In this document: positions 1 to 64,000 of the stretch, piece by piece
How positions within the stretch are numbered: position 1 is the first letter of the stretch
How the letters are laid out: every line of letters starts with the position of its first letter
Notes under the pieces: generated by a model
Seen by the model: only the letters and a program-made list of their open reading frames with translations
What the model was told of the DNA's origin: nothing
The model's database searches: none
Program-made: the position numbers and the translations under genes
Assembly (NCBI GenBank): GCA_017439985.1
Contig: JAFSIC010000044.1
Location: 62,001 to 126,000, forward strand
Direction: 5' to 3'
DNA length: 64,000 bases
Origin: Oscillospiraceae bacterium
Lineage (GTDB): Bacteria > Bacillota > Clostridia > Oscillospirales > Ruminococcaceae

Positions 1-129
1 GTCGCGGGAAACGGTAGCCTGTGTTACCAAAAAGCCGTTTTTACCCAGCTCAGCCTGCAGCTCCTCCTGGGTATTGATGTGCTTGTTGCCGATCAATTCA
101 AGGATCTTGGCATGGCGTTTCGCTTTCAT
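1..129 (-). CDS. argR: Arginine repressor ArgR, N-terminal part (cut by window edge)
   Basis: Only the first 43 codons are inside the window; the start ATG is at 127-129. The product begins [15 protein letters not shown] and continues through TQEELQAEL and TQATVSRD. This is the winged-helix DNA-binding domain of ArgR, which senses arginine and controls arginine metabolism genes; the C-terminal arginine-binding and oligomerisation domain lies outside. It is the distal gene seen here of a minus-strand run that includes nadK and tlyA, an order common in Clostridia, where recN often follows. The assignment rests on the N-terminal domain and this context. Confidence 0.85.
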
Positions 130-131
130 AG

Positions 132-992
132 TTACCTCCTGTTGCTGAAGTTTTCCGTCAGCTTCTTATAGTAATTGTTCTTGTTGAGAACAACGTATTT
201 CATGCTCTGCTGGGAGCGTTTGATCTGCACCCAGTCTCCCGGGGCGATTTTTACAACATCCTTGCCGTCAATGGACATAACCAAGGTATCGGAGTTGTTG
301 ATGTACTTGCCCTGTACGGTCAGCTCTTCCTGCGGGCCATAGACCATGGAGCGGAAGAAGAGAGAATGCGGGCAAATCGGGGTGACGATGATCGCCTGCA
401 TTCCGGCACAGACAATCGGACCGCCTGCGGACAAAGAGTAAGCGGTGGAACCGGTCGGCGTCGAGAAGATCAGACCGTCGGCACGGTAGCCGTTGACATA
501 ACCGCTGCGCAGCACCACATCAATGTCGGCAACGCGGGCATTCATGTCTTCCTTGCTGATGACTGCGTCGTTGACTGCCAGATAGCTGTCGCAGCCGCCC
601 TTCTGATGATAGTGATCCACTTCCAGGATCATGCGATCCTGAATCTCAAAATTGCCGTCAGCCAGCTGCTGCAGACTTTCCAGTTCGTAGTGCTCCAGTT
701 CTGTCAGGAAGCCCAGACGACCGGAATTGATGCCGACGATCGGTTTGTCCAGTTCCAGTGCCTTTTCCGCACTATGGATGAGGGTGCCGTCGCCGCCGAT
801 GGTCACGACCATGTCGATGAGTGAAGGGTCGTCGCCCATCTTAAACTCTTTTACCGCCAGATTCTGAAATTTTTCCACATACAGCGGCAAGGTGTAGACC
901 TCACAGCCGCGGGCTTTCAGAATGTGGATGGCGCGGGTGGCGCAGTCCACGGAATTCAGCTTATTGGGATTCAAAATAAAGAGAAAATTCAT
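132..992 (-). CDS. nadK: NAD kinase
   Basis: Phosphorylates NAD to NADP in the cytoplasm. The 286-residue protein has the normal family length. It carries the diagnostic GGDGT motif at about residues 66-70, NSGRLGFL at about 89-96, and the second conserved block [15 protein letters not shown] in the C-terminal half, which forms the NAD-binding site. The start follows a GGAGGCG ribosome binding site. It sits 2 bp upstream of argR and 12 bp downstream of tlyA, so these genes are very likely cotranscribed. The order tlyA-nadK-argR is conserved across spore-forming Firmicutes. Confidence 0.97.
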
Positions 993-1004
993 ACAGACGC
1001 CTCC

Positions 1005-1802
1005 TTACAGGGTCTCATGTGCCTTGCTGACAACCGCTTCCACGGTTTCGTGGCTGAGGGCTTCTCCTGCTTCTGTTTTGCCCAGATGGAGCAGATATTC
1101 GATGTTGCCTTCCGGACCTTTGATCGGAGAGAAGTCCAGACCCAGCACGGCGAAGCCCTGTTCCTGTGCAAAGTTAGCAACCTTTTCGATAACCATTTCA
1201 TGGATTTTCGGGTCGCGGACAACGCCCTTCTTGCCCACGTTTTCCTTGCCTGCTTCAAACTGCGGTTTCACCAGACAAACCATGGTTTTTCCCTCTTTCA
1301 GGAAGCGGTAAGCCACAGGCAGAACCAGCGTCAGAGAAATGAAGGATACGTCCACGGAGATGAAATCCAGCATGTCAGGCACCTGCTCTTCGGTCAGGTA
1401 ACGGATGTTGGTGCGCTCCAGATTGACCACGCGCTCATCGGTGCGCAGGCTCCATGCAAGCTGACCATAGCCAACGTCCACAGAGTAAACCTTGCTTGCG
1501 CCGTTCTGCAGCATGCAGTCGGTAAAGCCGCCGGTGGATGCGCCGATGTCCATGCATACAGCGCCGTTCAGGTCGATTGGGAAGCTCTGCATGGCTTTCT
1601 CCAGCTTTTTGCCGCCGCGGCTCACATATTTCAGGGTCTCGCCGCGAACTTCGATCTCATCGTCGTCCTTGACCTGAGTACCCGCTTTATCGGATTTCTG
1701 ACCGTTGACGTACACCAAACCTTCCATAATGACGATTTTGGCACGTTCACGGCTCTGGCACAGTCCGCGCTGCACCAGCGCTGCGTCCAGTCGTTCCTTC
1801 AA
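1005..1802 (-). CDS. tlyA: TlyA family rRNA (cytidine-2'-O)-methyltransferase
   Basis: Predicted SAM-dependent 2'-O-methyltransferase of rRNA (the family is also called hemolysin A). The first ~60 residues form an S4 RNA-binding domain (MKERLDAALVQRGLCQSRE, then VYVNGQ). An FtsJ-like Rossmann methyltransferase follows, with the SAM motif DIGASTGGFTD near residue 85 and a conserved VKPQFEAGKE segment near residue 180. At 265 residues it has the usual length. It lies 15 bp after dxs and just before nadK in the same operon. Old hemolysin annotations for this family are misleading; an RNA-modification role is the better-supported call. Confidence 0.93.
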   Translation of the reverse strand: MKERLDAALVQRGLCQSRERAKIVIMEGLVYVNGQKSDKAGTQVKDDDEIEVRGETLKYVSRGGKKLEKAMQSFPIDLNGAVCMDIGASTGGFTDCMLQNGASKVYSVDVGYGQLAWSLRTDERVVNLERTNIRYLTEEQVPDMLDFISVDVSFISLTLVLPVAYRFLKEGKTMVCLVKPQFEAGKENVGKKGVVRDPKIHEMVIEKVANFAQEQGFAVLGLDFSPIKGPEGNIEYLLHLGKTEAGEALSHETVEAVVSKAHETL

Positions 1803-1817
1803 GGGAATCCCTCCTAT

Positions 1818-3674
1818 TTATTCGAAAAATTCTTGATAATCATTGATAAGACTCATGCTGTCCAGTCGGCAAAGCGCGGTGGCTTCTGCCGGAGATGCGT
1901 GAGGCACAAAGCGGTTTTCCACCGCACGGATGCGGTATTCGCCGCTATATTTACGTTCCAGCAGTTCTGCGCCCACGTACTGAGCCAGACCGCCGGTTTT
2001 GATGCCCTCTTCCACGAAGAGGACCCGCTGATATTGCTTGAGCTCTGTGAGGATTTCCTCCTCCACAGGGAAGATTTTCGTCAGTTTCAGTACAGCGGCG
2101 TTGAGAGTTTTTGCTGCCGTCAGCACTTCGCTGCTGATACGTCCGTAAGTGACGATGAGATTGCGCTTATTGGGCTGTTCGTTGAGCAGCTGCCAATTCT
2201 GCGGCTGACAGAGAGCCGCCAGCTCGGCGTTTTCGCCGCCTCTCGGATAGCGAACGCCGCAGACGCCATCGCTGTGGTACAAAGCCTGTTCCATGCTCCA
2301 GCGCAGCTCCTCATAGGTGGCCGGAGACCACAGCTCCACAGCCGGAATGTTCAGCAGCATAGCCACATCGAAGAGACCGTTGTGGGTCTCACCGTCAGCG
2401 CCGACAATACCTGCCCTGTCAATACCCAGCAACAGATGTTGCTTTTCAATGGAGCAGTCGTGGAGGATCTGGTCGTAGCAGCGCTGCAGGAAGCTGGAAT
2501 ATACGGCAAACACCGGCAGCTTTCCTTTGGACGCCATGCCTGCCGCGAAGGTCACCGCATGGGGCTCCGCGATGCCTACATCGAAGAAGCGTCCCGCCTG
2601 CTTGAACTCTTTGGAGAAGTGATTGAGGCCGGTGCCATATTTCATAGCGGCAGTGATGGCACAGATGCGCTCATCCATCTTCGCCAGCTCGGTCAAATGC
2701 TTGCCGAACTCTTCGGAGAAGTTACTGCCTCCCAGTTTTGCCTTGCTTTTTCCTGTTTCAATATCGAAGCCGGAGGTTCCGTGGAACTCACCGGGATTTT
2801 CCTCGGCAGGTTTGTAGCCTTTGCCCTTTTGTGTTTCCACATGGAGGAATACCGGTTTATTCAGCATTTTCGCACGTTCCAGAACAGCGCAGAGCTGCTC
2901 CAAATCATGACCATCAACCGGACCCAAGTAGCGGAAACCCAAATCCTCGAAGAAATTGCTGCCGTACAGCAAGGTTTTTGCAGTGGCTTTCAGCTTCTGG
3001 AGAGTATGCTCCAACGGTCTGCCCACCAATGGAATGTGGTGGCAGAGCTCCTGCACGCTGTCCTTGATTTTGAAGTAATTGGGCTTTGCGCGCATCGCGG
3101 ACAGGTACTTCGCCAGACTGCTCTCGTTCTTGGAAATGGACATTTTGTTGTCATTTAGAATGACGATGAGCCGGTCGCCACTGCGAGCGGCATTATTGAT
3201 GGCCTCATAAGCCATGCCGCTGGTGAAAGAGCCGTCGCCAATGACAGCAACGGTGCTGTGTGGGTCTTTGTTCAGTGTTTTTGCCTTCGCCATGCCGCTA
3301 GCCGCAGAGATAGATGTGCTGGAATGTCCCGCCACAAACGCGTCATGGACACTTTCATGAGGTTTCGGGAAACCGGAGATGCCGTCCTTCTGGCGCAGTG
3401 TGGAAAACTGTTCCCTGCGTCCCGTCAGCAGTTTATGAGCATAGCACTGATGCCCCACGTCCCAGACAATGGTATCCTGTGGGCTGTCGAAAATACGGTG
3501 GAGAGCCACAGTCAGCTCCACGACACCCAGATTGGATGACAGATGTCCGCCCGTTTTTGAGGTGGTTTCGATCATCTGCTGCCGCAGCTCCCGACAGAGC
3601 TGAGGAAGCTGATCTTTATTCAGTTTTTTCACATCAGCCGGTGAGTTGATGTGCTGCAAAAGAGGTTCGTTCAT
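1818..3674 (-). CDS. dxs: 1-Deoxy-D-xylulose-5-phosphate synthase
   Basis: First enzyme of the MEP isoprenoid pathway: a thiamine-diphosphate enzyme condensing pyruvate and glyceraldehyde-3-phosphate. It has 618 residues, typical for the family. Visible signatures are VGHQCYAHKLLTGR in the N-terminal domain, the ThDP-binding GDGSFTSGMAYEAINNA, the central transketolase domain (IAEPHAVTFAAGMA) and YPRGGE before the C-terminal domain. It lies in the same minus-strand run as ispA (prenyl synthase) and a divergent-PAP2 phosphatase, so this operon groups isoprenoid supply and prenyl-phosphate handling. Confidence 0.97.
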   Translation of the reverse strand: MNEPLLQHINSPADVKKLNKDQLPQLCRELRQQMIETTSKTGGHLSSNLGVVELTVALHRIFDSPQDTIVWDVGHQCYAHKLLTGRREQFSTLRQKDGISGFPKPHESVHDAFVAGHSSTSISAASGMAKAKTLNKDPHSTVAVIGDGSFTSGMAYEAINNAARSGDRLIVILNDNKMSISKNESSLAKYLSAMRAKPNYFKIKDSVQELCHHIPLVGRPLEHTLQKLKATAKTLLYGSNFFEDLGFRYLGPVDGHDLEQLCAVLERAKMLNKPVFLHVETQKGKGYKPAEENPGEFHGTSGFDIETGKSKAKLGGSNFSEEFGKHLTELAKMDERICAITAAMKYGTGLNHFSKEFKQAGRFFDVGIAEPHAVTFAAGMASKGKLPVFAVYSSFLQRCYDQILHDCSIEKQHLLLGIDRAGIVGADGETHNGLFDVAMLLNIPAVELWSPATYEELRWSMEQALYHSDGVCGVRYPRGGENAELAALCQPQNWQLLNEQPNKRNLIVTYGRISSEVLTAAKTLNAAVLKLTKIFPVEEEILTELKQYQRVLFVEEGIKTGGLAQYVGAELLERKYSGEYRIRAVENRFVPHASPAEATALCRLDSMSLINDYQEFFE

Positions 3675-3704
3675 GGAAAACCTCCCTTCGTTTTCAATGA
3701 AATA

Positions 3705-4253
3705 TTACGGCAGTGGGTACAGCAGCGCCACGACAATGCCGAGGATCACGCCGCCTGCCACTTCCAGTAAGGTATGACCCAGCAGTTCTTTCAGCAGCAG
3801 CTGATTGCTTTCGCGAACTTCCAGCTGTTTTGCGTCGTCCGGGTCATCTTTCGTGCGTTTTCGGAAGAAATCAAAGTTGTGTTTTTTCTCGATCTCATAC
3901 ACCACATGGAAGTTTTCATACATGGTGTTGACGATCTGGTTCAGCACCTGCGCGTGCTGCCCTGCTGCCTGACGAACGCCGGTGGCGTCATACATAACCA
4001 CCGCCGCCAGCGCGAAACAGATGGCGAATTCAAAGCTGTGCCATCCGCAGATGCGTCCTGCTGTGACCATGAGAGAAACCACAAAGGCAGAGTGTGCGCT
4101 TGGCATACCGCCGGCCCCCACCATGCGTTCCAGGACCAGCTCACGGGTCATGAGCAGGTTCAGCAGGGTCTTGATCAGCTGCGCCAGAAACCAGCTCAGG
4201 GCAGCGACCATGACAAAATGATTGTTCAGGATTCCTTGGATAAATTCAGTCAT
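3705..4253 (-). CDS. Divergent PAP2 family membrane phosphatase-like protein
   Basis: A 182-residue integral membrane protein. Recognisable pieces are an N-terminal membrane segment (HFVMVAALSWFLAQLIKTL), the conserved GGMPSAHSAFVVSL block with a His, DATGVRQAAGQHAQ, and a C-terminal hydrophobic stretch. This matches the divergent PAP2 family (YuiD-like) common in Firmicutes and plants. By relation to PAP2 enzymes it may act on lipid or prenyl phosphates, but activity in this branch is unproven. It is located between ispA and dxs with short gaps on each side, consistent with a role near undecaprenyl or isoprenoid phosphate metabolism (inference). Confidence 0.85.
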   Translation of the reverse strand: MTEFIQGILNNHFVMVAALSWFLAQLIKTLLNLLMTRELVLERMVGAGGMPSAHSAFVVSLMVTAGRICGWHSFEFAICFALAAVVMYDATGVRQAAGQHAQVLNQIVNTMYENFHVVYEIEKKHNFDFFRKRTKDDPDDAKQLEVRESNQLLLKELLGHTLLEVAGGVILGIVVALLYPLP

Positions 4254-4274
4254 TGTTTTGATCCTTTTACTCTC

Positions 4275-5156
4275 TTAGTTCTTGCGTTCAAGAATATAAT
4301 CCGCCAAATCCGACAGGAAATCCCCGCCGAATCCGGCTGTTTTCAGCTCTTCTTTGGCTTCGTTCAGGAGCTGCGCGGAACGCGCTCTTGCTCCCTCGAT
4401 GCCGTAAACACTCACATAGGTGTTTTTTTGCTGTTCCATGTCACTGCCTACCGGTTTTCCCAGCTCTTCGGTGCTGGAGGTAACATCCAGAATGTCGTCA
4501 GTGATCTGGAAAGCAAGCCCGATTTTCTCCGCATAGGCTTTGGCCGCGGAGAGTTTGTTCTCGTCAGCGCCCGCCAGAATACAGCCCATTTCACAGGCGG
4601 CACGAATCAGCGCACCGGTCTTGAGGGCGTCGGTCTGACGCAGCAGTTCTTCGCTGACGTCGCTTTTTTCTTCATTGGCAAGGTCCATCACCTGACCGCC
4701 TATCATGCCGTAGACACCGATGGCCTGAGCCAGGCAGCCTGCTGCTTTCAGTGTGCGCAGAGGCTCGCAGTCCGCATGGAGCAGCACATCAAAGGCGTGC
4801 GTCAGCAATCCATCGCCGGCAAGCAGTGCCGTAGCTTCGCCGTAAGCAATGTGACAGGATGGCTTGCCGCGGCGCAGATCATCGTCGTCCATGCAAGGCA
4901 GGTCATCGTGGATCAGCGAATAAGCGTGGATCATCTCCAGCGCACAGGCAAAAGGCAGCGCCGTTTCTCCTGTTCCGCCGCAGGCTTCGTAAAAGGCCAG
5001 CAGCAGTGCGGCGCGCAGACGTTTTCCGCCGCCCAACAGGCTGTAACGCATAGCCTCCACCACTTCCTGCTGTGGGCAGGAGATCAGCGGAAGCAGACGG
5101 TTCAGCTCCGCTTCAGTGCGCTCAGCATAAATTGCCAGTTGTTCATGGAATTCCAT
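4275..5156 (-). CDS. ispA: Polyprenyl synthase (farnesyl diphosphate synthase type)
   Basis: Builds C15 (possibly C20) prenyl diphosphates from IPP and DMAPP. Both Asp-rich motifs are present: the first as DDLPCMDDDDLRRGKP near residue 85 and the second as FQITDDILDVTSS near residue 220. I chose the start MEFHEQLAIYAERTE at 5156 because GAAGGGGAG precedes it and xseB stops 2 bp upstream; the longer frame would overlap xseB for 75 bp. This gives 293 residues, the usual IspA size. Coupling xseB-ispA-dxs is standard in Bacillota. Confidence 0.95.
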   Translation of the reverse strand: MEFHEQLAIYAERTEAELNRLLPLISCPQQEVVEAMRYSLLGGGKRLRAALLLAFYEACGGTGETALPFACALEMIHAYSLIHDDLPCMDDDDLRRGKPSCHIAYGEATALLAGDGLLTHAFDVLLHADCEPLRTLKAAGCLAQAIGVYGMIGGQVMDLANEEKSDVSEELLRQTDALKTGALIRAACEMGCILAGADENKLSAAKAYAEKIGLAFQITDDILDVTSSTEELGKPVGSDMEQQKNTYVSVYGIEGARARSAQLLNEAKEELKTAGFGGDFLSDLADYILERKN

Positions 5157-5158
5157 GG

Positions 5159-5362
5159 CTACTCCCCTTCGTTCATGCTGCCCATGACTTTTTCCAGTTT
5201 GGTCTGGGCGGTGGTCAGTTTTTTGTTGCACAGAGCGATCAGCTTTGCCGCTTCGGCGTAAAGTTCCACAGCGTCATCAAGGGCAACGCTGCCCTGAGAC
5301 AGGCTCATGGAGATTTCGTCCAGACGGGCCATCGCCTGTTCAAATGTCATTTTTTCTGCCAT
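5159..5362 (-). CDS. xseB: Exodeoxyribonuclease VII small subunit
   Basis: A 67-residue protein beginning MAEKMTFEQAMARLDEIS, followed by LSQGSVALDDAVELYAEA and a C-terminal helical tail. This is the standard XseB helical bundle, which associates with XseA to form the ExoVII single-strand exonuclease. The start codon directly abuts the xseA stop codon (xseA ends at 5363), so translation is probably coupled. ispA begins 2 bp after its stop. Confidence 0.95.
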   Translation of the reverse strand: MAEKMTFEQAMARLDEISMSLSQGSVALDDAVELYAEAAKLIALCNKKLTTAQTKLEKVMGSMNEGE

Positions 5363-6592
5363 TTATTTCGCTCCTTTTGTGCTGTTTTTGTTGGGTTTCA
5401 CGCTCTCCACACGGCTGACGATCCGGCCGTCGGAAAGAGTGGTGATGAGCATCTGTCCGGACGCTGTTTGTGTCACAGAGGACAGTCGCTGTCCAGCGGC
5501 GTTTTCTGTCAGAGACCAGCCGCGCTGCAGTTGATTCCACGGGTTCAGCAGGCTCAGCTGTTCGCTCTTGGCAGCCAGCTGTTCCCGACAGTTGTTCAGC
5601 CGATGAGTCATATCGTTTTGGAGGAAGGCTTGATGCTCGCTCAGTCGGCGACGCTTCTCCTCCAGATAGACTTTACTGTTTTTCAGGCTCTCCCGCTGCA
5701 TGACAGAATCAAAATACTGCCGCGCCGCGAAAAGTTTATACTGCATCAGATTCTGCAGCTCCTGCTCCCTGCGCTGAATTTGTTTCAGCAGCATGGACGC
5801 ATCGGGAACAGCCAATTCTGCCGCCGCCGATGGAGTCGGAGCACGCAGGTCCGCAGCAAAGTCACAGAGAGTCACATCAGTTTCGTGACCAACGGCGGAA
5901 ATCACCGGGATGTCTGAAGCCGCCACAGCACGAACCAGATTCTCGTCGTTGAATGCCCACAGATCCTCCAGCGAACCGCCGCCGCGGCCGATGATGATGA
6001 CATCGCAGCTGTGGTTTCTGTTAAAGTAATCCAAAGCGCGGATCAGTGATGCAGGTGCTGATTTTCCCTGCACCAAAGCAGGATACAAAATCAGCTGTGC
6101 CGGCGGATAGCGGCGTGTGATGATGTTGAGCATATCGTGGAGCGCCGCGCCGGTATCGGAGGTGATGAGACCAACACGCTCCGGAAAGCGTGGGATCGGG
6201 CGCTTGCGCTCTTCGTCAAAGAGCCCCTCGCTTTTCAGCTTCTGCAGCAGCTGTTCGTAGGCCAGCTGCAGACTGCCCTTGCCCTCCGGCTGCATATCAT
6301 AAACATACAGCTGATAGCTGCCGTCCCTCTCGTACAGAGACACACTGCCCCGCACGATGACCGCCATGCCGTTTTTCGGATGGAAAGGCACATTTTTTGC
6401 GTAAGAGGCAAACATAACCGCCTTGATGGCACAGTCGCCCTCTTTTAATGTGAAGTAAAAGTGACCGCTTTTGTAGTGGTCGGTGAAGTTGGAGATCTCG
6501 CCGCGAATCAGCATATCTTTCAGGCGGAAATCACCCTCCAGCACGTTTTTAACATAGCGATTCAGCTGTGTGACCGTGAGAACAGACGGCAT
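5363..6592 (-). CDS. xseA: Exodeoxyribonuclease VII large subunit
   Basis: Catalytic subunit of ExoVII, degrading single-stranded DNA in both directions. The 409-residue product has an N-terminal OB-fold (LTVTQLNRYVKNVLEGDF; LIRGEISNFTDHYKSGHFYF), the central catalytic core with RGGGSLEDLWAFNDENLVRA and SAVGHETDVTLCDFAADLRAPTPS split here by a comma-free Asp/His cluster, and a long coiled-coil C-terminal region. It is the first recognisable gene of the xseA-xseB-ispA-PAP2-dxs-tlyA-nadK-argR run, with a GGAGG-type ribosome binding site just before the start. Confidence 0.96.
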   Translation of the reverse strand: MPSVLTVTQLNRYVKNVLEGDFRLKDMLIRGEISNFTDHYKSGHFYFTLKEGDCAIKAVMFASYAKNVPFHPKNGMAVIVRGSVSLYERDGSYQLYVYDMQPEGKGSLQLAYEQLLQKLKSEGLFDEERKRPIPRFPERVGLITSDTGAALHDMLNIITRRYPPAQLILYPALVQGKSAPASLIRALDYFNRNHSCDVIIIGRGGGSLEDLWAFNDENLVRAVAASDIPVISAVGHETDVTLCDFAADLRAPTPSAAAELAVPDASMLLKQIQRREQELQNLMQYKLFAARQYFDSVMQRESLKNSKVYLEEKRRRLSEHQAFLQNDMTHRLNNCREQLAAKSEQLSLLNPWNQLQRGWSLTENAAGQRLSSVTQTASGQMLITTLSDGRIVSRVESVKPNKNSTKGAK

Positions 6593-6641
6593 GGTGAGAC
6601 CTCCTTTCGATTGTTAGAATTTCAGTTTGCTTGCGTTTGTG

Positions 6642-6672
6642 CTACTTAAGAAATCCCGCTCTTGCCGCAGCA
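6642..6672 (-). pseudogene. 3'-end remnant of a second Kae1-like gene
   Basis: Bases 6634-6672 repeat bases 6753-6791 with one mismatch over 39 bp. The second copy is the true 3' end of the Kae1-like gene (...AAAKAGFLK, stop). The first reads AAARAGFLK followed by the same TAG stop and the same bases after it. It therefore looks like the tail of a paralogous or duplicated copy whose body was lost. It is too short to have function. Confidence 0.6.
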
Positions 6673-6719
6673 GCCGGCGTTTCACCTTTTTCTTACGATT
6701 GGCTGCGTTGCGCCGGCGC

Positions 6720-6740
6720 ACTTCGGTCTGAGACCGAAGT
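6720..6740. repeat. Perfect 10-bp inverted repeat between the two Kae1-like gene ends
   Basis: ACTTCGGTCT and AGACCGAAGT are perfect inverted arms around a single G. They are preceded by a GCGCCGGCGC palindrome (6711-6719 region) and, further left, GCCGGCG at 6672-6678. The whole 80-bp spacer between the direct repeats is unusually rich in dyads. It could be a stable RNA hairpin ending transcription of the Kae1-like gene (no clear U-run), or a small REP-like element. Nothing decides between these. Confidence 0.55.
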
Positions 6741-6760
6741 ATCAAGCTTCTACGTTTGTG

Positions 6761-7702
6761 CTACTTAAGAAATCCCGCTTTTGCCGCAGCAAGTACGGCA
6801 ATGCCCGCAGCGTTATCGGAGGAGAACTCCGGTGCGGCAAAGGAGCCGCCGAATTTCTCGGTGACGCGGGCGCGGATCAGGCTGTTGGACATGACACCGC
6901 CGGAGAAAATCAGCGGCAGACCCGGATACTGCTCCAGATTGTTTTTGATCATAGTTTCCACAATGGCGCAGACGGATTCCAGGCAGAATTTTGCCACATC
7001 CTCCGGTGCCTCGCCCTGTTCCAAGCGCTTCTTGCACTGGTTTTCCACGCCGGAAACGCAGACGTTGTTGTCCTTGAAGGTTGGTTTGATTTTATAGGTT
7101 TTCGTGGATTTCTGAGCCAGTTCGTCCAGATATTTTCCCGATGGGAAAGGCATATTCAGCATGCCGCCCACACGGTCGATCACCTGCCCGCATTTCAGGT
7201 CCAGCGATTCCGCGATGATTTCGGTGGAGATCAGCTTTTCCTCATCGGGGCGCACCAGCACACATTCCGTGGTGCCGCCGCTGAAATGGAAAGCGATGAA
7301 TTCCTGCTTCAGCAGTTCCAGCTTGCCGCAGGAATACAGGGCCGCCGCAACGTGACCCTGTTGATGAGAAAAGGTATATTTCGGTGCTTTTGCCACAGCA
7401 CAGGCTACTTCCGCAGCCAGCTCTCCCACCAGAAAACAAGGCATATAAGAGCCTTCCATGCTGCGGGGCTGTGTGGAAACGCCCACACCTGCCAACGGCT
7501 GCTCCAGCTCCGCAAAAAGATCTCGAACCAGCTCCGGCAGCTGCTTCACATGAGCAAAAACAGCGTCGCTCTGCTTGAGACCGAGGGCTCCCTGCTTTAC
7601 GGGAAGGAGTTTTTTGCGGTGGGTCACCTTGCCTGTTTCCGTGTCATAAAAGGCAACGGAGGTGGTGTAGTTGCTGGTATCCAATCCTGCAAAAACTGCC
7701 AT
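6761..7702 (-). CDS. Kae1/TsaD-like domain protein (peptidase M22-type paralogue)
   Basis: A 313-residue ASKHA-fold protein related to TsaD, the tRNA t6A factor. It opens with GLDTSNYTTSVAFYD and has the metal-site segment FSHQQGHVAAAL near residue 130, HFSGGTTECVLV and the C-terminal FSGGVMSNSLIRARV. It is shorter and more divergent than canonical TsaD, and its neighbour is nusB rather than tsaB/tsaE. It therefore fits the Clostridia-specific paralogue often labelled O-sialoglycoprotein endopeptidase, of unknown function. The start overlaps the nusB stop by 1 bp, so the pair is translationally coupled. Confidence 0.85.
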   Translation of the reverse strand: MAVFAGLDTSNYTTSVAFYDTETGKVTHRKKLLPVKQGALGLKQSDAVFAHVKQLPELVRDLFAELEQPLAGVGVSTQPRSMEGSYMPCFLVGELAAEVACAVAKAPKYTFSHQQGHVAAALYSCGKLELLKQEFIAFHFSGGTTECVLVRPDEEKLISTEIIAESLDLKCGQVIDRVGGMLNMPFPSGKYLDELAQKSTKTYKIKPTFKDNNVCVSGVENQCKKRLEQGEAPEDVAKFCLESVCAIVETMIKNNLEQYPGLPLIFSGGVMSNSLIRARVTEKFGGSFAAPEFSSDNAAGIAVLAAAKAGFLK

Positions 7703-8103
7703 TATTTATTCTCCAGGTCTTTAGCGATGTTAGCCAGTACGCCATTGACAAAGGATGCGTCTTCCTCGCCGGAGAAGCGTTTGGTCAGCTCAACCGCTTC
7801 ATTGATGACAACGCTGACAGGAATGTTTTCTTCATAATGCAGCTCGCTGACTGCCAGACGCAGTGCAGCCAGAGAAACTTTGGAAATACGGTTCAGTTTC
7901 CATTTTTTCAGCTTTGGCTCGATGATGGCATCCAGCTCTTCCTGATGGGAATCAGCGGTGGTAGCCAGCTCCACAGCGTATGCGCTGAGGGTCGCATCGC
8001 GGCCTTCTACTGCATTTTCCATTACTTCTTCGAGAGTTGCGTCGGTAAAGATACGTTCAAACAACAGGCAGAACGCTTCCTGTCTGGATTCATGTCTTGT
8101 CAT
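7702..8103 (-). CDS. nusB: Transcription antitermination factor NusB
   Basis: RNA-binding antitermination factor acting with NusE/S10 on rRNA operons. I placed the start at the ATG at 8101-8103 (MTRHESRQEAFCLLFE) because GGAGG lies 7 bp upstream; the in-frame TTG at 8118 would put the ribosome binding site inside the gene. The 133-residue product has the all-helical NusB pattern, ending with SVVINEAVELTKRFSGEE and FVNGVLANIAK, a highly diagnostic C-terminus. It is transcribed together with the Kae1-like gene. Confidence 0.95.
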   Translation of the reverse strand: MTRHESRQEAFCLLFERIFTDATLEEVMENAVEGRDATLSAYAVELATTADSHQEELDAIIEPKLKKWKLNRISKVSLAALRLAVSELHYEENIPVSVVINEAVELTKRFSGEEDASFVNGVLANIAKDLENK

Positions 8104-8170
8104 GTTTTTGTCCTCCAAATCGTGTGTTTTTATGTTGAATTGTCAATTTTTACAATGAATAATCGTGGTA

Positions 8171-8205
8171 TATTCAGTATAGCACAGTATATACTGAATA
8201 TGCAA
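8171..8205 (-). promoter_or_regulatory. nusB promoter overlapped by an 11-bp perfect dyad
   Basis: On the minus strand TTGCAT (8200-8205) and an extended -10 TGCTATACT (-10 TATACT at 8176-8181) are 18 bp apart. TATTCAGTATA (8171-8181) and TATACTGAATA (8190-8200) are a perfect inverted repeat with an 8-bp spacer that covers the -10 and much of the spacer. The dyad is therefore placed like a repressor operator, but no cognate regulator is identified. Confidence 0.65.
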
Positions 8206-8218
8206 TGATTTTATACAT

Positions 8219-8253
8219 AAAAAGCCCCGCTGTTCCAAAGAAAACAGCGAGGC
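8219..8253 (-). terminator. Rho-independent terminator after the Gls24 gene
   Basis: GCCCCGCTGTT (8224-8234) pairs with AACAGCGAGGC (8243-8253), with one G-U style mismatch. In the minus-strand RNA a U-run follows the stem (AAAAA at 8219-8223 on the plus strand). It ends transcription from the gls24 gene before nusB. Confidence 0.85.
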
Positions 8254-8320
8254 TCCGATGTTCGGTTCTTTCCCTCTGATAACGGGGAAAAATCACTGTT
8301 CTTTTGTCAAGCTGCGATGA

Positions 8321-8698
8321 TTATTCAGCGAGAGCTTTCTCGCCTTCAAAGTGGATACCTTCCACGTGAACGTTGACTTTTGTCACGGTGATACCGCACA
8401 TGGTCTGAACGGCGTCTTTGACTGCTTTCTGCAGGTCTTCCGCAACAGCGCGGATCTTACAGCCTGCTTTCACGATAACGCTGATGTCAATGATGGCGCT
8501 GTCGTCGTTCATGTTGATGAGCACCGGTTTGGTGCTGATTTTTTTAATGCTGTTTTTGTTCAGGTTTTTGATTGGGAGACGGGATGCGGTCAGGCAGTGG
8601 ATGCCGTCGATCTCGTCTGCAGCATATTTAGCGATGGCTGCAATAACGTCCTGAGAGATTTTCAGGCTGCCGTTTGGCTGGTTCTGTTCAATATTCAT
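8321..8698 (-). CDS. Asp23/Gls24 family envelope stress protein
   Basis: A 125-residue member of the Asp23/Gls24 (DUF322) family, which in Firmicutes associates with the cell envelope and is linked to alkaline or cell-wall stress. Conserved parts are GSLKISQDVIAAIAKYAADEIDGI, which is split here as GSLKISQDVIAAIAKYA then ADEIDGI, a basic loop, and VKAGCKIRAVAEDLQKAV with a typical VTKVNVHVEGI ending. It is monocistronic: its own promoter lies upstream at 8756-8783 and a terminator follows. The island's left attachment site overlaps that promoter. Confidence 0.9.
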   Translation of the reverse strand: MNIEQNQPNGSLKISQDVIAAIAKYAADEIDGIHCLTASRLPIKNLNKNSIKKISTKPVLINMNDDSAIIDISVIVKAGCKIRAVAEDLQKAVKDAVQTMCGITVTKVNVHVEGIHFEGEKALAE

Positions 8699-8755
8699 AA
8701 GAGCTTCCTCCTTTGATGTACCATTGGAATTGCTGTGAAAGCAATCTATAAGGGT

Positions 8756-8783
8756 ATTATACCATATTTTTTGAAAGAAACAA
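8756..8783 (-). promoter_or_regulatory. gls24 promoter with its -35 inside attL
   Basis: Minus strand: -35 TTGTTT (8778-8783), 16-bp spacer, -10 TATAAT (8756-8761). The -35 hexamer and half the spacer belong to the 18-bp repeat that forms the island boundary. Insertion thus keeps the core promoter but replaces everything upstream of it. Confidence 0.75.
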
Positions 8784-8787
8784 CCGT
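8770..8787. repeat. attL core of the island
   Basis: The 18-bp repeat TTTGAAAGAAACAACCGT is identical to 28276-28293. Here the left half-site GAAAGAAAC and the AACC centre are followed by GTCATGTAA from the element, which does not complete the dyad, as expected for a hybrid site after integration. Confidence 0.75.
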
Positions 8788-8916
8788 CATGTAACTGAAA
8801 ACCTGTGCATTACAACAAATGGCTTAGTCATGCGATATTTTCGCATTGCCATTGAGATACGTTGCGTATAAACTTGGCAAAAGACGGCAAAAGCGAGCAA
8901 AACTTTCCCTTTCAGT

Positions 8917-8937
8917 GGTGTCAAAATTGGTGTCAAA
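8917..8937. repeat. Left arm-type repeats GGTGTCAAA (two copies)
   Basis: GGTGTCAAA occurs at 8917-8925 and 8929-8937, a 12-bp step. The second copy contains the integrase stop codon. Similar repeats occur inside the right end. By analogy to Tn916 DR2 sites these are likely binding sites for the N-terminal arm domain of the integrase. Confidence 0.65.
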
Positions 8938-10129
8938 TCTTTTGAATGTTAGATTGTGTTACCATCAATTCTAACGCCTGTCTGGTCTTCGCCTCGGTAG
9001 CATCAGTGTACACATCCATAGTCATTATAATGGTTGCATGACCCATAATACTCTGTGTGGCTTTTGGGTCAGCACCAGCTTCATACATCCTCGTAGCGAA
9101 AGTATGTCTCAATGTATGGGCGGCCATCTTCTTAATTTGCAAGCTATCTTCCCCATCTCTCTGGAGAAGATATTTGTTACACTTCTTGGCCATGTATGCA
9201 ATCTTGTTGGTGATTGATATTGGACTAGCTGCTTCTCCCTGTGGTGTCATGCAACAGAAATCTGTGTATCCATCAACTACTGCAGGTTGTGTAATATGAT
9301 ATGAGTCTACTAACGCTTTTAGTTGCAAGAAATCATCCACTGTATCACTGCATATTGGAATGGTTCGTAGACTGGTTTTAGTTTTTGGAGTACCAATAAT
9401 AAGCTGTATTGGCTTTGTTTGAGGAACAACCACCATCGTCTTTGTAATAGAGATGCGACGTGTTTCCAAGTCCACATCATTCCAAGTCAGCGCACAAAAC
9501 TCGCCAATACGCAATCCTGTTTTAACTAAGATACACATAATCAAATATGTCATACGACGAGGAGTGTCCTTAGCTGCAAACTGAAACAATTCTCTTTCTT
9601 CATCTACGGTAAGTCCTTCCTTTTTCTTAGCTTCTGGTAAAATACCCGTCAGGACTCGTGACGCAGGATTCTTTAGTAACTGATCATCGTCTACTGCCAG
9701 TTCAAACATTTGGCGCAGGACGGCCACAATACGCTTGATAGCACCGGCAGAATAATTCTGATGCACAAGCTCAACACAGTATTCTCGAACATCAGATTTT
9801 CGTATGTCGGAGATTCTCTTCTTGCCAAATTGTGGTTCAATATGATTGGTGTAAAGTGCTTGATAACTGTAAAAAGTATTAGGCTTCAAGTTAACCTTCA
9901 GCTTGATCCATTTAGTGTACAGGTCTGCAACAGTCATATCAGTATGTATGACGCCATTCAGTATGTCTCTTTGTATAAGCTGTTCTTTCTCTCGTAATTC
10001 TCCAATGGTGGAAGCATAGACGGAATGGCGTTTCCCATTCACATCAGTCCAACGATACATAAAACGATCTTCTTTAGGACGATAGCTTTCACCAGTACGG
10101 AGCTTTACTTTTCCTTTTTGTGTTGCCAT
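8933..10129 (-). CDS. int: Tyrosine recombinase, Tn916-type integrase
   Basis: Catalyses integration and excision of the island. The 398-residue protein has an N-terminal arm-binding domain (residues ~10-55, FMYRWTDVNGKRHSVYAS), a SAM-like core-binding domain (~65-150) and a catalytic domain with all expected residues: R207 (TGLRIGEF), H338 and R341 (HTLRHTF), H364 (MGHA) and the nucleophile Y374 (MDVYTDA). The ribosome binding site AAGGAG precedes the start. It lies at the left end with xis upstream and has its own promoter inside an inverted repeat. It appears intact. Confidence 0.95.
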   Translation of the reverse strand: MATQKGKVKLRTGESYRPKEDRFMYRWTDVNGKRHSVYASTIGELREKEQLIQRDILNGVIHTDMTVADLYTKWIKLKVNLKPNTFYSYQALYTNHIEPQFGKKRISDIRKSDVREYCVELVHQNYSAGAIKRIVAVLRQMFELAVDDDQLLKNPASRVLTGILPEAKKKEGLTVDEERELFQFAAKDTPRRMTYLIMCILVKTGLRIGEFCALTWNDVDLETRRISITKTMVVVPQTKPIQLIIGTPKTKTSLRTIPICSDTVDDFLQLKALVDSYHITQPAVVDGYTDFCCMTPQGEAASPISITNKIAYMAKKCNKYLLQRDGEDSLQIKKMAAHTLRHTFATRMYEAGADPKATQSIMGHATIIMTMDVYTDATEAKTRQALELMVTQSNIQKI

Positions 10130-10151
10130 AAGTCGCTCCTTTCAGGCAACA

Positions 10152-10197
10152 CGCCATTGCGCAACCTCATTATACCAGAATTGCTAATGGCGGTCAA
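10152..10197 (-). promoter_or_regulatory. int promoter embedded in an inverted repeat
   Basis: Minus strand: TTGACC (10192-10197), 17-bp spacer, TATAAT (10169-10174). The arms CGCCATT (10152-10158) and AATGGCG (10186-10192), extended by GCAA/TTGC, flank the -10 region. The dyad could be an operator, or could form a hairpin that attenuates read-through from xis. Confidence 0.7.
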
Positions 10198-10198
10198 T

Positions 10199-10393
10199 TT
10201 ATATTGTGTAAACATTATTCAAATATTCGTCGAATTTCTGTTTTTTTATTAAACGCTTTTGCCCATTCCATAGCACAAATGGACAATCAATCTTGTCGGT
10301 CATACTACGCAACTTTTTAACACCAATGTTCGAGTATGCCGCCGCTTCTTCTATTGTCAGTAAAACCTTGTTGTGAATCTCAATCTCTTTCAT
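10199..10393 (-). CDS. xis: Excisionase, Tn916 Xis-like
   Basis: A 64-residue winged-helix protein: LTIEEAAAYSNIGVKKLRSM resembles the helix-turn-helix of Tn916 Xis, followed by LWNGQKRLIKKQKFDEYL. It is located directly upstream of int with the same orientation, the standard place for a recombination directionality factor that binds the attachment arms and promotes excision. Length and context both fit. It is separated from int by a 70-bp gap holding the int promoter. Confidence 0.85.
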   Translation of the reverse strand: MKEIEIHNKVLLTIEEAAAYSNIGVKKLRSMTDKIDCPFVLWNGQKRLIKKQKFDEYLNNVYTI

Positions 10394-10440
10394 AACTCAC
10401 CATCCTTAAAAGAGAGGCGCGAGTTACCCCGCGCCATCCA

Positions 10441-10650
10441 TTAGTCAAACCATTCCTCAAATGCTTCTTTAAAATATTCTGAATATTCATCCTTGAAGAA
10501 CCATTCTTCACTCATGCCGCAGTCTCTAAGCATATCATTTGCATACTCGTAAAGTGCAAAGAGTCCAGTCATCAAACAGAAAATTGTGGCCAAAAGTACC
10601 AGAATTACAATAATGAAGAGTGCCCACATAAAACCTGTGATAAATCCCAT
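10441..10650 (-). CDS. Small single-pass or hairpin membrane protein, unknown
   Basis: A 69-residue protein with a long hydrophobic stretch (residues ~5-33, WALFIIVILVLLATIFCLMT) and a strongly acidic C-terminal tail (EEWFFKDEYSEYFKEAFEEW). I recognise no family. The start follows AGAGGTGAAGAATA. It lies between the replication-like genes and xis in one orientation, so it is probably part of the same transcript. The acidic cytoplasmic tail could be an interaction surface (inference). Confidence 0.7.
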   Translation of the reverse strand: MGFITGFMWALFIIVILVLLATIFCLMTGLFALYEYANDMLRDCGMSEEWFFKDEYSEYFKEAFEEWFD

Positions 10651-10691
10651 TATTCTTCACCTCTTAATTCTACGATAAAAAATGATTGGAC

Positions 10692-11285
10692 CTAAAACGG
10701 TAAATCATCGTCTTCATCGTCCAGGCCTATCTCTTTCCATTGATCTTGTCCCGCTTGTCCGGACTGTCCCCGTCCGCTACTATCATTACCAATATAAGTA
10801 CCAGAAGAACCAACAACAGAAGAAATAGGAGTACAAGCAGGAGTATTACCTTCTAAAGCAGCCTTGATCCTCTCGGAGTACATTCTTCTCACGTCATTGA
10901 CTGTTGTTTTTCCGCAACCAAGTCGTTTCCCAATTTCTCTGTCCGATGCTTTTGGATCAGCAATGATTGCATTGATTATTTTTTCATGAAGCTCATTTGG
11001 CTTCTCTGCGGCAAATCCACGCTTTCTGCGACTAATATTGTTTTCGATTTCTTTTGCAAGCAAAGGCCAGAAGTAAGTGATATGCTTCAACTCAGGACAA
11101 TCATATTCCTCTCCCGGTTCCAGACCGTAAAGAGCGTAGTTTGCAATGGCTTTGAACAACATGTATGCCGGACTAACCAGATCCTGATTGGTCTCCATCT
11201 GCTCAATCGTTGCAAACCAGCTTCCAAAAAAGGTAAAGCAAACAGTGGGATCAAATGATTTCTTCTCACTATTATCGTAGTTCAT
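10692..11285 (-). CDS. DUF6291-like / HTH protein with an SSB-type C-terminal tip
   Basis: The product has 197 residues from the ATG at 11285, chosen because AAGGAGG lies 8 bp upstream and inside the longer frame. Residues ~11-100 resemble the DUF6291 domain found in phage replication proteins (FTFFGSWFATIEQM). Residues ~102-145 look like a helix-turn-helix (DREIGKRLGCGKTTVNDVRR). A Gly/Gln/Ser-rich linker (GRGQSGQAGQDQW) and an acidic end GLDDEDDDLPF follow. The end is almost identical to the host SSB tip (DDEDDLPF at the end of ssb, 37014). It overlaps the primase-like gene by 14 bp, suggesting a replication role (inference). Confidence 0.7.
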   Translation of the reverse strand: MNYDNSEKKSFDPTVCFTFFGSWFATIEQMETNQDLVSPAYMLFKAIANYALYGLEPGEEYDCPELKHITYFWPLLAKEIENNISRRKRGFAAEKPNELHEKIINAIIADPKASDREIGKRLGCGKTTVNDVRRMYSERIKAALEGNTPACTPISSVVGSSGTYIGNDSSGRGQSGQAGQDQWKEIGLDDEDDDLPF

Positions 11286-11790
11286 TCGTATGTCCTCCTT
11301 GACATGATTCATTAAAACGTCTCATAAATTCTGATGCTACTTCAGCATCCTTCTCACTCAAAATGTACTCTGCCTGCTCTAGGTTCACGCATGCGAATAC
11401 AAAGTACGGATCCAACAGTTCCCCGCAGTCAATTGGTGCAAGACTTCGCTTCCATCTGCACATATCATTAGTCAGCTTTTTAAGCAATTGGATAGGAGTG
11501 TTTTGGTGTTTCCCCACACTATCATTACTCACAGTGTATTCGATTCCAAAGTCTTTGCACAGCTTTAGTGCTGCCTGGTATTTGCTCAGCTTAAAAATTC
11601 CAGCCGTCAGATCGATGACATCTCCGCTAACTCCGCAGCTGAAGCAATAATAGTAATTGTCATTCAGCTTCATGCTGGGTTCGTCATCATCATGGAACGG
11701 ACAGGAGCATTTACCGGTTCGGCTAACATCCAGTCCATAATGCTCTGCAGCATCTTTAACTGTCACTGTCGATTTGATTTTCTCAAACAT
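11272..11790 (-). CDS. CHC2 zinc-finger primase-like protein, no catalytic domain
   Basis: 172 residues from the ATG at 11790, preceded by AAGGGGGTG. The N-terminal ~90 residues are a DnaG-type CHC2 zinc finger: CSCPFHDDDEPSMKL then YYCFSCGVSGDVIDLTA, with ligands C30, H33, C49 and C52. The remaining ~80 residues do not contain a TOPRIM domain. It could act as a DNA-recognition subunit that recruits the host primase or replicates the island with the neighbouring SSB-tipped protein. Primase fragments of this type are common in phages and satellites. Confidence 0.8.
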   Translation of the reverse strand: MFEKIKSTVTVKDAAEHYGLDVSRTGKCSCPFHDDDEPSMKLNDNYYYCFSCGVSGDVIDLTAGIFKLSKYQAALKLCKDFGIEYTVSNDSVGKHQNTPIQLLKKLTNDMCRWKRSLAPIDCGELLDPYFVFACVNLEQAEYILSEKDAEVASEFMRRFNESCQGGHTNELR

Positions 11791-12444
11791 AGGTTTCACC
11801 CCCTTATTTATGGATTAGGTGGTAAATGGGTCACTTGTCATTCAAAGTATCTCAACACACTTCAGCTCGATTAAATCATTTCAAAAACGTATTGTGCATG
11901 CACAACATCAAACCATTTGGACTATGAAAGTGTCCCTTACCCAATATTTCAGTTAACTTGTTTTTTGACTGCAATATCTTAGTTCCAGTAAATGTAATTT
12001 TTATCGTCAAATACCCCATTTAAAGGTCTTTAATCATGATATTACTTAGTGTGTCATCACAATAAAACTTTGTATTTCGGCAGATAAGTTACCATTGTTT
12101 ATTAATCAACTTCATATAGTAGGGGGAGTTTTTCGCACCATTCTTACAGAAATATGGTCATTCCAATCCCAATAAGAACACTAAATCACGACTAAACAAA
12201 TCCGCCTCTGTGGTTACCACTCCTACTATTAGTTAAGAAAAATCCCCCGCATCACCGTGGGTGACACAGAGGATTCATATTTGACAATGCTCAAGCCTCA
12301 TCGAGCTTTTGCCGATTAATTGTAGTCGTATTCTAAATTTCATGTTGTTCTTATTCTATATCATCGGACATGTAGATCCCCTTTTACTTTGGCCTTGCAT
12401 TCTTCCCTGCCCTAAACTGGTATTGGATTCAAAACTTACAGAGC
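11791..12444. other. 650-bp non-coding region of the island, possible origin or regulatory zone
   Basis: This is an AT-rich gap between divergent genes with no convincing reading frame. It holds the perfect 14-bp palindrome TTGTGCATGCACAA at 11892-11905, about 100 bp upstream of the primase-like gene, and an imperfect hairpin at 12241-12276 (AATCC/GGATT outer stem, TCACC/GGTGA inner stem) whose minus-strand RNA ends in a U-run. Its position next to replication-like genes makes it a candidate replication origin, but I see no clear iterons. Confidence 0.4.
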
Positions 12445-12473
12445 TTGCATTTACCATCTATCACCAGTATAAT
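12445..12473 (+). promoter_or_regulatory. Promoter of the MBL-fold protein gene
   Basis: TTGCAT (12445-12450), a 17-bp spacer and TATAAT (12468-12473), 34 bp before the start codon. The ribosome binding site AAGGAAGGGA follows. Confidence 0.75.
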
Positions 12474-12506
12474 AGGAATAAAAACCAAGTAAGGAAGGGA
12501 TTAACT

Positions 12507-14111
12507 ATGAAAAAACTGATTTCATTGCTTGGTGGAGGCGCACGAGGCGTCGCCACCGGCTTTCTGCTATTCGTGACTTTAGGCGCAGCTCTTAACGGAG
12601 ATATCTTGTCCTCAATCATGATGGCAGCAGGTGCTTTTCTCTGCTCTCCGCTCAGCCAAATGGATGCGGTCAAAAGCAAGCTACGTTTAGGTAAATCAAG
12701 CAGCGCTGCACTGGCAGCTGTCCTGTTTGTTGCAGGTTGTATGGTTGCACCGCATGCTGAAACAACACCGCCTGATGTGATTGATACGCCGACAGCGTCT
12801 GTAGAAACAACTGTCCCAGACCGAAGCAATCCTGTTTCGATTCCTTCTAAGGAAGAAACGAAGCCTCAGGAGACCGTGAAGGAAGAAACTCCAAAGACTG
12901 AAACAACGACTCCTGCAGCCTCAACAGAGACTCCAAGTGAAACTCCAGCTGCTCCTGCAGAACCACCAAAGGAACCAGCTGCTCCGGTTGCAGATCCTAA
13001 GCCGGTTGAACCAGTTGTGGAAGAAGCTCCGGAGAACTCCACGTTCTCTGTTCGCTATCTTAATGTCGGACAGGCTGACGCTGCTTTGGTCGAGTGCGAT
13101 GGTCACTACATGCTGATCGATGGCGGCAACAAGGGCGATTCCAATCTGATTTACAGTGTACTGAAATCCAGCAGCGTTGACCATCTGGATATCGTCGTGG
13201 GCACTCACGCTCACGAGGATCACATCGGTGGCCTGCCGGGTGCATACAACTATGCAGCTGTTGATCTGACTCTCTGCCCTGTCAAATCCTACGACAGCGA
13301 TGCGTTCTCTGACTTTGCGAAGTATGCCGGCAGTCTGACTGTTCCAAGTGTTGGCGATATTTACGAGCTGGGCAGTGCTGACGTGAAGATCCTCGGTGTT
13401 AATGGCGGCAATGATACCAACGACACCTCCATCATTCTCAAAGTCATCTATGGCGAGACCTCTTTCCTGTTCACCGGCGACGCAGAATACAACGCTGAAC
13501 AGGCTGTTCTGAATCGCGGCGCAGATCTCTCCGCCAACGTTCTGAAGGTCGGCCACCATGGCAGCGACACCAGCACCGGTTACCAGTTCCTGCGCGAGAT
13601 CATGCCGGAGTATGCTATCATCTCCTGTGGCAAGGGCAACAGCTACGGTCACCCGACCGATACCGTTCTGAGCCGTCTGCGTGACGCTGATGTGAAGGTG
13701 TATCGCACCGATCTGAATGGTGATATCACTGTCACCTCTGACGGCAAAAACGTTTCTGTCAGCGCAAATAAATCCGCTTCCAATGACGCCATTATGACTC
13801 CAGGCAGCACTGTGGTTTCCAAGCCTGCAGAGACAAAGCCAACCACTCCAAGCACCCCTGCAGCTCCGACAACACCGGCTACACCTTCTGCACCAACTAC
13901 CCCACCGGCAACCGAAAAACCGAAAGAAGAAGCGCCTGCGCCTGCTCCAGTCGGTCAGAGCTACGTGCTGAACACTAATTCTAAGAAGTTCCACTATCCA
14001 AACTGCGGCAGTGTCAAGAAAATGAGCGCAAAGAACCGCCAAGATGTTGTCGCTACCCGCGATTCTCTGATTGCTCAAGGCTACGACCCATGCGGTAACT
14101 GCCATCCATAA
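12507..14111 (+). CDS. Secreted or anchored metallo-beta-lactamase-fold protein (ComEC C-domain-like) with Ada-like zinc domain
   Basis: 534 residues from the ATG at 12507 (ribosome binding site AAGGAAGGGA); upstream in-frame codons have none. Two hydrophobic N-terminal segments (~14-48 and ~66-80, the latter ending in the lipobox-like LFVAGC) suggest export or anchoring. A Thr/Pro/Glu-rich linker (~85-178) leads to an MBL domain like the ComEC hydrolase part: FSVRYLNVGQADAALVEC, metal motif HAHEDH (234-239), VGHHGSDTST. A second Pro/Thr linker precedes a C-terminal Cys domain (KFHYPNCGSVKKM, YDPCGNCHP) typical of Ada-like zinc modules. It probably cleaves extracellular nucleic acid or phosphoesters (inference). 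Confidence 0.85.
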   Translation: MKKLISLLGGGARGVATGFLLFVTLGAALNGDILSSIMMAAGAFLCSPLSQMDAVKSKLRLGKSSSAALAAVLFVAGCMVAPHAETTPPDVIDTPTASVETTVPDRSNPVSIPSKEETKPQETVKEETPKTETTTPAASTETPSETPAAPAEPPKEPAAPVADPKPVEPVVEEAPENSTFSVRYLNVGQADAALVECDGHYMLIDGGNKGDSNLIYSVLKSSSVDHLDIVVGTHAHEDHIGGLPGAYNYAAVDLTLCPVKSYDSDAFSDFAKYAGSLTVPSVGDIYELGSADVKILGVNGGNDTNDTSIILKVIYGETSFLFTGDAEYNAEQAVLNRGADLSANVLKVGHHGSDTSTGYQFLREIMPEYAIISCGKGNSYGHPTDTVLSRLRDADVKVYRTDLNGDITVTSDGKNVSVSANKSASNDAIMTPGSTVVSKPAETKPTTPSTPAAPTTPATPSAPTTPPATEKPKEEAPAPAPVGQSYVLNTNSKKFHYPNCGSVKKMSAKNRQDVVATRDSLIAQGYDPCGNCHP

Positions 14112-14116
14112 ATGAC

Positions 14117-14162
14117 AAATCCCCCGACCCTCTCCAATTTGGAAAGAGTCGGGGGATTTTTT
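14117..14162 (+). terminator. Strong bidirectional terminator after the MBL gene
   Basis: AAATCCCCCGAC (14118-14129) pairs with GTCGGGGGATTT (14148-14159), with further pairing inside, followed by a T-run. It starts a few bases after the stop codon. Confidence 0.9.
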
Positions 14163-14345
14163 CTCATATCGCATTATTACATCAGATTTGTATCGTTGAT
14201 CAACCGAAAGAATGCAGATGTCACGCGATCTTTTTCTCGAAAGAAACAATCTTTTTCGGGCGCTTATATCACTCAGAGATCCCAAAAAGTAACCTACTGC
14301 CTCTCTGACTGCAGAAACCTACAATTATATTGTAAACAGCCCCGG

Positions 14346-14552
14346 CTATTCTTTTACATACTCCATCAGGTCGCCGGGCTGGCAGTCCAAAAGCTCGCAC
14401 AGCGTTTCGATATTTTCCCAAGATACACCTTGTTTGTTCCTCAGCTTAGTCATAGTCGATTCGCTGAGGATTTTTTCCTGTCTGATTTTATAGGAAGTAT
14501 ATCCTTTATCCTTCAGTGCATCGACAACTTCGAATTTATATTTCAGTGGCAT
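14346..14552 (-). CDS. XRE/Cro-CI family repressor
   Basis: A 68-residue single-domain helix-turn-helix protein (KYKFEVVDALKDKGYTSYKI, then SESTMTKLRNKQGVSWENIE and LCELLDCQPGDLMEYV). The ending CQPGDLMEY is characteristic of small Cro/CI-type regulators of Gram-positive mobile elements. It faces away from the gene at 14738, and the 185 bp between holds three evenly spaced GTGTATA dyads, so it very likely represses both its own promoter and the divergent one. Confidence 0.9.
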   Translation of the reverse strand: MPLKYKFEVVDALKDKGYTSYKIRQEKILSESTMTKLRNKQGVSWENIETLCELLDCQPGDLMEYVKE

Positions 14553-14593
14553 TAAATCAACTCCCTTTTCTGTTTCCTATATTATAGCACATT

Positions 14594-14686
14594 TATACAC
14601 GATTTAAAGTGTATAACATTCACATTGCGGCAGCACTCTTTTTCGTGTATATTGTCAATAGATTATCCACGATTATTCGTGTATAA
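14594..14686. promoter_or_regulatory. Operator array of the XRE repressor, with divergent promoters
   Basis: O1 is TATACAC-GATTTAAA-GTGTATA (14594-14615), a perfect 7-bp dyad with an 8-bp spacer. O3 is TTATCCAC-GATTATTC-GTGTATAA (14663-14686), 8-bp arms with one mismatch and the same spacer length. O2 at 14631-14651 keeps only CAC-8 bp-GTGTAT. Centres are ~36 and ~34 bp apart. O3 contains the plus-strand -10 TATAAT; O1 lies just upstream of a minus-strand TATAAT for the repressor gene. Confidence 0.75.
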
Positions 14687-14737
14687 TAAAATCACAAGGT
14701 CAGCCAAGACCAAACAAAACATCAAAGGAGAATGAAC

Positions 14738-15013
14738 ATGAGCAAACAAGAAATCATCAACAAAATCGAAGAACTGAAACAGTGGGAAGCATTGATGGAG
14801 GAAGCCAAGAATGAGGCAGAGGCTCTCAGAGATGCCATCAAGGCAGAGATGTATGAGCAGGATACCGAAGAGCTTGTAGCCGGTACATACATTGTACGCT
14901 GGACTTCTGTGCTCTCCAATCGTTTCGACACTACTGCTTTCAAAAAGGTCATGCCAGACGTTTACAAAGCTTATACCAAGCAAATTGAAAGCCGCCGTTT
15001 CACCATCGCATAG
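14738..15013 (+). CDS. Small protein of unknown function (phage/ICE-like)
   Basis: 91 residues starting MSKQEIINKIEELKQWEAL at 14738, chosen over the ATG at 14732 because AAAGGAG is 7 bp upstream. The N-terminal half is a predicted coiled coil (EALMEEAKNEAEALRDAIKA); the C-terminal half (GTYIVRWTSVLSNRFDTTA, then YTKQIESRRFTIA) resembles small phage-type proteins but I cannot name a family. It is the first gene controlled by the repressor operators, probably cotranscribed with the SprT-like gene. Confidence 0.75.
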   Translation: MSKQEIINKIEELKQWEALMEEAKNEAEALRDAIKAEMYEQDTEELVAGTYIVRWTSVLSNRFDTTAFKKVMPDVYKAYTKQIESRRFTIA

Positions 15014-15077
15014 AAAAAGCCCCTTGCCCGAACACCGACCAAAGCGACAGGCAAAGAGCTCAACACCCAACCAAAAA

Positions 15078-15108
15078 GGAGGGCAAGATTATTATAGCTT
15101 GTCCCTCC
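15078..15108 (+). promoter_or_regulatory. RNA hairpin before the SprT-like gene
   Basis: GGAGGG (15078-15083) pairs with CCCTCC (15103-15108) and AAG with CTT inside, around an AT-rich loop. The left arm itself looks like a ribosome binding site (AAAGGAGGG). The true ribosome binding site of the SprT-like gene lies ~10 bp downstream of the stem. It could modulate translation or stabilise RNA. Confidence 0.45.
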
Positions 15109-15129
15109 CCAAATTTCAAGGAGGACATT

Positions 15130-15774
15130 ATGAAACAGATGACCAGTTATAACCGCGTTGCAGGCTACCTCAATAAGATCTTCGATCTGCTCAATGAAGA
15201 GTTTTTTGAAAGTGCACTTTCAAGACCAACCATCACCATCCAGAGCACACCAAGAGCCTACGGACACTTCTCTCTGCGAGAGGATACCTGGGTTTCCAAG
15301 TTAGGCGGAACTCATGAGATCAACATTGGTGCAGGCACACTTGCCAGACCAATCGAAGAAGTTGCGGCAACCTTGCTTCATGAGATGGTACACTACTGGA
15401 ACTATGAGCAAGGGATTCAGGATTGCAGCCGAGGCAACACCTATCACAACCGCAGATTCAAAGAAGCTGCAGAAGCTCGCGGCTTGATGGTGGAACACTC
15501 CGACAAGTACGGTTGGAGTCACACTTCTCCTGCAGAAGCTCTATTGGAGTTCGTCATTGACAACAACCTGACTGATATTCTCATCAACCGCAACGAATTC
15601 AGCGGCTTCCAAATTGGTGGCACCGGTACCCACAGCGGCACAGCCACCCCAACCACACCGAAAAAATCCAGCTCCAGAAAATACATCTGCCCCTGCTGCG
15701 GCATGAGCGTAAGAGCCACAAAGGTGGTCAACATCGGCTGCCTGGATTGTGGGGTAAGGATGGTTGAATGTTAA
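15130..15774 (+). CDS. SprT-like zinc metallopeptidase-domain protein
   Basis: 214 residues with the SprT-like domain: an N-terminal helix (YLNKIFDLLNEEFFESAL), a beta strand region (RAYGHFSLREDTW), the active-site HEMVH at residues 84-88 followed by YWN, and a third ligand region around YHNRRFKEAAEARG. The C-terminus has a four-Cys zinc ribbon (CPCCGMSV...CLDCGVRM). This is the arrangement of SprT/Spartan-type proteins, which in eukaryotes cut DNA-protein crosslinks; SprT-like genes are frequent on mobile elements of Firmicutes. The ribosome binding site is AAGGAGG. Confidence 0.88.
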   Translation: MKQMTSYNRVAGYLNKIFDLLNEEFFESALSRPTITIQSTPRAYGHFSLREDTWVSKLGGTHEINIGAGTLARPIEEVAATLLHEMVHYWNYEQGIQDCSRGNTYHNRRFKEAAEARGLMVEHSDKYGWSHTSPAEALLEFVIDNNLTDILINRNEFSGFQIGGTGTHSGTATPTTPKKSSSRKYICPCCGMSVRATKVVNIGCLDCGVRMVEC

Positions 15775-15809
15775 TATTCAAGAGAAGGGGTTGCTTCCCT
15801 CCTCTTTCA

Positions 15810-15902
15810 ATCCTGTAAATCTGGAGTATACCCTAACTTAACTTCCACTACCATCTCCCATCCTGTCAAATTAGAGTTCATTTTCCTGTTAATTGACAGG
15901 AT
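15810..15902. repeat. Repeats upstream of the serine recombinase, possible res site
   Basis: ATCCTGTAAATCTGGAGT (15810-15827) and ATCCTGTCAAATTAGAGT (15860-15877) match at 14 of 18 positions, 50 bp apart. ATCCTGTCAA (15860-15869) also forms a perfect 10-bp inverted repeat with TTGACAGGAT (15893-15902). They end 44 bp before the recombinase start codon, where resolvase and invertase sites are usually found. Confidence 0.5.
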
Positions 15903-15946
15903 GTAAACAGGGTCTAGATTTCAATTTTACCATTGGAGGAATGAAG

Positions 15947-16510
15947 ATGTCCAACATCGCTTATGTACGAGTGAGCACCATTGACCAAAACGAGGAACGC
16001 CAGCTCAAAGCTTTGGAGAAATATGATATAGACAAATGGTTTACCGAAAAGATTAGCGGTAAAAATACTCAAAGGCCAGAACTTCAACGAATGTTAGAGT
16101 ATGTACGCGAAGGTGACACTGTCTATGTACATGACTTCTCCAGACTGGCACGCAGCACAAAAGACCTACTGCAGCTGGTGGAAGATCTGCAGCTCAAAGG
16201 TGTCCACCTCGTTTCCAACAAGGAGAACATGGATACTTCGACCGCCACCGGCAAGCTCATGGTTACTATGATGGCAGCTATCGCAGAGTTTGAAAGAGCC
16301 AATCTTCTGGAACGTCAGCGGGAAGGCATCTCTATTGCCAAGGCAAGCGGCAAGTACAAAGGGCGTAAAGCTGTTGAAGTGACTGAGCGCTTCACGGAGC
16401 TCTACAGCCAATATCAGAACCGCCAGATCAGCAAATTGAAGTTCGCTAACCTCTATGGAGTATCCAGACCGACGTTGGATAAGCTTTTAAAGAATTACGA
16501 ACAACTTTGA
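15947..16510 (+). CDS. Serine recombinase, resolvase/invertase family
   Basis: 187 residues from the ATG at 15947, which has GGAGG 8 bp upstream; the earlier ATG at 15941 is too close. The catalytic serine is in NIAYVRVSTIDQNEERQ (residue ~10), with DFSRLARSTKDLL and the conserved AAIAEFERANLLERQREG, then a short C-terminal helix-turn-helix (ISKLKFANLYGVSRPTLDKL). Length and layout match Tn3-type resolvases and Pin-type invertases. Candidate crossover repeats lie directly upstream. It could resolve multimers of a replicating island form or invert a segment. Confidence 0.92.
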   Translation: MSNIAYVRVSTIDQNEERQLKALEKYDIDKWFTEKISGKNTQRPELQRMLEYVREGDTVYVHDFSRLARSTKDLLQLVEDLQLKGVHLVSNKENMDTSTATGKLMVTMMAAIAEFERANLLERQREGISIAKASGKYKGRKAVEVTERFTELYSQYQNRQISKLKFANLYGVSRPTLDKLLKNYEQL

Positions 16511-16580
16511 ACTACGCAAACCTATTATTCCCTTGTCCCTATCTCACACGATTGTTCTGGTATTAGCATTTGGGGTCTAC

Positions 16581-16612
16581 AAAAAAAGCCCCTTCTTACT
16601 GAAGGGGCTTTT
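16581..16612. terminator. Bidirectional terminator between the serine recombinase and hsdR
   Basis: AAAAGCCCCTTC (16585-16596) and GAAGGGGCTTTT (16601-16612) are perfect arms with a 4-base loop, with A- and T-runs on both sides. It serves the convergent genes. Confidence 0.93.
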
Positions 16613-16617
16613 CATCC

Positions 16618-19600
16618 TTACGCCTCAACCAATGCATTTCCTTTGATGCTATTGATGATCTCGATCATCTGTGTTTTGCGTTTAGCATCAAACAACTTCG
16701 TGAAACTGGTTGGCTTATCGAATGGAGGTTTCTGCAATTCGACAACACTATCCATATAGCCATTCTGTTCCACATGGTTGATCACTTTCTGAACGAAAGT
16801 AATCTGCTTCTGATTCAAAGATTCGTCGTTGATGAAGACAGAGAAGGCCTGCATCGCAGCTTCGTGATCCAGTTTGGCAATCTTGCGAATCAGCAAACCG
16901 AACGGAGTATGTCCATATTCTCGCTCATAGTCCTCTTTATTGCCCAGTTCCTCAGTAAGAATACGTTCCAGTTCACTGTAATCAACAGCAGTGAGCGGAA
17001 TGTTATGCTTCAGCTTGTGGATAGCCAATGTGTCACCGTGCTCTTCCACATAGCGGTTCACCTTTTTGCGGTAGTCTTCAAAGTCATAGGCAGGGTCCAG
17101 CAAGATACCTTCCTGACTATCCATAACTGGATCACTCAGATTCGTTGTTATAATTCTTCGAATATCGCCGTCCCACAGGAACTTGATCAGATCTCGGAGT
17201 TCCTCTCGTACTCTTTCAAAGATCAGCACATCATTTGCTTTCCAGAAATCATCAGTATTGATTTCTTTGATCAGCGGCAATTTTGCATCAATCTGTGGAA
17301 TCGTCGCTTTCCTCTCCAACAAAACAGCTGTATCGCAAAGCTGTTTCTTTGCTCTTTTGAAGCTCGGCATTTCTTCCATCTGAGAAATCATCAAGCCATA
17401 CATGAAGTTGTCAAAGCGTTTGGCTGCTTCATCCTTCTCATCCAGGTAAACAAGTGGAGCAATTTCCTTGATCAGCTCGCCCTTCTCACCTTCTCCAAGG
17501 CAAGTAAAAACGGAACGCTCTTTGTACTTCTCAACATAACGCAGTTTCAGTTTGACGGAAACCAAGTCCTGATTCAAGGCCGATATTTGTCCATGACAGA
17601 TATCAATCAAGCTTTCTCTCCAGTTCCGATATTCTTCTGCGCTGTAGTCGCTGTGCTGTAAAGCGACAATCAAGCGAATCTGTTTTGCAAAGATATTTTC
17701 AGAAAGGCTTTTGGTTTCTCTGCTTTCAAAGCCATTCGGCTTTTCACGGAAGTATTCAAAGTTTCCGCAGTAGTCAAAAATCAGGAAGCGTTTCTTACCG
17801 GTGTATTCCCCGTCGATCTGATCAATACAGTTGAGATTTGGAGCCAAACGAGTACCACGACCGATCATCTGCCAGAATTTCGTCTTGGAACGCACTTTTT
17901 TGAAGAACACCAGATTCACACATTCAGGCGCATCAATGCCGGTATCCATCATATCCACAGAAACGGCGATCTGCGGTTCTTTCTCCGATACTTTGAAGTT
18001 ATCAATAATGGTCTGTGCATAAGAGTCATCACAAACAACCCTCTGCGCAAAGGTACCATTATTGCTCAGCTTCGGATACAGCTTATTGAAGCGTTGAACA
18101 ATGTACTCTGCGTGACGTTTGTTCTGTGCAAAGATGATCGTCTTACCGATGAGATCACCACCGGCTACTTTGATTCCACGCTCCATCAAATCCTGCAGAA
18201 CCATATCCACTGTCTTTTCATTAAAGACAAACTTGTTCAGTTCGTTTGACGGAATGAAGTCAGGGCGAATATCATCTTCTGTGAAATCGTCTTCATATCG
18301 GGCTTTATCCTCATCAGATAACTGGTCGTAGGTGATACCCTCTTCGATGAATTTGGTTTTTACCTCATAGTTATAGTATGGAACCAGTACATGGTCGGTA
18401 TAGACCGCTGTTTCATAATCATAAGCATAGGTAGGAATACCATGCTCCATTTCAAAGAAATCGTAGGTATTTCTGTCTACATCTGTCTTTGGTGTTGCTG
18501 TCAGACCAACCAGAATCGCATCAAAATAGTCAAAAATGGCCTTGTACTTCTTAAAGATGCTTCGATGGCTTTCATCCACGATAATCAGATCAAAGTGTGC
18601 AGGAGTAAACAGCTTCTGACCATCAGCGGTTTTCGTCTCGTCGATGGCATTGAGCATTGTCGGATAAGTAGAGAAAACAATTCTCGCTGTCCTGTCATCC
18701 TTATTGGAGCAAAGGTTACATAGAGACATTTCCGGCAAATAATCCTTGAAAGCATCCTTTGCCTGTTTTACCAGTGCCGTTCTGTCTGCGAGGAAAAGGA
18801 TATTGGTCACATAACCTCCACGGCTGAGGACATCAGTCAAACTGGCTGCTGTTCTGGTTTTACCGGTACCGGTTGCCATAACCAGAAGATTCCGATGGAA
18901 GCCCTGATCCACGTGATCACAAACTGCACGGATCGCTTTCTTCTGATAATATCGGTTAGTAATTTTATCATCAATCTGGATTTCGCTCAGATTTTTGCGT
19001 TCAGAACGGCGGTTCATCAATTTCTGCAAATCAGATTTACCGAACAGACCACTGACCTGTCTTTGTGGGCCATTCTTTGGATCCCAGAAGAAGGTTTCAA
19101 AACCGTTGGTTGTGAAAATCATTGGTACGCGTCCAAATCTTCGCTCCAATGCTTCAGCGTAAAGCTGTGCCTGTCTGCGGCCATTATTCGGATCCTTGCT
19201 GCTGCGTTTTGCTTCAACAACAGCCAGAGGCAAACCATCCCTGCCAAACAAAACATAGTCTGCAAAGCCCTTCTGCCCCGGGACATTATTCATGTCGTTG
19301 ATCTCATACTCTTCCCAGACATCGGCATCAGTTCCGTCAAATCTCCAGCCAAGGGCTTTCAGGTCAACATCAATGTATTTTTTGCGGGTCTTGAACTCGG
19401 AAATATCGTCCGGTACGAAGTGACGTTTCTCTTGATTCTGCTCTTTTTCCGCAGTGTAGTGCACAGAAAGCTCCGCAATTTTCGCACGCAGAGCTTCGAT
19501 CTCAGCGTCTTTTTCGCCAAGAAGGCTCTCCTGTTCCTTGATTTTTCGCTCATCGATCACGACCTTCTCTGCCGGGATCAACTTTACATCAAAAGAACGC

Positions 19601-19992
19601 TCCACATAATCCATGCCGTAGCAGTAGTCGATCCACTGAATGAACTCGAACAAGCCACGCATAGACAGCAGCGCATCACTGCCGGAAACACTGCGCTCTG
19701 TGTGGACAGCGAGGTTGCCAAGTTTCACGATGAAAGGCAGCTTTCCCCATGTTTTGCCGTCAACAGCCCAGCGGAAGCTCGGCTCGTGGAGGTGGGACTG
19801 CAGATTATCCTTATAGGGCATTTCCATGCTGTTGTCAGCGGAGTAGACCCACTTCACCGCCAGCTCCAGCGCCTTGCGACAGCCAACAGCACACATGGCA
19901 GGCGAGCTTGCGTAGACTTTCTCAGCTTCCACAGCGGCAGCCGCAAAGAGTGCATATTCTGTTTTAGAACTTAAATAGGAGAAGTTTGTCAT
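16618..19992 (-). CDS. hsdR: Type I restriction enzyme, restriction/translocase subunit R
   Basis: Cuts unmodified foreign DNA after ATP-driven translocation, in complex with HsdM and HsdS. The 1124-residue protein has a DUF4145 domain (~10-120), a coiled coil (~150-180), a PD-(D/E)XK nuclease (D245, E260 and K262 in DYVLF and VVEAK), Walker A MATGTGKT (~372-379), DESH box (~473-476), and helicase motifs DTGIDAPE and QMIGRGTRLAP, then a C-terminal HsdM-contact region. All catalytic residues are present. It is separated from hsdS by abiH and a small gene, an interruption of the usual order. Confidence 0.96.
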   Translation of the reverse strand: MTNFSYLSSKTEYALFAAAAVEAEKVYASSPAMCAVGCRKALELAVKWVYSADNSMEMPYKDNLQSHLHEPSFRWAVDGKTWGKLPFIVKLGNLAVHTERSVSGSDALLSMRGLFEFIQWIDYCYGMDYVERSFDVKLIPAEKVVIDERKIKEQESLLGEKDAEIEALRAKIAELSVHYTAEKEQNQEKRHFVPDDISEFKTRKKYIDVDLKALGWRFDGTDADVWEEYEINDMNNVPGQKGFADYVLFGRDGLPLAVVEAKRSSKDPNNGRRQAQLYAEALERRFGRVPMIFTTNGFETFFWDPKNGPQRQVSGLFGKSDLQKLMNRRSERKNLSEIQIDDKITNRYYQKKAIRAVCDHVDQGFHRNLLVMATGTGKTRTAASLTDVLSRGGYVTNILFLADRTALVKQAKDAFKDYLPEMSLCNLCSNKDDRTARIVFSTYPTMLNAIDETKTADGQKLFTPAHFDLIIVDESHRSIFKKYKAIFDYFDAILVGLTATPKTDVDRNTYDFFEMEHGIPTYAYDYETAVYTDHVLVPYYNYEVKTKFIEEGITYDQLSDEDKARYEDDFTEDDIRPDFIPSNELNKFVFNEKTVDMVLQDLMERGIKVAGGDLIGKTIIFAQNKRHAEYIVQRFNKLYPKLSNNGTFAQRVVCDDSYAQTIIDNFKVSEKEPQIAVSVDMMDTGIDAPECVNLVFFKKVRSKTKFWQMIGRGTRLAPNLNCIDQIDGEYTGKKRFLIFDYCGNFEYFREKPNGFESRETKSLSENIFAKQIRLIVALQHSDYSAEEYRNWRESLIDICHGQISALNQDLVSVKLKLRYVEKYKERSVFTCLGEGEKGELIKEIAPLVYLDEKDEAAKRFDNFMYGLMISQMEEMPSFKRAKKQLCDTAVLLERKATIPQIDAKLPLIKEINTDDFWKANDVLIFERVREELRDLIKFLWDGDIRRIITTNLSDPVMDSQEGILLDPAYDFEDYRKKVNRYVEEHGDTLAIHKLKHNIPLTAVDYSELERILTEELGNKEDYEREYGHTPFGLLIRKIAKLDHEAAMQAFSVFINDESLNQKQITFVQKVINHVEQNGYMDSVVELQKPPFDKPTSFTKLFDAKRKTQMIEIINSIKGNALVEA

Positions 19993-19996
19993 GGTG

Positions 19997-21184
19997 TCAC
20001 CTCAATAAGTCTAATTTTACTCCAACCATTTTTTTAGTAAGTTCGTCAGCTTCTTTGATTGCATTAATCATTTTATCTTCCCTAGCCATTACTTCTTCAA
20101 CGCTTCTTTGAACTCGCGTTGCTTCTTCAAAGGTCATTGGAGTACTGATTGTCACTTCCTTTTTAGGATTACTCATCTCTTTTTTTCTCAATCCCATAGA
20201 GAACACATTGTGATTACCACCAACATAAATTCGGTTACTAATCTCAGTTTTCTGATCTTCTGATAACTCCGAGTACGACAGGAATGTATTCACCACTTTG
20301 TCAGTTATTTTTCTTTGTGAAAATGGAAAACGAGGATCATATTTTTTATCATATTTCAGTATAACCAATCTGCGTAACACATCGCCGGATAACCATTTGG
20401 ATATGATATTCCACCATTTCTTATCAGTTGCTCCTATAGACATGCCATATATACAAATGATATCACTACTATTGATGAGTGAAATTACGTCATCTTCATA
20501 CATTGTTCGTAAATCAACATTCTGTTGAGGCTTTACAATTTCACGAACAATATCATCATCTGTGGCGAAATTTGGATTCGTAATTTGTGTCGAATCATTT
20601 ACCCCCATAATCATATTGGGATCAATGTATCCGTGAATATGAGCAACTTTTCCCACAGTTCTATTTTTATCACTTTCCAGCATTTTAGAAAGCATTTCTA
20701 CACAGTTATCTATCGTTCGGGTGTAGTTAAATGAGATGAAGTTATATATTCTCATCCCCGTGATACTGTTATAAATTTTTTGAATTTCCGCTTTATCTCC
20801 CTCTCGAATATGGAAGTACTTAGTCACTCCATTTTTCATTGTTTCAGAAATAAGGGTTTCATTGGAATAATCCGCAGCAGCTTCTTCCTCTTCCAAATAG
20901 CTATTGAACTTGGAAATAAAATCTTCAAACCGTTCTATGTACATCTCTTTTTCATCGATGGAAAAATCTGCAGAATGCTGTCCAAAGGCAGTTTCAAAAT
21001 CTGCCCAATCAATAATTTTGCTATTATCGTCATAATTTCTTTTTTGGAGCATTTCTTTGAAAGCCCTGATATTGTTGTTATCGTCCTCAGTGATACAGCA
21101 ATATTTCTGGTAGAAATCCTCATATCTTGTTTTCAAACCAATGCCGATATCAAAGCCATTACCAATTAAAAATGTAATATTCAT
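19997..21184 (-). CDS. abiH: AbiH family abortive-infection protein
   Basis: 395 residues starting NITFLIGNGFDIGIGLKTRY, the signature N-terminus of AbiH phage-resistance proteins. A central conserved region contains FISFNYTRTIDN and VAHIHGYIDPNMIMGVND, which includes the family's His motif. It is clearly more AT-rich than hsdM or hsdR on either side, suggesting separate acquisition. It lies 4 bp upstream of the hsdR start, so the two are probably cotranscribed. The mechanism of AbiH is not known. Confidence 0.88.
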   Translation of the reverse strand: MNITFLIGNGFDIGIGLKTRYEDFYQKYCCITEDDNNNIRAFKEMLQKRNYDDNSKIIDWADFETAFGQHSADFSIDEKEMYIERFEDFISKFNSYLEEEEAAADYSNETLISETMKNGVTKYFHIREGDKAEIQKIYNSITGMRIYNFISFNYTRTIDNCVEMLSKMLESDKNRTVGKVAHIHGYIDPNMIMGVNDSTQITNPNFATDDDIVREIVKPQQNVDLRTMYEDDVISLINSSDIICIYGMSIGATDKKWWNIISKWLSGDVLRRLVILKYDKKYDPRFPFSQRKITDKVVNTFLSYSELSEDQKTEISNRIYVGGNHNVFSMGLRKKEMSNPKKEVTISTPMTFEEATRVQRSVEEVMAREDKMINAIKEADELTKKMVGVKLDLLR

Positions 21185-21219
21185 ATTTTTACATCACCCG
21201 CTCTCTACTGTCAATGCAA

Positions 21220-21717
21220 CTATTTCCGTTTCTCACTTGGTGTATATGTAATTTCCCATCTACCATTTCTCAAATCTGCATACCCAACTGTTTTCCATGG
21301 ATTGTCTCTCCAATCTCTGAAATCAATGGAAAATGATACATGCGTTGTACTGTCTGTTGGTAGTTCGATGTATCTAATTCCGTTAAATGCTGATATTGGT
21401 GGTAGTACTTCTTTTCCAATTGGATATTCTCGACCGTTAAATATATACCTCTCTAGGTATACAACACTATTTCCAATATTCCGAATAATAATTGCTGGAA
21501 CATTTTTATCAGGTTTTTGACCTAATGCATCATGCATTACGATATACTCATCTATCAAATAAAGTTCTACTTTATTTTGAAAACTTGTTTGCTGTTCACT
21601 TATTTTCATTTGTTTATACCCAATGACAGCACTTGATATCAAGGCTAATACAGAAATAATTATCGTGATGACATCGACCATGTTAACTCCATTTATCGTT
21701 TCAAAATTTAAGAACAT
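21220..21717 (-). CDS. Small membrane-anchored protein of unknown function
   Basis: 165 residues with one N-terminal membrane segment (MVDVITIIISVLALISSAVI, residues ~13-32) and a soluble beta-rich domain (AIIIRNIGNSVVYLERYIFN). The first ATG has AAAGGA 5 bp upstream; a second start at residue 13 with GGAG is equally plausible. No family recognised. It is AT-rich like abiH and sits between abiH and hsdS, so it is probably a partner of the AbiH unit (inference) or a separate membrane-localised defence factor. Confidence 0.75.
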   Translation of the reverse strand: MFLNFETINGVNMVDVITIIISVLALISSAVIGYKQMKISEQQTSFQNKVELYLIDEYIVMHDALGQKPDKNVPAIIIRNIGNSVVYLERYIFNGREYPIGKEVLPPISAFNGIRYIELPTDSTTHVSFSIDFRDWRDNPWKTVGYADLRNGRWEITYTPSEKRK

Positions 21718-21729
21718 AACAATTCCTTT

Positions 21730-22863
21730 CTACCCAAAATACTCCTGCATCAAGGCTTTTTTGAGGGTTTCCAGTTGATCCAGACTGTTCTGGATCGCCA
21801 ATTTTGATTTGTCGGTCTGTTCGACGAAGGCGGCGAATTGTTCTTGAGCTTCCATTGGTGGTAAATCTGTTGGTATTGCCATAAAACTATCCATGCTAAT
21901 AGACTCTCTTCTTTTTACAGAGCCTGTGAATTTGCTGCTAATATATTGCATGGTTCTATCCGTTCTAAGAACATACGCTAAAACTTCAGGCACGGCTTTA
22001 GATAAATCTACCGTCCAAATTTTATAGGCTGGACTAACAATACCCTCATTGACAATATTTTGTATTGCAAAATTACGTTCATCAATATGAATACCTTGGA
22101 CTAATTTTCCTCTTGGAACAATCTTATATGTTGATGAATCTACCGACGCAATACGTTTCTTGAACTTTTCACTTTGTAATACAATACCATCATCTTTAGT
22201 AATGGAAAGAACCGGTAAATCTTTATCACCACATCGTTCTGCTTTATATGGAGTAATGAACTCACCCAATTCATTGTGAGCTGGATTTTGTTCACTCAAT
22301 TCATAATATTTGGATTTCACCATCTCATCCAATGTTTCCAGCTGCTGTTTGCGCAGGCTGATGAGGTTGGAAACTTTGTCGAGTGTGGAAACAATCTCCC
22401 TTTGTTTCGACTCCGGATATAGTTTTATTGGAGTTTCTCTAATATGTGTCAAATGAAGATTGGGCACACCAATCCCTTTAAGATTCCCATCAAAAAACAT
22501 TTTTGATGTTGGACTATTAATCGAATAGAGCAAATATTTTGGCATCACTTTTTCGACATTAGGACGTATCAACGCTAAACTTACATAAATATCGAAAATC
22601 TCATCTTTGTCAACTAAAGCTGCTATACCAGTCGTACCATTTTTCGCCAACAAAATATCGCCTTTTTGAGGAGCAACTCTTTTATATAATTCATTATGCA
22701 ATTCTTCTGGAATATACATAACGTTTTCCCAATCTATAAGACCTGTCGTTACATTTTTTGAAGAGAGAAATATATAACCAGTATCTGAATATTTAGGTGT
22801 TTTATGTGTTCCATCTGTAATCTCCATTAAACACAATTCTTTAAGGGGTACTACTTTTTCCAC
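21730..22863 (-). CDS. hsdS: Type I restriction-modification specificity subunit S
   Basis: 377 residues with the two-fold HsdS plan: target recognition domain 1 (~5-150), a first conserved helix (SKQREIVSTLDKVSNLISLR), target recognition domain 2 (~200-330) and a second conserved helix at the end (QEQFAAFVEQTDKSKLAIQ, LETLKKALMQEYFG). It determines the bipartite DNA target for HsdM and HsdR. Its stop/start junction with hsdM overlaps by 1 bp. The recognition domains are AT-rich compared with hsdM, as is usual for this exchangeable part. A single full-length copy is present, with no silent partial copies nearby. Confidence 0.95.
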   Translation of the reverse strand: MEKVVPLKELCLMEITDGTHKTPKYSDTGYIFLSSKNVTTGLIDWENVMYIPEELHNELYKRVAPQKGDILLAKNGTTGIAALVDKDEIFDIYVSLALIRPNVEKVMPKYLLYSINSPTSKMFFDGNLKGIGVPNLHLTHIRETPIKLYPESKQREIVSTLDKVSNLISLRKQQLETLDEMVKSKYYELSEQNPAHNELGEFITPYKAERCGDKDLPVLSITKDDGIVLQSEKFKKRIASVDSSTYKIVPRGKLVQGIHIDERNFAIQNIVNEGIVSPAYKIWTVDLSKAVPEVLAYVLRTDRTMQYISSKFTGSVKRRESISMDSFMAIPTDLPPMEAQEQFAAFVEQTDKSKLAIQNSLDQLETLKKALMQEYFG

Positions 22864-24389
22864 TACAACATCTCCTCCAGCTCTGCCAGACCGGCGGTGA
22901 TCTCCATTTCCAGCTCGTGCAGGCGGGTCATCAGCTCTGCGGTGCTTGGGTATTCCACAGCCACATACTCCGCCTTCTTATACTTGTTGATGCTCAGGTC
23001 GTAGCTGTTCTCCACGATCTCCTCCTTCGGCACCATGAAGGATTTCTCGCTGCGGGCACGGTCGGCTTCCGCCTCCATGTTGTGGAAGCGGGCAATGATG
23101 TCCGGAATGTCGTTTTCCTTCACCTCAGAGCGCTTGTCATCCAGACTGAAGCCGTCGGCTGTCATGTCGTAGAACCAGACTTTGTCGGTGCCGCCTGCGC
23201 CGGTTTTGGTGAACACCAGAATCGCCGTGGAAACACCTGCGTATGGCTTGAACACGCCGGATGGCATGGAAATGACCGCGCGAAGCTGATGGTTTTCAAT
23301 CAGCTCCTGACGGATGGATTTGTGAGCTTTGCTGCTGCCGAAGAGCACGCCGTCCGGAACGATGCAGGCACAGCGTCCGCCGGTTGCCATAATGCGCAGG
23401 AAGAGCGCGAGGAAGAGCAGCTCGGTTTTCTTGGTGTTGGTGACCGCTTTCAGGTCGTCGTTGATGCTTTCAGCGTCAATGGTGCCTTTGAACGGAGGGT
23501 TTGCAAGGCAGACAGTGTACTTGCCGCGGATCTGATTCTGCTTGGACACACTGTCCTTGTAGTCGATTTCCGGGTTGGTGATGCTGTGGAGCATCAGGTT
23601 CATGGCAGAAATGCGGAGCATGGTTCTGTCCATGTCAAAGCCAGTAAAGGCAGGGCCAGCGAAGTGCTCCCACTGCTCGGAAGTCATGGTATCTTCGTAG
23701 TGTCTGCGGATGTACTCGCAGGCAGACACAAGGAAGCCAGCGGTACCGCAAGCAGGGTCACAAATCGTATCGTCAGGGGTTGGCTGCAGCAGTTCCACCA
23801 TCATTTCACGGATGTGCTTTGGAGTACGGAACTGACCGTTCTGACCGGCAGTTGCCAACTTACCAAGCATATACTCGTAGAGGTCGCCCTGCATGTCCAG
23901 ATCGGAAATGTCGTTGAGATAGAGGTCTTCCAATCCGGTGATGATCTTTTCCAGCACCTGCGGAGTTGGGATCAGGAACATAGCATCGTCCATGTAGCGG
24001 GCGAAGGCGGTGTTGCTTTCCTGTTTCCGTGGATCATCTGGGATTTCCTGCAGTTCGCCATCAACGAAGTCAGGAAGTTTACCGTATTTCATTTTTTTGA
24101 TAGCCGGGAACACGCGGCTACTCATGATTGCAAAAATTTCACGAGAGTCTTTGTCTTTCAGCTTACTCCAGCGCATGGACTGTCCCGCTTCAGACTGTGG
24201 GAAGATTTTCTCCATCGCTTCGCCAGTCATATTTTCATATTCTTCATTTTCCAGTTCTTTTTCATCCAGAGAACGGATGAACATTAAGTAGGTCAGCTGT
24301 TCAATAACAGTCAGCGGGTTGGTGATGCCGCCTGCCCACAGGTCTGTCCAGATCTTGTCGATTTTATTTTTAATAGCTCCGGTGATCAT
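22863..24389 (-). CDS. hsdM: Type I restriction-modification methyltransferase subunit M
   Basis: N6-adenine methyltransferase, 508 residues. An N-terminal helical domain (MITGAIKNKIDKIWTDLW) precedes SAM motif I DPACGTAGFL (~211-220) and the catalytic motif IV NPPF (~297-300); the C-terminal helical tail begins near 430. It is the first gene of the hsdM-hsdS-(165 aa)-abiH-hsdR run. It modifies self DNA and forms the M2S core. Sequence appears intact. Confidence 0.96.
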   Translation of the reverse strand: MITGAIKNKIDKIWTDLWAGGITNPLTVIEQLTYLMFIRSLDEKELENEEYENMTGEAMEKIFPQSEAGQSMRWSKLKDKDSREIFAIMSSRVFPAIKKMKYGKLPDFVDGELQEIPDDPRKQESNTAFARYMDDAMFLIPTPQVLEKIITGLEDLYLNDISDLDMQGDLYEYMLGKLATAGQNGQFRTPKHIREMMVELLQPTPDDTICDPACGTAGFLVSACEYIRRHYEDTMTSEQWEHFAGPAFTGFDMDRTMLRISAMNLMLHSITNPEIDYKDSVSKQNQIRGKYTVCLANPPFKGTIDAESINDDLKAVTNTKKTELLFLALFLRIMATGGRCACIVPDGVLFGSSKAHKSIRQELIENHQLRAVISMPSGVFKPYAGVSTAILVFTKTGAGGTDKVWFYDMTADGFSLDDKRSEVKENDIPDIIARFHNMEAEADRARSEKSFMVPKEEIVENSYDLSINKYKKAEYVAVEYPSTAELMTRLHELEMEITAGLAELEEML

Positions 24390-24484
24390 ACTCGATTCCT
24401 CCTGCTGTTGAATACAGTTATACAGGTTAATTATATCTCATAATTTGACAGGAAACAAGAATGGTATTGTTGACACTCTAAAAG

Positions 24485-24523
24485 AAAAACGCCCGAAACG
24501 GTTTAAGTGCCGACTCGGGTGTT
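24485..24523 (-). terminator. Terminator after the PD-(D/E)XK gene
   Basis: AACGCCCGA (24489-24497) pairs with TCGGGTGTT (24515-24523), with further pairing (CGG/CCG) in the loop. In the minus-strand RNA a U-run follows. It separates the nuclease transcript from hsdM. Confidence 0.75.
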
Positions 24524-24526
24524 CCT

Positions 24527-25492
24527 CTACTTCTTTTTATTCTTCTTGATTGCGCTGATGCTGTAGGTAGCGTTTACGATATTTGCAAACTCAGTCAGTG
24601 CCTGTACCGCATCCAAGCATTCCTTCAAATCTGCCTTGCTGGTCTGTTCAAACGGTTCCTTTACTTTCAGCGGCGGCACTTTAACACGCAGTGCAAGAGA
24701 TTTGCCTGCTTTCCGGGCTGAGACGTTGGGCATACCGTGATTTCGCAGCCACGCTGCAATCTCCTGTACAATATCCATATGCATTGTTGCATTGGGGAAA
24801 ATCAGGATCACTTCGCCCTCCTGCGTTTGATGGTATAGATAAGTATCTCCCAGTCTGGTTCCGTAGTGCGGCCACCAACCGCTTGAGGTAATGCTGGTAC
24901 GCATATCCAACGATGGGTAGTATTCCTGTTGATACTGACAATACTTATTGAAGAAGTCATTGGCATCCTGATTAACATTGACCTCCGGTGGTTTCTTCGA
25001 CTTATTGATCGCCTGCTCCAGCTGCTGGCTTCTCACGGAACTGAGAATATCGTCCTTTTGCTCAAAGTAGTCTTTGCATTTCTCATAGGACAGGAAGTAG
25101 TCATACTTTTTTGCTACCTCATTGTCGCAACGATACTTCTCCGAACAGAAAATAAAAATTGCAAACTCCTGCCATTCTTTTTTCTTCTGACCTTTCTCAC
25201 CACGAAGGCGGTATCTCTCGTACTGGTCTGGCATTGCAATAGCATTCACTTTATCTTCAATCAGCAAAGCAACACGTTTTCCTTCGATCTCCAAAATGAC
25301 CGTAATATCGCTTTCTCCCAAGTCAAGCTCCGTACGGGACAGCTCCACATTCAGAACCTTGAACTCTTTTCCTTTATAGAGCTCGGTCTGCTGCAACACC
25401 AGCTCACAAAATCCGTGGTCTGTCGCAATGGACTCCAGAAAGAGCATATCCATATCCCGCTCCCTTACCGTTGAAAAGGAACATTTCGTCAT
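24527..25492 (-). CDS. PD-(D/E)XK nuclease-fold protein
   Basis: 321 residues. The nuclease core is visible as GESDITVILEIEGKRVALLI followed by EDKVNA: an Asp at ~58 and the pair E-x-K at ~78-80 match the PD-(D/E)XK triad, and QYERYRLRG follows as in related families. The C-terminal half (STTNLDM-like segment near WWPHYGTRLGDTYLY and a Lys-rich tail) is unassigned. It resembles PD-(D/E)XK superfamily proteins common in defence islands. The ribosome binding site is GAGGTGA. It is last in a minus-strand run with three small defence-type genes. Confidence 0.78.
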   Translation of the reverse strand: MTKCSFSTVRERDMDMLFLESIATDHGFCELVLQQTELYKGKEFKVLNVELSRTELDLGESDITVILEIEGKRVALLIEDKVNAIAMPDQYERYRLRGEKGQKKKEWQEFAIFIFCSEKYRCDNEVAKKYDYFLSYEKCKDYFEQKDDILSSVRSQQLEQAINKSKKPPEVNVNQDANDFFNKYCQYQQEYYPSLDMRTSITSSGWWPHYGTRLGDTYLYHQTQEGEVILIFPNATMHMDIVQEIAAWLRNHGMPNVSARKAGKSLALRVKVPPLKVKEPFEQTSKADLKECLDAVQALTEFANIVNATYSISAIKKNKKK

Positions 25493-25550
25493 ATGCTTTC
25501 ACCTCTCATCCATTTCAAGCTTCAGGCATCTCTTCCTCAACCGAACCGCT

Positions 25551-25811
25551 TTACATCCAACGCTGCTTCATTCGCTTCAGAAACTCCTCTGTGATTGGAT
25601 AACCCGAACGGTCACCGATGACGGAGTCGACAAAGCAGAATGGACAGATTGCTGTTTCATCCGGTTCCTCATCGATGTATTCATTAATTTCTGAAGGAGA
25701 AAAAATGCTCAGACAAAAAAAACAGCCGCACTTTTCAGAAGCTTCCAGCTCTGTTTTGTTATAGATAGAGTGTTCATGTGCTTTGATAACATCCTGTTTG
25801 CTGTTCTTCAT
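25551..25811 (-). CDS. Small zinc-ribbon-like cytoplasmic protein
   Basis: 86 residues with two Cys pairs, CGCFFC (residues ~28-33) and CPFC (~56-59), plus the conserved SVIGDRSGYPITEEFLK. This is a widespread small bacterial protein family of unknown function; the cysteines suggest zinc binding. It lies between the PD-(D/E)XK gene and the 373-residue protein with short gaps. Confidence 0.78.
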   Translation of the reverse strand: MKNSKQDVIKAHEHSIYNKTELEASEKCGCFFCLSIFSPSEINEYIDEEPDETAICPFCFVDSVIGDRSGYPITEEFLKRMKQRWM

Positions 25812-25833
25812 CTGCTTTACCCTCGCTTTGCCT

Positions 25834-26955
25834 TTATTTCAGCATAGAAAGCTGTGTCTGAATTGTTGATTTGCGGCTTTTCGCTTTTGATAACTCATCA
25901 TCGATGCGGGCCATTTCATAGAACAGTTCCATGATTTCTTCCGAATCGGTTGTAAGATAGCCATCAGAAAAGCTCTGCGGCATCTGGAATGAAGTATCCT
26001 TCTTATCAAATCGGACAGCAATCACACGACCATTGTGAGCAGTAACTACTCCCTCACCAAAGCTTTTATGTTTTACGACGAGTCCTTTTGCAGAGAAATC
26101 ATCGTAGTCGGCTCTCTCCACAAGAAGATCGTCCAGCTGATCGCTCACACTTGCCAGCTCTGCCAGCAAACTCTCACGCTTCTCATTCTTTGCCTTTTCC
26201 TGATCGTGTTTCTTATTTTTGCTGGGATCTGGCTTCTTGATCGTGATATTGTTGTAGAGCTTATACACCACGGCAGAATAGATGATGTCATAGGCAAGAA
26301 TATGGTAGTCGTCATCTGCCCACATGCTTTCTGTCATTCGGTTCTGATGCAGTTCTACAAGCTCCGGTGTCTCTTTGATAACAGCAACCAGTTCATCGCA
26401 CATTGCGTAGTATTTCTCCAAAGAGAAGTGTTTGCCGCTGCCAAAATCATCGCCGTATTCAATGCAGTACATGAACTCTTTTGCCTGTGTTGACTTATAC
26501 ATATAGTTGTGCTTCGGGTCTATCAGGCTAAGATAGGCAATAACGGTACGCATATCCTGTGCGTATTTCCAAGATCCTCTGTAATAGCGGTTGAGCAATT
26601 CATCGGCTTTGTCCAGAAAGATATCGATTTTATCCTGTCTTTTGGAGATATCACCGTAATCATCGGTCAGCAAATCCCGGAACATCTGACGGATAACTTC
26701 TGTCAGCTCTGAATGTTCTGCCAGTTTAATAATACCGTTTGTCGGCTGAACACTGCCATTATTAATGAGATTGGATGTTGCCTTTACCGCTTCCTTGAAC
26801 ATGGAGGCAAAGTTAGGTGCATCAATGTCCCAGTAATCCTGAAAATGCTTCACTGCCTCCCATTTATAATATTCTCTGTGGGTTTCATCATTGATCCATT
26901 CAAATTTAGCGATATAGTTAGCTATCAGCTTATCCAGATTTTCTCTGTTCATCAT
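25834..26955 (-). CDS. Unknown protein with C-terminal CarD/Tudor-like domain
   Basis: 373 residues. The N-terminal ~290 residues are mostly helical and unrecognised. Residues ~295-345 (VVKHKSFGEGVVTAHNGRVI, VRFDKKDTSFQMPQSF) match a small beta-barrel pattern shared by several nucleic-acid-associated proteins (V-x-H-x-x-F-G-x-G-x-V). A coiled coil ends the protein (IDDELSKAKSRKSTIQTQL). The ribosome binding site is CGGAGGC. It is cotranscribed with DUF6508 upstream and the 86-residue protein downstream. A defence or DNA-binding role is a guess from context only. Confidence 0.7.
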   Translation of the reverse strand: MMNRENLDKLIANYIAKFEWINDETHREYYKWEAVKHFQDYWDIDAPNFASMFKEAVKATSNLINNGSVQPTNGIIKLAEHSELTEVIRQMFRDLLTDDYGDISKRQDKIDIFLDKADELLNRYYRGSWKYAQDMRTVIAYLSLIDPKHNYMYKSTQAKEFMYCIEYGDDFGSGKHFSLEKYYAMCDELVAVIKETPELVELHQNRMTESMWADDDYHILAYDIIYSAVVYKLYNNITIKKPDPSKNKKHDQEKAKNEKRESLLAELASVSDQLDDLLVERADYDDFSAKGLVVKHKSFGEGVVTAHNGRVIAVRFDKKDTSFQMPQSFSDGYLTTDSEEIMELFYEMARIDDELSKAKSRKSTIQTQLSMLK

Positions 26956-26972
26956 TTTGCCTCCGTTCCATC

Positions 26973-27401
26973 TTAGTCAGTACAATCAGCCGCATCGATT
27001 TCCTGTAATCTCGTCAGCCACTTTTTCATGCTCCCATTCTCAAAGAAGTCGAGCAGCGCGCCATCGCAGAAACGCTCAGCCCGGACAGCAGCCATAAGCA
27101 ATGCCATAACACAGTGACTGTCTAAATCGGAGACATCTGCTTCACTCATGGACTCCGAATCCCATTTTAGTCCGTTCTTTTCCAGTATCTCGCTGTAGTG
27201 TGTCAGTTCAAAATCCTTATTATTCTCATGGAATTCATGTACATCTCGGATAAAGCTGCGTACCATTTCAGAATAATCCACAAACGGCATGTGGAATGGA
27301 TGTTCCGGTGTTCCATCGTTTTCACGGTCTATAACCCAGGTTCCGATTTTGTCATTCTCTAATAGAGGAAGATATTTGGTCATGCTTTCAAATTTTTTCA
27401 T
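26973..27401 (-). CDS. DUF6508 family protein
   Basis: 142 residues: KFESMTKYLPLLENDKIGTW, DRENDGTPEHPFHMPFVDYS and LMAAVRAERFCDGALLDFF are the conserved blocks of DUF6508, a family common in Firmicutes with no known activity. It is the first gene of a four-gene minus-strand transcript with a good promoter (27456-27484) and ribosome binding site AAAGGTGG. Confidence 0.85.
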   Translation of the reverse strand: MKKFESMTKYLPLLENDKIGTWVIDRENDGTPEHPFHMPFVDYSEMVRSFIRDVHEFHENNKDFELTHYSEILEKNGLKWDSESMSEADVSDLDSHCVMALLMAAVRAERFCDGALLDFFENGSMKKWLTRLQEIDAADCTD

Positions 27402-27455
27402 CGTATTCCACCTTTATCTGTCATGTGTCCTTCTGTCCTTTATTCTGATAGGATA

Positions 27456-27484
27456 ATTATAACAAATTTTCACAGATAAGACAA
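27456..27484 (-). promoter_or_regulatory. Promoter of the DUF6508 to PD-(D/E)XK run
   Basis: Minus strand: TTGTCT (27479-27484), 17-bp spacer, TATAAT (27456-27461). The rest of the 327-bp gap (27402-27728) holds weak arm-like repeats (GGTGTAAGT at 27591, GGTGCAAAT at 27602) and the terminator below. Confidence 0.75.
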
Positions 27485-27615
27485 CAAAGCGGTTAGCCGC
27501 ATATATCCTGTGTTTTGAATCTCAATGTTCAAATAGTTATTTTTATGTAAACACTTATTTCGAGCAGTCTTTTCCTGTTTTGCATCGTTTGGTGTAAGTT
27601 TGGTGCAAATCACTG

Positions 27616-27659
27616 AAAAAAGCAAAATCTGCGGGGCACAAAACCCGCAGATTTTGCTT
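27616..27659. terminator. Bidirectional terminator with 15-bp perfect stem
   Basis: AGCAAAATCTGCGGG (27621-27635) and CCCGCAGATTTTGCT (27644-27658) are perfect arms around an 8-base loop. No gene ends close by on the plus strand, so it may insulate the island's right end. Confidence 0.85.
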
Positions 27660-27728
27660 CAGTTAAGCCATTTTTTATAACACCGCAATTGGAACAACAG
27701 TTATTACCGTACACAATGAGGTGATATT

Positions 27729-28084
27729 ATGAACGAACTACAGAAACAATTTGATGCTCTTGTAGAAGCCATCGCCGCTTACAGCACCGGTAATCAGATG
27801 GGACAATCTGCGGCCATTCTTCGTTTTAAGTTCGTTGTAGATGCAGCTCTAGAAGCTCTTACAGAAGCTTTGCTGGATAGACAGGTAGTTGTCGGAACAG
27901 GCGAGAACTCATCTCACAAGGTCACACGCATGGTATAATCAAAAATGAGAAGACTTGGTTAAGGATCATCTTTGATCGTGAGCATCTTGATGAAGCATGG
28001 GATGATTGTATAGCCAAAGTTATTTATGAAAATATCACTGAGTTGTACCTTGATGCACTGAGTGATTTTATAGTGAAAATGTAA
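27729..28084 (+). pseudogene. Small island gene, apparently frameshifted
   Basis: The first frame (27729-27938) gives a 69-residue protein, MNELQKQFDALVEAIAAYST and onward, with ribosome binding site AGGTGAT. In the -1 frame an open stretch with no start continues to a stop at 28082-28084 and reads ELISQGHTHGIIKNEKTWLR then DREHLDEAWDDCIAKVIYEN, which looks like real protein. The switch would lie near 27900. The likely explanation is a single-base loss; a programmed shift is possible, though no classical slippery heptamer is seen. Family not recognised. Confidence 0.6.
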
Positions 28085-28117
28085 AATAGGGTAGCCAACC
28101 GGCTACCCTATTTTTTT
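28085..28117 (+). terminator. Terminator after the right-end small gene
   Basis: AATAGGGTAGCC (28085-28096) and GGCTACCCTATT (28101-28112) form a perfect 12-bp stem with loop AACC and a T-run. It starts immediately after the -1 frame stop codon, which supports that frame being the true gene end. Confidence 0.93.
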
Positions 28118-28156
28118 ACGAATATTTGAATAATGCTTACGCAACAGCGTGTTTGT

Positions 28157-28193
28157 GGTGTCAAACTCCAATTGGTGTCAGATTGGTGTCAAA
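28157..28193. repeat. Right arm-type repeats (three copies)
   Basis: GGTGTCAAA at 28157-28165, GGTGTCAGA at 28174-28182 and GGTGTCAAA at 28185-28193 match the left-end repeats at 8917 and 8929 in the same orientation. They probably bind the integrase arm domain. A further shared stretch, ATGGCTTAGT-ATGCG, occurs at 28226-28241 and 8819-8834 with one difference. Confidence 0.65.
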
Positions 28194-28275
28194 ACCTTTT
28201 TTGTGATTATAGATTATTTGAATAGATGGCTTAGTTATGCGGTTTGTTGAGTGTAATAAAAGAACAATATTTTGA

Positions 28276-28300
28276 TTTGAAAGAAACAACCGTTTCTTTC
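28276..28300. repeat. attR with complete dyad core
   Basis: The 18-bp repeat (28276-28293) continues here into a perfect inverted core: GAAAGAAAC (28279-28287), AACC, GTTTCTTTC (28292-28300). The right half is chromosomal. Together with attL this implies an empty target site that was a perfect 9-bp dyad with a 4-bp centre. Confidence 0.75.
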
Positions 28301-28581
28301 GACGAAAGTTTGAAGGAGCTGTGAATTTTATAAACAACGCCCCTCTCGACGAGAAAAATCAGCTTCCGTTCAGAAATAGTTATTGCCTGTCATAATTATG
28401 CAATATTATATCTATTTCTTATGGAATATTACAGCTGATTTGTAGTATATATTCAAAAAAGCAATGGATTTTATTCGTTTTATAGAAATTATCAGTTTGC
28501 TGTTTTGCCTGTTTTTGACTATTCTTTAAGTAGGGGGAAGCTGCATTTTCCCTTCATTTTAATGAGAAAGAAGGATCTCCT
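28301..28581. other. AT-rich gap between island and rhodanese gene
   Basis: No convincing frame is seen. It contains the short dyad CTTTC-GAC-GAAAG at 28296-28308 adjoining attR and several AT-rich stretches that could serve as promoters, none with a clear -35/-10 pair. The ribosome binding site AGAAGGA precedes the rhodanese start. Confidence 0.5.
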
Positions 28582-30282
28582 ATGAACAATGTATTGAAAA
28601 AAGGTCTTGTGATTGCTTTGGCTCTGTCCATGAGCATGTCTGCTGCCCTGCCTGCATTCGCAGCTGACAAAACAGTGACCACCGCTGCTCCGGTTTCCAC
28701 CGTTATCGAAACTACCAGCTCCGTAAAAGCAAAAGCAAAACGCTACTTCGTGAACTATGTTTCCGGCAATATTTCCGCTGACAGCTTCCTGGATAAAGTA
28801 GCTGCCGGTGAAAAACGCGTTGTTGTCGATATCCGCGACGCTGCCGACTACGCAAAAGGCCATGTAAAAGGCGCTGTTAACATTCCTTACGGTGTTGCTG
28901 TTGCAGAAAATCTGGAAAACCTGCCAACCGACCGTCCGGTATATGTATACTGCTACTCCGGTCAGACCGCTTCCCAGACCATCGCTATCATGCGTCTGGC
29001 CGGCATCGAAGCTTACAACGTTTCCGGCGGCTGGAACAACGGCATTTCCAAGAGCGAAAAAGCTGCTAAACTGACCACCACCAAAGAAAAAGTTCTCCGC
29101 GGCTACAGCAATGATGTTGACAACAGCGTCGTAAAAGCTGCAGAAGAATACTACGAACTGGCTGTGAAAAACGGCAAATTCAACATCAGCAATACCGCTG
29201 CTCAGTCTATGATCGCCAACGACGAAGTATATCTGCTGGATGTACGTTCTGAAAACGATCATCTGAAAGAATGGATCGCCGGCGTTGACAAAAACATCCC
29301 ATTCGGCGAAGGCATGGGCGCTTCCTTCTCCAAACTGCCAAAAGACAAAAAGATTCTGGTTCAGTGCTACTCCGGTCAGACTGCTTCCCAGACTTCCGCA
29401 ATCCTGAGAATGCTGGGTTATGAATCCTACACCCTGTCCGGCGGCACCAACGGTTGGAAATCCGCTAAGCTGCCAATGGAAAAACGCAGCACTCAGGAAT
29501 TCCTCAACAAAAAAGTAGAAAACTACTTCGCAAATCTGCCAGCTGACAAAAACAACGTTTCCGCAGCTGCTTTCCTTGCTGATGCAAAAACTCCAAAAGA
29601 CTGCGTGATCATCGATATCCGTGACAAAGCTGACTACGACAAAGGTCACGTTCGTTCCGCGATCAACGTGCCTTACGGTGTTGACATTGTAGAAGCTCTG
29701 GATAAAATTCCAAACAACAAAACCGTTTACGTTTACTGCTACTCCGGTCAGACCGCTTCTCAGACCATGATGCTGCTGAATCTGGCAGGCAAACAGGCGA
29801 AAAACGTTTCCGGCGGCTGGAACAACGGTATCTCCAAAGTTGACGGCTACAAAGATCAGCTGTCCACCGGCAGATATGCTTTCAAAGCAGGTACCTACGC
29901 TGTAGATGCTGACATCAAAGCAGCAATCAAAGGCTACTACGAAGAAGTTGCTAAAGAACAGACCAACAAAAAAGGTAACATCTCCGTTGCTAACGCTGAA
30001 AAACTCATCGGCAATCCTGCTTACCAGTTCGTTGACGTTCGCTCCGCTGCTGACTACGCAAAAGGTCACATCAAAGGCGCGATCAATGTTCCATACGGCA
30101 AAGATATGCATAAAAACTTCAGCAAACTGCCAAAGAACAAAACTCTGATCCTCAACTGCTACTCCGGTCAGACCGCTTCCCAGGCTATGGCTGCTCTGGA
30201 AATCATGGGCTACGAAGTGTACAACCTGTCCGGCGGTATGAACAATGGCTGGCTGGCTAACGGCAAAACCCTGGTTAAATAA
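28582..30282 (+). CDS. Secreted protein with four tandem rhodanese domains
   Basis: 566 residues with a clear signal peptide (LVIALALSMSMSAALPAFA, cleavage after ~27). Four rhodanese domains follow, each with the catalytic loop CYSGQTAS: cysteines at 124, 262, 386 and 526. Domains 1 and 3 share DIRD..DY.KGHV and SGGWNNGIS; domains 2 and 4 share DVRS and a MLGYE/IMGYE..LSGG ending, so a two-domain unit was duplicated. Rhodaneses transfer sulfane sulfur to cyanide, thiols or protein acceptors. All four cysteines are present, so multiple active sites outside the membrane are likely. It is monocistronic with its own terminator. Confidence 0.9.
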   Translation: MNNVLKKGLVIALALSMSMSAALPAFAADKTVTTAAPVSTVIETTSSVKAKAKRYFVNYVSGNISADSFLDKVAAGEKRVVVDIRDAADYAKGHVKGAVNIPYGVAVAENLENLPTDRPVYVYCYSGQTASQTIAIMRLAGIEAYNVSGGWNNGISKSEKAAKLTTTKEKVLRGYSNDVDNSVVKAAEEYYELAVKNGKFNISNTAAQSMIANDEVYLLDVRSENDHLKEWIAGVDKNIPFGEGMGASFSKLPKDKKILVQCYSGQTASQTSAILRMLGYESYTLSGGTNGWKSAKLPMEKRSTQEFLNKKVENYFANLPADKNNVSAAAFLADAKTPKDCVIIDIRDKADYDKGHVRSAINVPYGVDIVEALDKIPNNKTVYVYCYSGQTASQTMMLLNLAGKQAKNVSGGWNNGISKVDGYKDQLSTGRYAFKAGTYAVDADIKAAIKGYYEEVAKEQTNKKGNISVANAEKLIGNPAYQFVDVRSAADYAKGHIKGAINVPYGKDMHKNFSKLPKNKTLILNCYSGQTASQAMAALEIMGYEVYNLSGGMNNGWLANGKTLVK

Positions 30283-30324
30283 TTGACCACTATTCTTTCC
30301 TTTTTCATACCTCATTACACAGAG

Positions 30325-30358
30325 AAAGAGCCTCGACTTACGTCGGGGCTCTTTCATT
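30325..30358. terminator. Terminator between the rhodanese gene and the amidase gene
   Basis: AAAGAGCCTCGAC (30325-30337) pairs with GTCGGGGCTCTTT (30342-30354), with a TTAC loop and flanking T-rich tail. It serves two converging genes. Confidence 0.88.
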
Positions 30359-30366
30359 TTGCTCTG

Positions 30367-32148
30367 TTATTGCAGGAAATTCAAAATACCGTCAGCAACC
30401 GCATTGGCTGTGGCGAAAAGACTGTCCTCACTTCGAAGCTGGTCGTATTCCTTCGGATTGCTGACAAAGCCCATCTCCAGCAGGAAGCCTGGACAGGTGG
30501 TGTTGCGGTTGACAAAATAGTTACTGTAATAGGTTCCGCGAAGGTTGCGGCCTGTGTTCTCGGTCAGAGCGGTCAGAACGTCCTTCGCAAAGTCGCGGGA
30601 GACGTTCTCATAGTAATAGACCTCGCTGCCCTCGGATTTCAGGTCATTGGCGCTGCCGCCTACGGAGTTGCAGTGGAGTGACACAAAGAAGTCCGCCTCT
30701 GCATCGCGGGTGATCTGCACTCGCTCATGGAGCACCACTTTTTTGTTCTGCGGCAGAGTGGTCGGAACACTCATAATAACATTGGCGCCCAGCGATTCCA
30801 GACGTTTCTGCACTGCCAAAGCATGAGCCATGGTAATGTCGTCTTCCGTTGGGCCAAAGGCTGCATTGAGAACACCCAATGCACCCGGATCTGCGCCGCC
30901 ATGTCCTGCATCGACCACGACAGTCACGCTTTCAAGCGGCAAGTCCTCCGAGCCCAGCTGCGGCTTCGCGTTAAAGAACACGGTGATACTGCCGTCCTCG
31001 TTATAGCGCACATCGTAGCCCAACACGGAATCCGCCTCTTTGCAGTACAGTTCGATGGTGGTACTGCGGCTGTCGCTGCTGACCTGCACCCGTTCAAACA
31101 ATTCGGATTTATCCACATTAAAATTGCTGACACCCTTCATATTATAGAAGCGCAGGTAGACTTTTTCGCTGTTCATATAGGATTTGAAGGTGGACGCCAC
31201 GCTGCCGTGGAGAATCAGGTACTCGCCACCCTCGCCCAGCTCCCAGCTGACTTTTTCGATTTTATTTTCGATGGAAGGGTCGCCCTCCACAACGTCAATG
31301 AACTCCTTCTTCACCCAGCCGCCAAGGGAAAGTTTGGCGAGATTATCGCCCAGTTCCACGATTTTATCGGTGGCTCCCTCATTGAGCATGGCAACAAAGT
31401 TACTGGAGGTGTCGTTGGTTTCGTAAACCGTGGTGGAATTCTGGTTGATTCGCACGGTCGGCTTGGCATCTGCCGCAAAGACCGTGATGGAACCTGCCGA
31501 TTCCACGGTGCTGCTCTGACCATTGAAGCTCAAGGTATAGGTGACAGAACTGATGCTGCCCTCTTCCAGAAGCACCGTGCCCTTATACGTTGCAGGAACG
31601 CCGTCCTCCGCGGTGGCAACCGCCTGCTCCAATTCTACGGTCTGTGAGCCAACTTTGGCAGTCACTTTTGCACCGGATGGCGCAGTACAGGTCAATGTGT
31701 ATTCGCCGGCGAAAGCGTAATCGTTGGCGGTCGGTTTGGCAGCGGTCAGCTTGGTGGTTTTTGCAGCGCCGCTGTCCCCTTTCTCACGAGTGATGGTCAC
31801 GGTCTGCGTCGTGCCGCCGTTGTTGATGGTGAACACATTTTTGCCGACTGCCAGATTCACCTGCACGCCCCAGCTGCCGAAGCGTCCGCGGTCCTCCACC
31901 GCCACGCCGTTGACGGTCAGATTTTTCTCCGGGTCCGAGGAGCCGGTGATGTAGTATTTCGCTGCCGTGGTGGTCACCGCTTTCAGCGGCTTGGCAATGG
32001 TCAGCGTGGTCGGCGCTGTCAGGTCGATGCCGGTTTTGACGATTTCTTCCCTGTCGTCATAGGTTCTGCCCTCCGCTGATACAGGCAGAGCACCAAAAAT
32101 CATGGCGCCGCAGAGCAGCAGAGAGACAAGTGCTTTTTTCTTACTCAT
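30367..32148 (-). CDS. Secreted N-acetylmuramoyl-L-alanine amidase (amidase_3)
   Basis: 593 residues. A signal peptide (KALVSLLLCGAMIFGALPVS, cleavage ~25) is followed by ~350 residues of beta-sandwich-like modules (GYT-repeats such as TLTCTAPSGAKVTAKVGSQ, AMIN-like region before the catalytic domain). The C-terminal ~190 residues are the zinc amidase: VVVDAGHGGADPGALG, then VSLHCNS and the catalytic Glu in FLLEMGFVSNP. It cleaves the amide between muramic acid and the stem peptide. It has its own promoter with an extended -10 (TGCTACAAT) and faces away from padR. Confidence 0.92.
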   Translation of the reverse strand: MSKKKALVSLLLCGAMIFGALPVSAEGRTYDDREEIVKTGIDLTAPTTLTIAKPLKAVTTTAAKYYITGSSDPEKNLTVNGVAVEDRGRFGSWGVQVNLAVGKNVFTINNGGTTQTVTITREKGDSGAAKTTKLTAAKPTANDYAFAGEYTLTCTAPSGAKVTAKVGSQTVELEQAVATAEDGVPATYKGTVLLEEGSISSVTYTLSFNGQSSTVESAGSITVFAADAKPTVRINQNSTTVYETNDTSSNFVAMLNEGATDKIVELGDNLAKLSLGGWVKKEFIDVVEGDPSIENKIEKVSWELGEGGEYLILHGSVASTFKSYMNSEKVYLRFYNMKGVSNFNVDKSELFERVQVSSDSRSTTIELYCKEADSVLGYDVRYNEDGSITVFFNAKPQLGSEDLPLESVTVVVDAGHGGADPGALGVLNAAFGPTEDDITMAHALAVQKRLESLGANVIMSVPTTLPQNKKVVLHERVQITRDAEADFFVSLHCNSVGGSANDLKSEGSEVYYYENVSRDFAKDVLTALTENTGRNLRGTYYSNYFVNRNTTCPGFLLEMGFVSNPKEYDQLRSEDSLFATANAVADGILNFLQ

Positions 32149-32245
32149 AAAATCCTCCTTTCGGGATTTCTGCTTCTATTGTAGCACGAAAATTCTGTCG
32201 ATGGAACAAGTTCCGCAGGAATTTACAATTGATACACAAAAGCTC

Positions 32246-32306
32246 TTGACAAGTATATCGTCAGACGATATACTATAAGTACGATATATCGGTTAACGAT
32301 ATATCG
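32246..32306 (+). promoter_or_regulatory. padR promoter with three palindromic operators
   Basis: TTGACA (32246-32251), 17-bp spacer, TATACT (32269-32274). Between and across the -10 lie perfect arms AGTATATCGTC (32252-32262) and GACGATATACT (32264-32274). Downstream CGATATATCG occurs twice (32282-32291 and 32297-32306). All share the half-site ATATCG, so PadR autoregulation is likely. Confidence 0.85.
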
Positions 32307-32323
32307 GCAAAGGAGGGATCACT

Positions 32324-32641
32324 CTGAACGAACATATTGCTTTAACGGAATCGACCTATTATATTTTGCTTTCGCTGTACCGCCCCAATCATGGCTACGG
32401 CATCATGCAGCTGACGGAGCAACTCTCCGGTGGGCGGATCCGCCTGGCGGCGGGAACTCTCTACGGCGCACTGAACTCCCTTTGCGACAAGGGCTGGATC
32501 GTGCCTCTGCCTGTCCGCGAGGAAAGCCGAAAGAAAGAATATCAACTGACCGAACTGGGTTTGTCTGTATTGAAAAATGAGCTGGCTCGCCTGCATCAGC
32601 TGGTGGAAAACGGCGAGCTCATCCTGAAGGAGGAAGCGTAA
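32324..32641 (+). CDS. PadR family transcriptional repressor
   Basis: 105 residues if translation starts at CTG 32324, which has AGGAGG 8 bp upstream and gives the normal PadR N-terminus (NEHIALTESTYYILLSLYRP). Starting at the TTG 32366 would delete helix 1. The winged helix is clear: HGYGIMQLTEQLSGGRIRL, GTLYGALNSLCDKGWI, and KKEYQLTELG. PadR proteins repress transport or membrane-protein genes and sense small molecules. Its stop overlaps the start of the DUF2812 gene (TAATG). Confidence 0.9.
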   Translation: MNEHIALTESTYYILLSLYRPNHGYGIMQLTEQLSGGRIRLAAGTLYGALNSLCDKGWIVPLPVREESRKKEYQLTELGLSVLKNELARLHQLVENGELILKEEA

Positions 32642-33144
32642 TGGAGCGTAAAATCGTGAAAAAATGGTTCTGGGTCTGGGAATTTGAAAAGGAAGAACAG
32701 TGGCTCAACACGATGGCACAGAGCGGCTGGGTGCTGGATAAACTTGGCCTCTGCAAATACGAGTTTGTTTCCTGCGAGGCGGGAGAATATACCGTTCGTC
32801 TGGAGATGCGCGACCACGAACCTGCTTACATCGACTTCATGGCAGAGACCGGTGCAGAATACGTTGGCCGCATGGCAAAATGGATTTACTTCCGCAAGAA
32901 AGCGGCGGACGGTCCTTTCGATATCTTCTCTGACATCGACTCCCGCATCGCCCATCTGGACAAAATCGGCAAAATGCTGGGTATTGTCGGCGGTGCAAAC
33001 ATGGGTATCGGCCTCATGAATATTCTGACACCGGGAAATCTCGGCTGGATCAATCTCTGCGGCGCTGCCCTGCTTTACTACGCACTGGGTCGCATCCACG
33101 GTAAAAAAGAGGCTCTTGAGAAAGACAGACTGCTGCGGGAATAA
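32641..33144 (+). CDS. DUF2812 membrane-associated protein
   Basis: 167 residues: KKWFWVWEFEKEEQWLNTMA and SGWVLDKLGLCKYEF are the DUF2812 hallmarks. A C-terminal hydrophobic part (~118-150, MLGIVGGANMGIGLMNIL, LCGAALLYYALG) suggests one or two membrane segments. padR-DUF2812 pairs recur in Firmicutes; function is unknown, probably an envelope process regulated by PadR. Translation is coupled to padR through a TAATG overlap. Confidence 0.88.
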   Translation: MERKIVKKWFWVWEFEKEEQWLNTMAQSGWVLDKLGLCKYEFVSCEAGEYTVRLEMRDHEPAYIDFMAETGAEYVGRMAKWIYFRKKAADGPFDIFSDIDSRIAHLDKIGKMLGIVGGANMGIGLMNILTPGNLGWINLCGAALLYYALGRIHGKKEALEKDRLLRE

Positions 33145-33303
33145 AGAGCACGGAGCACTATTCCTTTTTTATCCAAAATAGCAAAAAAGTTAATATTATT
33201 TATGTATTATACCACTTGAATTCATGTTTGTTTTTTGGTATTATTTAGGAAAGTAATTGCTATAATTCCCCATTAAACACAAAATAATGAAGGAGTGTTA
33301 AAC

Positions 33304-33684
33304 ATGAAAAAGATTTGGAAACCAATTACTATTGTTTTAGTTGCCATGTTGTTTGCTCTCCCTGTGTTTGCCGGTGGTGACAATGCAAACCTGCCGGACG
33401 ATTATGAAGAAAATCCTATTCTTTCAATAGAGGATGAAGTTCAGCCTCTCGGTGCCGATTGTGCCGTTTGTGCCGATTGTGGACTTTGTACTATGGCACA
33501 GACATACTATGACGCAACCGATTGGGCAATCTATGCTTACGACTGGTGTACCTGTGAAGGTGGATATCAGCCAATGAGAGATGCTTTTGTTGAACAATAT
33601 GTTACCATTACCCACACATGTACACACTGTGGAATATCCGCAACTACCACTAATCGATACACCGACCGACAGCATTTCGGTTAA
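33304..33684 (+). CDS. Small secreted Cys-rich protein of unknown function
   Basis: 126 residues from ATG 33304 (GGAG upstream; the in-frame GTG at 33295 overlaps it). A signal peptide (ITIVLVAMLFALPVFAGG, cleavage ~23) leads to an acidic segment and a cluster CAVCADCGLC (cysteines ~53, 56, 59, 62), then WCTC and CTHCG near the end. Eight cysteines in the mature part suggest metal binding or disulfides. An extended -10 (TGCTATAAT, 33258-33266) precedes it. No family recognised. Confidence 0.75.
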   Translation: MKKIWKPITIVLVAMLFALPVFAGGDNANLPDDYEENPILSIEDEVQPLGADCAVCADCGLCTMAQTYYDATDWAIYAYDWCTCEGGYQPMRDAFVEQYVTITHTCTHCGISATTTNRYTDRQHFG

Positions 33685-33688
33685 AAAT

Positions 33689-33715
33689 AAGAGCCACCTT
33701 TCGGTGGCTCTTTTA
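33689..33715. terminator. Bidirectional terminator between the Cys-rich gene and prfB
   Basis: GAGCCACC (33691-33698) and GGTGGCTC (33703-33710) with loop TTTC, followed by TTTT on the plus strand and preceded by A-rich sequence. Confidence 0.88.
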
Positions 33716-33725
33716 CTTTTACATT

Positions 33726-34844
33726 TTATAATTCGCCCTGGCTGTAGGCTTTCAGGTAGGCATTGATGAACGGGTCAAGGTCGCCGTCGATAACTGCCTG
33801 AATGTTGCCGCTTTCGAAGTTGGTGCGGTGGTCTTTGACCAAAGTGTAAGGCATAAATACATAGGAACGAATCTGGGAACCCCAAGCGATGTCCTTGTGC
33901 TCGCCTTTGATATCCTCAATTTTTTCCAGATGCTCGCGCTCTTTGATCTGAACCAGCTTCGCTTTCAGCATAGACATGGCAACCTCGCGGTTCTGATGCT
34001 GGCTGCGTTCCTGCTGGCTGGCTACGATCACGCCGGTCGGGATGTGGGTGATACGGATGGCCGATTCGGTCTTGTTGACGTGCTGACCGCCTGCACCGCC
34101 GGAACGGTAAGTATCCACCTTCAGGTCAGAGGCTTTGATCTCAATATCAGTGCTTTCGTCCAGCTCCGGCATAACCTCAATGGATGCGAAGGAAGTATGG
34201 CGTTTGCCCGATGGGTCGAACGGAGAAATGCGAACCAGACGATGAACGCCGGATTCGGATTTCAGAAAACCGTAGGCATTGGTGCCGTTGACGGAGATCG
34301 TCAGGCTCTTGATGCCCGCCTCCTCGCCGGAGAGGTAGTCCAGAATTTTGGTTTTCATACCGTGAGCTTCTGCCCAGCGGTTGTACATACGGTAGAGCAT
34401 TTCCACCCAGTCCTGAGCTTCGGTGCCGCCTGCGCCCGCATGGAAGGACATAATGGCAGAGTTGTGGTCATAGTCGCCGGAAAGCAGAGTTTCCAGCTTC
34501 TTCTCCTCAATGGTTTTATCGATCTGACGAATGGCATCCTTCAGTTCGCCCAACATGGCTTCGTCCTCCGGAGCCTCCAGTTCGATCAGTTCCATCATTG
34601 TCACGGTATCGTCATATTTACGAATCAGCTCCTCAAAGTGAGCTACCTTATCGTTGATCTCTTTCTGCAGTTTCAGGATCTTCTGGGAATTCTCAAGATT
34701 GTCCCAGAAACCCGGTGCGCTGACTTTCAGCTCAAGCTCCTCTTTCTTATTGAGAAGAGCCTCATAGCCGATGGCAGAGCGCAGATCCTCCAGCCGCGGC
34801 TGCAATAAATTCAGTTCCTGTTTCAAGTCTGCTGCCTGAAGCAT
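33726..34844 (-). CDS. prfB: Peptide chain release factor 2
   Basis: Recognises UGA and UAA. 372 residues from ATG 34844, which follows GGAGG; the longer open frame runs into the promoter. RF2-type signatures are SPFDPSGKR (tripeptide SPF) and GGAGGQHVNKTESA carrying the GGQ hydrolysis motif. In most bacteria an in-frame UGA frameshift site lies near codon 25; here the N-terminus reads RLEDLRSAIGYEALLNKK without interruption, so the autoregulatory frameshift is absent. Confidence 0.96.
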   Translation of the reverse strand: MLQAADLKQELNLLQPRLEDLRSAIGYEALLNKKEELELKVSAPGFWDNLENSQKILKLQKEINDKVAHFEELIRKYDDTVTMMELIELEAPEDEAMLGELKDAIRQIDKTIEEKKLETLLSGDYDHNSAIMSFHAGAGGTEAQDWVEMLYRMYNRWAEAHGMKTKILDYLSGEEAGIKSLTISVNGTNAYGFLKSESGVHRLVRISPFDPSGKRHTSFASIEVMPELDESTDIEIKASDLKVDTYRSGGAGGQHVNKTESAIRITHIPTGVIVASQQERSQHQNREVAMSMLKAKLVQIKEREHLEKIEDIKGEHKDIAWGSQIRSYVFMPYTLVKDHRTNFESGNIQAVIDGDLDPFINAYLKAYSQGEL

Positions 34845-34880
34845 AGTGTTCCTCCAAGTTGTATAGTAGATAACCATTAT

Positions 34881-34909
34881 ATTATAGCAGGACTGGCGAG
34901 GATTGTCAA
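34881..34909 (-). promoter_or_regulatory. prfB promoter
   Basis: Minus strand: TTGACA (34904-34909), 17-bp spacer, TATAAT (34881-34886), a consensus match, about 37 bp before the start codon. Confidence 0.9.
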
Positions 34910-35053
34910 AAAAATGGCTCAATTTCGGAAAAATTGAGGAAAATCCTCCTTTCGTTACGCTGTATTCATAATTTCCTCTGGATTTTTTCATTGTTATACG
35001 CTATAATGAAATGTAAAATGTATTTGAGTCCTGAGAAAGAAAGGAATTGTTAT

Positions 35054-36049
35054 ATGAATTATCACGGTGCTCCCTGCCCGCTCTGCGGACAGATTTTCAA
35101 AGAGGGCGACGATGTGGTAGTCTGCCCGGACTGCGGCACCCCGTATCACCGCGCCTGCTACAAAGAAAAAGGCCACTGCATCATGGAAGAACTCCATGAA
35201 AGCGGCGGCGAATGGGTCAACCCAAACAAACCAAAGGTGGTTCCGAATATTGTCAGCCAGCAGACCATCGCTGCCTGCCCGGACTGCGGTCATCCAAATC
35301 ATGTGGATAATCTGCGCTGCGAAAACTGCGGCCGCCGCCTGCAGTCCGCAGCTCACAGCGACCGTCCTTACGAGCGTCAGTACGAGGAAGATATGCGCGC
35401 TATGGAAGAAGATGCCGATCACGGTCAGCCAATGGCAGAAATTTTCGGCCGCATCGATCCAAACTCCAAGATTCAGAAAATCGCGGTCCGCGACATCATT
35501 GCCTTCACACAGAACAATGCCAGCTACTTTGTGCGCCTGTTCAAGCTTATGTCCATGGAAGTGTCTGCTTCCGTATTCAACTGGTCTGCGCTGCTCTTTG
35601 GTCCGTTCTACTTCCTGTACCGTAAAATGTATCACAAGGGTATCACCCTCCTGCTGATGGAACTGGCAACCTATCTGCCGTCCTTTGCTGTGGCTTACCA
35701 TCTGATGCCTCAGGCCATCAATGATCCAAGCCTGCTGCAGACCATGGCCTTTGATACCAGCGGTATCGGTTTCCTGCTGACCATCTCCAACATCGTCAGC
35801 TACATTCCGTGGCTCCTTCACATCTACGCCGGCTTTACCGCGAACAAAAGCTACTTCAAACACTCCATGGATTCCCTCCAGCAGCTGAGCCTGCAGTTTG
35901 AAGGCAACCGTCCGGAGATGGAAAAACAGATCCTGCGCCGCGGCGGTGTCAATCCGGTGGCTGTATTCCTGGGTATTCTGGGCGTTTTCGCTCTGTTCCT
36001 GCTGGTATCTGTGTTCATCACCATGACGCTGCTTCCACTGGTGCCTTAG
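35054..36049 (+). CDS. RING-like zinc-ribbon membrane protein (DUF2628-like)
   Basis: 331 residues from ATG 35054 (AAAGGA upstream). Residues ~5-45 form a prokaryotic RING-type finger (CPLCGQIFKEGDDVVVCPDC, then CHRAC-like YHRACYKEKGHC). A second zinc ribbon follows (CPDCGHPNHVDNLRCENCG, ~78-97). Residues ~165 onward contain four or so membrane segments (FGPFYFLYRKMYHKGITLLL, AVFLGILGVFALFLL), resembling DUF2628. The combination suggests a membrane-anchored adaptor; function is unknown. It has its own terminator. Confidence 0.82.
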   Translation: MNYHGAPCPLCGQIFKEGDDVVVCPDCGTPYHRACYKEKGHCIMEELHESGGEWVNPNKPKVVPNIVSQQTIAACPDCGHPNHVDNLRCENCGRRLQSAAHSDRPYERQYEEDMRAMEEDADHGQPMAEIFGRIDPNSKIQKIAVRDIIAFTQNNASYFVRLFKLMSMEVSASVFNWSALLFGPFYFLYRKMYHKGITLLLMELATYLPSFAVAYHLMPQAINDPSLLQTMAFDTSGIGFLLTISNIVSYIPWLLHIYAGFTANKSYFKHSMDSLQQLSLQFEGNRPEMEKQILRRGGVNPVAVFLGILGVFALFLLVSVFITMTLLPLVP

Positions 36050-36100
36050 CAAAACGCACAAAGGCTTTTCACAAAAGCTGTTTAGACTCACTGAAACTCC

Positions 36101-36138
36101 AAAATCCGCAGAAGCTTCCACTTTCTGCGGATTTTTTT
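36101..36138 (+). terminator. Terminator after the RING-like gene
   Basis: AAAATCCGCAGAA (36101-36113) pairs with TTCTGCGGATTTT (36123-36135), followed by T's. The rpsF promoter begins at once afterwards. Confidence 0.9.
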
Positions 36139-36139
36139 G

Positions 36140-36167
36140 TTGACAATCCCGCGTTTTATGATATTAT
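36140..36167 (+). promoter_or_regulatory. rpsF-ssb-rpsR promoter
   Basis: TTGACA (36140-36145), 16-bp spacer, TATTAT (36162-36167). The leader contains the small dyad TTATCG-AAAA-CGATAA (36175-36190) and a GAGAGG-type stem near 36200. Confidence 0.82.
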
Positions 36168-36242
36168 TTTGTTGTTATCGAAAACGATAACCCTTGCCTC
36201 TCCGTCCGAGAGAGGCCTAATGTCCAAAAGGAGGTGCTTATA

Positions 36243-36539
36243 ATGGCAAAACTGCACGAAAATTACGAGACCATCATGATCCTCAACACCAAAGGTACTG
36301 AGGAAGAAACCAAAGCTCTGGTTGAAAAATTCACCAACCTGATTTCTGCTAATGGTACCATCGAAACCGTTGAGGAATGGGGTAAACGCAAACTGGCTTA
36401 CGAAATCAACGACGAGTCCGAAGGTTACTACGTATACGTTACCTTCAACTGCGCTCCAGATTTCCCAGCTGAACTTGACCGTGTTTACAAAATCACCGAC
36501 GGCGTTCTCCGCACTCTGATCGTTAAAAGAGAGAACTAA
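36243..36539 (+). CDS. rpsF: Ribosomal protein S6
   Basis: 98 residues from ATG 36243, with AAGGAGG 9 bp upstream (an in-frame GTG at 36234 lies in the ribosome binding site region). YETIMILNT, EWGKRKLAYEINDESEGYY and YKITDGVLRTLIVKRE are typical. It binds S18 in the 30S platform. First gene of rpsF-ssb-rpsR. Confidence 0.97.
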   Translation: MAKLHENYETIMILNTKGTEEETKALVEKFTNLISANGTIETVEEWGKRKLAYEINDESEGYYVYVTFNCAPDFPAELDRVYKITDGVLRTLIVKREN

Positions 36540-36555
36540 TTAAGGAGGACTACTG

Positions 36556-37014
36556 ATGCTTAACCGTGTCATCCTCATGGGTCGCCTCACCGCTGATCCG
36601 GAACTGAAACAGACTCCAAACGGAATCTCTGTTACTTCTTTCTCTCTCGCTGTTGACCGCAACTTCACCTCTCGTGGTGCTGAGCGTCAGACAGACTTCA
36701 TCAACTGTGTTGCATGGAGACAGACTGCTGAATTCATCTCCCGCTACTTTGCAAAGGGCAGAATGATGGCAGTGGAAGGTTCTCTGCAGGTTCGCAACTA
36801 TGTGGACAAAAATGAGAACAAACGTCAGGCTGTAGAAGTTGTTGTTGATCAGGCTTACTTCGCTGACAGCAAGAACGCAGCTCCGTCTTCCTCCCCTGCT
36901 CCTTCTTATCAGAGCGCAGCTCCTGCTTACGCACCAGCTGCTCCGGTTGCTTTCAATGCCGGCTCTGTGGAAGATTTCCAGGAGATCGATGACGAAGACG
37001 ATCTTCCGTTTTAA
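36556..37014 (+). CDS. ssb: Single-stranded DNA-binding protein
   Basis: 152 residues. The OB-fold occupies ~1-110 (MLNRVILMGRLTADPELKQT, FINCVAWRQTAEF). A Pro/Ala-rich linker follows and the acidic tip IDDEDDLPF ends the protein, the docking site for many DNA-repair and replication partners. Located between rpsF and rpsR as in most Firmicutes. The island protein at 10692 copies this tip. Confidence 0.97.
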   Translation: MLNRVILMGRLTADPELKQTPNGISVTSFSLAVDRNFTSRGAERQTDFINCVAWRQTAEFISRYFAKGRMMAVEGSLQVRNYVDKNENKRQAVEVVVDQAYFADSKNAAPSSSPAPSYQSAAPAYAPAAPVAFNAGSVEDFQEIDDEDDLPF

Positions 37015-37050
37015 TTTTAGTAAACAACAAATTTAAGGAGGTCAAGAACC

Positions 37051-37287
37051 ATGGAAAGAATGGAAAAACGTTCTAGAAAACCAAGAAAAAAAGTTTGCGC
37101 ATTTTGCATGGATAAAATCGAAATGATCGATTACAAAGATGTTCCAAGACTGAGAAGATTCCTCTCTGACAGAGCTAAAATCATTCCTCGTCGTGTAACC
37201 GGTACCTGCGCTCGTCATCAGAGACAGCTGACCGTTGCTGTAAAACGCGCTCGTCACGTAGCATTCCTGCCATACGTTGGTGAATAA
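37051..37287 (+). CDS. rpsR: Ribosomal protein S18
   Basis: 78 residues with [18 protein letters not shown] and [12 protein letters not shown]-like [20 protein letters not shown], diagnostic of S18. Last gene of the rpsF-ssb-rpsR operon with ribosome binding site AAGGAGG. The cysteines in the N-terminal part (CAFC) mark a zinc-binding S18 variant (C+ type), of which the first two are visible. Confidence 0.96.
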
Positions 37288-37317
37288 TCTCACCGCGTAA
37301 CAGACATGTTGTGCACC

Positions 37318-37350
37318 AATCCCCTGAACTTCGGTTCGGGGGATTTTTTT
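37318..37350 (+). terminator. Terminator of rpsF-ssb-rpsR
   Basis: AATCCCCTGAAC (37319-37330 region) pairs with GTTCGGGGGATT around a TTCG loop, followed by seven T's. Confidence 0.9.
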
Positions 37351-37370
37351 ATCTGAATTTTTGCGCTGTA

Positions 37371-37399
37371 AAAAAGCCTCCCTGTTCGGGAGGCTTTTT
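37371..37399 (-). terminator. Terminator of the rsmD-coaD-coiled-coil run
   Basis: AAAAAGCCTCC (37371-37381) and GGAGGCTTTTT (37389-37399) are perfect arms with a 7-base loop; in the minus-strand RNA a U-run follows the stem. Confidence 0.9.
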
Positions 37400-37409
37400 G
37401 TCTGTAATC

Positions 37410-37907
37410 TTACTGGTTTACAACATCGTTTGCCGGCTGTTCCACGAAGGTACCTTTCTTCATGGCAGCGTTCAGTTCCTGACGGGTTTCGTGAACGTTC
37501 TTCAGCGCGATGGACAGTGCTTCTTCGGACTGTTTCAGTGCGTTGTCGGAGAACTCGTTGGCAGCTTTTCTCAGCTCTTTTGCTACGTTCTGTGCCTGAG
37601 TGATGATCTCTTTTGCTTTCTCCTGTGCCTGACGAACCACTTCCTCCTGAGCAACCAGAGCTTTTGCGCGCTCTTCTGCTTTGCGGACGGTAGCTTCTGC
37701 CTGTTTTTCAGCCTGAGAGATGATATCAGAGCGATCGTTTACGATCAGCTTCGCCTGCTTGATCTCGGTTGGCATGTTCAGACGGATGTCCTCCAGATAC
37801 TGCTTCACTTTTTCAGCGTCGATGACACATTTGTTGCCGCTGAGCGGAATGCTCCACGCTTCCTCCAGCATATCTTCCAGAGCGTCCAGAATTTCTTCAA
37901 TGTTCAT
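37410..37907 (-). CDS. Coiled-coil protein next to coaD (DivIVA/ATPase-H-like)
   Basis: 165 residues, almost entirely charged alpha-helix. Residues ~55-145 form a long coiled coil (AEKQAEATVRKAEERAKALV, QAQEKAKEIITQAQNVAKEL). The N-terminus (MNIEEILDALEDMLEEAWSI) is conserved among Clostridia proteins annotated as H+-ATPase subunit H-like or DivIVA-like. No enzymatic motif. It starts 3 bp after coaD's stop, so the two are cotranscribed. The function is not known; a structural role is likely. Confidence 0.82.
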   Translation of the reverse strand: MNIEEILDALEDMLEEAWSIPLSGNKCVIDAEKVKQYLEDIRLNMPTEIKQAKLIVNDRSDIISQAEKQAEATVRKAEERAKALVAQEEVVRQAQEKAKEIITQAQNVAKELRKAANEFSDNALKQSEEALSIALKNVHETRQELNAAMKKGTFVEQPANDVVNQ

Positions 37908-37910
37908 TGT

Positions 37911-38405
37911 TTATTTATCTCCTTTCACCTGAGAGATCCGCTCAAGGACCTGATCAGCGATCACTGCCGGAACAAAGTCAGATACCTCTCTGCCGTAGCG
38001 GGCGATGGATTTCACGCCGCTGGAGCTGAGGTACAGATTTTCCGTGCTCGTGGTCATAAAGAGCGTTTCTGCTTCCGGATATAATTTTTTATTGTACAAA
38101 GCCATCTGGAATTCGTACTCGAAGTCCGACATGGCTCGCAAGCCTTTCACAATGGCGCAGGCGCCTACCTGCTTCACATAATCCACCAGCAGACCGTCAA
38201 AGCAATCTACCATGACGTTGTCATATTTTCCGATGCATTTTTCAATGAGGAGAACTCGTTCCTCCGGTGTGAAGGACGGATTTTTCTCCGCATTGGCTGC
38301 AACCAGCACAACTACACGGTCAAACAGTGCGCTGGTGCGCTCGATGATGTCCATATGTCCGTTGGTGATTGGGTCAAAACTGCCCGGTACAACTGCTACT
38401 CGCAT
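37911..38405 (-). CDS. coaD: Phosphopantetheine adenylyltransferase
   Basis: Coenzyme A synthesis: transfers AMP to 4'-phosphopantetheine. 164 residues with the nucleotidyltransferase motif PGSFDPITNGHMDIIERTS (TNGH active site, ~8-20), VKGLRAMSDFEYEFQMA and the C-terminal SSSGVKSIARYGREV. It overlaps rsmD by 10 bp, the usual rsmD-coaD pair. Confidence 0.96.
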   Translation of the reverse strand: MRVAVVPGSFDPITNGHMDIIERTSALFDRVVVLVAANAEKNPSFTPEERVLLIEKCIGKYDNVMVDCFDGLLVDYVKQVGACAIVKGLRAMSDFEYEFQMALYNKKLYPEAETLFMTTSTENLYLSSSGVKSIARYGREVSDFVPAVIADQVLERISQVKGDK

Positions 38406-38950
38406 ACCTCTTCCCCCTTTTTGCGGAAGGACGTTACTTTTGCTTTGCCGTAGCGGTATTCTTTTACCAGCTCCAGACCTGCTACGTCCTCCGGAAGGTT
38501 CTCGTTTTTCTCGGTTTCACAAAGAATGATGCCTTCGTCCTTCAGACAGTTTGCACAGTACGGAAGGACCGCAGCAATCAGTTCCTTATTATACGGCGGG
38601 TCTAAGAAGATCACGTCGAATTTTGCAGTACAATTTTTGATATAGGTCAAGCTGTCCATCATGGCAACGCGGCTTTTTTCCATGAATCCGCAGGCTTTCA
38701 GGTTGGCCTTCACCGCTGCGATGGCTTTTGCATCGCTGTCAATGAATGTAGCGCTTTTTGCGCCACGGCTCAAAGCCTCCACGCCCATCTGTCCGGAGCC
38801 TGCAAACAAATCGAGGAAATCGCTGTTCTCGATCATCATCTGCAGAATGCTGAACACAGCTCCTTTGGTCATATCGGAGGTCGGACGGGTGTTGAGTCCC
38901 TCCGGAGCCGCCAGATTGCGTCCGCGGGCAGAACCTGTAATTACTCTCAT
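38396..38950 (-). CDS. rsmD: 16S rRNA (guanine966-N2)-methyltransferase
   Basis: 184 residues from ATG 38950 (AGAGGGAAG upstream; the longer frame has no ribosome binding site). MRVITGSARGRNL, LDLFAGSGQMGVEALSRGA (SAM-binding) and the catalytic DPPYNK motif (~120) identify RsmD. It overlaps coaD. Confidence 0.95.
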   Translation of the reverse strand: MRVITGSARGRNLAAPEGLNTRPTSDMTKGAVFSILQMMIENSDFLDLFAGSGQMGVEALSRGAKSATFIDSDAKAIAAVKANLKACGFMEKSRVAMMDSLTYIKNCTAKFDVIFLDPPYNKELIAAVLPYCANCLKDEGIILCETEKNENLPEDVAGLELVKEYRYGKAKVTSFRKKGEEVCE

Positions 38951-39061
38951 ATTTCTTCCCTCTCTATTCAAACAAAACCGTTTTTACTTCTCACAAAGGG
39001 ACAAAATCCCTCTTTTATATTATGAAAGCAAAGGGCGGCTTTGTCAAGTCTTTCCGCAGCT

Positions 39062-40903
39062 TCACTCCTGCTCTCCATGGAGGAAATTGTAAAGATCGCG
39101 GGCAGCCGCCTCTGTCATGGACGGAGTTTCTTCCAACTGCTCTAACGTAGCGGCTTTCATGGCCTTCATGGTCTTGAAGCGCAGGAAAAGATTCTGTGCT
39201 CGCTTCGGGCCGATGCCGGGAACGGATTTCAGCAGAGATTCCATGCCCTTGCTCTGATGCTTGGAACGGGAATATTCAATGGAGAAGCGATGGACCTCAT
39301 CCTGAATGGAGGTCAGCAGATCAAAGGCTGTCTTGAAGCTGCTGACAGACAGCTCCCCGTCCTCTGTGGTGATGACACGGGTGCGGTGGCGGTCGTCCTT
39401 CGCCATACCGAAGATCGGCACCTGATAGCCCATGGAGCGAACCAACGGCTTCACAGCGGCCACATGACCTTTGCCGCCGTCCAGCAGGATCAAATCGGGC
39501 ATTCGTCCAAAGCCGATTCCCTCGTTCTTGTGCTGTTCATAGCGTTCAAAGCGGCGCTGCAGCACCTCCCGCATGGAAGCATAGTCGTCGGGCTTGCCCT
39601 GCACCGTTTTCACGGAGAATTTACGGTAGGCTCCGCGGAGCGGTCTGCCGCCGTCAAATACGACCATGCCCGCAACGATGGTATCGCTGCCGATGTTGGA
39701 GATATCGTAGGCTTCGATGTATTCGGGGATTTTGTTGAGGCCCAGCAGACGGGACAGCTCATCCAGTGCATTGATCTCGCGGCTGCTGCGTCGGCTGCGC
39801 TCGGAAATGTGCTGACTGGCATTTTCTTTCGCCATGCGCACCAGCTCCATCTGGTCTCCCTTCTGTGGAATGATGAGGGAAACCGCATGGTTTGCCTTTT
39901 CCGCAAGATATTTCTGTAGTTCGTCCTGATGGGCGATATCTCCGTCAACGACTACGCTCTTGGGCACTTCACCCTTCATATCGTAATACTCCATGAGAAA
40001 ACGGGCGCGCTCATCAGCTGCATCCTCCGATGGCTCCAGCATGAAATATTCCTTATCCACCAGCTTGTAGCCGCGGAATTTCAGCACCACAGCGCAGGCG
40101 TTGACGGTACCCTGCACCAGAGCGATGACATCTTCCTCCTCGTAGCGCACAGAGACTACTTTCTGGCTGGCGCCTACGTTTTTGATGGCATTGAGGCGGT
40201 CACGATAGCGGGCAGCTTTTTCAAACTCCTCCCGCTCCGCAGCGTCGTACATCATCTGCAAAATCTTCTTCTGGATGTCCAGATTGTCGCCTTTGATGAA
40301 CTCAATGGCCTGTTCCAGTGCCTCATTGTACTCGGCAACGCTGATATTGCCGGTACAAGGCGCCATGCACTGTTTGATGTGGTAGTTCAGGCAAGGACGA
40401 CCCTTGCGGATGTCCTGTGGAAACTTTCGGTTGCAGGTGGGAAGCAGGAACGCTTTGTTCACCTCATCCACCGTCTGGGAAGTCACATAGCTGGAGATAT
40501 AGGGACCGATATAGCGACTGCCATCCTCCACTTTCTGATGAGTGGCTTCGATGCGTCCGAAGTCGCCGGGCGTAACCTTGATATAATGGTAGCCTTTGTC
40601 GTCCTTCAGCAGAATGTTGTACTTCGGGCTGTGCTGCTTGATGAAGCTGCACTCCAGAATCAGCGCTTCAAATTCACTGCGGGTGACGATGTACTCAAAG
40701 TCCCAGACATTTTCCACCATCTTGTAGACCTTGGGAAGATGTTTATCCACCGAGCGGAAGTAACTGCTGACGCGGTTTTTCAGAGATTTCGCTTTGCCGA
40801 CATAGATGATCTCTCCGCTTTTGTCCTTCATAATGTAAATGCCCGGCTGTGTGGGCAGTTTTTTCGTTTTATCCGATAAATACGGGAGTCTTGGATTGTC
40901 CAT
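39062..40903 (-). CDS. uvrC: Excinuclease ABC subunit C
   Basis: Dual-incision nuclease of nucleotide excision repair, 613 residues. The GIY-YIG domain is at the N-terminus (QPGIYIMKDKSGEIIYVGKA), followed by a Cys region, the UVR motif (~200-235, REEFEKAARYRDRLNAI), the C-terminal RNase H-like endonuclease (YDISNIGSDTIVAGMVVFDG, LILLDGGKGHV) and helix-hairpin-helix motifs (VPGIGPKRAQNLFLRF). Monocistronic, with a terminator of the upstream HPr gene before it. Confidence 0.97.
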   Translation of the reverse strand: MDNPRLPYLSDKTKKLPTQPGIYIMKDKSGEIIYVGKAKSLKNRVSSYFRSVDKHLPKVYKMVENVWDFEYIVTRSEFEALILECSFIKQHSPKYNILLKDDKGYHYIKVTPGDFGRIEATHQKVEDGSRYIGPYISSYVTSQTVDEVNKAFLLPTCNRKFPQDIRKGRPCLNYHIKQCMAPCTGNISVAEYNEALEQAIEFIKGDNLDIQKKILQMMYDAAEREEFEKAARYRDRLNAIKNVGASQKVVSVRYEEEDVIALVQGTVNACAVVLKFRGYKLVDKEYFMLEPSEDAADERARFLMEYYDMKGEVPKSVVVDGDIAHQDELQKYLAEKANHAVSLIIPQKGDQMELVRMAKENASQHISERSRRSSREINALDELSRLLGLNKIPEYIEAYDISNIGSDTIVAGMVVFDGGRPLRGAYRKFSVKTVQGKPDDYASMREVLQRRFERYEQHKNEGIGFGRMPDLILLDGGKGHVAAVKPLVRSMGYQVPIFGMAKDDRHRTRVITTEDGELSVSSFKTAFDLLTSIQDEVHRFSIEYSRSKHQSKGMESLLKSVPGIGPKRAQNLFLRFKTMKAMKAATLEQLEETPSMTEAAARDLYNFLHGEQE

Positions 40904-40956
40904 ACTTGCCTCCTGTCGGGTAAGATTCTTTTATCAGTATAGCACAAATCGGAGCA

Positions 40957-40992
40957 TAAAAAAATACACCGCTGAGATTCAGCGGTGTATTT
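40957..40992 (-). terminator. Terminator of the HPr gene
   Basis: AAATACACCGCTGA (40962-40975) and TCAGCGGTGTATTT (40979-40992) form a perfect 14-bp stem with a GAT/ATC loop; A's on the left give a U-run in the minus-strand RNA. Confidence 0.92.
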
Positions 40993-41006
40993 CGTAAAAT
41001 CAATAA

Positions 41007-41270
41007 TTATTCAGCAAAACCGGATTCAACCAGAGCGATCAGGCCTTCTACTGCCTGTTCTTCATCAGCGCCGTCAGCAATGATGCGGATGGAGGTACCG
41101 CCAACGATACCCAGGGACAGTACGCCCAGCAGAGATTTAGCGTTTACTCTGCGTTCTTCTTTTTCTACCCAGATAGAGGATTTGAATTCGTTAGCTTTCT
41201 GGATGAAGAAAGTAGCTGGACGAGCGTGGAGGCCTACCTGATTCTGAACGGTAACTTCTTTAACAAACAT
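41007..41270 (-). CDS. HPr family phosphocarrier protein
   Basis: 87 residues with the PTS phosphoacceptor GLHARPAT (His ~15) and NAKSLLGVLSLGI containing the regulatory serine (~46) that HPr kinase phosphorylates in Firmicutes. The His at position 15 excludes Crh. It carries phosphate from enzyme I to sugar permeases or acts in catabolite control. Monocistronic, with its own promoter and terminator. Confidence 0.93.
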   Translation of the reverse strand: MFVKEVTVQNQVGLHARPATFFIQKANEFKSSIWVEKEERRVNAKSLLGVLSLGIVGGTSIRIIADGADEEQAVEGLIALVESGFAE

Positions 41271-41364
41271 AATCTAAACTCCCTTTATAACATTGTGTTG
41301 TGTTGCGATATTCCATCGCCTGATCCTTTGGCACAAGATGCCGCAGGCTCTTTGGAATGATTTA

Positions 41365-41393
41365 ATTATAACTGGTATTGCGAGTTGCGTCAA
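41365..41393 (-). promoter_or_regulatory. HPr gene promoter
   Basis: Minus strand: TTGACG (41388-41393), 17-bp spacer, TATAAT (41365-41370). The stretch 41394-41540 behind it holds only AT-rich sequence downstream of trmD. Confidence 0.85.
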
Positions 41394-41540
41394 CGAAAAA
41401 AACAATAAAGTTGAATCATTTTGTGTATTTTATACGTTTTTTTCATTCTTTTTGCCTTTGCTGAACTGTGATTTGTGACTTTCGGACAATGAGTTTTCAA
41501 CAATATTCGCCAAAGCTTCACAAAACTTTCAACAAGTTTG

Positions 41541-42287
41541 TTATTCTTCCTCCAATGTACGGAGGAAGGCTTTATCCTTTTTATCCAGCTCGCCGCGAGC
41601 TTCTGCTGCATCGATCAGCTCCGGACGGCGGGCTTTGGTCACACGCAGGGATTCCTCTCTGCGCCATTTCACGATATTGGCGTGATGGCCGCTGAGCAGC
41701 ACCTCCGGCACTTCCCTGTCGTGCCATACCGGCGGACGGGTGTACTGCGGATACTCCAGCAGACCGTTATAGTGGCTCTCTTCCGTGAAGCAGACATCCT
41801 CAGAGAGAACGCCGTCGCAGAGACGTCCGATGGCATCAGCGATAACCAGCGCTCCCAGCTCGCCGCCGGTGAGCACATAGTCGCCGATGGAGATTTCTTC
41901 GTCCACGATCTCGTCCAGAACGCGCTGATCCACGCCCTCGTAGTGTCCGCAGAGCAGGAAGATATTCTCGTGGTTTTCCTTCAGCTCGATGGCTTTTTTC
42001 TGGCAGAACACACTGCCTTTTGGAGACAGGTAGATGGTGTGAGGCTTGCCGCCGATCTCCTCACAGATAGACTCCCAGCAGCGGTAGATGGGTTCCACCT
42101 GCATCAGCATGCCCTTGCCGCCGCCGTATGGCGTGTCATCCACGCGGCGGTGTTTATCCAGTGTGTAATCTCGGATGTTGCGGCAGCGAATATCCAGCTT
42201 GCCGGCGCGTCTTGCACGACCGATGATGCTTTCGTCCAGCACTCGCTCGCACATCTCCGGAAACAGAGTTGCAATATCAATGCGCAT
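41541..42287 (-). CDS. trmD: tRNA (guanine37-N1)-methyltransferase
   Basis: Methylates G37 of tRNAs, preventing +1 frameshifts. 248 residues: MRIDIATLFPEMCERVLDES, TPYGGGKGMLMQVEPI, LCGHYEGVDQRV and SIGDYVLTGGELGALV are the SPOUT trefoil knot motifs. It is last in the ylxM-ffh-rpsP-khpA-rimM-trmD operon; rplS, which usually follows, is elsewhere. Confidence 0.97.
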   Translation of the reverse strand: MRIDIATLFPEMCERVLDESIIGRARRAGKLDIRCRNIRDYTLDKHRRVDDTPYGGGKGMLMQVEPIYRCWESICEEIGGKPHTIYLSPKGSVFCQKKAIELKENHENIFLLCGHYEGVDQRVLDEIVDEEISIGDYVLTGGELGALVIADAIGRLCDGVLSEDVCFTEESHYNGLLEYPQYTRPPVWHDREVPEVLLSGHHANIVKWRREESLRVTKARRPELIDAAEARGELDKKDKAFLRTLEEE

Positions 42288-42290
42288 GCT

Positions 42291-42824
42291 CTATTCCTCG
42301 TCGTCGTTGCCGCTGAGGTCGAAGAGGCCAACCATCGGGCGGATGCGGATGACTCTGCCTTCGAGATCGGTTTCGATGATGGTCTCATCGATCGCCGGAC
42401 AAAGCTGTACGGAACCGTCTGCAAATTTGATATGATAAATATCGCTGGCACCGGAGTAGGTCACATCGATGAGCTTGCCGTATTCTCTGCCGTCATCAGC
42501 GTCGATGATGGTGCAGCCCAGCAGATCCTGAATGAGGTATTCGCCTTCTTCCAGCGGAATATCATCGCGGTGGATGTAGATGACCTTGTTACGCAGTTTT
42601 TCACCGGCCTCGATGCTGTCGATTCCCTCAAATTTGATGAGGATCATGCCCTTCTGCATACGGGCGTTCTGGATCTTCAGAGGCTGTTTGCCCTCTGCGT
42701 CCAGATAGAGGGTGTCGATGTCAAAGAACAGCTCCGGATCGTCGGTCCAAGCCTCCAGCTTCACGTCGCCGCGGAGACCGTGGGTATTTACGATCTTACC
42801 GGTATCAATATATGTTTTCAGCAT
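42291..42824 (-). CDS. rimM: Ribosome maturation factor RimM
   Basis: 16S rRNA processing factor binding S19 in the 30S head. 177 residues with GKIVNTHGLRGDVKLEAWTD, a PRC-barrel C-terminal part (LIQDLLGCTIIDADDGREYG) and the usual acidic tail. It is 3 bp upstream of trmD. Confidence 0.95.
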   Translation of the reverse strand: MLKTYIDTGKIVNTHGLRGDVKLEAWTDDPELFFDIDTLYLDAEGKQPLKIQNARMQKGMILIKFEGIDSIEAGEKLRNKVIYIHRDDIPLEEGEYLIQDLLGCTIIDADDGREYGKLIDVTYSGASDIYHIKFADGSVQLCPAIDETIIETDLEGRVIRIRPMVGLFDLSGNDDEE

Positions 42825-42851
42825 AGCTCTATGTTCCCCTTTCGCAAGAAA

Positions 42852-42875
42852 AGGGAAAAGCAGCTGCTTTTCCCT
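42852..42875. repeat. Perfect 24-bp palindrome between khpA and rimM
   Basis: AGGGAAAAGCAG and CTGCTTTTCCCT are adjacent perfect arms with no spacer. In RNA it would form a stable stem inside the operon, and a CCCCTTTC/GAAAAGGG pairing lies beside it. It may adjust expression of rimM-trmD relative to the upstream genes. Confidence 0.7.
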
Positions 42876-42899
42876 CTACTTCGCCTATTGAGTCAAAGA

Positions 42900-43136
42900 T
42901 TAGTCGATCTCGACTGCAATTTTCTGGTCCACTTTGCCGGCAGCAGAGCGGGCAATGGTGCGGATCGCTTTTGCAATGCGACCCTGTTTGCCGATTACAC
43001 GACCCATGTCTTCCGGTGCAACGTGCAGATGGTAAACGAAAGTACCGTCTTCACGTGGCTGTTCGTCCATGGTTACAGAAACTGCTTCTTTGTTGTCAAC
43101 CAGACCTTTAACGATTGCAACGATCAATTCCTGCAT
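42900..43136 (-). CDS. khpA: KH domain RNA-binding protein
   Basis: 78 residues. A single KH domain with the GxxG loop in RVIGKQGRIAKAIRTIARSA. Firmicutes KhpA forms a heterodimer with KhpB and binds many RNAs. Standard location between rpsP and rimM. Confidence 0.94.
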   Translation of the reverse strand: MQELIVAIVKGLVDNKEAVSVTMDEQPREDGTFVYHLHVAPEDMGRVIGKQGRIAKAIRTIARSAAGKVDQKIAVEID

Positions 43137-43160
43137 ACTGTATCACCTGAACGCTGTAAA

Positions 43161-43397
43161 TTACAGAACGTTTTTCAGCAGGGATTTTACAGTATCGGTT
43201 GGCTGAGCGCCGTTAGCGATCCATTTTTTAGCTTTTTCAGCGTCGATTTTTACGTCAGCTGGGTTTTTGCTTGGATCATAGTAACCGATTTCTTCGATGA
43301 ATCTGCCGTCCATTGGGTAACGGGAGTCAGCAACAACAACACGGTAGAAAGGAGCTTTTTTAGCGCCCATGCGGCGCAGTCTGATTTTAACAGCCAT
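43161..43397 (-). CDS. rpsP: Ribosomal protein S16
   Basis: 78 residues from ATG 43397 with GAGGTG upstream (an in-frame GTG at 43406 is inside the ribosome binding site). [40 protein letters not shown] are diagnostic. Third gene of the ffh operon. Confidence 0.96.
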
Positions 43398-43459
43398 TTT
43401 GTTCACCTCATAAAATAATTAAAAAATTTACAAATATGTTAAGCCATCGGGCTTAATTA

Positions 43460-44818
43460 CTACATCTTAGGAAGGTTTCCCATTCCCGGGAAGAACGGCA
43501 TACGGCGTTTGCCGCCTTTTTTGCCGAAGTTCTTCATCTGTTTCATCATATCCTTCATCTGCTTATGCTGTTTCAGCAGGCGGTTGACCTGAGAAACATC
43601 GGTGCCGGAACCGGCAGCGATACGACGTTTGCGGTTTGGATTGATGATTTCCGGATTAGCACGCTCTGCTTTGGTCATGGAATTGATGATAGCTTCCATG
43701 GTTGCCAGCTCTTTTTCACCGGCAGCAGCCGCTTCATCGTCCACTTTACCTGCCACGCCCGGGATCATTTCCAGGATCTTGCCCAGAGGTCCCATGCCGC
43801 GGATCTGTTTCATCTGATCCAGCAGGTCGTTCATATCGAACTGGTCGTTTTTCAGGCGTTCCACCGCTTTGGCAGCTTTTTCCTCATCCATTTCGTTCTG
43901 GACTTTGTCCAGCAGGCTGAGCACGTCGCCCATACCGAGGATTCGGGATGCCATACGGTCCGGATAGAATGGCTCCAGCTCGTCCAGCTTCTCACCCATA
44001 CCGACGAATTTGATCGGTTTGCCGGTGACTGCTCTTACGGAAAGAGCCGCACCGCCGCGGGTGTCGCCGTCCAGCTTGGTGAGGATCACGCCGTCGATGC
44101 CCAGAACGTTGTTAAAGCTCTCAGCCACGTTGACAGAGTCCTGACCGGTCATGGAGTCGATGACCAGAAGAATTTCGTGGGGTTCTACGGTGGATTTGAT
44201 GTTCTGAAGCTCCTGCATCAGCGCTTCATCCACATGGAGACGGCCGGCGGTATCCAAAATCACGATGTCATGACCGTAGTCCTTAGCGTATTTGATCGCT
44301 TCCTGTGCGATCTTCACCGGATTCTCCTTGCCCATTTCGAAGACAGGGGTCTCCACCTGTTTGCCGACAACTTTCAGCTGGTCGATCGCAGCCGGACGGT
44401 AAATGTCGCAGGCTACCAGCAGAGGACGGTGACCTTCCTTGCGGAACATCTTCGCCAGTTTCGCGGAGTGTGTGGTCTTACCGGAACCCTGCAGACCGCA
44501 CATCATAATGATGGTCGGCAGCTTGGAGGAAAGGTGGATCTTGGAGTTTGTGGAGCCCATCAGCTCGGTCATCTCATCGCGAACGATTTTGATAACATGT
44601 TGAACCGGAGTCAGGCTCTGCAGCACTTCGGAACCCACGCACTTCTCCGTTACGGTTTTGATGAAATCTTTGGCTACTTTGTAGTTGACGTCAGCTTCCA
44701 GCAGAGCAAGACGAACTTCTCGCATCGCTTCCTTAACGTCCGCTTCTTTGAGCACACCTTTGGATTTCAGCTTTTTAAAGGCTTGAGTCAGTTTTTCGGA
44801 AAGTCCTTCAAATGCCAT
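43460..44818 (-). CDS. ffh: Signal recognition particle protein Ffh
   Basis: GTPase that targets nascent membrane proteins with 4.5S RNA. 452 residues: N domain (~1-90), G domain with GLQGSGKTTHSAKLAKMF, DTAGRLHVDE and TKLDGDTRGGAALS, and the Met-rich M domain (KQHKQMKDMMKQMKNFGKK) that binds signal peptides and RNA. Directly downstream of ylxM. Confidence 0.97.
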   Translation of the reverse strand: MAFEGLSEKLTQAFKKLKSKGVLKEADVKEAMREVRLALLEADVNYKVAKDFIKTVTEKCVGSEVLQSLTPVQHVIKIVRDEMTELMGSTNSKIHLSSKLPTIIMMCGLQGSGKTTHSAKLAKMFRKEGHRPLLVACDIYRPAAIDQLKVVGKQVETPVFEMGKENPVKIAQEAIKYAKDYGHDIVILDTAGRLHVDEALMQELQNIKSTVEPHEILLVIDSMTGQDSVNVAESFNNVLGIDGVILTKLDGDTRGGAALSVRAVTGKPIKFVGMGEKLDELEPFYPDRMASRILGMGDVLSLLDKVQNEMDEEKAAKAVERLKNDQFDMNDLLDQMKQIRGMGPLGKILEMIPGVAGKVDDEAAAAGEKELATMEAIINSMTKAERANPEIINPNRKRRIAAGSGTDVSQVNRLLKQHKQMKDMMKQMKNFGKKGGKRRMPFFPGMGNLPKM

Positions 44819-44836
44819 GGTTCCAATCCTTTCTCC

Positions 44837-45199
44837 TTAATCCATCAGTCTGTCGGCGATGCGCTCGATCTCTTTCGCCTGTTCGATGATCGGTCTGGTG
44901 CGTGGGATCTCCTCCGCTTCAAAGACGATCTCTCTTGCACAAGCGATGATCTTGGTCAGATCCTCTTCCATCTGACGGAACTTTGCCGCCAGCTTCAGAC
45001 GCTCTTCCATATCGATCAGCGTTGCTTCGCCGCGCTTGATGCTGTCGCGGACACCCTGTCGGGTGATCTGCGCGATGGACGCGATCTCCGCGAGAGACAG
45101 ATCCTCGTTGTAATAGAGGCTCACCACTTCTCGCTGCTTATCCGTCAGCATTTCCCCGTAAAAGTCCAACAGCATGGAGATCTCAAGGTTCTTTGCCAT
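44837..45199 (-). CDS. ylxM: YlxM family putative SRP-associated HTH protein
   Basis: 120 residues with a sigma-70 region 4-like helix-turn-helix (LTDKQREVVSLYYNEDLSLA, QITRQGVRDSIKRGEATL). YlxM always precedes ffh in Firmicutes and is thought to assist SRP. First gene of the operon here, with a consensus promoter upstream. Confidence 0.93.
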   Translation of the reverse strand: MAKNLEISMLLDFYGEMLTDKQREVVSLYYNEDLSLAEIASIAQITRQGVRDSIKRGEATLIDMEERLKLAAKFRQMEEDLTKIIACAREIVFEAEEIPRTRPIIEQAKEIERIADRLMD

Positions 45200-45268
45200 G
45201 GTTACCGCGTTCCTTTCGCATCAAGTTCAGTTGTAAAGCGCTTTGCTTTACATCCTCTGACGTTGATT

Positions 45269-45297
45269 ATTATATCGAAAACAAGGGTCAGTGTCAA
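45269..45297 (-). promoter_or_regulatory. ylxM-ffh operon promoter
   Basis: Minus strand: TTGACA (45292-45297), 17-bp spacer, TATAAT (45269-45274), a perfect consensus match. Confidence 0.92.
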
Positions 45298-45423
45298 GTT
45301 TTTTTCTTTACACTTCGAGGATTTTTCGCAATTTCATAAAACGCAGCGTTTTCCACGGCATTGCACGGTCTGTTTTGTGCTTCTTGTACAGGAATTGTGG
45401 AAATTTTGCCGCAGACATGAAGA

Positions 45424-45449
45424 AAAGCCTGTCTTGCGACAGGCTTTTC
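45424..45449 (-). terminator. rplS terminator
   Basis: AAAAGCCTGTC (45424-45434) and GACAGGCTTTT (45439-45449), loop TTGC. Separates rplS from the ylxM promoter. Confidence 0.9.
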
Positions 45450-45460
45450 CGGAGTCCTTA

Positions 45461-45805
45461 TTACAGGATCTGCTCTTTAACTTTAGCAGCTTTACCAACG
45501 CGGTCACGCAGGTAGTACAGTTTGCTTCTGCGAACTTTACCGTGACGGGTAACTTTGATTTCTGCAACGTTAGGAGAGTGCATTGGGAATACTCTCTCAA
45601 CACCGCAGCCATGAGCTACGCGGCGAACGGTGAAGGTTTCAGCAACGCCACCGTGTTTTTTAGCGATTACAGTGCCTTCGAAAGCCTGCAGTCTTTCACG
45701 GTTACCTTCTTTGATTTTTACCATTACGCGAACGGTGTCACCAACTTCGAAAGCTGGAATTTCAGTCTTCATGCAAGACTGTGCAATAGTTTTCAGTGCG
45801 TCCAT
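45461..45805 (-). CDS. rplS: Ribosomal protein L19
   Basis: 114 residues: [32 protein letters not shown] and [15 protein letters not shown] with the basic [20 protein letters not shown] end. It sits upstream of ylxM with its own promoter and terminator, rather than after trmD. Confidence 0.97.
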
Positions 45806-45971
45806 TGATGGATCCTCCTTTAATTTTCAGATATTCATGCGCATCGTGCCAGAGGAATATCCACTTTAATGTTGTGACCGAGCACGGTTGTACCCGGCCC
45901 GTGCATTAACCCTCGCTATGTGTCGGCTGCTCTTTCGTCAACCTGCTCATAGTGGTATTGCATTCTTGTAT
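45806..45971 (-). ncRNA. 5' leader of rplS, possible L19 autoregulatory leader
   Basis: About 165 bases lie between the promoter and rplS. In the RNA the stretch GTTGACGAAAGAGCAGCCGA and the GC-rich pair GCACGGGCC/ACCGTGCT-type stems suggest structure, ending before AGGAGG. Firmicutes rplS leaders of this kind bind L19; I infer the same here from length and position without a covariance match. Confidence 0.45.
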
Positions 45972-46000
45972 ATAATACCACAGCATTTTTCCCTTTTCAA
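45972..46000 (-). promoter_or_regulatory. rplS promoter
   Basis: Minus strand: TTGAAA (45995-46000), 17-bp spacer, TATTAT (45972-45977). Confidence 0.8.
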
Positions 46001-46087
46001 GAGGTCAAAGTATCTTTTTTTGATGGGTACCCACTGTGGAATGTGGGCAGAATGACGGGACTTGTTGAGAACCGTCGTTTTCCACCG

Positions 46088-46735
46088 TTATTTGAACTGT
46101 TCCAGTTTCGCAGTATAGACCATGGTGCGGCAGGTAGAGGTGGTTTCCACCTTGTCGATGCCGCTGAAGTTCTCAAGCAGCAGGCTTGGGTTGATGTTCA
46201 CCTCAATACCGGTGGTGCAGCGAAGAGTCAGAGCGATGCCCTCCTCTTCCACTTCCTGTTTCAGCACGGAGAAATGAGGTTTCAGGTCCACTTCTTTGGA
46301 GCCCTTTTTGGTCTTTTTCTGAACCAGAATCTGTTCCTGTGCAAAGTAGGCGCTCAGCTCCTCGGAGAGAGCTGCGGCGTTGTCACAGGACAGGAAAATA
46401 TCGTAGTCTGCCCAGGCGATCTCTTTCTGATCCATCACAGGTTCTGCACAGGCAAAAACGCGGATGTCCAGCGGGAGCGCATCGTTGAGGCGCTGTACTA
46501 CTTCCGCATCGGAGAGATCCTCCATCAGCTTCATATCAACGCACTCGTATTTGCTTTCATAACCCAGAGACAGTGGCAGTGGGAAGGTCAGGTACATGTG
46601 TGGGTTGAAACCCTCGGTGTACCACACCGGCAGGCCGGAGCGTTTGATGGAACGCTGCCAGCAGCGATTGGAGTCCAGATGGGAGATGTATTTCGCTCTG
46701 CCCAGTTTGGTGAAGAAGACACGGATCTTACGCAA
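46088..46735 (-). CDS. TIGR03936/DUF2344 radical SAM-associated protein
   Basis: 215 residues: IRVFFTKLGRAKYISHLDSN, RSGLPVWYTEGFNPHMYLTF and FPLPLSLGYESKYECVDM are typical of the DUF2344 partner of B12-binding radical SAM proteins in Clostridia. It overlaps the radical SAM gene by 8 bp. In many genomes the pair precedes rng-rplU-rpmA; those genes are not adjacent here. The biochemical role is unknown, possibly RNA modification. Confidence 0.9.
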   Translation of the reverse strand: MRKIRVFFTKLGRAKYISHLDSNRCWQRSIKRSGLPVWYTEGFNPHMYLTFPLPLSLGYESKYECVDMKLMEDLSDAEVVQRLNDALPLDIRVFACAEPVMDQKEIAWADYDIFLSCDNAAALSEELSAYFAQEQILVQKKTKKGSKEVDLKPHFSVLKQEVEEEGIALTLRCTTGIEVNINPSLLLENFSGIDKVETTSTCRTMVYTAKLEQFK

Positions 46736-48572
46736 AGCACTTACCTCCTACCAGTTTATTGGCACCACAGCCGGAGCACTGCTGACGGCAATGTGGAGTG
46801 GTTCTGTTTTCTTCTTTTGCAATGCGGTTCTCGCGGATGAGGAAGTTCTTGGAGACACAGTAGTCCAGATGATCCCAAGGGTTTACTTCTTCATAGGAGC
46901 GCAGACGGTTTGCATAGAATGCACCATCCAGACCGGCCTCCGCGAAGGAATCATACCAGCGCTGTGGATCGAAGTATTCGTCCCAGCCGTCCAGTTTGCT
47001 GCCCTTCTGCCAGCACAGTTCGATGGCGTCAGCAAGACGGCGGTCGCCGCGAGCCAGAACAGCCTCGATGTAACTGGTGTCAGCATCGTGGTAGCTGACG
47101 GAGATCTTCTTGGATTTCACGCAGGACATGAGATATTTCTGCTTTTCGTGGAGCATATCCATGGTATCCTGCGGCTCGAACTGGAACGGAGTGAATGGCT
47201 TTGGAACGAAGCAAGCGCAGCTGATGCTGACCTGTACGCCCTTGCCCTTTGGTTTGTTTGGCAGAGAGTAGAACAGATCCACCACTTTCTGTGCCAGATC
47301 GGCGATACCCTTGATGTCCTCCATGGTTTCGGTCGGCAGACCCATCATGAAGTAGAGTTTAACGGAGGTGTAGCCGCCTTCAAAGGCAGTTTTGCAGGTC
47401 TCCATGACTTCGTCTTCGTAGACGTTTTTGTTGATAACGTCACGCAAACGCTGTGTGCCGGCTTCTGCCGCGAAGGTCAGACCGGATTTACGCACTTTGG
47501 AGATCTTCTTCATCAGTTCTTCGGAGAAGTTATCCACGCGCAGGGATGGCAGAGACATATTGATCTTCTGCTCCACAGTCCATGGCAGCATATCGTCCAG
47601 CAGGTCGCCCAGCTGGTCGTAGTCACTGGTGGACAGAGAGGTCAGAGAGATCTCATCGTAACCGGTGGACTGGCAGAGAGCTTTTGCGTTGCAGTCCAGA
47701 ATGGTGTGGCTCTTGTCACGGAGCGGACGGTAAATGAAGCCCGCCTGACAGAAACGGCAGCCGCGCAGACAGCCGCGCTGGATCTCCAGCTGAGAGCGGT
47801 CATGGACGATGCTGGTGAACGGAACGACAAAGCTTTCCGGATAGAACACGCTGTCCAGATCTTTGATGATACGTTTCTGAATGGTAGCAGGAACGGAAGC
47901 TTCCACAGGAGTGTAGGCTTTGATGGTACCGTCCTCGTTGTAGGAAACCTCGTACAGAGACGGAACGTACACGCCTTCGATGTGGCTTGCTTCCAACAGG
48001 AATTTTTCCTTGCTCCAGCCTTCTTTTTTGGCAGTTTCGTAGAGCTCGGTCACTTCTACGTTGACTTCCTCGCCTTCGCCCAGAAAGAACAGATCGATGA
48101 AGTCAGCGATTGGTTCCGGGTTGCAGGCACAAGGGCCGCCTGCTGCCACGATTGGCCACAGGCCTTTTCTGTCCTTGCTGCGAACCGGCAGACCTGCCAG
48201 ATCCAGCATATTCAGAATTGCGGTGTAGCTCATCTCGTACTGCAAAGTAAAGAGAATGAAGTCAAAATTGGTGATCGGGTCCAGAGATTCCAGACCGTAG
48301 AGAGCGATGTTGTTCTCACGCATCTTCTGCTCCATGTCCGCATCCGGTGCAAACACGCGTTCACACCACCAGTTCGGACGGGAGTTGTAGAGAGAGTAGA
48401 GAATCTTCATGCCGAGGTGGGACATACCCACTTCGTATTTATCCGGGAAGCAGAAAGCCAGACGAATGTCCACTTCTTCCCTGTTTTTGATGACGCTGTT
48501 CAGCTCGCCGCCAATGTACTGGGACGGCTTCTGCACGTCAAGCAGGATTTTTTCCAGTTGTTTCGGGATCAT
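46728..48572 (-). CDS. TIGR03960 family B12-binding domain radical SAM protein
   Basis: 614 residues. An N-terminal cobalamin-binding-like domain (GMKILYSLYNSRPNWWCERV; FTLQYEMSYTAILNMLDLAG) leads to the radical SAM core with the cluster motif CLRGCRFCQAGF (C-x3-C-x2-C) near residue 265, then a C-terminal part ending CRQQCSGCGANKLVGGKC, whose cysteines may bind another cluster. It forms a translationally coupled pair with the DUF2344 gene. The substrate is not established. Confidence 0.92.
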   Translation of the reverse strand: MIPKQLEKILLDVQKPSQYIGGELNSVIKNREEVDIRLAFCFPDKYEVGMSHLGMKILYSLYNSRPNWWCERVFAPDADMEQKMRENNIALYGLESLDPITNFDFILFTLQYEMSYTAILNMLDLAGLPVRSKDRKGLWPIVAAGGPCACNPEPIADFIDLFFLGEGEEVNVEVTELYETAKKEGWSKEKFLLEASHIEGVYVPSLYEVSYNEDGTIKAYTPVEASVPATIQKRIIKDLDSVFYPESFVVPFTSIVHDRSQLEIQRGCLRGCRFCQAGFIYRPLRDKSHTILDCNAKALCQSTGYDEISLTSLSTSDYDQLGDLLDDMLPWTVEQKINMSLPSLRVDNFSEELMKKISKVRKSGLTFAAEAGTQRLRDVINKNVYEDEVMETCKTAFEGGYTSVKLYFMMGLPTETMEDIKGIADLAQKVVDLFYSLPNKPKGKGVQVSISCACFVPKPFTPFQFEPQDTMDMLHEKQKYLMSCVKSKKISVSYHDADTSYIEAVLARGDRRLADAIELCWQKGSKLDGWDEYFDPQRWYDSFAEAGLDGAFYANRLRSYEEVNPWDHLDYCVSKNFLIRENRIAKEENRTTPHCRQQCSGCGANKLVGGKCFA

Positions 48573-48660
48573 GCTGCGATTCCTCCAAACGTTTTTATCT
48601 TATCTAATAATTGTAGCGTATTTTCTGCGGATTTGCAAGAGGCGTCCCACATACAAAAAC

Positions 48661-48683
48661 AAAAGCCCCCGAAGGGGCTCTTT
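48661..48683 (-). terminator. Terminator behind the HelD-end remnant
   Basis: AAAAGCCCC (48661-48669) and GGGGCTCTTT (48674-48683) form a short stem with a CGAA-type loop; A's on the left give U's in the minus-strand RNA. It belonged to the lost gene whose tail is at 48685-48746. Confidence 0.75.
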
Positions 48684-48684
48684 G

Positions 48685-48746
48685 TTATTTTAGGATATTG
48701 GGAATCTCACCGATTCTCGTTAAATCCAGCTTGTGCATCGCACGGG
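48685..48746 (-). pseudogene. 3'-end remnant of a second HelD-type gene
   Basis: Bases 48701-48746 repeat 48843-48888 with one mismatch in 46. In the intact gene they encode RAMHKLDLTRIGEIPQILR, stop; in the remnant RAMHKLDLTRIGEIPNILK, stop, so it ends with its own variant last residues and its own terminator. It is the tail of a paralogue, with the rest lost. Confidence 0.7.
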
Positions 48747-48789
48747 CGTTCGAATGCTTATGCTTATTATACCTTATTAACGCCCTGAA

Positions 48790-48817
48790 AAATACGCCTG
48801 CTGATACAGGCGTATTT
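48790..48817 (-). terminator. Terminator of the HelD-type gene
   Basis: AAATACGCCTG (48790-48800) and CAGGCGTATTT (48807-48817), loop CTGATA, directly after the stop codon at 48827. Confidence 0.88.
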
Positions 48818-48826
48818 CCGATGGAT

Positions 48827-50884
48827 TCATCGCAGTATCTGCGGAATCTCACCAATTCTCGTTAAATCCAGCTTGTGCATCGCACGGGTGGCGGCGATGT
48901 ACAGCAGGCTGTTGTCCAGCTCGCTGCGGAAATTGGTAGAATCCACGTTAGGCACGATGACCTGATCGAACTCCAAGCCTTTTGCCATGTGAGCAGAGGT
49001 GATGATCATGCCTTCTTCAAAGCTGCTGCTCTCGAAACTCAGCAGCTGCAGCTGTGGGTACTTGTCTGCCAACGCGGCGTGGAGAACTTCCGCCTCCGGC
49101 TGGGATTTGGTGATGATGCCCAGGGTTGTATGGCTGCTCTGCTTCCAGTTTTCAATGAGAGCGATGATGGTATCCAGCTGTTCACCCTCATCCCAGCAGA
49201 GATGCAGCTGAGGCTCCTCGCCATGTCGCTCCACAGGGATCAATTTCTTGTTTTCGTGAATCTTGCGGGCAAAGTTGGTGATCTCGATGGTGGAACGGTA
49301 GCTGCGGCACAGCTCCACGGCAGTGGCACCGTCAAAGAACGGCTGAATCTTTTCCACAGAGGAGGAGCTGTAGGGGTTCACGCTCTGATGAGCGTCGCCC
49401 AGAATAGTCATTTTGCAGTCGAAGACCTTGCTGATGACCGCGTACTGGATCGGTGTGTAGTCCTGCATCTCGTCCACCAGCAGATGTTTGATGGTCTTAT
49501 ATGCCATATCCGTGCCCTCAAAGAAGAGCTTCACATAGAGCAGCGGGAACACATCGCAGAATTCCAGACGGTTTTTCGCCAGTTTCTTGAAGAGATGCGC
49601 TTTGCCGCTGTCCTCCCAGAAGCGGGCGTAGAGCCCATTGGCTGTGCTGTATGGGAAGAAAGATTTGATGCGTTTTTTCAGTTCGCGGCCCACAGCAGGC
49701 TCCAAAGGCTGCTCATGAGTGCGTTTGTACTGGGCAATCAGGTCGGTGGCCATTTTCTGCAGACGCTGCTTGATAGGCAGACGGCTCAATCCTGTCCACA
49801 GCCATTCCAGCTGCTCGGCAGAGATCTTCAGCTGACCGAGATCAATGTCCTGCGGCTGGAAAAATTCTGCTTCCACACGCTGAAGAAAGGCGTCCAGTTC
49901 CTTCACGAAATCAATGGTCGCTTTGTAATGGATACGCTCCACAGCGGCTGCGTCGTCCTTTGCCAGAAGATCTGCCACCTGCTGTGCGAAGGTCTGGAAC
50001 TTGAATTTCTTGCCCAACAGCTCCTGTGCCATCTCCTCGAAGCTCATTTCCAGAATGTTTTCCTCGCCCAGCTCCGGCAGGACGTTGCTGATGTAGCTGC
50101 CGAAAACCTTATTCGGTGAGAGGATGAGGATGTTTCGGGAGTTCAGCTCCTGCTTGAAGCGATACAGCAGGAAGGCCACGCGATGCAGTGCGATTGAGGT
50201 TTTTCCTGAACCGGCAGAACCCTGAATGATGAGCACTTTGGCATTTTCATCGCGGATGATGCGGTTCTGCTCCTTCTGAATGGTAGCGACGATGTTTTTC
50301 ATTTTCTCGTCGGAGCTGCGGGACAGCTCCTTCTGCAGGACTTCGTCGTTGATGTTCATGGCGGACTCGATCATGTACTCCATCTCGCTGCGAACGATGC
50401 GGTACTGACGTTTCAGACTGATGTCGCCCTCGATGATACCCATTGGCGCAGTAAAGTGGGCCGGTCCGGATTCAAAGTCGTAGAACATGGAAGAAATGGG
50501 CGCACGCCAGTCGTAGATGAGGTTTTCCTTGCTCTCCTCATCCTCAAAAGCATGGATGCCCAGATAGATATTCTGTGTATTGGCGGCGCCTGCTTCGTTG
50601 AAGTCGATGCGCCCGAAATATGGGGAGAGGATCAGCTTATCGATGCGGGCTGCCTCGCGGATGATCTCCTCACCGCGGTCCATTTCATCGCTGACATTGA
50701 TGCGGTTGGCGACCAGTTCCTTGGTATCCATATCCGCCTGCTCTTCCCAAAGCTGACGCTTCATCTCCAAAACCTGCTCGGCTGCTGCATCAATCTGCGC
50801 CTGCAGCTTGTCGCGCTGCATCTGCAGACGGCTCAGCACCTGCTTCAAATAACGGCGTTCGTCTTGTTCTGTTGGCTGAAACAC
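48827..50884 (-). CDS. helD: HelD-type UvrD-like ATPase (RNA polymerase recycling factor)
   Basis: 685 residues. A long N-terminal coiled coil (~10-80, RRYLKQVLSRLQMQRDKLQA) is followed by the HelD-specific YFGRIDF and YDWRAPISSMFYDFE region, Walker A GSAGSGKTS (~222), and later helicase motifs DEMQDYTPIQYAVISKVF and the C-terminal AHMAKGLEFDQVIVPN with TRAMHKL. HelD removes stalled RNA polymerase from DNA in Firmicutes. Catalytic residues are intact. It has a downstream terminator, followed by a tail remnant of a second copy. Confidence 0.93.
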   Translation of the reverse strand: MFQPTEQDERRYLKQVLSRLQMQRDKLQAQIDAAAEQVLEMKRQLWEEQADMDTKELVANRINVSDEMDRGEEIIREAARIDKLILSPYFGRIDFNEAGAANTQNIYLGIHAFEDEESKENLIYDWRAPISSMFYDFESGPAHFTAPMGIIEGDISLKRQYRIVRSEMEYMIESAMNINDEVLQKELSRSSDEKMKNIVATIQKEQNRIIRDENAKVLIIQGSAGSGKTSIALHRVAFLLYRFKQELNSRNILILSPNKVFGSYISNVLPELGEENILEMSFEEMAQELLGKKFKFQTFAQQVADLLAKDDAAAVERIHYKATIDFVKELDAFLQRVEAEFFQPQDIDLGQLKISAEQLEWLWTGLSRLPIKQRLQKMATDLIAQYKRTHEQPLEPAVGRELKKRIKSFFPYSTANGLYARFWEDSGKAHLFKKLAKNRLEFCDVFPLLYVKLFFEGTDMAYKTIKHLLVDEMQDYTPIQYAVISKVFDCKMTILGDAHQSVNPYSSSSVEKIQPFFDGATAVELCRSYRSTIEITNFARKIHENKKLIPVERHGEEPQLHLCWDEGEQLDTIIALIENWKQSSHTTLGIITKSQPEAEVLHAALADKYPQLQLLSFESSSFEEGMIITSAHMAKGLEFDQVIVPNVDSTNFRSELDNSLLYIAATRAMHKLDLTRIGEIPQILR

Positions 50885-50957
50885 GATTCTTCTCCCTCAC
50901 ATTCTGTTGATAAAATTTGTTTGCGGACAGATATTATAGAGGGAAAAATCGCTTTTG

Positions 50958-51521
50958 TCAAGCGCTGCACTGAAAAGCCAGCAGAATCGTGAAAATCAGC
51001 ATGGCGGGGTTCCAATGGCGCAGAAAAAGCCATGCTCCCAAAATCAGCAGAAGCGTCCATGTCAACGCGGAAAGCAAGCGGCAGCTGCGTTCTGCAGCGC
51101 GGGGAGGAAGCAGCTGCCCCAGCACCAATGCTGCCAGATTTCCGCCGTCCATAGGCAGGATGGGAAGCAGATTCAGAGTCGCCAGCACCAGATGGAAGAT
51201 GGCGCTCAGTTTATTCCACGGCAGCAAGAAAAGCGTCGCCAGCAGATTAAAGGCAGGACCTGCCAGATGGAGCAGAAAGTCCTGCCAAAATGTTCCGCAG
51301 CTGCTGCGCTCCATGCGGATGCCAAAGGCAGAGCAGTCCAGCAGCGTCACCTGCTGTTTCTGTGCGAGCAGCACCAGCAGATGCCCCAGCTCATGCCACA
51401 GCACCGCAAGCAAAAAGCGGCTTCCCTGCTCCAGCTGTTCTAATAGAAGGAAGATGCTCAGCAGCAGCAAAAAGGAAAAATGCAGGCGAACGTTCATTCC
51501 GAAGAGCTTGAAAGAAATCAT
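50958..51521 (-). CDS. SpoIVFB-like M50 site-2 protease
   Basis: 187 residues from the ATG at 51521, whose ATGA overlaps the stop of the M23 gene; an upstream in-frame ATG at 51536 is less likely. Six or so membrane segments, the zinc motif HELGH in LAVLWHELGHLLVLL and the NLLPILPMDGGN motif of S2P proteases identify it. In Bacillus, SpoIVFB cleaves pro-sigma-K; here pairing with a SpoIVFA-like partner supports a similar role. Confidence 0.9.
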   Translation of the reverse strand: MISFKLFGMNVRLHFSFLLLLSIFLLLEQLEQGSRFLLAVLWHELGHLLVLLAQKQQVTLLDCSAFGIRMERSSCGTFWQDFLLHLAGPAFNLLATLFLLPWNKLSAIFHLVLATLNLLPILPMDGGNLAALVLGQLLPPRAAERSCRLLSALTWTLLLILGAWLFLRHWNPAMLIFTILLAFQCSA

Positions 51522-52255
51522 AGAGGCAGCAGCCACAGCGGGTCACAGCGCAGCTCCTCCACGATGCACTCAAAGTGCAGGTGCGGGCCGGTGGAGACAC
51601 CGGTGCTGCCCACCAGCGCGATGCGTTCTCCTTGCCGCAGAACATCCCCCTGCTGTGCAATGAGGCGGCTGCAGTGGGCATATTTTGTTTGGAAATTCTC
51701 CGAATGGCTCACCACAAGATAGTTGCCGTAAATGTCCGACCAGCCGGCTTCGGTCACTTTTCCGTCAGCAGCACAGTGAATGGCTGTGCCCTCCAGGGCG
51801 GCAATATCAATGCCCGTATGGAAGTCCGGCTTTCCTGTGATGGGATGCTCCCGATAGCCGAAGTAGGATGTGATGCTTCCGCTCAGAGGGGTGCAAAGCT
51901 CCTGCTCCGCCGCAACTTGCCGGAAACTCATGCCTTCCGGCGCTTCTGCCGCCGAAAACGGCAATTCTGCCAAAGGATACAGGCCGCCCATGCCCTGCGG
52001 TTCTTCATAGATGTACTGATTCAGGAAGGTCTCCACCGCCTCCTGAAGCTGCTCCTGCTCCACCTGCGGCAGTTTCAGCGGCGGAGCGTTCAGCGCATCG
52101 TTCAGCCACAGCCGCAGATCCCCCACATTGAGCCACACACCCAAGCCCAAAAGCAGACAGAGGCAGATTTGCAGAAAGAGAATATCCCAGACTGTCCAGC
52201 GGGGTTTGGGCGGAGTTTTGCTTTTATTTCGATAGGTATAGCCTGTTTTTTTCAT
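51518..52255 (-). CDS. SpoIVFA-like M23 peptidase-domain membrane protein
   Basis: 245 residues from ATG 52255 (GGACGGGAGAGC upstream). One membrane segment (WDILFLQICLCLLLGLGVWL, ~25-45) then an extracytoplasmic M23 (LytM) domain: GSITSYFGYREHPITGKPDF with HTGID, and GPHLHFE. The zinc-site residues (H-x3-D, H-x-H) are retained, unlike some SpoIVFA proteins where the domain is inactive. It is upstream of, and coupled to, the M50 protease gene. Confidence 0.88.
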   Translation of the reverse strand: MKKTGYTYRNKSKTPPKPRWTVWDILFLQICLCLLLGLGVWLNVGDLRLWLNDALNAPPLKLPQVEQEQLQEAVETFLNQYIYEEPQGMGGLYPLAELPFSAAEAPEGMSFRQVAAEQELCTPLSGSITSYFGYREHPITGKPDFHTGIDIAALEGTAIHCAADGKVTEAGWSDIYGNYLVVSHSENFQTKYAHCSRLIAQQGDVLRQGERIALVGSTGVSTGPHLHFECIVEELRCDPLWLLPL

Positions 52256-52298
52256 GCTCTCCCGTCCTTTCAGAGCATTGTATGCTCGCGGACGCAAA

Positions 52299-52324
52299 AA
52301 AAGGACTCCCGAAGGAGTCCTTTT
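52299..52324. terminator. Bidirectional terminator before the SpoIVFA-like gene
   Basis: AAAAGGACTCC (52299-52309) and GGAGTCCTTTT (52314-52324), loop CGAA. It mainly ends the UPF0597 transcript. Confidence 0.93.
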
Positions 52325-52334
52325 GAATTCAAAA

Positions 52335-53624
52335 CTATTTTGCTGCTTTTTCCAGCATGATGTTCAGCATCAGACGGTCCAGTTCCACAGAACCTTCGTT
52401 GCCCAGCAGGCAGAAGTTTGCGATGGTCTTGTCAACGTCTTCGTCAACGATACCTTCGTTGGACTGTACGCGGATGCCTTTCATAGCCAGCAGAGCTGCC
52501 TGCCATGCTGCGTTAACGCAGGTAGCGATCTTCAGGGCGCAGTCAGGTTTTGCACCGTCGCAGCACATACCGGTTACGTTACCGATCATGTTGAATACTG
52601 CGTATTCCATTTCTTTTACGCCGCCGCCCAGCATGTAGGTGATTGCTGCTGCGGTACCGGAAGCTGCTACAGTTGCGCCGCAGAATGCGGACAGTTTACC
52701 GAACTGAGCTTTGATGTAGATTGCCATCAGGGAGCTGATGGTTACTGCGCGGAGCAGTTCTTCACGGTTTTTGCCCATGTATTCAGCGATAGCGATTGCC
52801 GGAACGGAGGAAGAGATACCCTGGTTACCGGAACCGGAGTTGGTAACAACAGAGAAGTCTGCGCCTGCCATACGAGCGTCAGCAGCAGCTGCTGCGATCA
52901 TCATGGAGTAGTTGATGCAGTCGTAAGCACGGATGCCCTGTTTGATCTCTTTTTCCATGGATTTACCGATCATCAGACCGTAATCGTTTTTCATACCTTC
53001 GCCGGCGATGATGGAGTTTACTTCAACGGACTGTTTGATGATATCCAGTTTTTCTACATCAACGGTGGTAGCGAATTCATGGATTTTTGCAACGGAGAGA
53101 TACTCGCGAACATCAATGCCTGCTTTGCCGCCTTCAGCGGATGGGCTGCGGGTATCCATGAGAACTTCGCCGTCTTTTTCCAGATAGCAGAGGTTGGTGT
53201 GAGCTTTTGCAACGATGGCTTTGGTCATATGGCCATTGCCTTTTGCGATCACTTCAATGTAGAGTTTTTCCGGATCTTTGGACAGGTCCAGAGAAACTTT
53301 TTTAGCAGCAACCATTGCTTTTGCGGTGTCCAGCTGTTCAGCGGTGATACCGTTGATCACTTCCAGCTGTTTTTCCGGTTTTGCAACGATTGCACCGATT
53401 GCTGCAGCGTATTCGATGCCGGTCAGGCCGGTACCCGGGATGCCGGCAGAGTAAGCGTTTTTGATGATGTTGCCGCTGGCAATGACGTCCAGAGTTTCTA
53501 CGGTTTCGCCCAGTTTTTCAGCAGCAGCTGCTGCAGTCAGAGCGATCGCACCAGGTTCGGTACAGCCGGTAGCCAGAACCATGTTTGCGTTGAGAATTTC
53601 AATAATTTTGTCGTAATTTACCAC
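52335..53624 (-). CDS. UPF0597 / L-cysteine desulfidase-like protein
   Basis: 429 residues with the iron-sulfur enzyme hallmarks ATGCTEPGAIALTAAAAA at the N-terminus, NSGSGNQGISSSVPAIAI in the middle and GMCCDGAKPDCALKI near the end. Relatives include archaeal L-cysteine desulfidase (cysteine to pyruvate, ammonia and sulfide) and E. coli YhaM, involved in cysteine detoxification. The three Cys-rich stretches fit a [4Fe-4S] dehydratase. Monocistronic with its own terminator. Confidence 0.9.
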   Translation of the reverse strand: MVNYDKIIEILNANMVLATGCTEPGAIALTAAAAAEKLGETVETLDVIASGNIIKNAYSAGIPGTGLTGIEYAAAIGAIVAKPEKQLEVINGITAEQLDTAKAMVAAKKVSLDLSKDPEKLYIEVIAKGNGHMTKAIVAKAHTNLCYLEKDGEVLMDTRSPSAEGGKAGIDVREYLSVAKIHEFATTVDVEKLDIIKQSVEVNSIIAGEGMKNDYGLMIGKSMEKEIKQGIRAYDCINYSMMIAAAAADARMAGADFSVVTNSGSGNQGISSSVPAIAIAEYMGKNREELLRAVTISSLMAIYIKAQFGKLSAFCGATVAASGTAAAITYMLGGGVKEMEYAVFNMIGNVTGMCCDGAKPDCALKIATCVNAAWQAALLAMKGIRVQSNEGIVDEDVDKTIANFCLLGNEGSVELDRLMLNIMLEKAAK

Positions 53625-53732
53625 GATTATTCTCCTTCGTTTTCAGAACTTGGCGGGCTTGCGACGCCATTCGCCATAATGTTACAGGTTTCCAACTATT
53701 ATTATGAACTTTTTTCTATGCCTTGTCAATGC

Positions 53733-54005
53733 TTATTTGTGCTCGTCCAAGTACTTTTCCTGATACTTCTTGCTCTCATCCATCATGTTCTGGTAGATGG
53801 ACGCAATGTACGGAGCGTACTCTTCCCCCGCCAGCGCAGAAACTTTGGCAATGACTGCTTTTTCCCGCTCCGGATGGTAGATCGGCAGATCGTGGGCTTT
53901 CTTGTATGCCGCCACATCACGGGTCACTTCCATGCGCTTCACCAGCAGAGCGGTGATCTCTTTATCCAAGCCGTCAATGATAAGACGGATCTCGTCCAGA
54001 TTCAT
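53733..54005 (-). CDS. Chorismate mutase (AroQ type)
   Basis: 90 residues, all-helical: MNLDEIRLIIDGLDKEITAL, VKRMEVTRDVAAYKKAH and ERE at the expected positions identify an AroQ chorismate mutase domain. It converts chorismate to prephenate for Phe/Tyr synthesis. Start at ATG 54005 (AAGGGGAG upstream). Short stand-alone form. Confidence 0.9.
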   Translation of the reverse strand: MNLDEIRLIIDGLDKEITALLVKRMEVTRDVAAYKKAHDLPIYHPEREKAVIAKVSALAGEEYAPYIASIYQNMMDESKKYQEKYLDEHK

Positions 54006-54070
54006 CAAAATCTCCCCTTTTTCCTGTTTGTTTCATCATACTCCAAAGCTTGTGCGCCGTCAAGAACGGA

Positions 54071-54097
54071 AAAAGCCCTCTCTGTCGAGAGGGCTTT
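54071..54097 (-). terminator. Terminator of the 54101 amidase gene
   Basis: GCCCTCTC (54075-54082) and GAGAGGGC (54087-54094), loop TGTC, with A's and T's extending both sides. Confidence 0.9.
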
Positions 54098-54100
54098 GAT

Positions 54101-54841
54101 TCAGATGATATACTCGCTTTTTGCGTAGCCTGTAAAGCCTCCAAAGCCTACCACAGACCAGCCGTTGCCGATTTGGGAATAGACCAGCAGCTTGCTGTTG
54201 TTTGGAATTTGGACTAAAACCTGCGCCTCTGTGCTTGGGAAGCGACGGAGATTCAAGTTCGCGCCGCCGGTATGGACAGTGCCGATACGCAGAGGCTGCG
54301 GCGGGACAAAGGGCACTCCGAAGTAAGCACAGACTCCCTTGACCACCGCCTGGGCGATATTGCCCAGATTGTCGCGGATCCACTGAGCATCCTCCCAGTT
54401 GTCATGGTAGGCAACCTCCAGAAGCACCGCCGGCATATCTGTGCGAACCACTTCCGCCAGCCTCGTTGTGGGCAGGATGCGGATCTCGGAGGGCAGTGGG
54501 TAAATCTGACGCATCTCCTCCGCCAGAAGCTCCACTGCTTTGCGGGAGAAGGCATCGTTGGGATCGTAGTAGACCTCCACGCCCCGAACCTGACCCTCCT
54601 TGCCCTCGCCTGCTGCGTTGGAGTGCAGCGCAAGATGCAGATCGATATCCGAGGCGTTGGACTGGCGGATCACGTCCTGCAGTTCCTGTGTGGCAGGATC
54701 GCTGCGCAGATATGTGATACCGCTGGAAATGAGATAGGGCTCCATTTCATCCGCCAGCAGATTCATGTAGTATTCTTCGTTGCCGCCGCCTGCATAGAGG
54801 TTAAACTCCTGCAGCGAGGGGCTGAGATACAGTCTCGGCAT
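54101..54841 (-). CDS. N-acetylmuramoyl-L-alanine amidase with SH3 domain
   Basis: 246 residues, no signal peptide visible. The amidase_3 fold spans ~1-175: YLSPSLQEFNLYAGGGNEEY, the zinc His and Glu region LALHSNAAGEG and the catalytic PAVLLEVAYHDNWED. A bacterial SH3-type domain is at the C-terminus (ANLNLRRFPSTEAQVLVQIP). Missing a signal sequence, it may act inside the cell (for example during spore formation) or leave by another route. Related enzymes include CwlD and CwlC. Confidence 0.88.
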   Translation of the reverse strand: MPRLYLSPSLQEFNLYAGGGNEEYYMNLLADEMEPYLISSGITYLRSDPATQELQDVIRQSNASDIDLHLALHSNAAGEGKEGQVRGVEVYYDPNDAFSRKAVELLAEEMRQIYPLPSEIRILPTTRLAEVVRTDMPAVLLEVAYHDNWEDAQWIRDNLGNIAQAVVKGVCAYFGVPFVPPQPLRIGTVHTGGANLNLRRFPSTEAQVLVQIPNNSKLLVYSQIGNGWSVVGFGGFTGYAKSEYII

Positions 54842-54852
54842 AGTCCTCCCTC

Positions 54853-54960
54853 CTAACGACGCGGCATTTTCGGCTTATCGAAAGCGGGGTTAAAGGCATA
54901 GAAGTTCTTGCTGTCCAGCCGCTCCTGTGTCAGACGGAGCGCTTCAGCGAAATGGGCAGT
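54853..54960 (-). pseudogene. C-terminal fragment of a lost gene
   Basis: An open stretch in frame with the ABC ATPase stop codon reads AHFAEALRLTQERLDSKNFY then AFNPAFDKPKMPRR and ends in TAG at 54853-54855, followed by the GGAGGGAGG ribosome binding site of the amidase gene. It has no start codon. It looks like the last 35 codons of a gene whose body was replaced by the transporter operon. Family not recognised. Confidence 0.6.
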
Positions 54961-55620
54961 TTAAGTGCTTTTCTTCAAAATATCCACAATTTGTCCGTTG
55001 GACATGGCGATGATGCGGTCGGACATACTGAGTGCTTCCGGACGGTCGTGGGTGACCATGATCGTGGTCATATTGAAATCGCGATGGAGCTTCAGCACCA
55101 GCTCGCGCATTCCCTGACGCAGTTCCTCGTCCAGCGCGGAAAAAGGCTCATCCAGAAGCAGCAGTTTCGGCTTTGCAGCCAGCGCTCTGGCCAGCGCAAC
55201 TCGCTGCTGCTGTCCGCCCGACAACTGATGGATCCGGCGCTTTCCATAGCCGGCCAGCTGTACTTTTTCCAGAAGCTCCCGCGCTGTCTGCAGGCGCTGT
55301 GCTTTGGGAAGCCGCTGCATCTTCAGCGGAAAGGCAATGTTGTCCTCCACATTCATATTGGGAAACAGACGCATATCCTGAAAAACGATGACTGTTCCTC
55401 TTTTATGAATGGGCATCTGCGTGATGTCCTGCCCATCCAGAAAAATCTGTCCCTGTTCCACCGGAAGGATACCTGCGATGGCTTTCAGCAGGGTGCTTTT
55501 GCCGCAGCCGGAAGGGCCCTGCAAAGACAGGAACTCTCCCTGCGCCGCCTGCAGACTGATATCGGGCAGGATGCAGTCTTTTCCTATATTCACTGTTACA
55601 TGTTCAATATTCAGTTTCAT
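54961..55620 (-). CDS. ABC transporter ATP-binding protein, YnjD-like
   Basis: 219 residues with Walker A GPSGCGKS, the signature LSGGQQQRVALARALAAKP and Walker B LLLLDEPFSALD. It energises the two permeases upstream, and its start overlaps theirs. Together with the YnjB-type binding protein it forms a YnjBCD-like importer. Substrate unknown. Confidence 0.93.
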   Translation of the reverse strand: MKLNIEHVTVNIGKDCILPDISLQAAQGEFLSLQGPSGCGKSTLLKAIAGILPVEQGQIFLDGQDITQMPIHKRGTVIVFQDMRLFPNMNVEDNIAFPLKMQRLPKAQRLQTARELLEKVQLAGYGKRRIHQLSGGQQQRVALARALAAKPKLLLLDEPFSALDEELRQGMRELVLKLHRDFNMTTIMVTHDRPEALSMSDRIIAMSNGQIVDILKKST

Positions 55621-56417
55621 CGGGTTTCCTCTCCCCTCTCAAGATGATGGATCAACGCTTCAAACAGGAAGAAAATCAGCAATGCCGAGCCTACAAAGAC
55701 CACAGAATATACTGCGGAAAGAGCACGGTCACCGCTTTGGATGTAAGGAACCAGGACGAGAGCCAAGGTTTTTACCCGTCCGCCGCCTATCAGCAGCGTG
55801 CTGAAATACTGGCTGTAGGACAAAATAAAGCCCATGCTCATGGAGGACAGGATCCCCGGCAGCAGAGCCGGTAATGTCACTTGGAAAAAAGCCGTGAACG
55901 GTCCTGCTCCCAGTACCATAGCCTGCTCCTCCATGCGTTGACCTACCGCACGGGTCACATCAGTCATGATGGTAATGCAGTACGGTACGGCGGCGATCAG
56001 GTGGACGATCACAACACCGACTAATGTATCGCTGAGTCCAAGGCGGATCAGCGTGATCTGGATGCCCATGGCAAAAACGGTGCCCGGAACCAAAAGCGGC
56101 AGGAAGCTGCCTATACGCACGAAGCTTTTTCCTTTGAAGTCATAAAACTCTGTGGCTCTTGCTGTGAGGATGCCCACAACAGTAGCTAAGAATGCTACAA
56201 TGGCTGCCAGCGTGATACTGCTCAGGAGAAGATCCGGCAGCTTTGCCGAACCGAAGAACAGCTCCTGCAGAGTACGCAGCGTGTAGCTTTCCGGCAGGAG
56301 ATTCGGCCAGGGCCAGCGGCCTGTAACGCTCCACAACAGCAGTACCGCGATGGGCAGCAGAATGCTGACACCTGTGATCAATAAAATCAGCTTTAGAAAG
56401 GTCTGTTGCTTCATCAT
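55617..56417 (-). CDS. ABC transporter permease, second subunit
   Basis: 266 residues with six membrane segments and the inner-membrane EAA-type loop (EEQAMVLGAGPFTAFFQVTL). It overlaps the ATPase gene and the first permease gene by 4 bp each, so all three are cotranslated. Confidence 0.92.
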   Translation of the reverse strand: MMKQQTFLKLILLITGVSILLPIAVLLLWSVTGRWPWPNLLPESYTLRTLQELFFGSAKLPDLLLSSITLAAIVAFLATVVGILTARATEFYDFKGKSFVRIGSFLPLLVPGTVFAMGIQITLIRLGLSDTLVGVVIVHLIAAVPYCITIMTDVTRAVGQRMEEQAMVLGAGPFTAFFQVTLPALLPGILSSMSMGFILSYSQYFSTLLIGGGRVKTLALVLVPYIQSGDRALSAVYSVVFVGSALLIFFLFEALIHHLERGEETR

Positions 56418-57283
56418 TCCCTACCTCCTGTTTGTTTCAGCAGCTTGCGGGTCAGCAAGGCATAGAGCAAGGCCATTGCCAGCGACAGGAACAGAATCAC
56501 GCCGTTCATCGCCATGGCATACGGTCTGTCACGGAGTTCCGGGCTGGTGTAGGCCATATACGCCTGCACCGGCAGAGCTTTCGGAACGGTGGTGCCCAGG
56601 AGGAAAGGCAGTTCATAGCCGCCAAATGCGAAGATAAAGATAATGAGAAATGCTTTCAGCGCGGCAGGAAGGCTCAGTGGCAGCGTGATTTGGAAGAAAC
56701 TGCGCCACGGCGATGCCCCGAGGTTTTCCGCCGCTTCCCCCAATGTACTGCTGATACTGCTCATCAGTGCGAGAACAAAATAGGCAACGAAAGGGATCTC
56801 TTTCCAAAGGTAAGCCGCGATGGCTGCGCCGTAGTTTTCCGTGTAGAGCAAGGCAGGAAACTGATTAAAGTCTATAATAAAGCCCAGCATATAAGCGATG
56901 CGGGCGAAGAGCCCTGTCTGCGAGAACAGACTAATAACAAAAACCGCAACCACTGCATGGGGCATGAGAATGGGCAGGCGCACCAGATAGAGCAGCTCGC
57001 CCTTGCTGTGTCCGCGCTTCACCAAAGCATAGCACAGTAGTACACCCAGCATTGTCGCCAACAGTGCGGACTGCAGGGCAATGCGCAGGCTGACTTCCAA
57101 TGCAGAGAGAAATTCCTCCTGCTGAAAGACTGCTTTGTAGTAATCCAAGGTCAGCGTCGTCAGACCGAAAGCGGGAATGTAGCCCAGACTTTGCAGCAGT
57201 ACATTCCAGATGGAAACAAGAATCAGCGCCATAATGACGAAAAACGGCAGCAGTAATAAATATGGAGTATAGGATCGTTTCAT
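56414..57283 (-). CDS. ABC transporter permease, first subunit
   Basis: 289 residues from ATG 57283 (GGGAGGTATCT upstream; the longer frame has none). Six membrane segments and the EAA loop AAENLGASPWRSFFQITLPL. A hairpin at 57304-57329 separates it from the binding-protein gene upstream. Confidence 0.92.
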   Translation of the reverse strand: MKRSYTPYLLLLPFFVIMALILVSIWNVLLQSLGYIPAFGLTTLTLDYYKAVFQQEEFLSALEVSLRIALQSALLATMLGVLLCYALVKRGHSKGELLYLVRLPILMPHAVVAVFVISLFSQTGLFARIAYMLGFIIDFNQFPALLYTENYGAAIAAYLWKEIPFVAYFVLALMSSISSTLGEAAENLGASPWRSFFQITLPLSLPAALKAFLIIFIFAFGGYELPFLLGTTVPKALPVQAYMAYTSPELRDRPYAMAMNGVILFLSLAMALLYALLTRKLLKQTGGRE

Positions 57284-57303
57284 AGATACCTCCCGACATA
57301 GAA

Positions 57304-57329
57304 AAAACGGTGCAAACATGCACCGTTTT
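57304..57329 (-). terminator. Intra-operon attenuator-like hairpin
   Basis: AAAACGGTGC (57304-57313) and GCACCGTTTT (57320-57329), loop AAACAT, with a U-run in the minus-strand RNA. It lies between the binding protein and permease genes of one operon, so it probably lets only part of the transcripts continue, giving binding protein in excess. Confidence 0.8.
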
Positions 57330-57349
57330 CTATTGTAGCGTATTTTATT

Positions 57350-58567
57350 CTACTTGCCAACTACTTCGTTGAGCCAAATTTCCTCGATGATCGGAACGAG
57401 GCTTGCAGGCATTTCCGGCAGGCGGTGTGCCAGCAGTTCTGCCTGAGAGAGTACGCCCTGACCAAGGTCTACTGCACCAAAGGCGGCCTTTTCGTCAGCG
57501 CTCAGCTTGTCGGTGGCAACGACAGGCAGTTCTTTCAGCTGTGCGTACTGAGTCAGCTGGATGTCCGCGGAGATGATCTCGTTGATGACAACCATTGCAC
57601 CGGCTTTGTTTGGTGCATCGTAGGCAATCGCCATGTAGTTGGTGTTGCCGATGGTGCCGTTGTCAAAGACGAAAGTGCGGGTGGTATCGGTATAGATACC
57701 CTGATCAATGCCGGTAGCCACGGAGAATGGGCTGTAACTCATGTTCATCACTACTTCGCCGTCAGCAAACATGGCATCCACTTTGGTGGAGGATTCCGGG
57801 AAGGATTTGCCCTGATTCCACAGGTATGGGTTCAACTGGCGGAGGTAATCCAGCGCCGGCTCGATGGCGGTTTTCACGGTATCATAGTCAGCTTCCATGG
57901 TCTGGAACTGCTCCCAGCCGCAGAGATCGTAAATGATGTTGCGGACAAAGGCAGAACCGGTGAAGTCCGGCAGAGCCGGATAGGTCACTTTGCCTTCGTA
58001 TTTCTTGCAGAATTCCATGAATTCTGCAGCATTGGCAGGAGTTTCCGGAGTCACAGCACTGTCATTGAACAGGACCATCTGCGCTTTTGCGTAAGGAGCT
58101 TCGTAGCCGTCGATCGGCATGCAGAAGTCGTTGAGAGTTTCCGGATCGTCCAGATCAATGTAGTTTTCCATGTTTGGAAGTTTATCGGTAAATGGGCCGT
58201 AGAGCAGACCGTTTTCCTTGGCAGAATAGAAGTTCTCGCCGTTGATCCAGATCATATCGATGCTGCCTTTGGTGGCATTGGCTTGTTTTTCACCGGAAAG
58301 TTTGGCAAGAATATCGTTGATATCCATGCCTACCACTTCCAGAGTAATGTCGTATTTGTCCTTCACCTGCTCGGCAACAGTGGTGTTGAGCCAGTTGTTG
58401 CGGTTTTCGTCGCCGCCCCAGCCGTAAAAAGTGACGGTGCTGCCTTTTGCAGCTTCCACGATTTCATCCCAGCTTGCATTCTGCGGATCGATGCTCTGCT
58501 TGGAAGCGGAGCAGCCGCTCAGGCTCATTATGCCTGCCAGCAGCAGAGCCAGCCATTTCTTCATCAT
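57350..58567 (-). CDS. ABC transporter solute-binding lipoprotein, YnjB-like
   Basis: 405 residues with a lipoprotein signal (LALLLAGIMSLSGCSAS, cysteine ~20). The mature part matches the COG4134 YnjB type: TVTFYGWGGDENRNNWLNT and WINGENFYSAKENGLLYGPF, TGSAFVRNIIYDLCGW. It captures an unknown small molecule for the YnjBCD-type permease. First gene of the operon; promoter divergent from the nucleoside hydrolase gene. Confidence 0.92.
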   Translation of the reverse strand: MMKKWLALLLAGIMSLSGCSASKQSIDPQNASWDEIVEAAKGSTVTFYGWGGDENRNNWLNTTVAEQVKDKYDITLEVVGMDINDILAKLSGEKQANATKGSIDMIWINGENFYSAKENGLLYGPFTDKLPNMENYIDLDDPETLNDFCMPIDGYEAPYAKAQMVLFNDSAVTPETPANAAEFMEFCKKYEGKVTYPALPDFTGSAFVRNIIYDLCGWEQFQTMEADYDTVKTAIEPALDYLRQLNPYLWNQGKSFPESSTKVDAMFADGEVVMNMSYSPFSVATGIDQGIYTDTTRTFVFDNGTIGNTNYMAIAYDAPNKAGAMVVINEIISADIQLTQYAQLKELPVVATDKLSADEKAAFGAVDLGQGVLSQAELLAHRLPEMPASLVPIIEEIWLNEVVGK

Positions 58568-58596
58568 AAAATTCCCTTCCTTTTCTTATGATTAGT

Positions 58597-58760
58597 CTGT
58601 GCTAACACAGTTCTTTATTAGAATAGAGGAAAGGAGCTAAATCGTCAAGCTGTTCCGCTTGAAATGAACACTTCATTGAAATAATCAATCAAATTTCCGA
58701 TTTTTAGGATTTTTTCCTATGGTGAGAACAATGGACAAGCCGGGTTGAATCGGGTATTAT
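58597..58760. promoter_or_regulatory. Divergent promoters of the transporter and nucleoside hydrolase operons
   Basis: Minus strand: TTGACG (58643-58648), 17-bp spacer, TATTCT (58620-58625), then the dyad CTGTG-CTAA-CACAG (58597-58610) between -10 and start, placed like an operator. Plus strand: TGGACA (58732-58737), 17-bp spacer, TATTAT (58755-58760). The shared gap suggests coordinated control. Confidence 0.75.
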
Positions 58761-58790
58761 GAAGATATATTGCAATCCTTGGAGGTCATT

Positions 58791-59678
58791 ATGCTGAAAA
58801 AAGTGATTTTTGACTGCGACAATACCATGGGCATCGACGGTTACCCGATGGACGATGCGCTGGCTTTTCTTTATGTGCTGGGAAATCGGGACAAAGTGGA
58901 TCTGCTGGGCTTTATCTGCACCTTCGCTAACGGCACAGCGGCGCAGGTTTACGAAGCATCCCGACAACTGCTGCAGGAGGTCGGCTGCTCTGCCCTGCCG
59001 CTGCTCAAAGGCGCTGAAGCAAACGAAGATCCCCGTTCCGAAGCGGCACAGTTTATCGTGGATATGGCAAATCGTTACCCCGGCGAAGTATCTGTGCTCG
59101 CCATCGGTTCCATGACCAATCTCTACGGCGCATGGCTCATCGATCCGCAGATTTTCGACAAACTGGAGCGCTGTGTCCTCATGGGCGGTATCACCGAGAA
59201 GCTGTACACCCACGGCGTTCACTGCCCGGAACTGAACTTCTCCATCAACGCCCATGCTTCCGCTGAGGTCTTTACCCACGGCAAGAATCTTTCCATTATC
59301 ACCGGCAACAACTGTCTGTCGGTCTCCTACCTGCCGAAAGAGGAATTCATGGAGAAAATGGAGATCGACAAGCGCCCTGTCAGTGCCTATGTTGCCCGCA
59401 AATGCGGCTACCGCTTCGATTGCCGCAGGGAAATTTACGGCGAAGAAGGCTCCTACTGCTGGGATGCGATCGCTGCGGCATATCTGCTCTACCCCGAGCT
59501 GTTCGAAGACCATTTGACCGCCTGTGACATCTCCGAGGAGCATCTACAGGATGGTTCCCTTATGCCTTGTGAAAACGGCAAAACCATCCTCAACCTGCCT
59601 GTTGCCAAAGATGCTGCCGCATTCCGCCGCAATCTCTACGAAAGCTGGCTGAAACTGGATTTCGTTGTGGAGGACTAA
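58791..59678 (+). CDS. Inosine/uridine-preferring nucleoside hydrolase family protein
   Basis: 295 residues from ATG 58791 (GGAGG 5 bp upstream). The N-terminal calcium-binding motif is VIFDCDNTMGIDGYPMDDAL, a variant of the usual DTDxGxDD with the acidic residues kept. AIGSMTNLYGA, CVLMGGI and the C-terminal YCWDAIAAAYLL (Asp-containing) are conserved. It would split a ribonucleoside into base and ribose. First gene of the plus-strand operon. Confidence 0.9.
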   Translation: MLKKVIFDCDNTMGIDGYPMDDALAFLYVLGNRDKVDLLGFICTFANGTAAQVYEASRQLLQEVGCSALPLLKGAEANEDPRSEAAQFIVDMANRYPGEVSVLAIGSMTNLYGAWLIDPQIFDKLERCVLMGGITEKLYTHGVHCPELNFSINAHASAEVFTHGKNLSIITGNNCLSVSYLPKEEFMEKMEIDKRPVSAYVARKCGYRFDCRREIYGEEGSYCWDAIAAAYLLYPELFEDHLTACDISEEHLQDGSLMPCENGKTILNLPVAKDAAAFRRNLYESWLKLDFVVED

Positions 59679-59679
59679 G

Positions 59680-60345
59680 ATGAAACGTGCTGTCATTTGC
59701 TTTACCCGTGTTCCCAAAGCGGGACAGACAAAGACACGTCTGCTGCCGATTCTGTCTCCACAGCAATGTGCCGATCTCCACACTGCCTTTTTGCAGGACT
59801 TGGCACAGCTGTATGAATGTTTCCCTGCCGACTTGTTTGTTGCCTATACGGCTGACCCCGACTGGGAACAGCTGAAGAAGATTTTCCCTACGGCGAAGGC
59901 TTTCTTCCCTCAGGATGGTGAGGACTTGGGAGCTAAAATGCTCCACGCCATGGAGAATGTGTTGACTTTGGGCTATGAAAGCTGTATCCTCACGGGCAGT
60001 GACCTGCCGCTGCTCTCCTCTGCACAGCTGGAAAGCGGATTTCGTGCATTGGAACAAGCCGATGTAACGCTCGGCCCCACCCCCGACGGCGGCTATTATC
60101 TGGTGGGTTCCAAGAAACCTTGCCCTGCGCTGTTCCGCAGTCAGACTTACGGCGGCTCCACCGTCTGGGAAAATACCCTCGCCGCCGCGGAACAAGCCGG
60201 CTTCTCCGTTCTGCCCGCTCTCCCCTGCGACGATGTGGACAATCCCGACGACCTGCGGTCTCTGTGGAAAACCATTGCCGGAAACGGCAGTTATACTGCC
60301 CGTTTCCTTGAACAAATCCGGAAAGAAGGTGTGTCCCTGTGCTAA
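59680..60345 (+). CDS. TIGR04282 family transferase (DUF2064, CofC-like)
   Basis: 221 residues starting MKRAVICFTRVPKAGQTKTR at ATG 59680, right after the nucleoside hydrolase stop. The nucleotidyl-/glycosyltransferase fold is shown by TKTRLLPILSPQQCADLH, ILTGSDLPLLSSAQLE and LGPTPDGGYYLVGSKKP. TIGR04282 is annotated as an arsenosugar-type or rSAM/selenodomain-associated transferase and usually travels with TIGR04283, as here. It probably activates a phosphorylated metabolite or transfers a sugar. Confidence 0.9.
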   Translation: MKRAVICFTRVPKAGQTKTRLLPILSPQQCADLHTAFLQDLAQLYECFPADLFVAYTADPDWEQLKKIFPTAKAFFPQDGEDLGAKMLHAMENVLTLGYESCILTGSDLPLLSSAQLESGFRALEQADVTLGPTPDGGYYLVGSKKPCPALFRSQTYGGSTVWENTLAAAEQAGFSVLPALPCDDVDNPDDLRSLWKTIAGNGSYTARFLEQIRKEGVSLC

Positions 60346-61361
60346 ATCGACCTGAGTTTCAATCTTATGTACAAAGTGAATGCTTTTTGCGCCCGCTGGG
60401 CTTGCCTATGGGTACCGAGCTGTCCTTTGCTCTGTTGGGACAGGGTGAGTACAATCAGAATTTCAGCTTTATCCATCCACTGACGCAGCAGAAGCTGGTT
60501 CTGCGCATCAACACCGGCAGCCAGATGCACTTGGAAAACCAAATCGAATATGAATTTTCCGCTCTCAAAAATCTGGAAGCCAGCGGCAGAACACCGAAGG
60601 CTCTCTTCTGCGATAACAGCAAGTCTATTCTTCCTTACGGTACCCTTGTCATGGAATGGCTGCCCGGTCGGCCACTGGATTATCGCCGCGATTTACAGAA
60701 AGCGGCAGAGATTTTTGCCGACATTCACAGCACGCCTGTGCCTGCCGGGCATCAGCTCATGGAGCCGGCTCACCCTGCCAAGGCGATCTATGATGAGTGC
60801 ATGGAAATGTTCACACATTATTTTGACTGGGAACAGGCTGATCCTGTCATTGTGCGTCTGCTGGAAGAACTTATCTCCGAAATCGGCAGGCTGCCTCTCT
60901 GTGATGGCTCCTCTGCTCCAAAGTGCATCGTTAATACGGAGGTCAACTCCGGTAACTTCCTCATCAATAAAGAAGGAAACAGTTATCTCATCGACTGGGA
61001 AAAACCACTGCTCTCCGAAGCGGCACAGGACCTGGGACATTTCCTCGTTCCTACCACAACGTTCTGGAAAACCGATGTAATTTTGACCCCTGATGAAATT
61101 CGCGGCTTTGTGGAACTTTATGAGAAAGCCATGAACGGGCGCATGGATACTTCCTGTCTGTCGGAGCGTCTGCCGCTGTTCTTCACGGTCACCTGCCTGC
61201 GCGGTGTGACCTGGTGCGCTATGGCTCTGCGTGAGTATTCTCAGCCGGACCGCCCGCTCAGCAACGCCGACACACTGGCAAAAATCAAGGACTACATCAA
61301 TGAGGATTTCCTGCGGAAACTTCTGAACAACTATGTCCGCAAGAATTTCCTGCGAGGTTAG
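60339..61361 (+). CDS. APH/choline-kinase-like phosphotransferase
   Basis: 340 residues. Kinase-fold parts: LGQGEYNQNFSFIHPLTQQK (nucleotide loop), LVLRINTGSQ (Lys-containing strand), VNTEVNSGNFLINKEGNSYL with the Asn, and LIDWEKPLLSEAAQDLGHF carrying the DxE-type metal Asp (LIDWE). The catalytic Asp of the classical HGDLHxxN motif is replaced by NTEVNSGN, so activity may be altered. It overlaps the previous gene by 7 bp. Substrate may be the sugar or nucleoside product of the pathway. Confidence 0.85.
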   Translation: MLNRPEFQSYVQSECFLRPLGLPMGTELSFALLGQGEYNQNFSFIHPLTQQKLVLRINTGSQMHLENQIEYEFSALKNLEASGRTPKALFCDNSKSILPYGTLVMEWLPGRPLDYRRDLQKAAEIFADIHSTPVPAGHQLMEPAHPAKAIYDECMEMFTHYFDWEQADPVIVRLLEELISEIGRLPLCDGSSAPKCIVNTEVNSGNFLINKEGNSYLIDWEKPLLSEAAQDLGHFLVPTTTFWKTDVILTPDEIRGFVELYEKAMNGRMDTSCLSERLPLFFTVTCLRGVTWCAMALREYSQPDRPLSNADTLAKIKDYINEDFLRKLLNNYVRKNFLRG

Positions 61362-61362
61362 T

Positions 61363-62040
61363 ATGAAAATTTCTCTCATCATCCCCATTTATAATGAAAG
61401 CGCCAAAATCGCCGCCTGTCTGGAGCAGCTGGAGAAACTCCCCGGCGACTGGGAAATTCTTTTTGCCGATGGCGGCTGCAGCGACGACACCTTGACACAA
61501 ATCGGTGGAAAATATCCTGTCATCGCCTGCCCGAAAGGACGCGCCAAGCAGATGAACTGTGCAGCGAAGCACGCCACTTCCGATGTGATCTGGTTTGTAC
61601 ACTGCGACAGTCGGCTGCCTGTGGATGCTCACGCACAAATTTCCGATGCGATTGAAAAAGGCGCGCAGTTCGGCTGCTTCCACATTGCTTTTGACTACAA
61701 CGGACCGTTCATGGGCTGCAACACCTACCTGTCCAACCGCCGTGCTAAAAAAAGTCACATCGCTTTCGGCGATCAGGGTATCTGGATGCAGCGAAAACTG
61801 TTTCTTCAGCAGGGCGGCTTCCCCGATCTGCCCATCATGGAGGACTACGAACTGTCCCGCCGCATGAAACAACAGAAAATCCCATTGCATGTGCTGCCGG
61901 GATGCATCGTCACCTCCGGGCGACGCTACGAAAAACGCTTCCCCCTGTGGACCATGTGGCAAATGTTCTGGCTGCGCTGCCTGTACCGTGCCGGCGTGGA
62001 CATCAATGAAATCGCCCGCCGCTACAAAGATATTCGCTAA
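61363..62040 (+). CDS. TIGR04283 family glycosyltransferase (GT2)
   Basis: 225 residues from ATG 61363 (MKISLIIPIYNESAKIAACL), 1 bp after the kinase gene. GT2 signatures: ILFADGGCSDDTL, CPKGRAKQMNCAAKHATSD, WFVHCDSRLP (DxD-type) and MEDYELSRRMKQQ. Partner of TIGR04282. It may transfer a sugar or related group in the same pathway. Confidence 0.92.
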   Translation: MKISLIIPIYNESAKIAACLEQLEKLPGDWEILFADGGCSDDTLTQIGGKYPVIACPKGRAKQMNCAAKHATSDVIWFVHCDSRLPVDAHAQISDAIEKGAQFGCFHIAFDYNGPFMGCNTYLSNRRAKKSHIAFGDQGIWMQRKLFLQQGGFPDLPIMEDYELSRRMKQQKIPLHVLPGCIVTSGRRYEKRFPLWTMWQMFWLRCLYRAGVDINEIARRYKDIR

Positions 62041-62042
62041 AC

Positions 62043-62072
62043 AAAAAAGCCTCGGTCTTTACCGAGGCTTTT
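62043..62072. terminator. Bidirectional terminator between convergent operons
   Basis: AAGCCTCGGT and ACCGAGGCTT arms with loop CTTT (62047-62071), A's and T's outside. It overlaps the 3' end of the Fe-S protein gene. Confidence 0.92.
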
Positions 62073-62847
62073 GATATTTCTGTTGAAATGTTGTACGGAA
62101 GCGATTCCCCCAGCCGCGCTGAACACTGGCTCCAAAGAGCAGCTCCAGCAGATGAAGACAGTCTCTGCCTTCGCCTCGGAACGCTCCCAGGCAGCCTTCA
62201 CAGCTGCTGAGGATCCTGCGCTCCTGCGGAAATTCACTGAGTCGGCGCTGACAAACTTCCGCCGACTTTTCCGGACGCAGCGTATGCAGCATGTGGAAGT
62301 TTCCGCAGCAGATGGTGTTTGCGCCGTTGTGTGTCGGTTCAATGACATCGCAGCCGCTGAGTTTCAGAAGCTGACGCACGGCATTCTGCTGCTCCGCGTC
62401 GCGCTTTGTGACGCAGGGGTCATGCCAGATAAAGGAACCCTCTGTGTGCTGAATATCCTCTTTATCACAAAGCTGAGCCAATAACGGCCACACAGAATAA
62501 ACATCGCAGGCATGCAGTTGTTTCAGTTGGATCGTGCAGTTGGGGCAAGCGGTATAGATGCGCTGTACCCCCTGCTGTTTCAGCAAAGTACGGAGTCGCT
62601 CCTGCCCTTTCTTTGCCTGCTGAGGAAAAAGATACGCACTGGGCTGTCCGCAGCAGCAGGTGCAGAGCTGGATCGTCGGCTCTGCACGACGGAGGACAGC
62701 AAGCGTTTTCTCCAGAAGTTCTCCGTCCAGATTCAGCAGCGCACAGCCGGGCCAGAACAAAGCTTCCGCTTTGGGAACGTGCATCAGTAAGCTTGAAAAA
62801 GACAAGCCCTGATGGATTTTCATACCTGTCAGTCCGGATCGTGCCAT
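62059..62847 (-). CDS. CCG-domain (Fe-S)-binding protein
   Basis: 262 residues with two CCG modules as in heterodisulfide reductase subunit B and related proteins: first LFWPGCALL with CTCCCGQP and ACPNCTIQL, second HDPCVTKRD with TICCGNFHML and SSCEGCLGA. These would bind two cysteine-rich clusters. The start overlaps the TVP38 stop by 1 bp, so it is cotranscribed with the membrane proteins. It may deliver electrons to or shuttle thiols for the neighbouring enzymes (inference). Confidence 0.88.
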   Translation of the reverse strand: MARSGLTGMKIHQGLSFSSLLMHVPKAEALFWPGCALLNLDGELLEKTLAVLRRAEPTIQLCTCCCGQPSAYLFPQQAKKGQERLRTLLKQQGVQRIYTACPNCTIQLKQLHACDVYSVWPLLAQLCDKEDIQHTEGSFIWHDPCVTKRDAEQQNAVRQLLKLSGCDVIEPTHNGANTICCGNFHMLHTLRPEKSAEVCQRRLSEFPQERRILSSCEGCLGAFRGEGRDCLHLLELLFGASVQRGWGNRFRTTFQQKYQKPR

Positions 62848-63548
62848 TATTTCTGCGCCTTCTTTGCCTGATAGGTGTCATACATCTGCTTGAGGATGGT
62901 GCTGAAAATGCCCAGACCAAAGAGACAAAGCAGACCGGTCACCAGCCATCTTGCACCTCCTGTCAGCATACCTCCAACGTAGGAGTACACAATGGTTGCC
63001 GGCAGCTGGCCGATTCCGGTCGCGAGGAAGAACGGCAGGAATTTGATTGGAGTGAGACCTGCAAAGTAGCTGACCGCATCGAAGGAAACAAAAGGAAGCA
63101 GACGGCAGACCAGAATGGTTTTGCTGCCGTATTTTTCAAAGTAGCCCTCTACGGCTGCCAGCGCACCCTTGCCTGCGAATTTTTCCACCACATCACGACC
63201 CAGTGCGCGTGCGATGAGGAAGCAAAGGGCTGCACCCACCATTGCGGAGCTCCAGGACAGGATAGCGCCCTGCCACCAGCCGAAAATGGCAGCATTGGAA
63301 ACGGTGATGAGGAAGGCCGGCAGCGGTGCCAGCAGAGAAGAAAAGACCATCAGGCTGAAGGATACCACCACGGCAAATGCGCCAAAGGAACGGATATACT
63401 CGATGACGGCATCTACGTTGGCCGAACCCAGCACGGAGGTCACCGTGTCCACGGTATTTTTCACAGAAGGTACACAGAAGTACAGCAGTACCGCCAGAAG
63501 AATCAGCGCTACGGTGATCCAGCGTCCATAATTATGTTTCTTTGTCAT
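62847..63548 (-). CDS. TVP38/TMEM64 (SNARE-associated, DedA-related) membrane protein
   Basis: 233 residues from ATG 63548 (MTKKHNYGRWITVALILLAV), preferred because the longer upstream frame runs into the previous gene. Six or so membrane segments with the VTT core: GWWQGAILSWSSAMVGAALC, RLLPFVSFDAVSYFAGLTP and GIGQLPATIVYSYVGGML. TVP38-type proteins are DedA relatives, some implicated in lipid scrambling or metal uptake. First of two similar proteins in tandem, overlapping by 17 bp. Confidence 0.9.
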   Translation of the reverse strand: MTKKHNYGRWITVALILLAVLLYFCVPSVKNTVDTVTSVLGSANVDAVIEYIRSFGAFAVVVSFSLMVFSSLLAPLPAFLITVSNAAIFGWWQGAILSWSSAMVGAALCFLIARALGRDVVEKFAGKGALAAVEGYFEKYGSKTILVCRLLPFVSFDAVSYFAGLTPIKFLPFFLATGIGQLPATIVYSYVGGMLTGGARWLVTGLLCLFGLGIFSTILKQMYDTYQAKKAQK

Positions 63549-64000
63549 TGTTTTCGCTCTCCTTGTCGTTGTTTGTTGAGGATGGAAGAAGTTTCTTACC
63601 CAGCACTGTTGTAACTGCCAACAGAAGCAAAAGCAAGGCAATGGCAAGCCAGAAGGATGCCGATGTCACATCCAATACCTTGTCGCCGATGTTGATGAAG
63701 GCCAATGTACCGGGGATGATGCCCAATGCCGAAGCCAACAGATAAGAACGAAAGCTCATCTCTGTCAGACCGAAGCTGTAATTGATCAGATTATAGGGTA
63801 CGGCAGGAATCAGGCGCAGAATGATCAGCAGAAGAAAGCCCTGCTTCCCTGCTGCAGTGTTCAGGCGCCGCTGCCAGTCGGGACTGAGCTTTCGCTGTAG
63901 CATGTTCCGTACCTGTTCTCGTCCGAAGGAACGAGCCATGAAGAACATCAGGCTGCAGTTGAGGACAGCTCCCAGAAAGGTGTAGATACTGCCGCGAAAC
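63532..64000 (-). CDS. Second TVP38/TMEM64 membrane protein (5' end beyond the window)
   Basis: The last 156 residues are visible, entering the window with FRGSIYTFLGAVLNCSLMFF. It has the VTT segment LLIILRLIPAVPYNLINYSF and FRSYLLASALGIIPGTLAFI, then a Ser/Glu/Asp-rich polar tail (SENNDKET). A paralogue of the gene at 62847; the start lies to the right of the window. Confidence 0.88.
   Translation of the reverse strand, partial: FRGSIYTFLGAVLNCSLMFFMARSFGREQVRNMLQRKLSPDWQRRLNTAAGKQGFLLLIILRLIPAVPYNLINYSFGLTEMSFRSYLLASALGIIPGTLAFINIGDKVLDVTSASFWLAIALLLLLLAVTTVLGKKLLPSSTNNDKESENNDKET

Follow-up and report, generated by a model that had tools for sequence, protein, structure and literature searches.

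A conserved gene set of Clostridia that couples a YnjBCD-type importer and a nucleoside hydrolase to a kinase and TIGR04282/TIGR04283 transferases, possibly for activation and transfer of a nucleoside-derived sugar

The genes at the right end of the window (the whole stretch of DNA that was analysed, 64,000 nucleotides) form a conserved, modular gene set, beyond chance, which is carried by many gut bacteria. Within this set the YnjBCD importer and the nucleoside hydrolase are strongly linked and behave as a pair, the hydrolase is not a housekeeping enzyme, and the kinase, TIGR04282 and TIGR04283 genes usually travel together. As to its function, the locus may supply a pathway of activation and transfer with a sugar taken from a nucleoside, a reading to which we give nearly even chances. 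Our literature search, which reached few subscription journals, found no description of this gene set.

Gene layout

The arrangement is as the initial annotation described it: the importer genes diverge from a tight four-gene run (hydrolase, TIGR04282, kinase, TIGR04283), which is followed on the other strand by a CCG protein gene and two TVP38 genes, all of them open frames (Table 1). The spacing within the run (+1, -7 and +1 bp) likewise agrees with the overlaps, or gaps under 3 bp, claimed for it. The importer comprises a YnjB above the NF008633 cut-off, two PF00528 permeases and a PF00005 ATPase. Sigma-70-like sites in the divergent region, at 58732-58760 (+, 10/12) and 58648-58620 (-, 9/12), are consensus matches only. 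The CCG protein matched positions 418-644 of the 759 of NF045663 with 117.4 bits, below the cut-off of 530. RNA elements were searched for over 53500-64000 with no Rfam match at E 0.5, and as to a plasmid origin, the 7-kb core gave no plasmid match.

Table 1. Features of the locus (window positions unless a contig piece is named)
Feature	Coordinates	Strand	Evidence or remark
YnjD-like ABC transporter ATPase	54961..55620	-	PF00005 132.9 bits; 4-bp overlap with next gene
YnjC-like permease 2	55617..56417	-	PF00528 45.8 bits
YnjC-like permease 1	56414..57319	-	PF00528 47.9 bits
YnjB-type substrate-binding lipoprotein	57350..58567	-	NF008633 440.6 bits (cut-off 203)
Divergent upstream region common to both units, 223 bp	58568..58790		Promoter-like sites on both strands
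Nucleoside hydrolase	58791..59678	+	PF01156 120.3 bits (gathering score 34.2)
TIGR04282 protein, CofC-like nucleotidyltransferase fold	59680..60345	+	TIGR04282 176.5 bits (cut-off 134)
APH/choline-kinase-fold kinase	60339..61361	+	PF01636 56.2 bits (gathering score 23.2)
TIGR04283 family-2 glycosyltransferase	61363..62040	+	TIGR04283 228.9 bits (cut-off 182)
12-bp stem, terminator-like on both strands	62045..62072		Between converging units
CCG (heterodisulfide-reductase-like) Fe-S protein	62059..62847	-	PF02754 59 bits
TVP38/VTT-domain membrane protein	62847..63548	-	PF09335 91.8 bits (longer frame 62847-63647 scored)
Second TVP38/VTT protein	63532..~64227 (past 64000; L002:1533-2228)	-	PF09335 102.1 bits
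Four-domain rhodanese lipoprotein	L002:2431-4029	divergent from second TVP38 gene	Right of 64000

The contig continues for only 18.7 kb right of 64000, where the initial annotation had suggested that an ArsS gene might lie. This suggestion was not borne out: no radical SAM, ArsM or selenoprotein gene was recognised there among the listed frames (at least 130 aa in L002 and at least 60 aa in the last 0.8 kb), nor among the nine frames scanned with Pfam, and ArsS (TIGR04167) had no match at E 1e-30 in the source genome (G000, 94% complete).

Conservation of the core

Our search found 234 kinase loci, of which the best 80 were read, which biases the sample towards kinases like the window's; the locus statistics come from the 40 of these 80 with at least 20.4 kb (the wide loci). 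Among these 40, TIGR04282 and TIGR04283 were each present in 37, TVP38 in 35, CCG in 33 and rhodanese in 31, and both transferases were absent from three. In 28 of the best 80 the TIGR04282 and TIGR04283 domains are fused in one frame. Of eight kinase loci read from the 299-genome sample, five have both transferases, one has TIGR04282 only and two have neither, and 12 genomes of the sample have TIGR04283 and no kinase; in the kinase loci of G199 and G323 neither transferase occurs within the 19 kb read. The same genes are found together in Eggerthellaceae as well as in species from several families of Clostridia. Absence of such co-occurrence elsewhere had been named in advance as a ground for giving up the proposed link, and the survey found the opposite.

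The importer and the hydrolase

The hydrolase is present in 18 of the 22 wide kinase loci with the importer and in 0 of the 18 without it. Among ten independent pairs on the kinase tree the two change in the same direction in 4-7 and in opposite directions in 0-1 (the tree restricted to the 40 wide loci offers only three such pairs). The pair also occurs away from the kinase locus, as separate YnjBCD-hydrolase runs in G429, G433, G434 and G436; these are all four genomes fetched of the five of this kind seen (G443 was left out), having been chosen because their hydrolase lay outside the kinase locus. A 5-deoxypentose reading was dropped, as microcompartment genes adjoin the run of G434 but not that of G433. 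On the YnjB tree at least four changes are required to account for the rows with and without a linked hydrolase, which means that the pairing did not arise from a single chance event. The window's YnjB belongs to a clade of 43 rows (support 100), 37 of them hydrolase-linked and six kinase-linked; the 16 YnjB rows that have neither hydrolase nor kinase all fall outside this clade.

The window's hydrolase is the only PF01156 gene of its genome (94% complete, E 1e-15), and among the 30 genes read of 39 such genes found in 101 genomes four were locus-type, all in kinase genomes. The hydrolase is thus not a housekeeping gene, and it is linked to the importer; the initial annotation had named separate, universal housekeeping genes as a refutation. 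Its further idea, that a nucleoside is imported and its sugar freed by the hydrolase, fares unevenly: the pairing speaks for it, but YnjBCD often occurs without the hydrolase, and G240 has hydrolase and kinase with YnjB absent at E 1e-40. Four of the 22 wide importer loci lack a hydrolase, three of their genomes having no locus-type hydrolase by score. Of the 16 YnjBCD loci read in kinase-less genomes, 15 have neither hydrolase nor kinase, three of them under 9 kb (16 of 18 such genomes were read, G289 and G317 being left out), so a nucleoside was not necessarily what the importer originally carried.

Locus-type hydrolases are recognised by W-D in place of H-D and by a 7-residue insert in the metal-binding loop. 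In the tree 52 locus-type rows lie on one side of a branch with support 100 and 36 generic rows on the other; 15 of the 52 were added through family searches, with labels set by signature ahead of tree building, and some of these duplicate other rows of the set. Excluded from the tree were eight generic rows (wrong frame or badly aligned), one window duplicate and any row whose length fell outside 250-420 aa. When a stricter loop pattern was applied to the first 40 residues, 43 of the 52 matched, because some frames start upstream. Trp, not His, precedes the last Ca-binding Asp in 41 of 41 locus-type rows, so the mark of group I hydrolases (His) is absent, and the five best PDB matches all carry H-D at this position. 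Trp at this position is the mark of purine-specific group II hydrolases (PMC8910321), although the residues used for grouping vary and caution is advised (PMC10526354). Inspection of the beta3-alpha3 loop by eye did not reveal the second Trp of group II.

The kinase, the transferases and a possible pathway

In all 81 kinase rows (N/S)TE (NTE in the window) replaces HxD, the canonical catalytic motif of APH/choline-type kinases; the catalytic Asp is thus Glu here, which leaves some doubt whether the enzyme phosphorylates a sugar. No NCBIfam model was matched by the kinase over its cut-off. NCBIfam names TIGR04282 and TIGR04283 arsenosugar biosynthesis glycosyltransferases. The TIGR04282 protein passes the Pfam CofC cut-off (PF01983, 35.3 vs 22), stays below that of TIGR03552 CofC (49.7 vs 105 bits) and matches PDB entries 3cgx (E 4.3e-28) and 2i5e (MM_2497, E 2.5e-4); judging from its sequence, it resembles nucleotidyltransferases of the CofC type more than it does glycosyltransferases. 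The kinase and transferases had been thought to rebuild the sugar: the genes do co-occur, but a CofC-like TIGR04282 makes the chain better read as activate-and-transfer. Among PDB entries the TIGR04283 protein resembles dolichol monophosphate mannose synthase, though weakly (E 0.0016).

AmgK is an anomeric sugar kinase acting at C1, and MurU is a uridylyltransferase acting after it; we take the window's kinase and TIGR04282 protein to be their kin by fold. In the proposed pathway, YnjBCD would import a nucleoside or similar N-glycoside, and the locus-type hydrolase would remove its base, predicted to be a purine from the Trp before the last metal-binding Asp. The APH-fold kinase would then phosphorylate the sugar so released, in the simplest case at C1 like AmgK; TIGR04282, in the manner of MurU, would couple the resulting sugar phosphate to a nucleotide, and TIGR04283 would pass the sugar on to an acceptor that may be a lipid. 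The TVP38 proteins might conceivably move a lipid product or substrate, and the CCG and rhodanese proteins might provide some thiol redox chemistry.

The alternative supply by ArsS

ArsS was found in none of the 22 wide importer loci vs 8 of the 18 wide loci without importer. On the kinase tree importer and ArsS change in opposite directions in 1-3 of the ten independent pairs and in the same direction in 0, an exclusion that is not significant; at any one locus the two seem to replace rather than accompany each other. The importer-hydrolase module occupies the place that in related clusters is taken by ArsS and C-GCAxxG-C-C. It is therefore probable that one core is supplied by either module, by the former from outside and by the ArsS module from inside the cell. 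One run, L125, unites ArsM (187.7 bits to NF008823, below the cut-off of 263), ArsS (439.4 bits, cut-off 300), hydrolase, kinase, TIGR04282 and TIGR04283. It groups with the importer-type loci L096 and L137 in the kinase and hydrolase trees (99 in each), and its hydrolase is 67-72% identical to theirs, a pattern that would fit a supply swap inside one clade. The ArsS connection drawn in the initial annotation is therefore real in this one locus, though the window's own genome has no ArsS.

Taken to its full extent, our proposal is of an undescribed salvage route of gut Clostridia: 5'-modified purine nucleosides, perhaps metalloid-bearing and derived from ArsS-encoding neighbours, would be imported, stripped of the purine by a dedicated hydrolase clade, and their pentose activated and attached to a lipid or polymer, the importer-hydrolase pair and ArsS being interchangeable sources for one core. 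In this form we put it forward only tentatively.

Discussion

An involvement of arsenic is suggested. The cargo could be a 5'-arsenical adenosine, the type of product made by ArsS, salvaged into an arsenosugar or arsenosugar lipid, which we regard as somewhat unlikely. L125 speaks for it; in addition, ArsM is commoner in TIGR04283 genomes (9/18 vs 58/281, p 0.007, kinship ignored) and in kinase genomes (5/9 vs 62/290, p 0.03, kinship ignored), and lies within 10 kb of two of the 18 over-cut-off TIGR04283 genes (G264 and G399, neither with kinase). The window's own genome has an ArsM (NF008823 294.9 bits, cut-off 263; one in-frame TGA, in a CxxGA-like motif), but it is unlinked to the locus, and inspection by eye showed no further arsenic gene next to it. 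Moreover, ArsM is absent at E 1e-25 from all eight ArsS-and-kinase genomes (G415-G422) and from three of the eight sampled genomes with kinase and importer.

The importer could instead belong functionally with the TVP38, CCG and rhodanese proteins and carry a sulfur or selenium compound, the hydrolase and kinase using an internal nucleoside. E. coli K-12 indeed keeps ydjX-ydjY-ydjZ-ynjA-ynjB-ynjC-ynjD-ynjE together, ten of the 16 kinase-less YnjB loci have TVP38 while 15 lack the hydrolase, and G240 combines a hydrolase with no YnjB. SelD occurs in 18/18 TIGR04283 genomes vs 185/281 others (p 0.001), in 24/26 YnjB genomes vs 179/273 (p 0.004) and in 18/18 hand-picked genomes (17 with the kinase; G001 without); it is, however, present in 203 of the 299 phylum genomes anyway, so its presence in 9/9 kinase genomes is uninformative (p 0.06) and selenium was rejected as the main theme. 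The composition of the window-type YnjB clade also argues against such a cargo, and the four separate YnjBCD-hydrolase runs showed neither TVP38 nor CCG within the surrounding 14-20 kb that were read. We consider this explanation unlikely.

Plain nucleoside scavenging, in which importer and hydrolase only yield ribose and purine and the transferases are neighbours co-inherited by chance, would suit these four runs, and also L149, where importer and hydrolase lie beside ADP-ribosylglycohydrolase, transketolase and isomerase-like genes without a kinase. Yet the hydrolase is clustered in most wide importer-type kinase loci, in the window it heads the transferase run at a 1-bp gap, and the four locus-type genes of the PF01156 survey all belong to kinase genomes, which makes scavenging alone quite improbable. 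An amino-alcohol route, with a choline-like cargo, a choline-kinase-like kinase, TIGR04282 making a CDP-alcohol as LicC does in the LicA-LicC precedent, and the hydrolase as a side gene, would accord with the weak kinase relatives (choline kinase, PDB 4r77, E 0.087; thiamine kinase; APH(9)) but is very doubtful, since the core includes a family-2 glycosyltransferase in 37 of the 40 wide loci, and the hydrolase goes with the importer.

The activation-and-transfer reading gives a testable reaction order to TIGR04282, TIGR04283 and YnjBCD. Should the modules prove interchangeable, knowing what one acts on would identify what the other acts on, and this would settle whether gut bacteria import and conjugate modified nucleosides, possibly the organoarsenicals of other microbes.

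Comparison with known systems

Like ydjXYZ-ynjABCDE of E. coli, the window has two TVP38/DedA proteins, an Fe-S protein and a rhodanese near YnjBCD, with the hydrolase-transferase run intervening. In E. coli, in contrast, no TIGR04282, TIGR04283, kinase or hydrolase is annotated in the 17 kb shown, the Fe-S protein is the ferredoxin-type YdjY, of another family than CCG, and YnjB is very distant (end branch 3.5). YnjBCD is annotated as putative in E. coli K-12, and the available parts of PMC10127716 and PMC7818093, on DedA/TVP38 proteins, give no function for YdjX/YdjZ. With group II, purine-specific nucleoside hydrolases the locus hydrolase shares the Trp directly before the last metal-binding Asp and differs by its metal-loop insert. 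The AmgK-MurU sugar salvage (PMC5371407) resembles the window in the APH-fold kinase beside a nucleotidyltransferase-fold protein; the comparison is by fold kinship only, the sugar is different and the window's run also holds a glycosyltransferase. As for the arsenosugar genes ArsM-ArsS-TIGR04282-TIGR04283, the window has an importer and a hydrolase in place of ArsS and adds the kinase, while both its transferases exceed the NCBIfam cut-offs and its relative L125 unites the two gene sets in one run.

Organization of the locus

The layout proposed in the initial annotation, an importer diverging from a hydrolase-TIGR04282-kinase-TIGR04283 run, is confirmed, every gene named there being an intact frame in the position assigned to it. 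The importer genes run leftward and, after 223 bp, the four-gene run follows rightward with spacings of +1, -7, and +1 bp. The source genome (G000; 1.68 Mb, 63 contigs) contains the window as G000:C25:62001-126000. It had been supposed that genes of ArsM or of the arsenosugar radical SAM enzyme ArsS might lie right of position 64000; no radical SAM or ArsM gene was recognized in the 18.7 kb from there to the contig end, which begin with what is left of the second TVP38 gene, followed by a rhodanese lipoprotein gene in divergent orientation.

Locations of features in the window and in related loci (positions without prefix are those of the window; L002 is the DNA to its right)
Feature	Location	Remarks
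Kinase, APH fold	60339-61361	
Terminator-like stem, 12-bp	62045-62072	between the four-gene run and the converging CCG/TVP38 genes
Lipoprotein-like protein	L002:2431-4029	four tandem rhodanese domains
Molybdopterin oxidoreductase with 4Fe-4S partner and MobA-like neighbour	L002:8356-10919	names assigned by eye
ArsM of G000	G000:C35:51911-52669 (L206, L241)	in-frame TGA in CxxGA-like motif
Small unnamed membrane protein	L124:6406-6966	example of a recurrent gene
Hydrolase of G232	L146:8795-9676	frame in two neighbouring open frames; probable broken copy or sequencing error
Hydrolase-kinase cluster of G240 and ECF-type importer-like genes about 3.3 kb away	L045:1769-4813, 8146-9012	importer-like genes by eye
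ArsS + kinase loci of G415-G422	L081, L089, L091, L104, L108, L110, L111, L114	

Conservation of the gene set

The gene set is a conserved locus. In G003, of the same genus, one co-directional run comprises TVP38, TVP38, TIGR04282, kinase, TIGR04283, CCG, YnjB, two permeases, YnjD, rhodanese, TVP38, and rhodanese, the hydrolase being absent. Scanning of named genomes with the kinase alignment retrieved 234 relatives, and the neighbourhoods of the best 80 were read; their hosts include Oscillospiraceae, Lachnospiraceae, Peptostreptococcaceae, Tissierellaceae, Eggerthellaceae, and others. Profile searches of the 40 wide loci (at least 20.4 kb) revealed the kinase in 40, TIGR04282 and TIGR04283 in 37 each, TVP38 in 35, CCG in 33, rhodanese in 31, YnjB in 22, the hydrolase in 18, C-GCAxxG-C-C in 14, and ArsS in 8. 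Both TIGR domains share a single frame in 28 of the best 80 loci. Another repeated element is a small membrane protein, present in 17 of these 80; the example scanned, from L124, had no Pfam match.

The association of the kinase with the transferases is not absolute, as both are missing from 3 of the 40 wide loci. Among the kinase loci read from the phylum sample of 299 genomes, five of eight carry both; that of G232 has TIGR04282 only, and those of G199 and G323 have neither within 19 kb, G199 keeping the pair elsewhere in the genome. In three loci with TIGR04282/04283 and no kinase (L048, L051, L055), a protein that by eye resembles a BioB-like radical SAM enzyme is encoded close to TVP38.

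The hydrolase clade and its pairing with the importer

The hydrolase of the window is the sole PF01156 gene of G000 at E 1e-15, a threshold passed in 29 of the 101 phylum genomes searched. It is of a distinct type: a branch with support 100 sets apart 52 such rows, including those from family searches. In all 41 locus-type rows (the window and 40 others) W-D replaces the H-D of most generic rows, and the metal loop, whose first Asp is missing in two, carries a 7-residue insert; W-D occurs also in one (L191) of the 36 generic rows kept for the tree. A review (PMC8910321) describes Trp in that position as a mark of purine-specific group II enzymes, stacking on the purine, and another (PMC10526354) cautions that these residues vary.

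The importer and the hydrolase belong together. Wide loci with YnjB contain the hydrolase in 18 of 22 cases, vs 0 of 18 without it (Fisher p 7e-8, ignoring kinship); among the best 80 loci YnjB is present in 43, the hydrolase in 36, and both in 33. Independent pairs on the kinase tree are few (3 with wide loci alone): importer and hydrolase change together in 4-7 of 10 and oppositely in 0-1. PF01156 was found in 22 of the 39 kinase genomes searched, and five of those 22 carry a locus-type hydrolase beyond the stretch read around the kinase; a separate YnjB-permease-permease-ATPase-hydrolase run (ATPase by eye) occurs in all four genomes read (G429, G433, G434, and G436; G443 was left out), and in G232 the importer-hydrolase pair lies about 15 kb from the kinase. 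L149 combines YnjBCD and a locus-type hydrolase, without kinase, with genes of ADP-ribosylglycohydrolase, transketolase, a TIM-barrel isomerase-like protein, aldehyde:ferredoxin oxidoreductase (AFOR), and ComA. The separate run of G434 (L242) is followed by a microcompartment operon with genes of class II aldolase, aldehyde dehydrogenase, shell protein, phosphate propanoyltransferase, and a lactaldehyde-reductase-like protein. In the YnjB tree, a clade of 43 (support 100) consists of 37 hydrolase-linked and 6 kinase-linked rows, with none having neither; since further hydrolase-linked rows fall outside it, the tree requires a minimum of four changes between the linked and unlinked states.

Two observations count against this pairing. 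The hydrolase is absent from 15 of the 16 YnjB loci without kinase (TVP38 is present in 10 of the 16), and in G240 the hydrolase clusters with the kinase in a genome that has no YnjB at E 1e-40. Genes resembling, by eye, an ECF-type importer lie about 3.3 kb from that cluster and are a possible substitute.

Importer and ArsS as possible alternative neighbours

ArsS was found in none of the 22 wide loci with YnjB, vs 8 of the 18 without (p 6e-4, ignoring kinship), and all eight ArsS loci contain C-GCAxxG-C-C. Among the best 80 loci ArsS occurs in 11, never with YnjB and once with the hydrolase. At least five changes separate the YnjB and ArsS states on the kinase tree, and the three states together need 11, vs a shuffled mean of 19.7; the exclusion is not significant on independent pairs (opposite 1-3 of 10, same 0). 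ArsS and the importer occupy separate places in G429 (L080 and L244, respectively) and G425, and perhaps in G428, whose two matches to ArsS are partial.

The single co-occurrence of ArsS with the hydrolase, L125, is one 6.9-kb MAG contig encoding on the same strand, in order, TIGR04282 (truncated at the contig end), kinase, C-GCAxxG-C-C, ArsS (439.4 vs cut-off 300), ArsM (187.7, below the cut-off of 263), TIGR04283, and hydrolase. Its kinase groups with those of the importer-type loci L096 and L137 (support 99), and its hydrolase shares 72% identity with the L137 enzyme, 67% with the L096 enzyme, and 38% with the window's. The simplest reading is that one hydrolase chemistry can be applied both to a nucleoside taken up from outside and to what ArsS makes.

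As for arsenic, ArsM was found in 67 and SelD in 203 of the 299 phylum genomes. ArsM is present in 9 of the 18 genomes with TIGR04283 over cut-off (6 of which have the kinase) vs 58 of the 281 others, and in 5 of 9 kinase genomes vs 62 of 290 others. The ArsM of G000 is probably a selenoprotein, judging from its in-frame TGA; the matches of G001, G002, and G003 contain one TGA each. These counts suggest a lead rather than a result, because none of the eight genomes G415-G422, all with ArsS beside the kinase cluster, has ArsM at E 1e-25; ArsS there may thus use an arsenical from outside the cell or have another substrate.

Proposed pathway and comparison with known systems

In the 299 phylum genomes YnjB occurs in 26 and the kinase in 9, with 8 carrying the two together (p 9e-9). 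The linkage of the genes and their clade membership are observations, and the five steps of the proposed pathway are inferences. The TIGR04282 protein passed the Pfam CofC model (35.3 vs 22) and scored 49.7 with the NCBIfam F420 CofC model, below its cut-off of 105; its PDB matches are 3cgx, a putative nucleotide-diphospho-sugar transferase, and 2i5e, the CofC protein MM_2497. The TIGR04283 protein belongs to the family-2 glycosyltransferases and weakly matches dolichol monophosphate mannose synthase. The kinase has the APH fold according to Pfam. APH-type kinases use the catalytic Asp of HxD, a position held by Glu in the kinase family of the window: the catalytic motif reads NTE or STE in all 81 rows (this kinase and 80 relatives).

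The original proposal is partly supported and can be sharpened: the locus would be a version of the TIGR04282/04283 sugar-transfer pathway that is fed by import. No ArsS was found in G000 at E 1e-30. Kinase, then nucleotidyltransferase, then glycosyltransferase would be the order of an AmgK-MurU-like activation. As in most kinase-less YnjB loci, YnjBCD stands without the hydrolase in E. coli ydjXYZ-ynjABCDE, which likewise combines it with TVP38.
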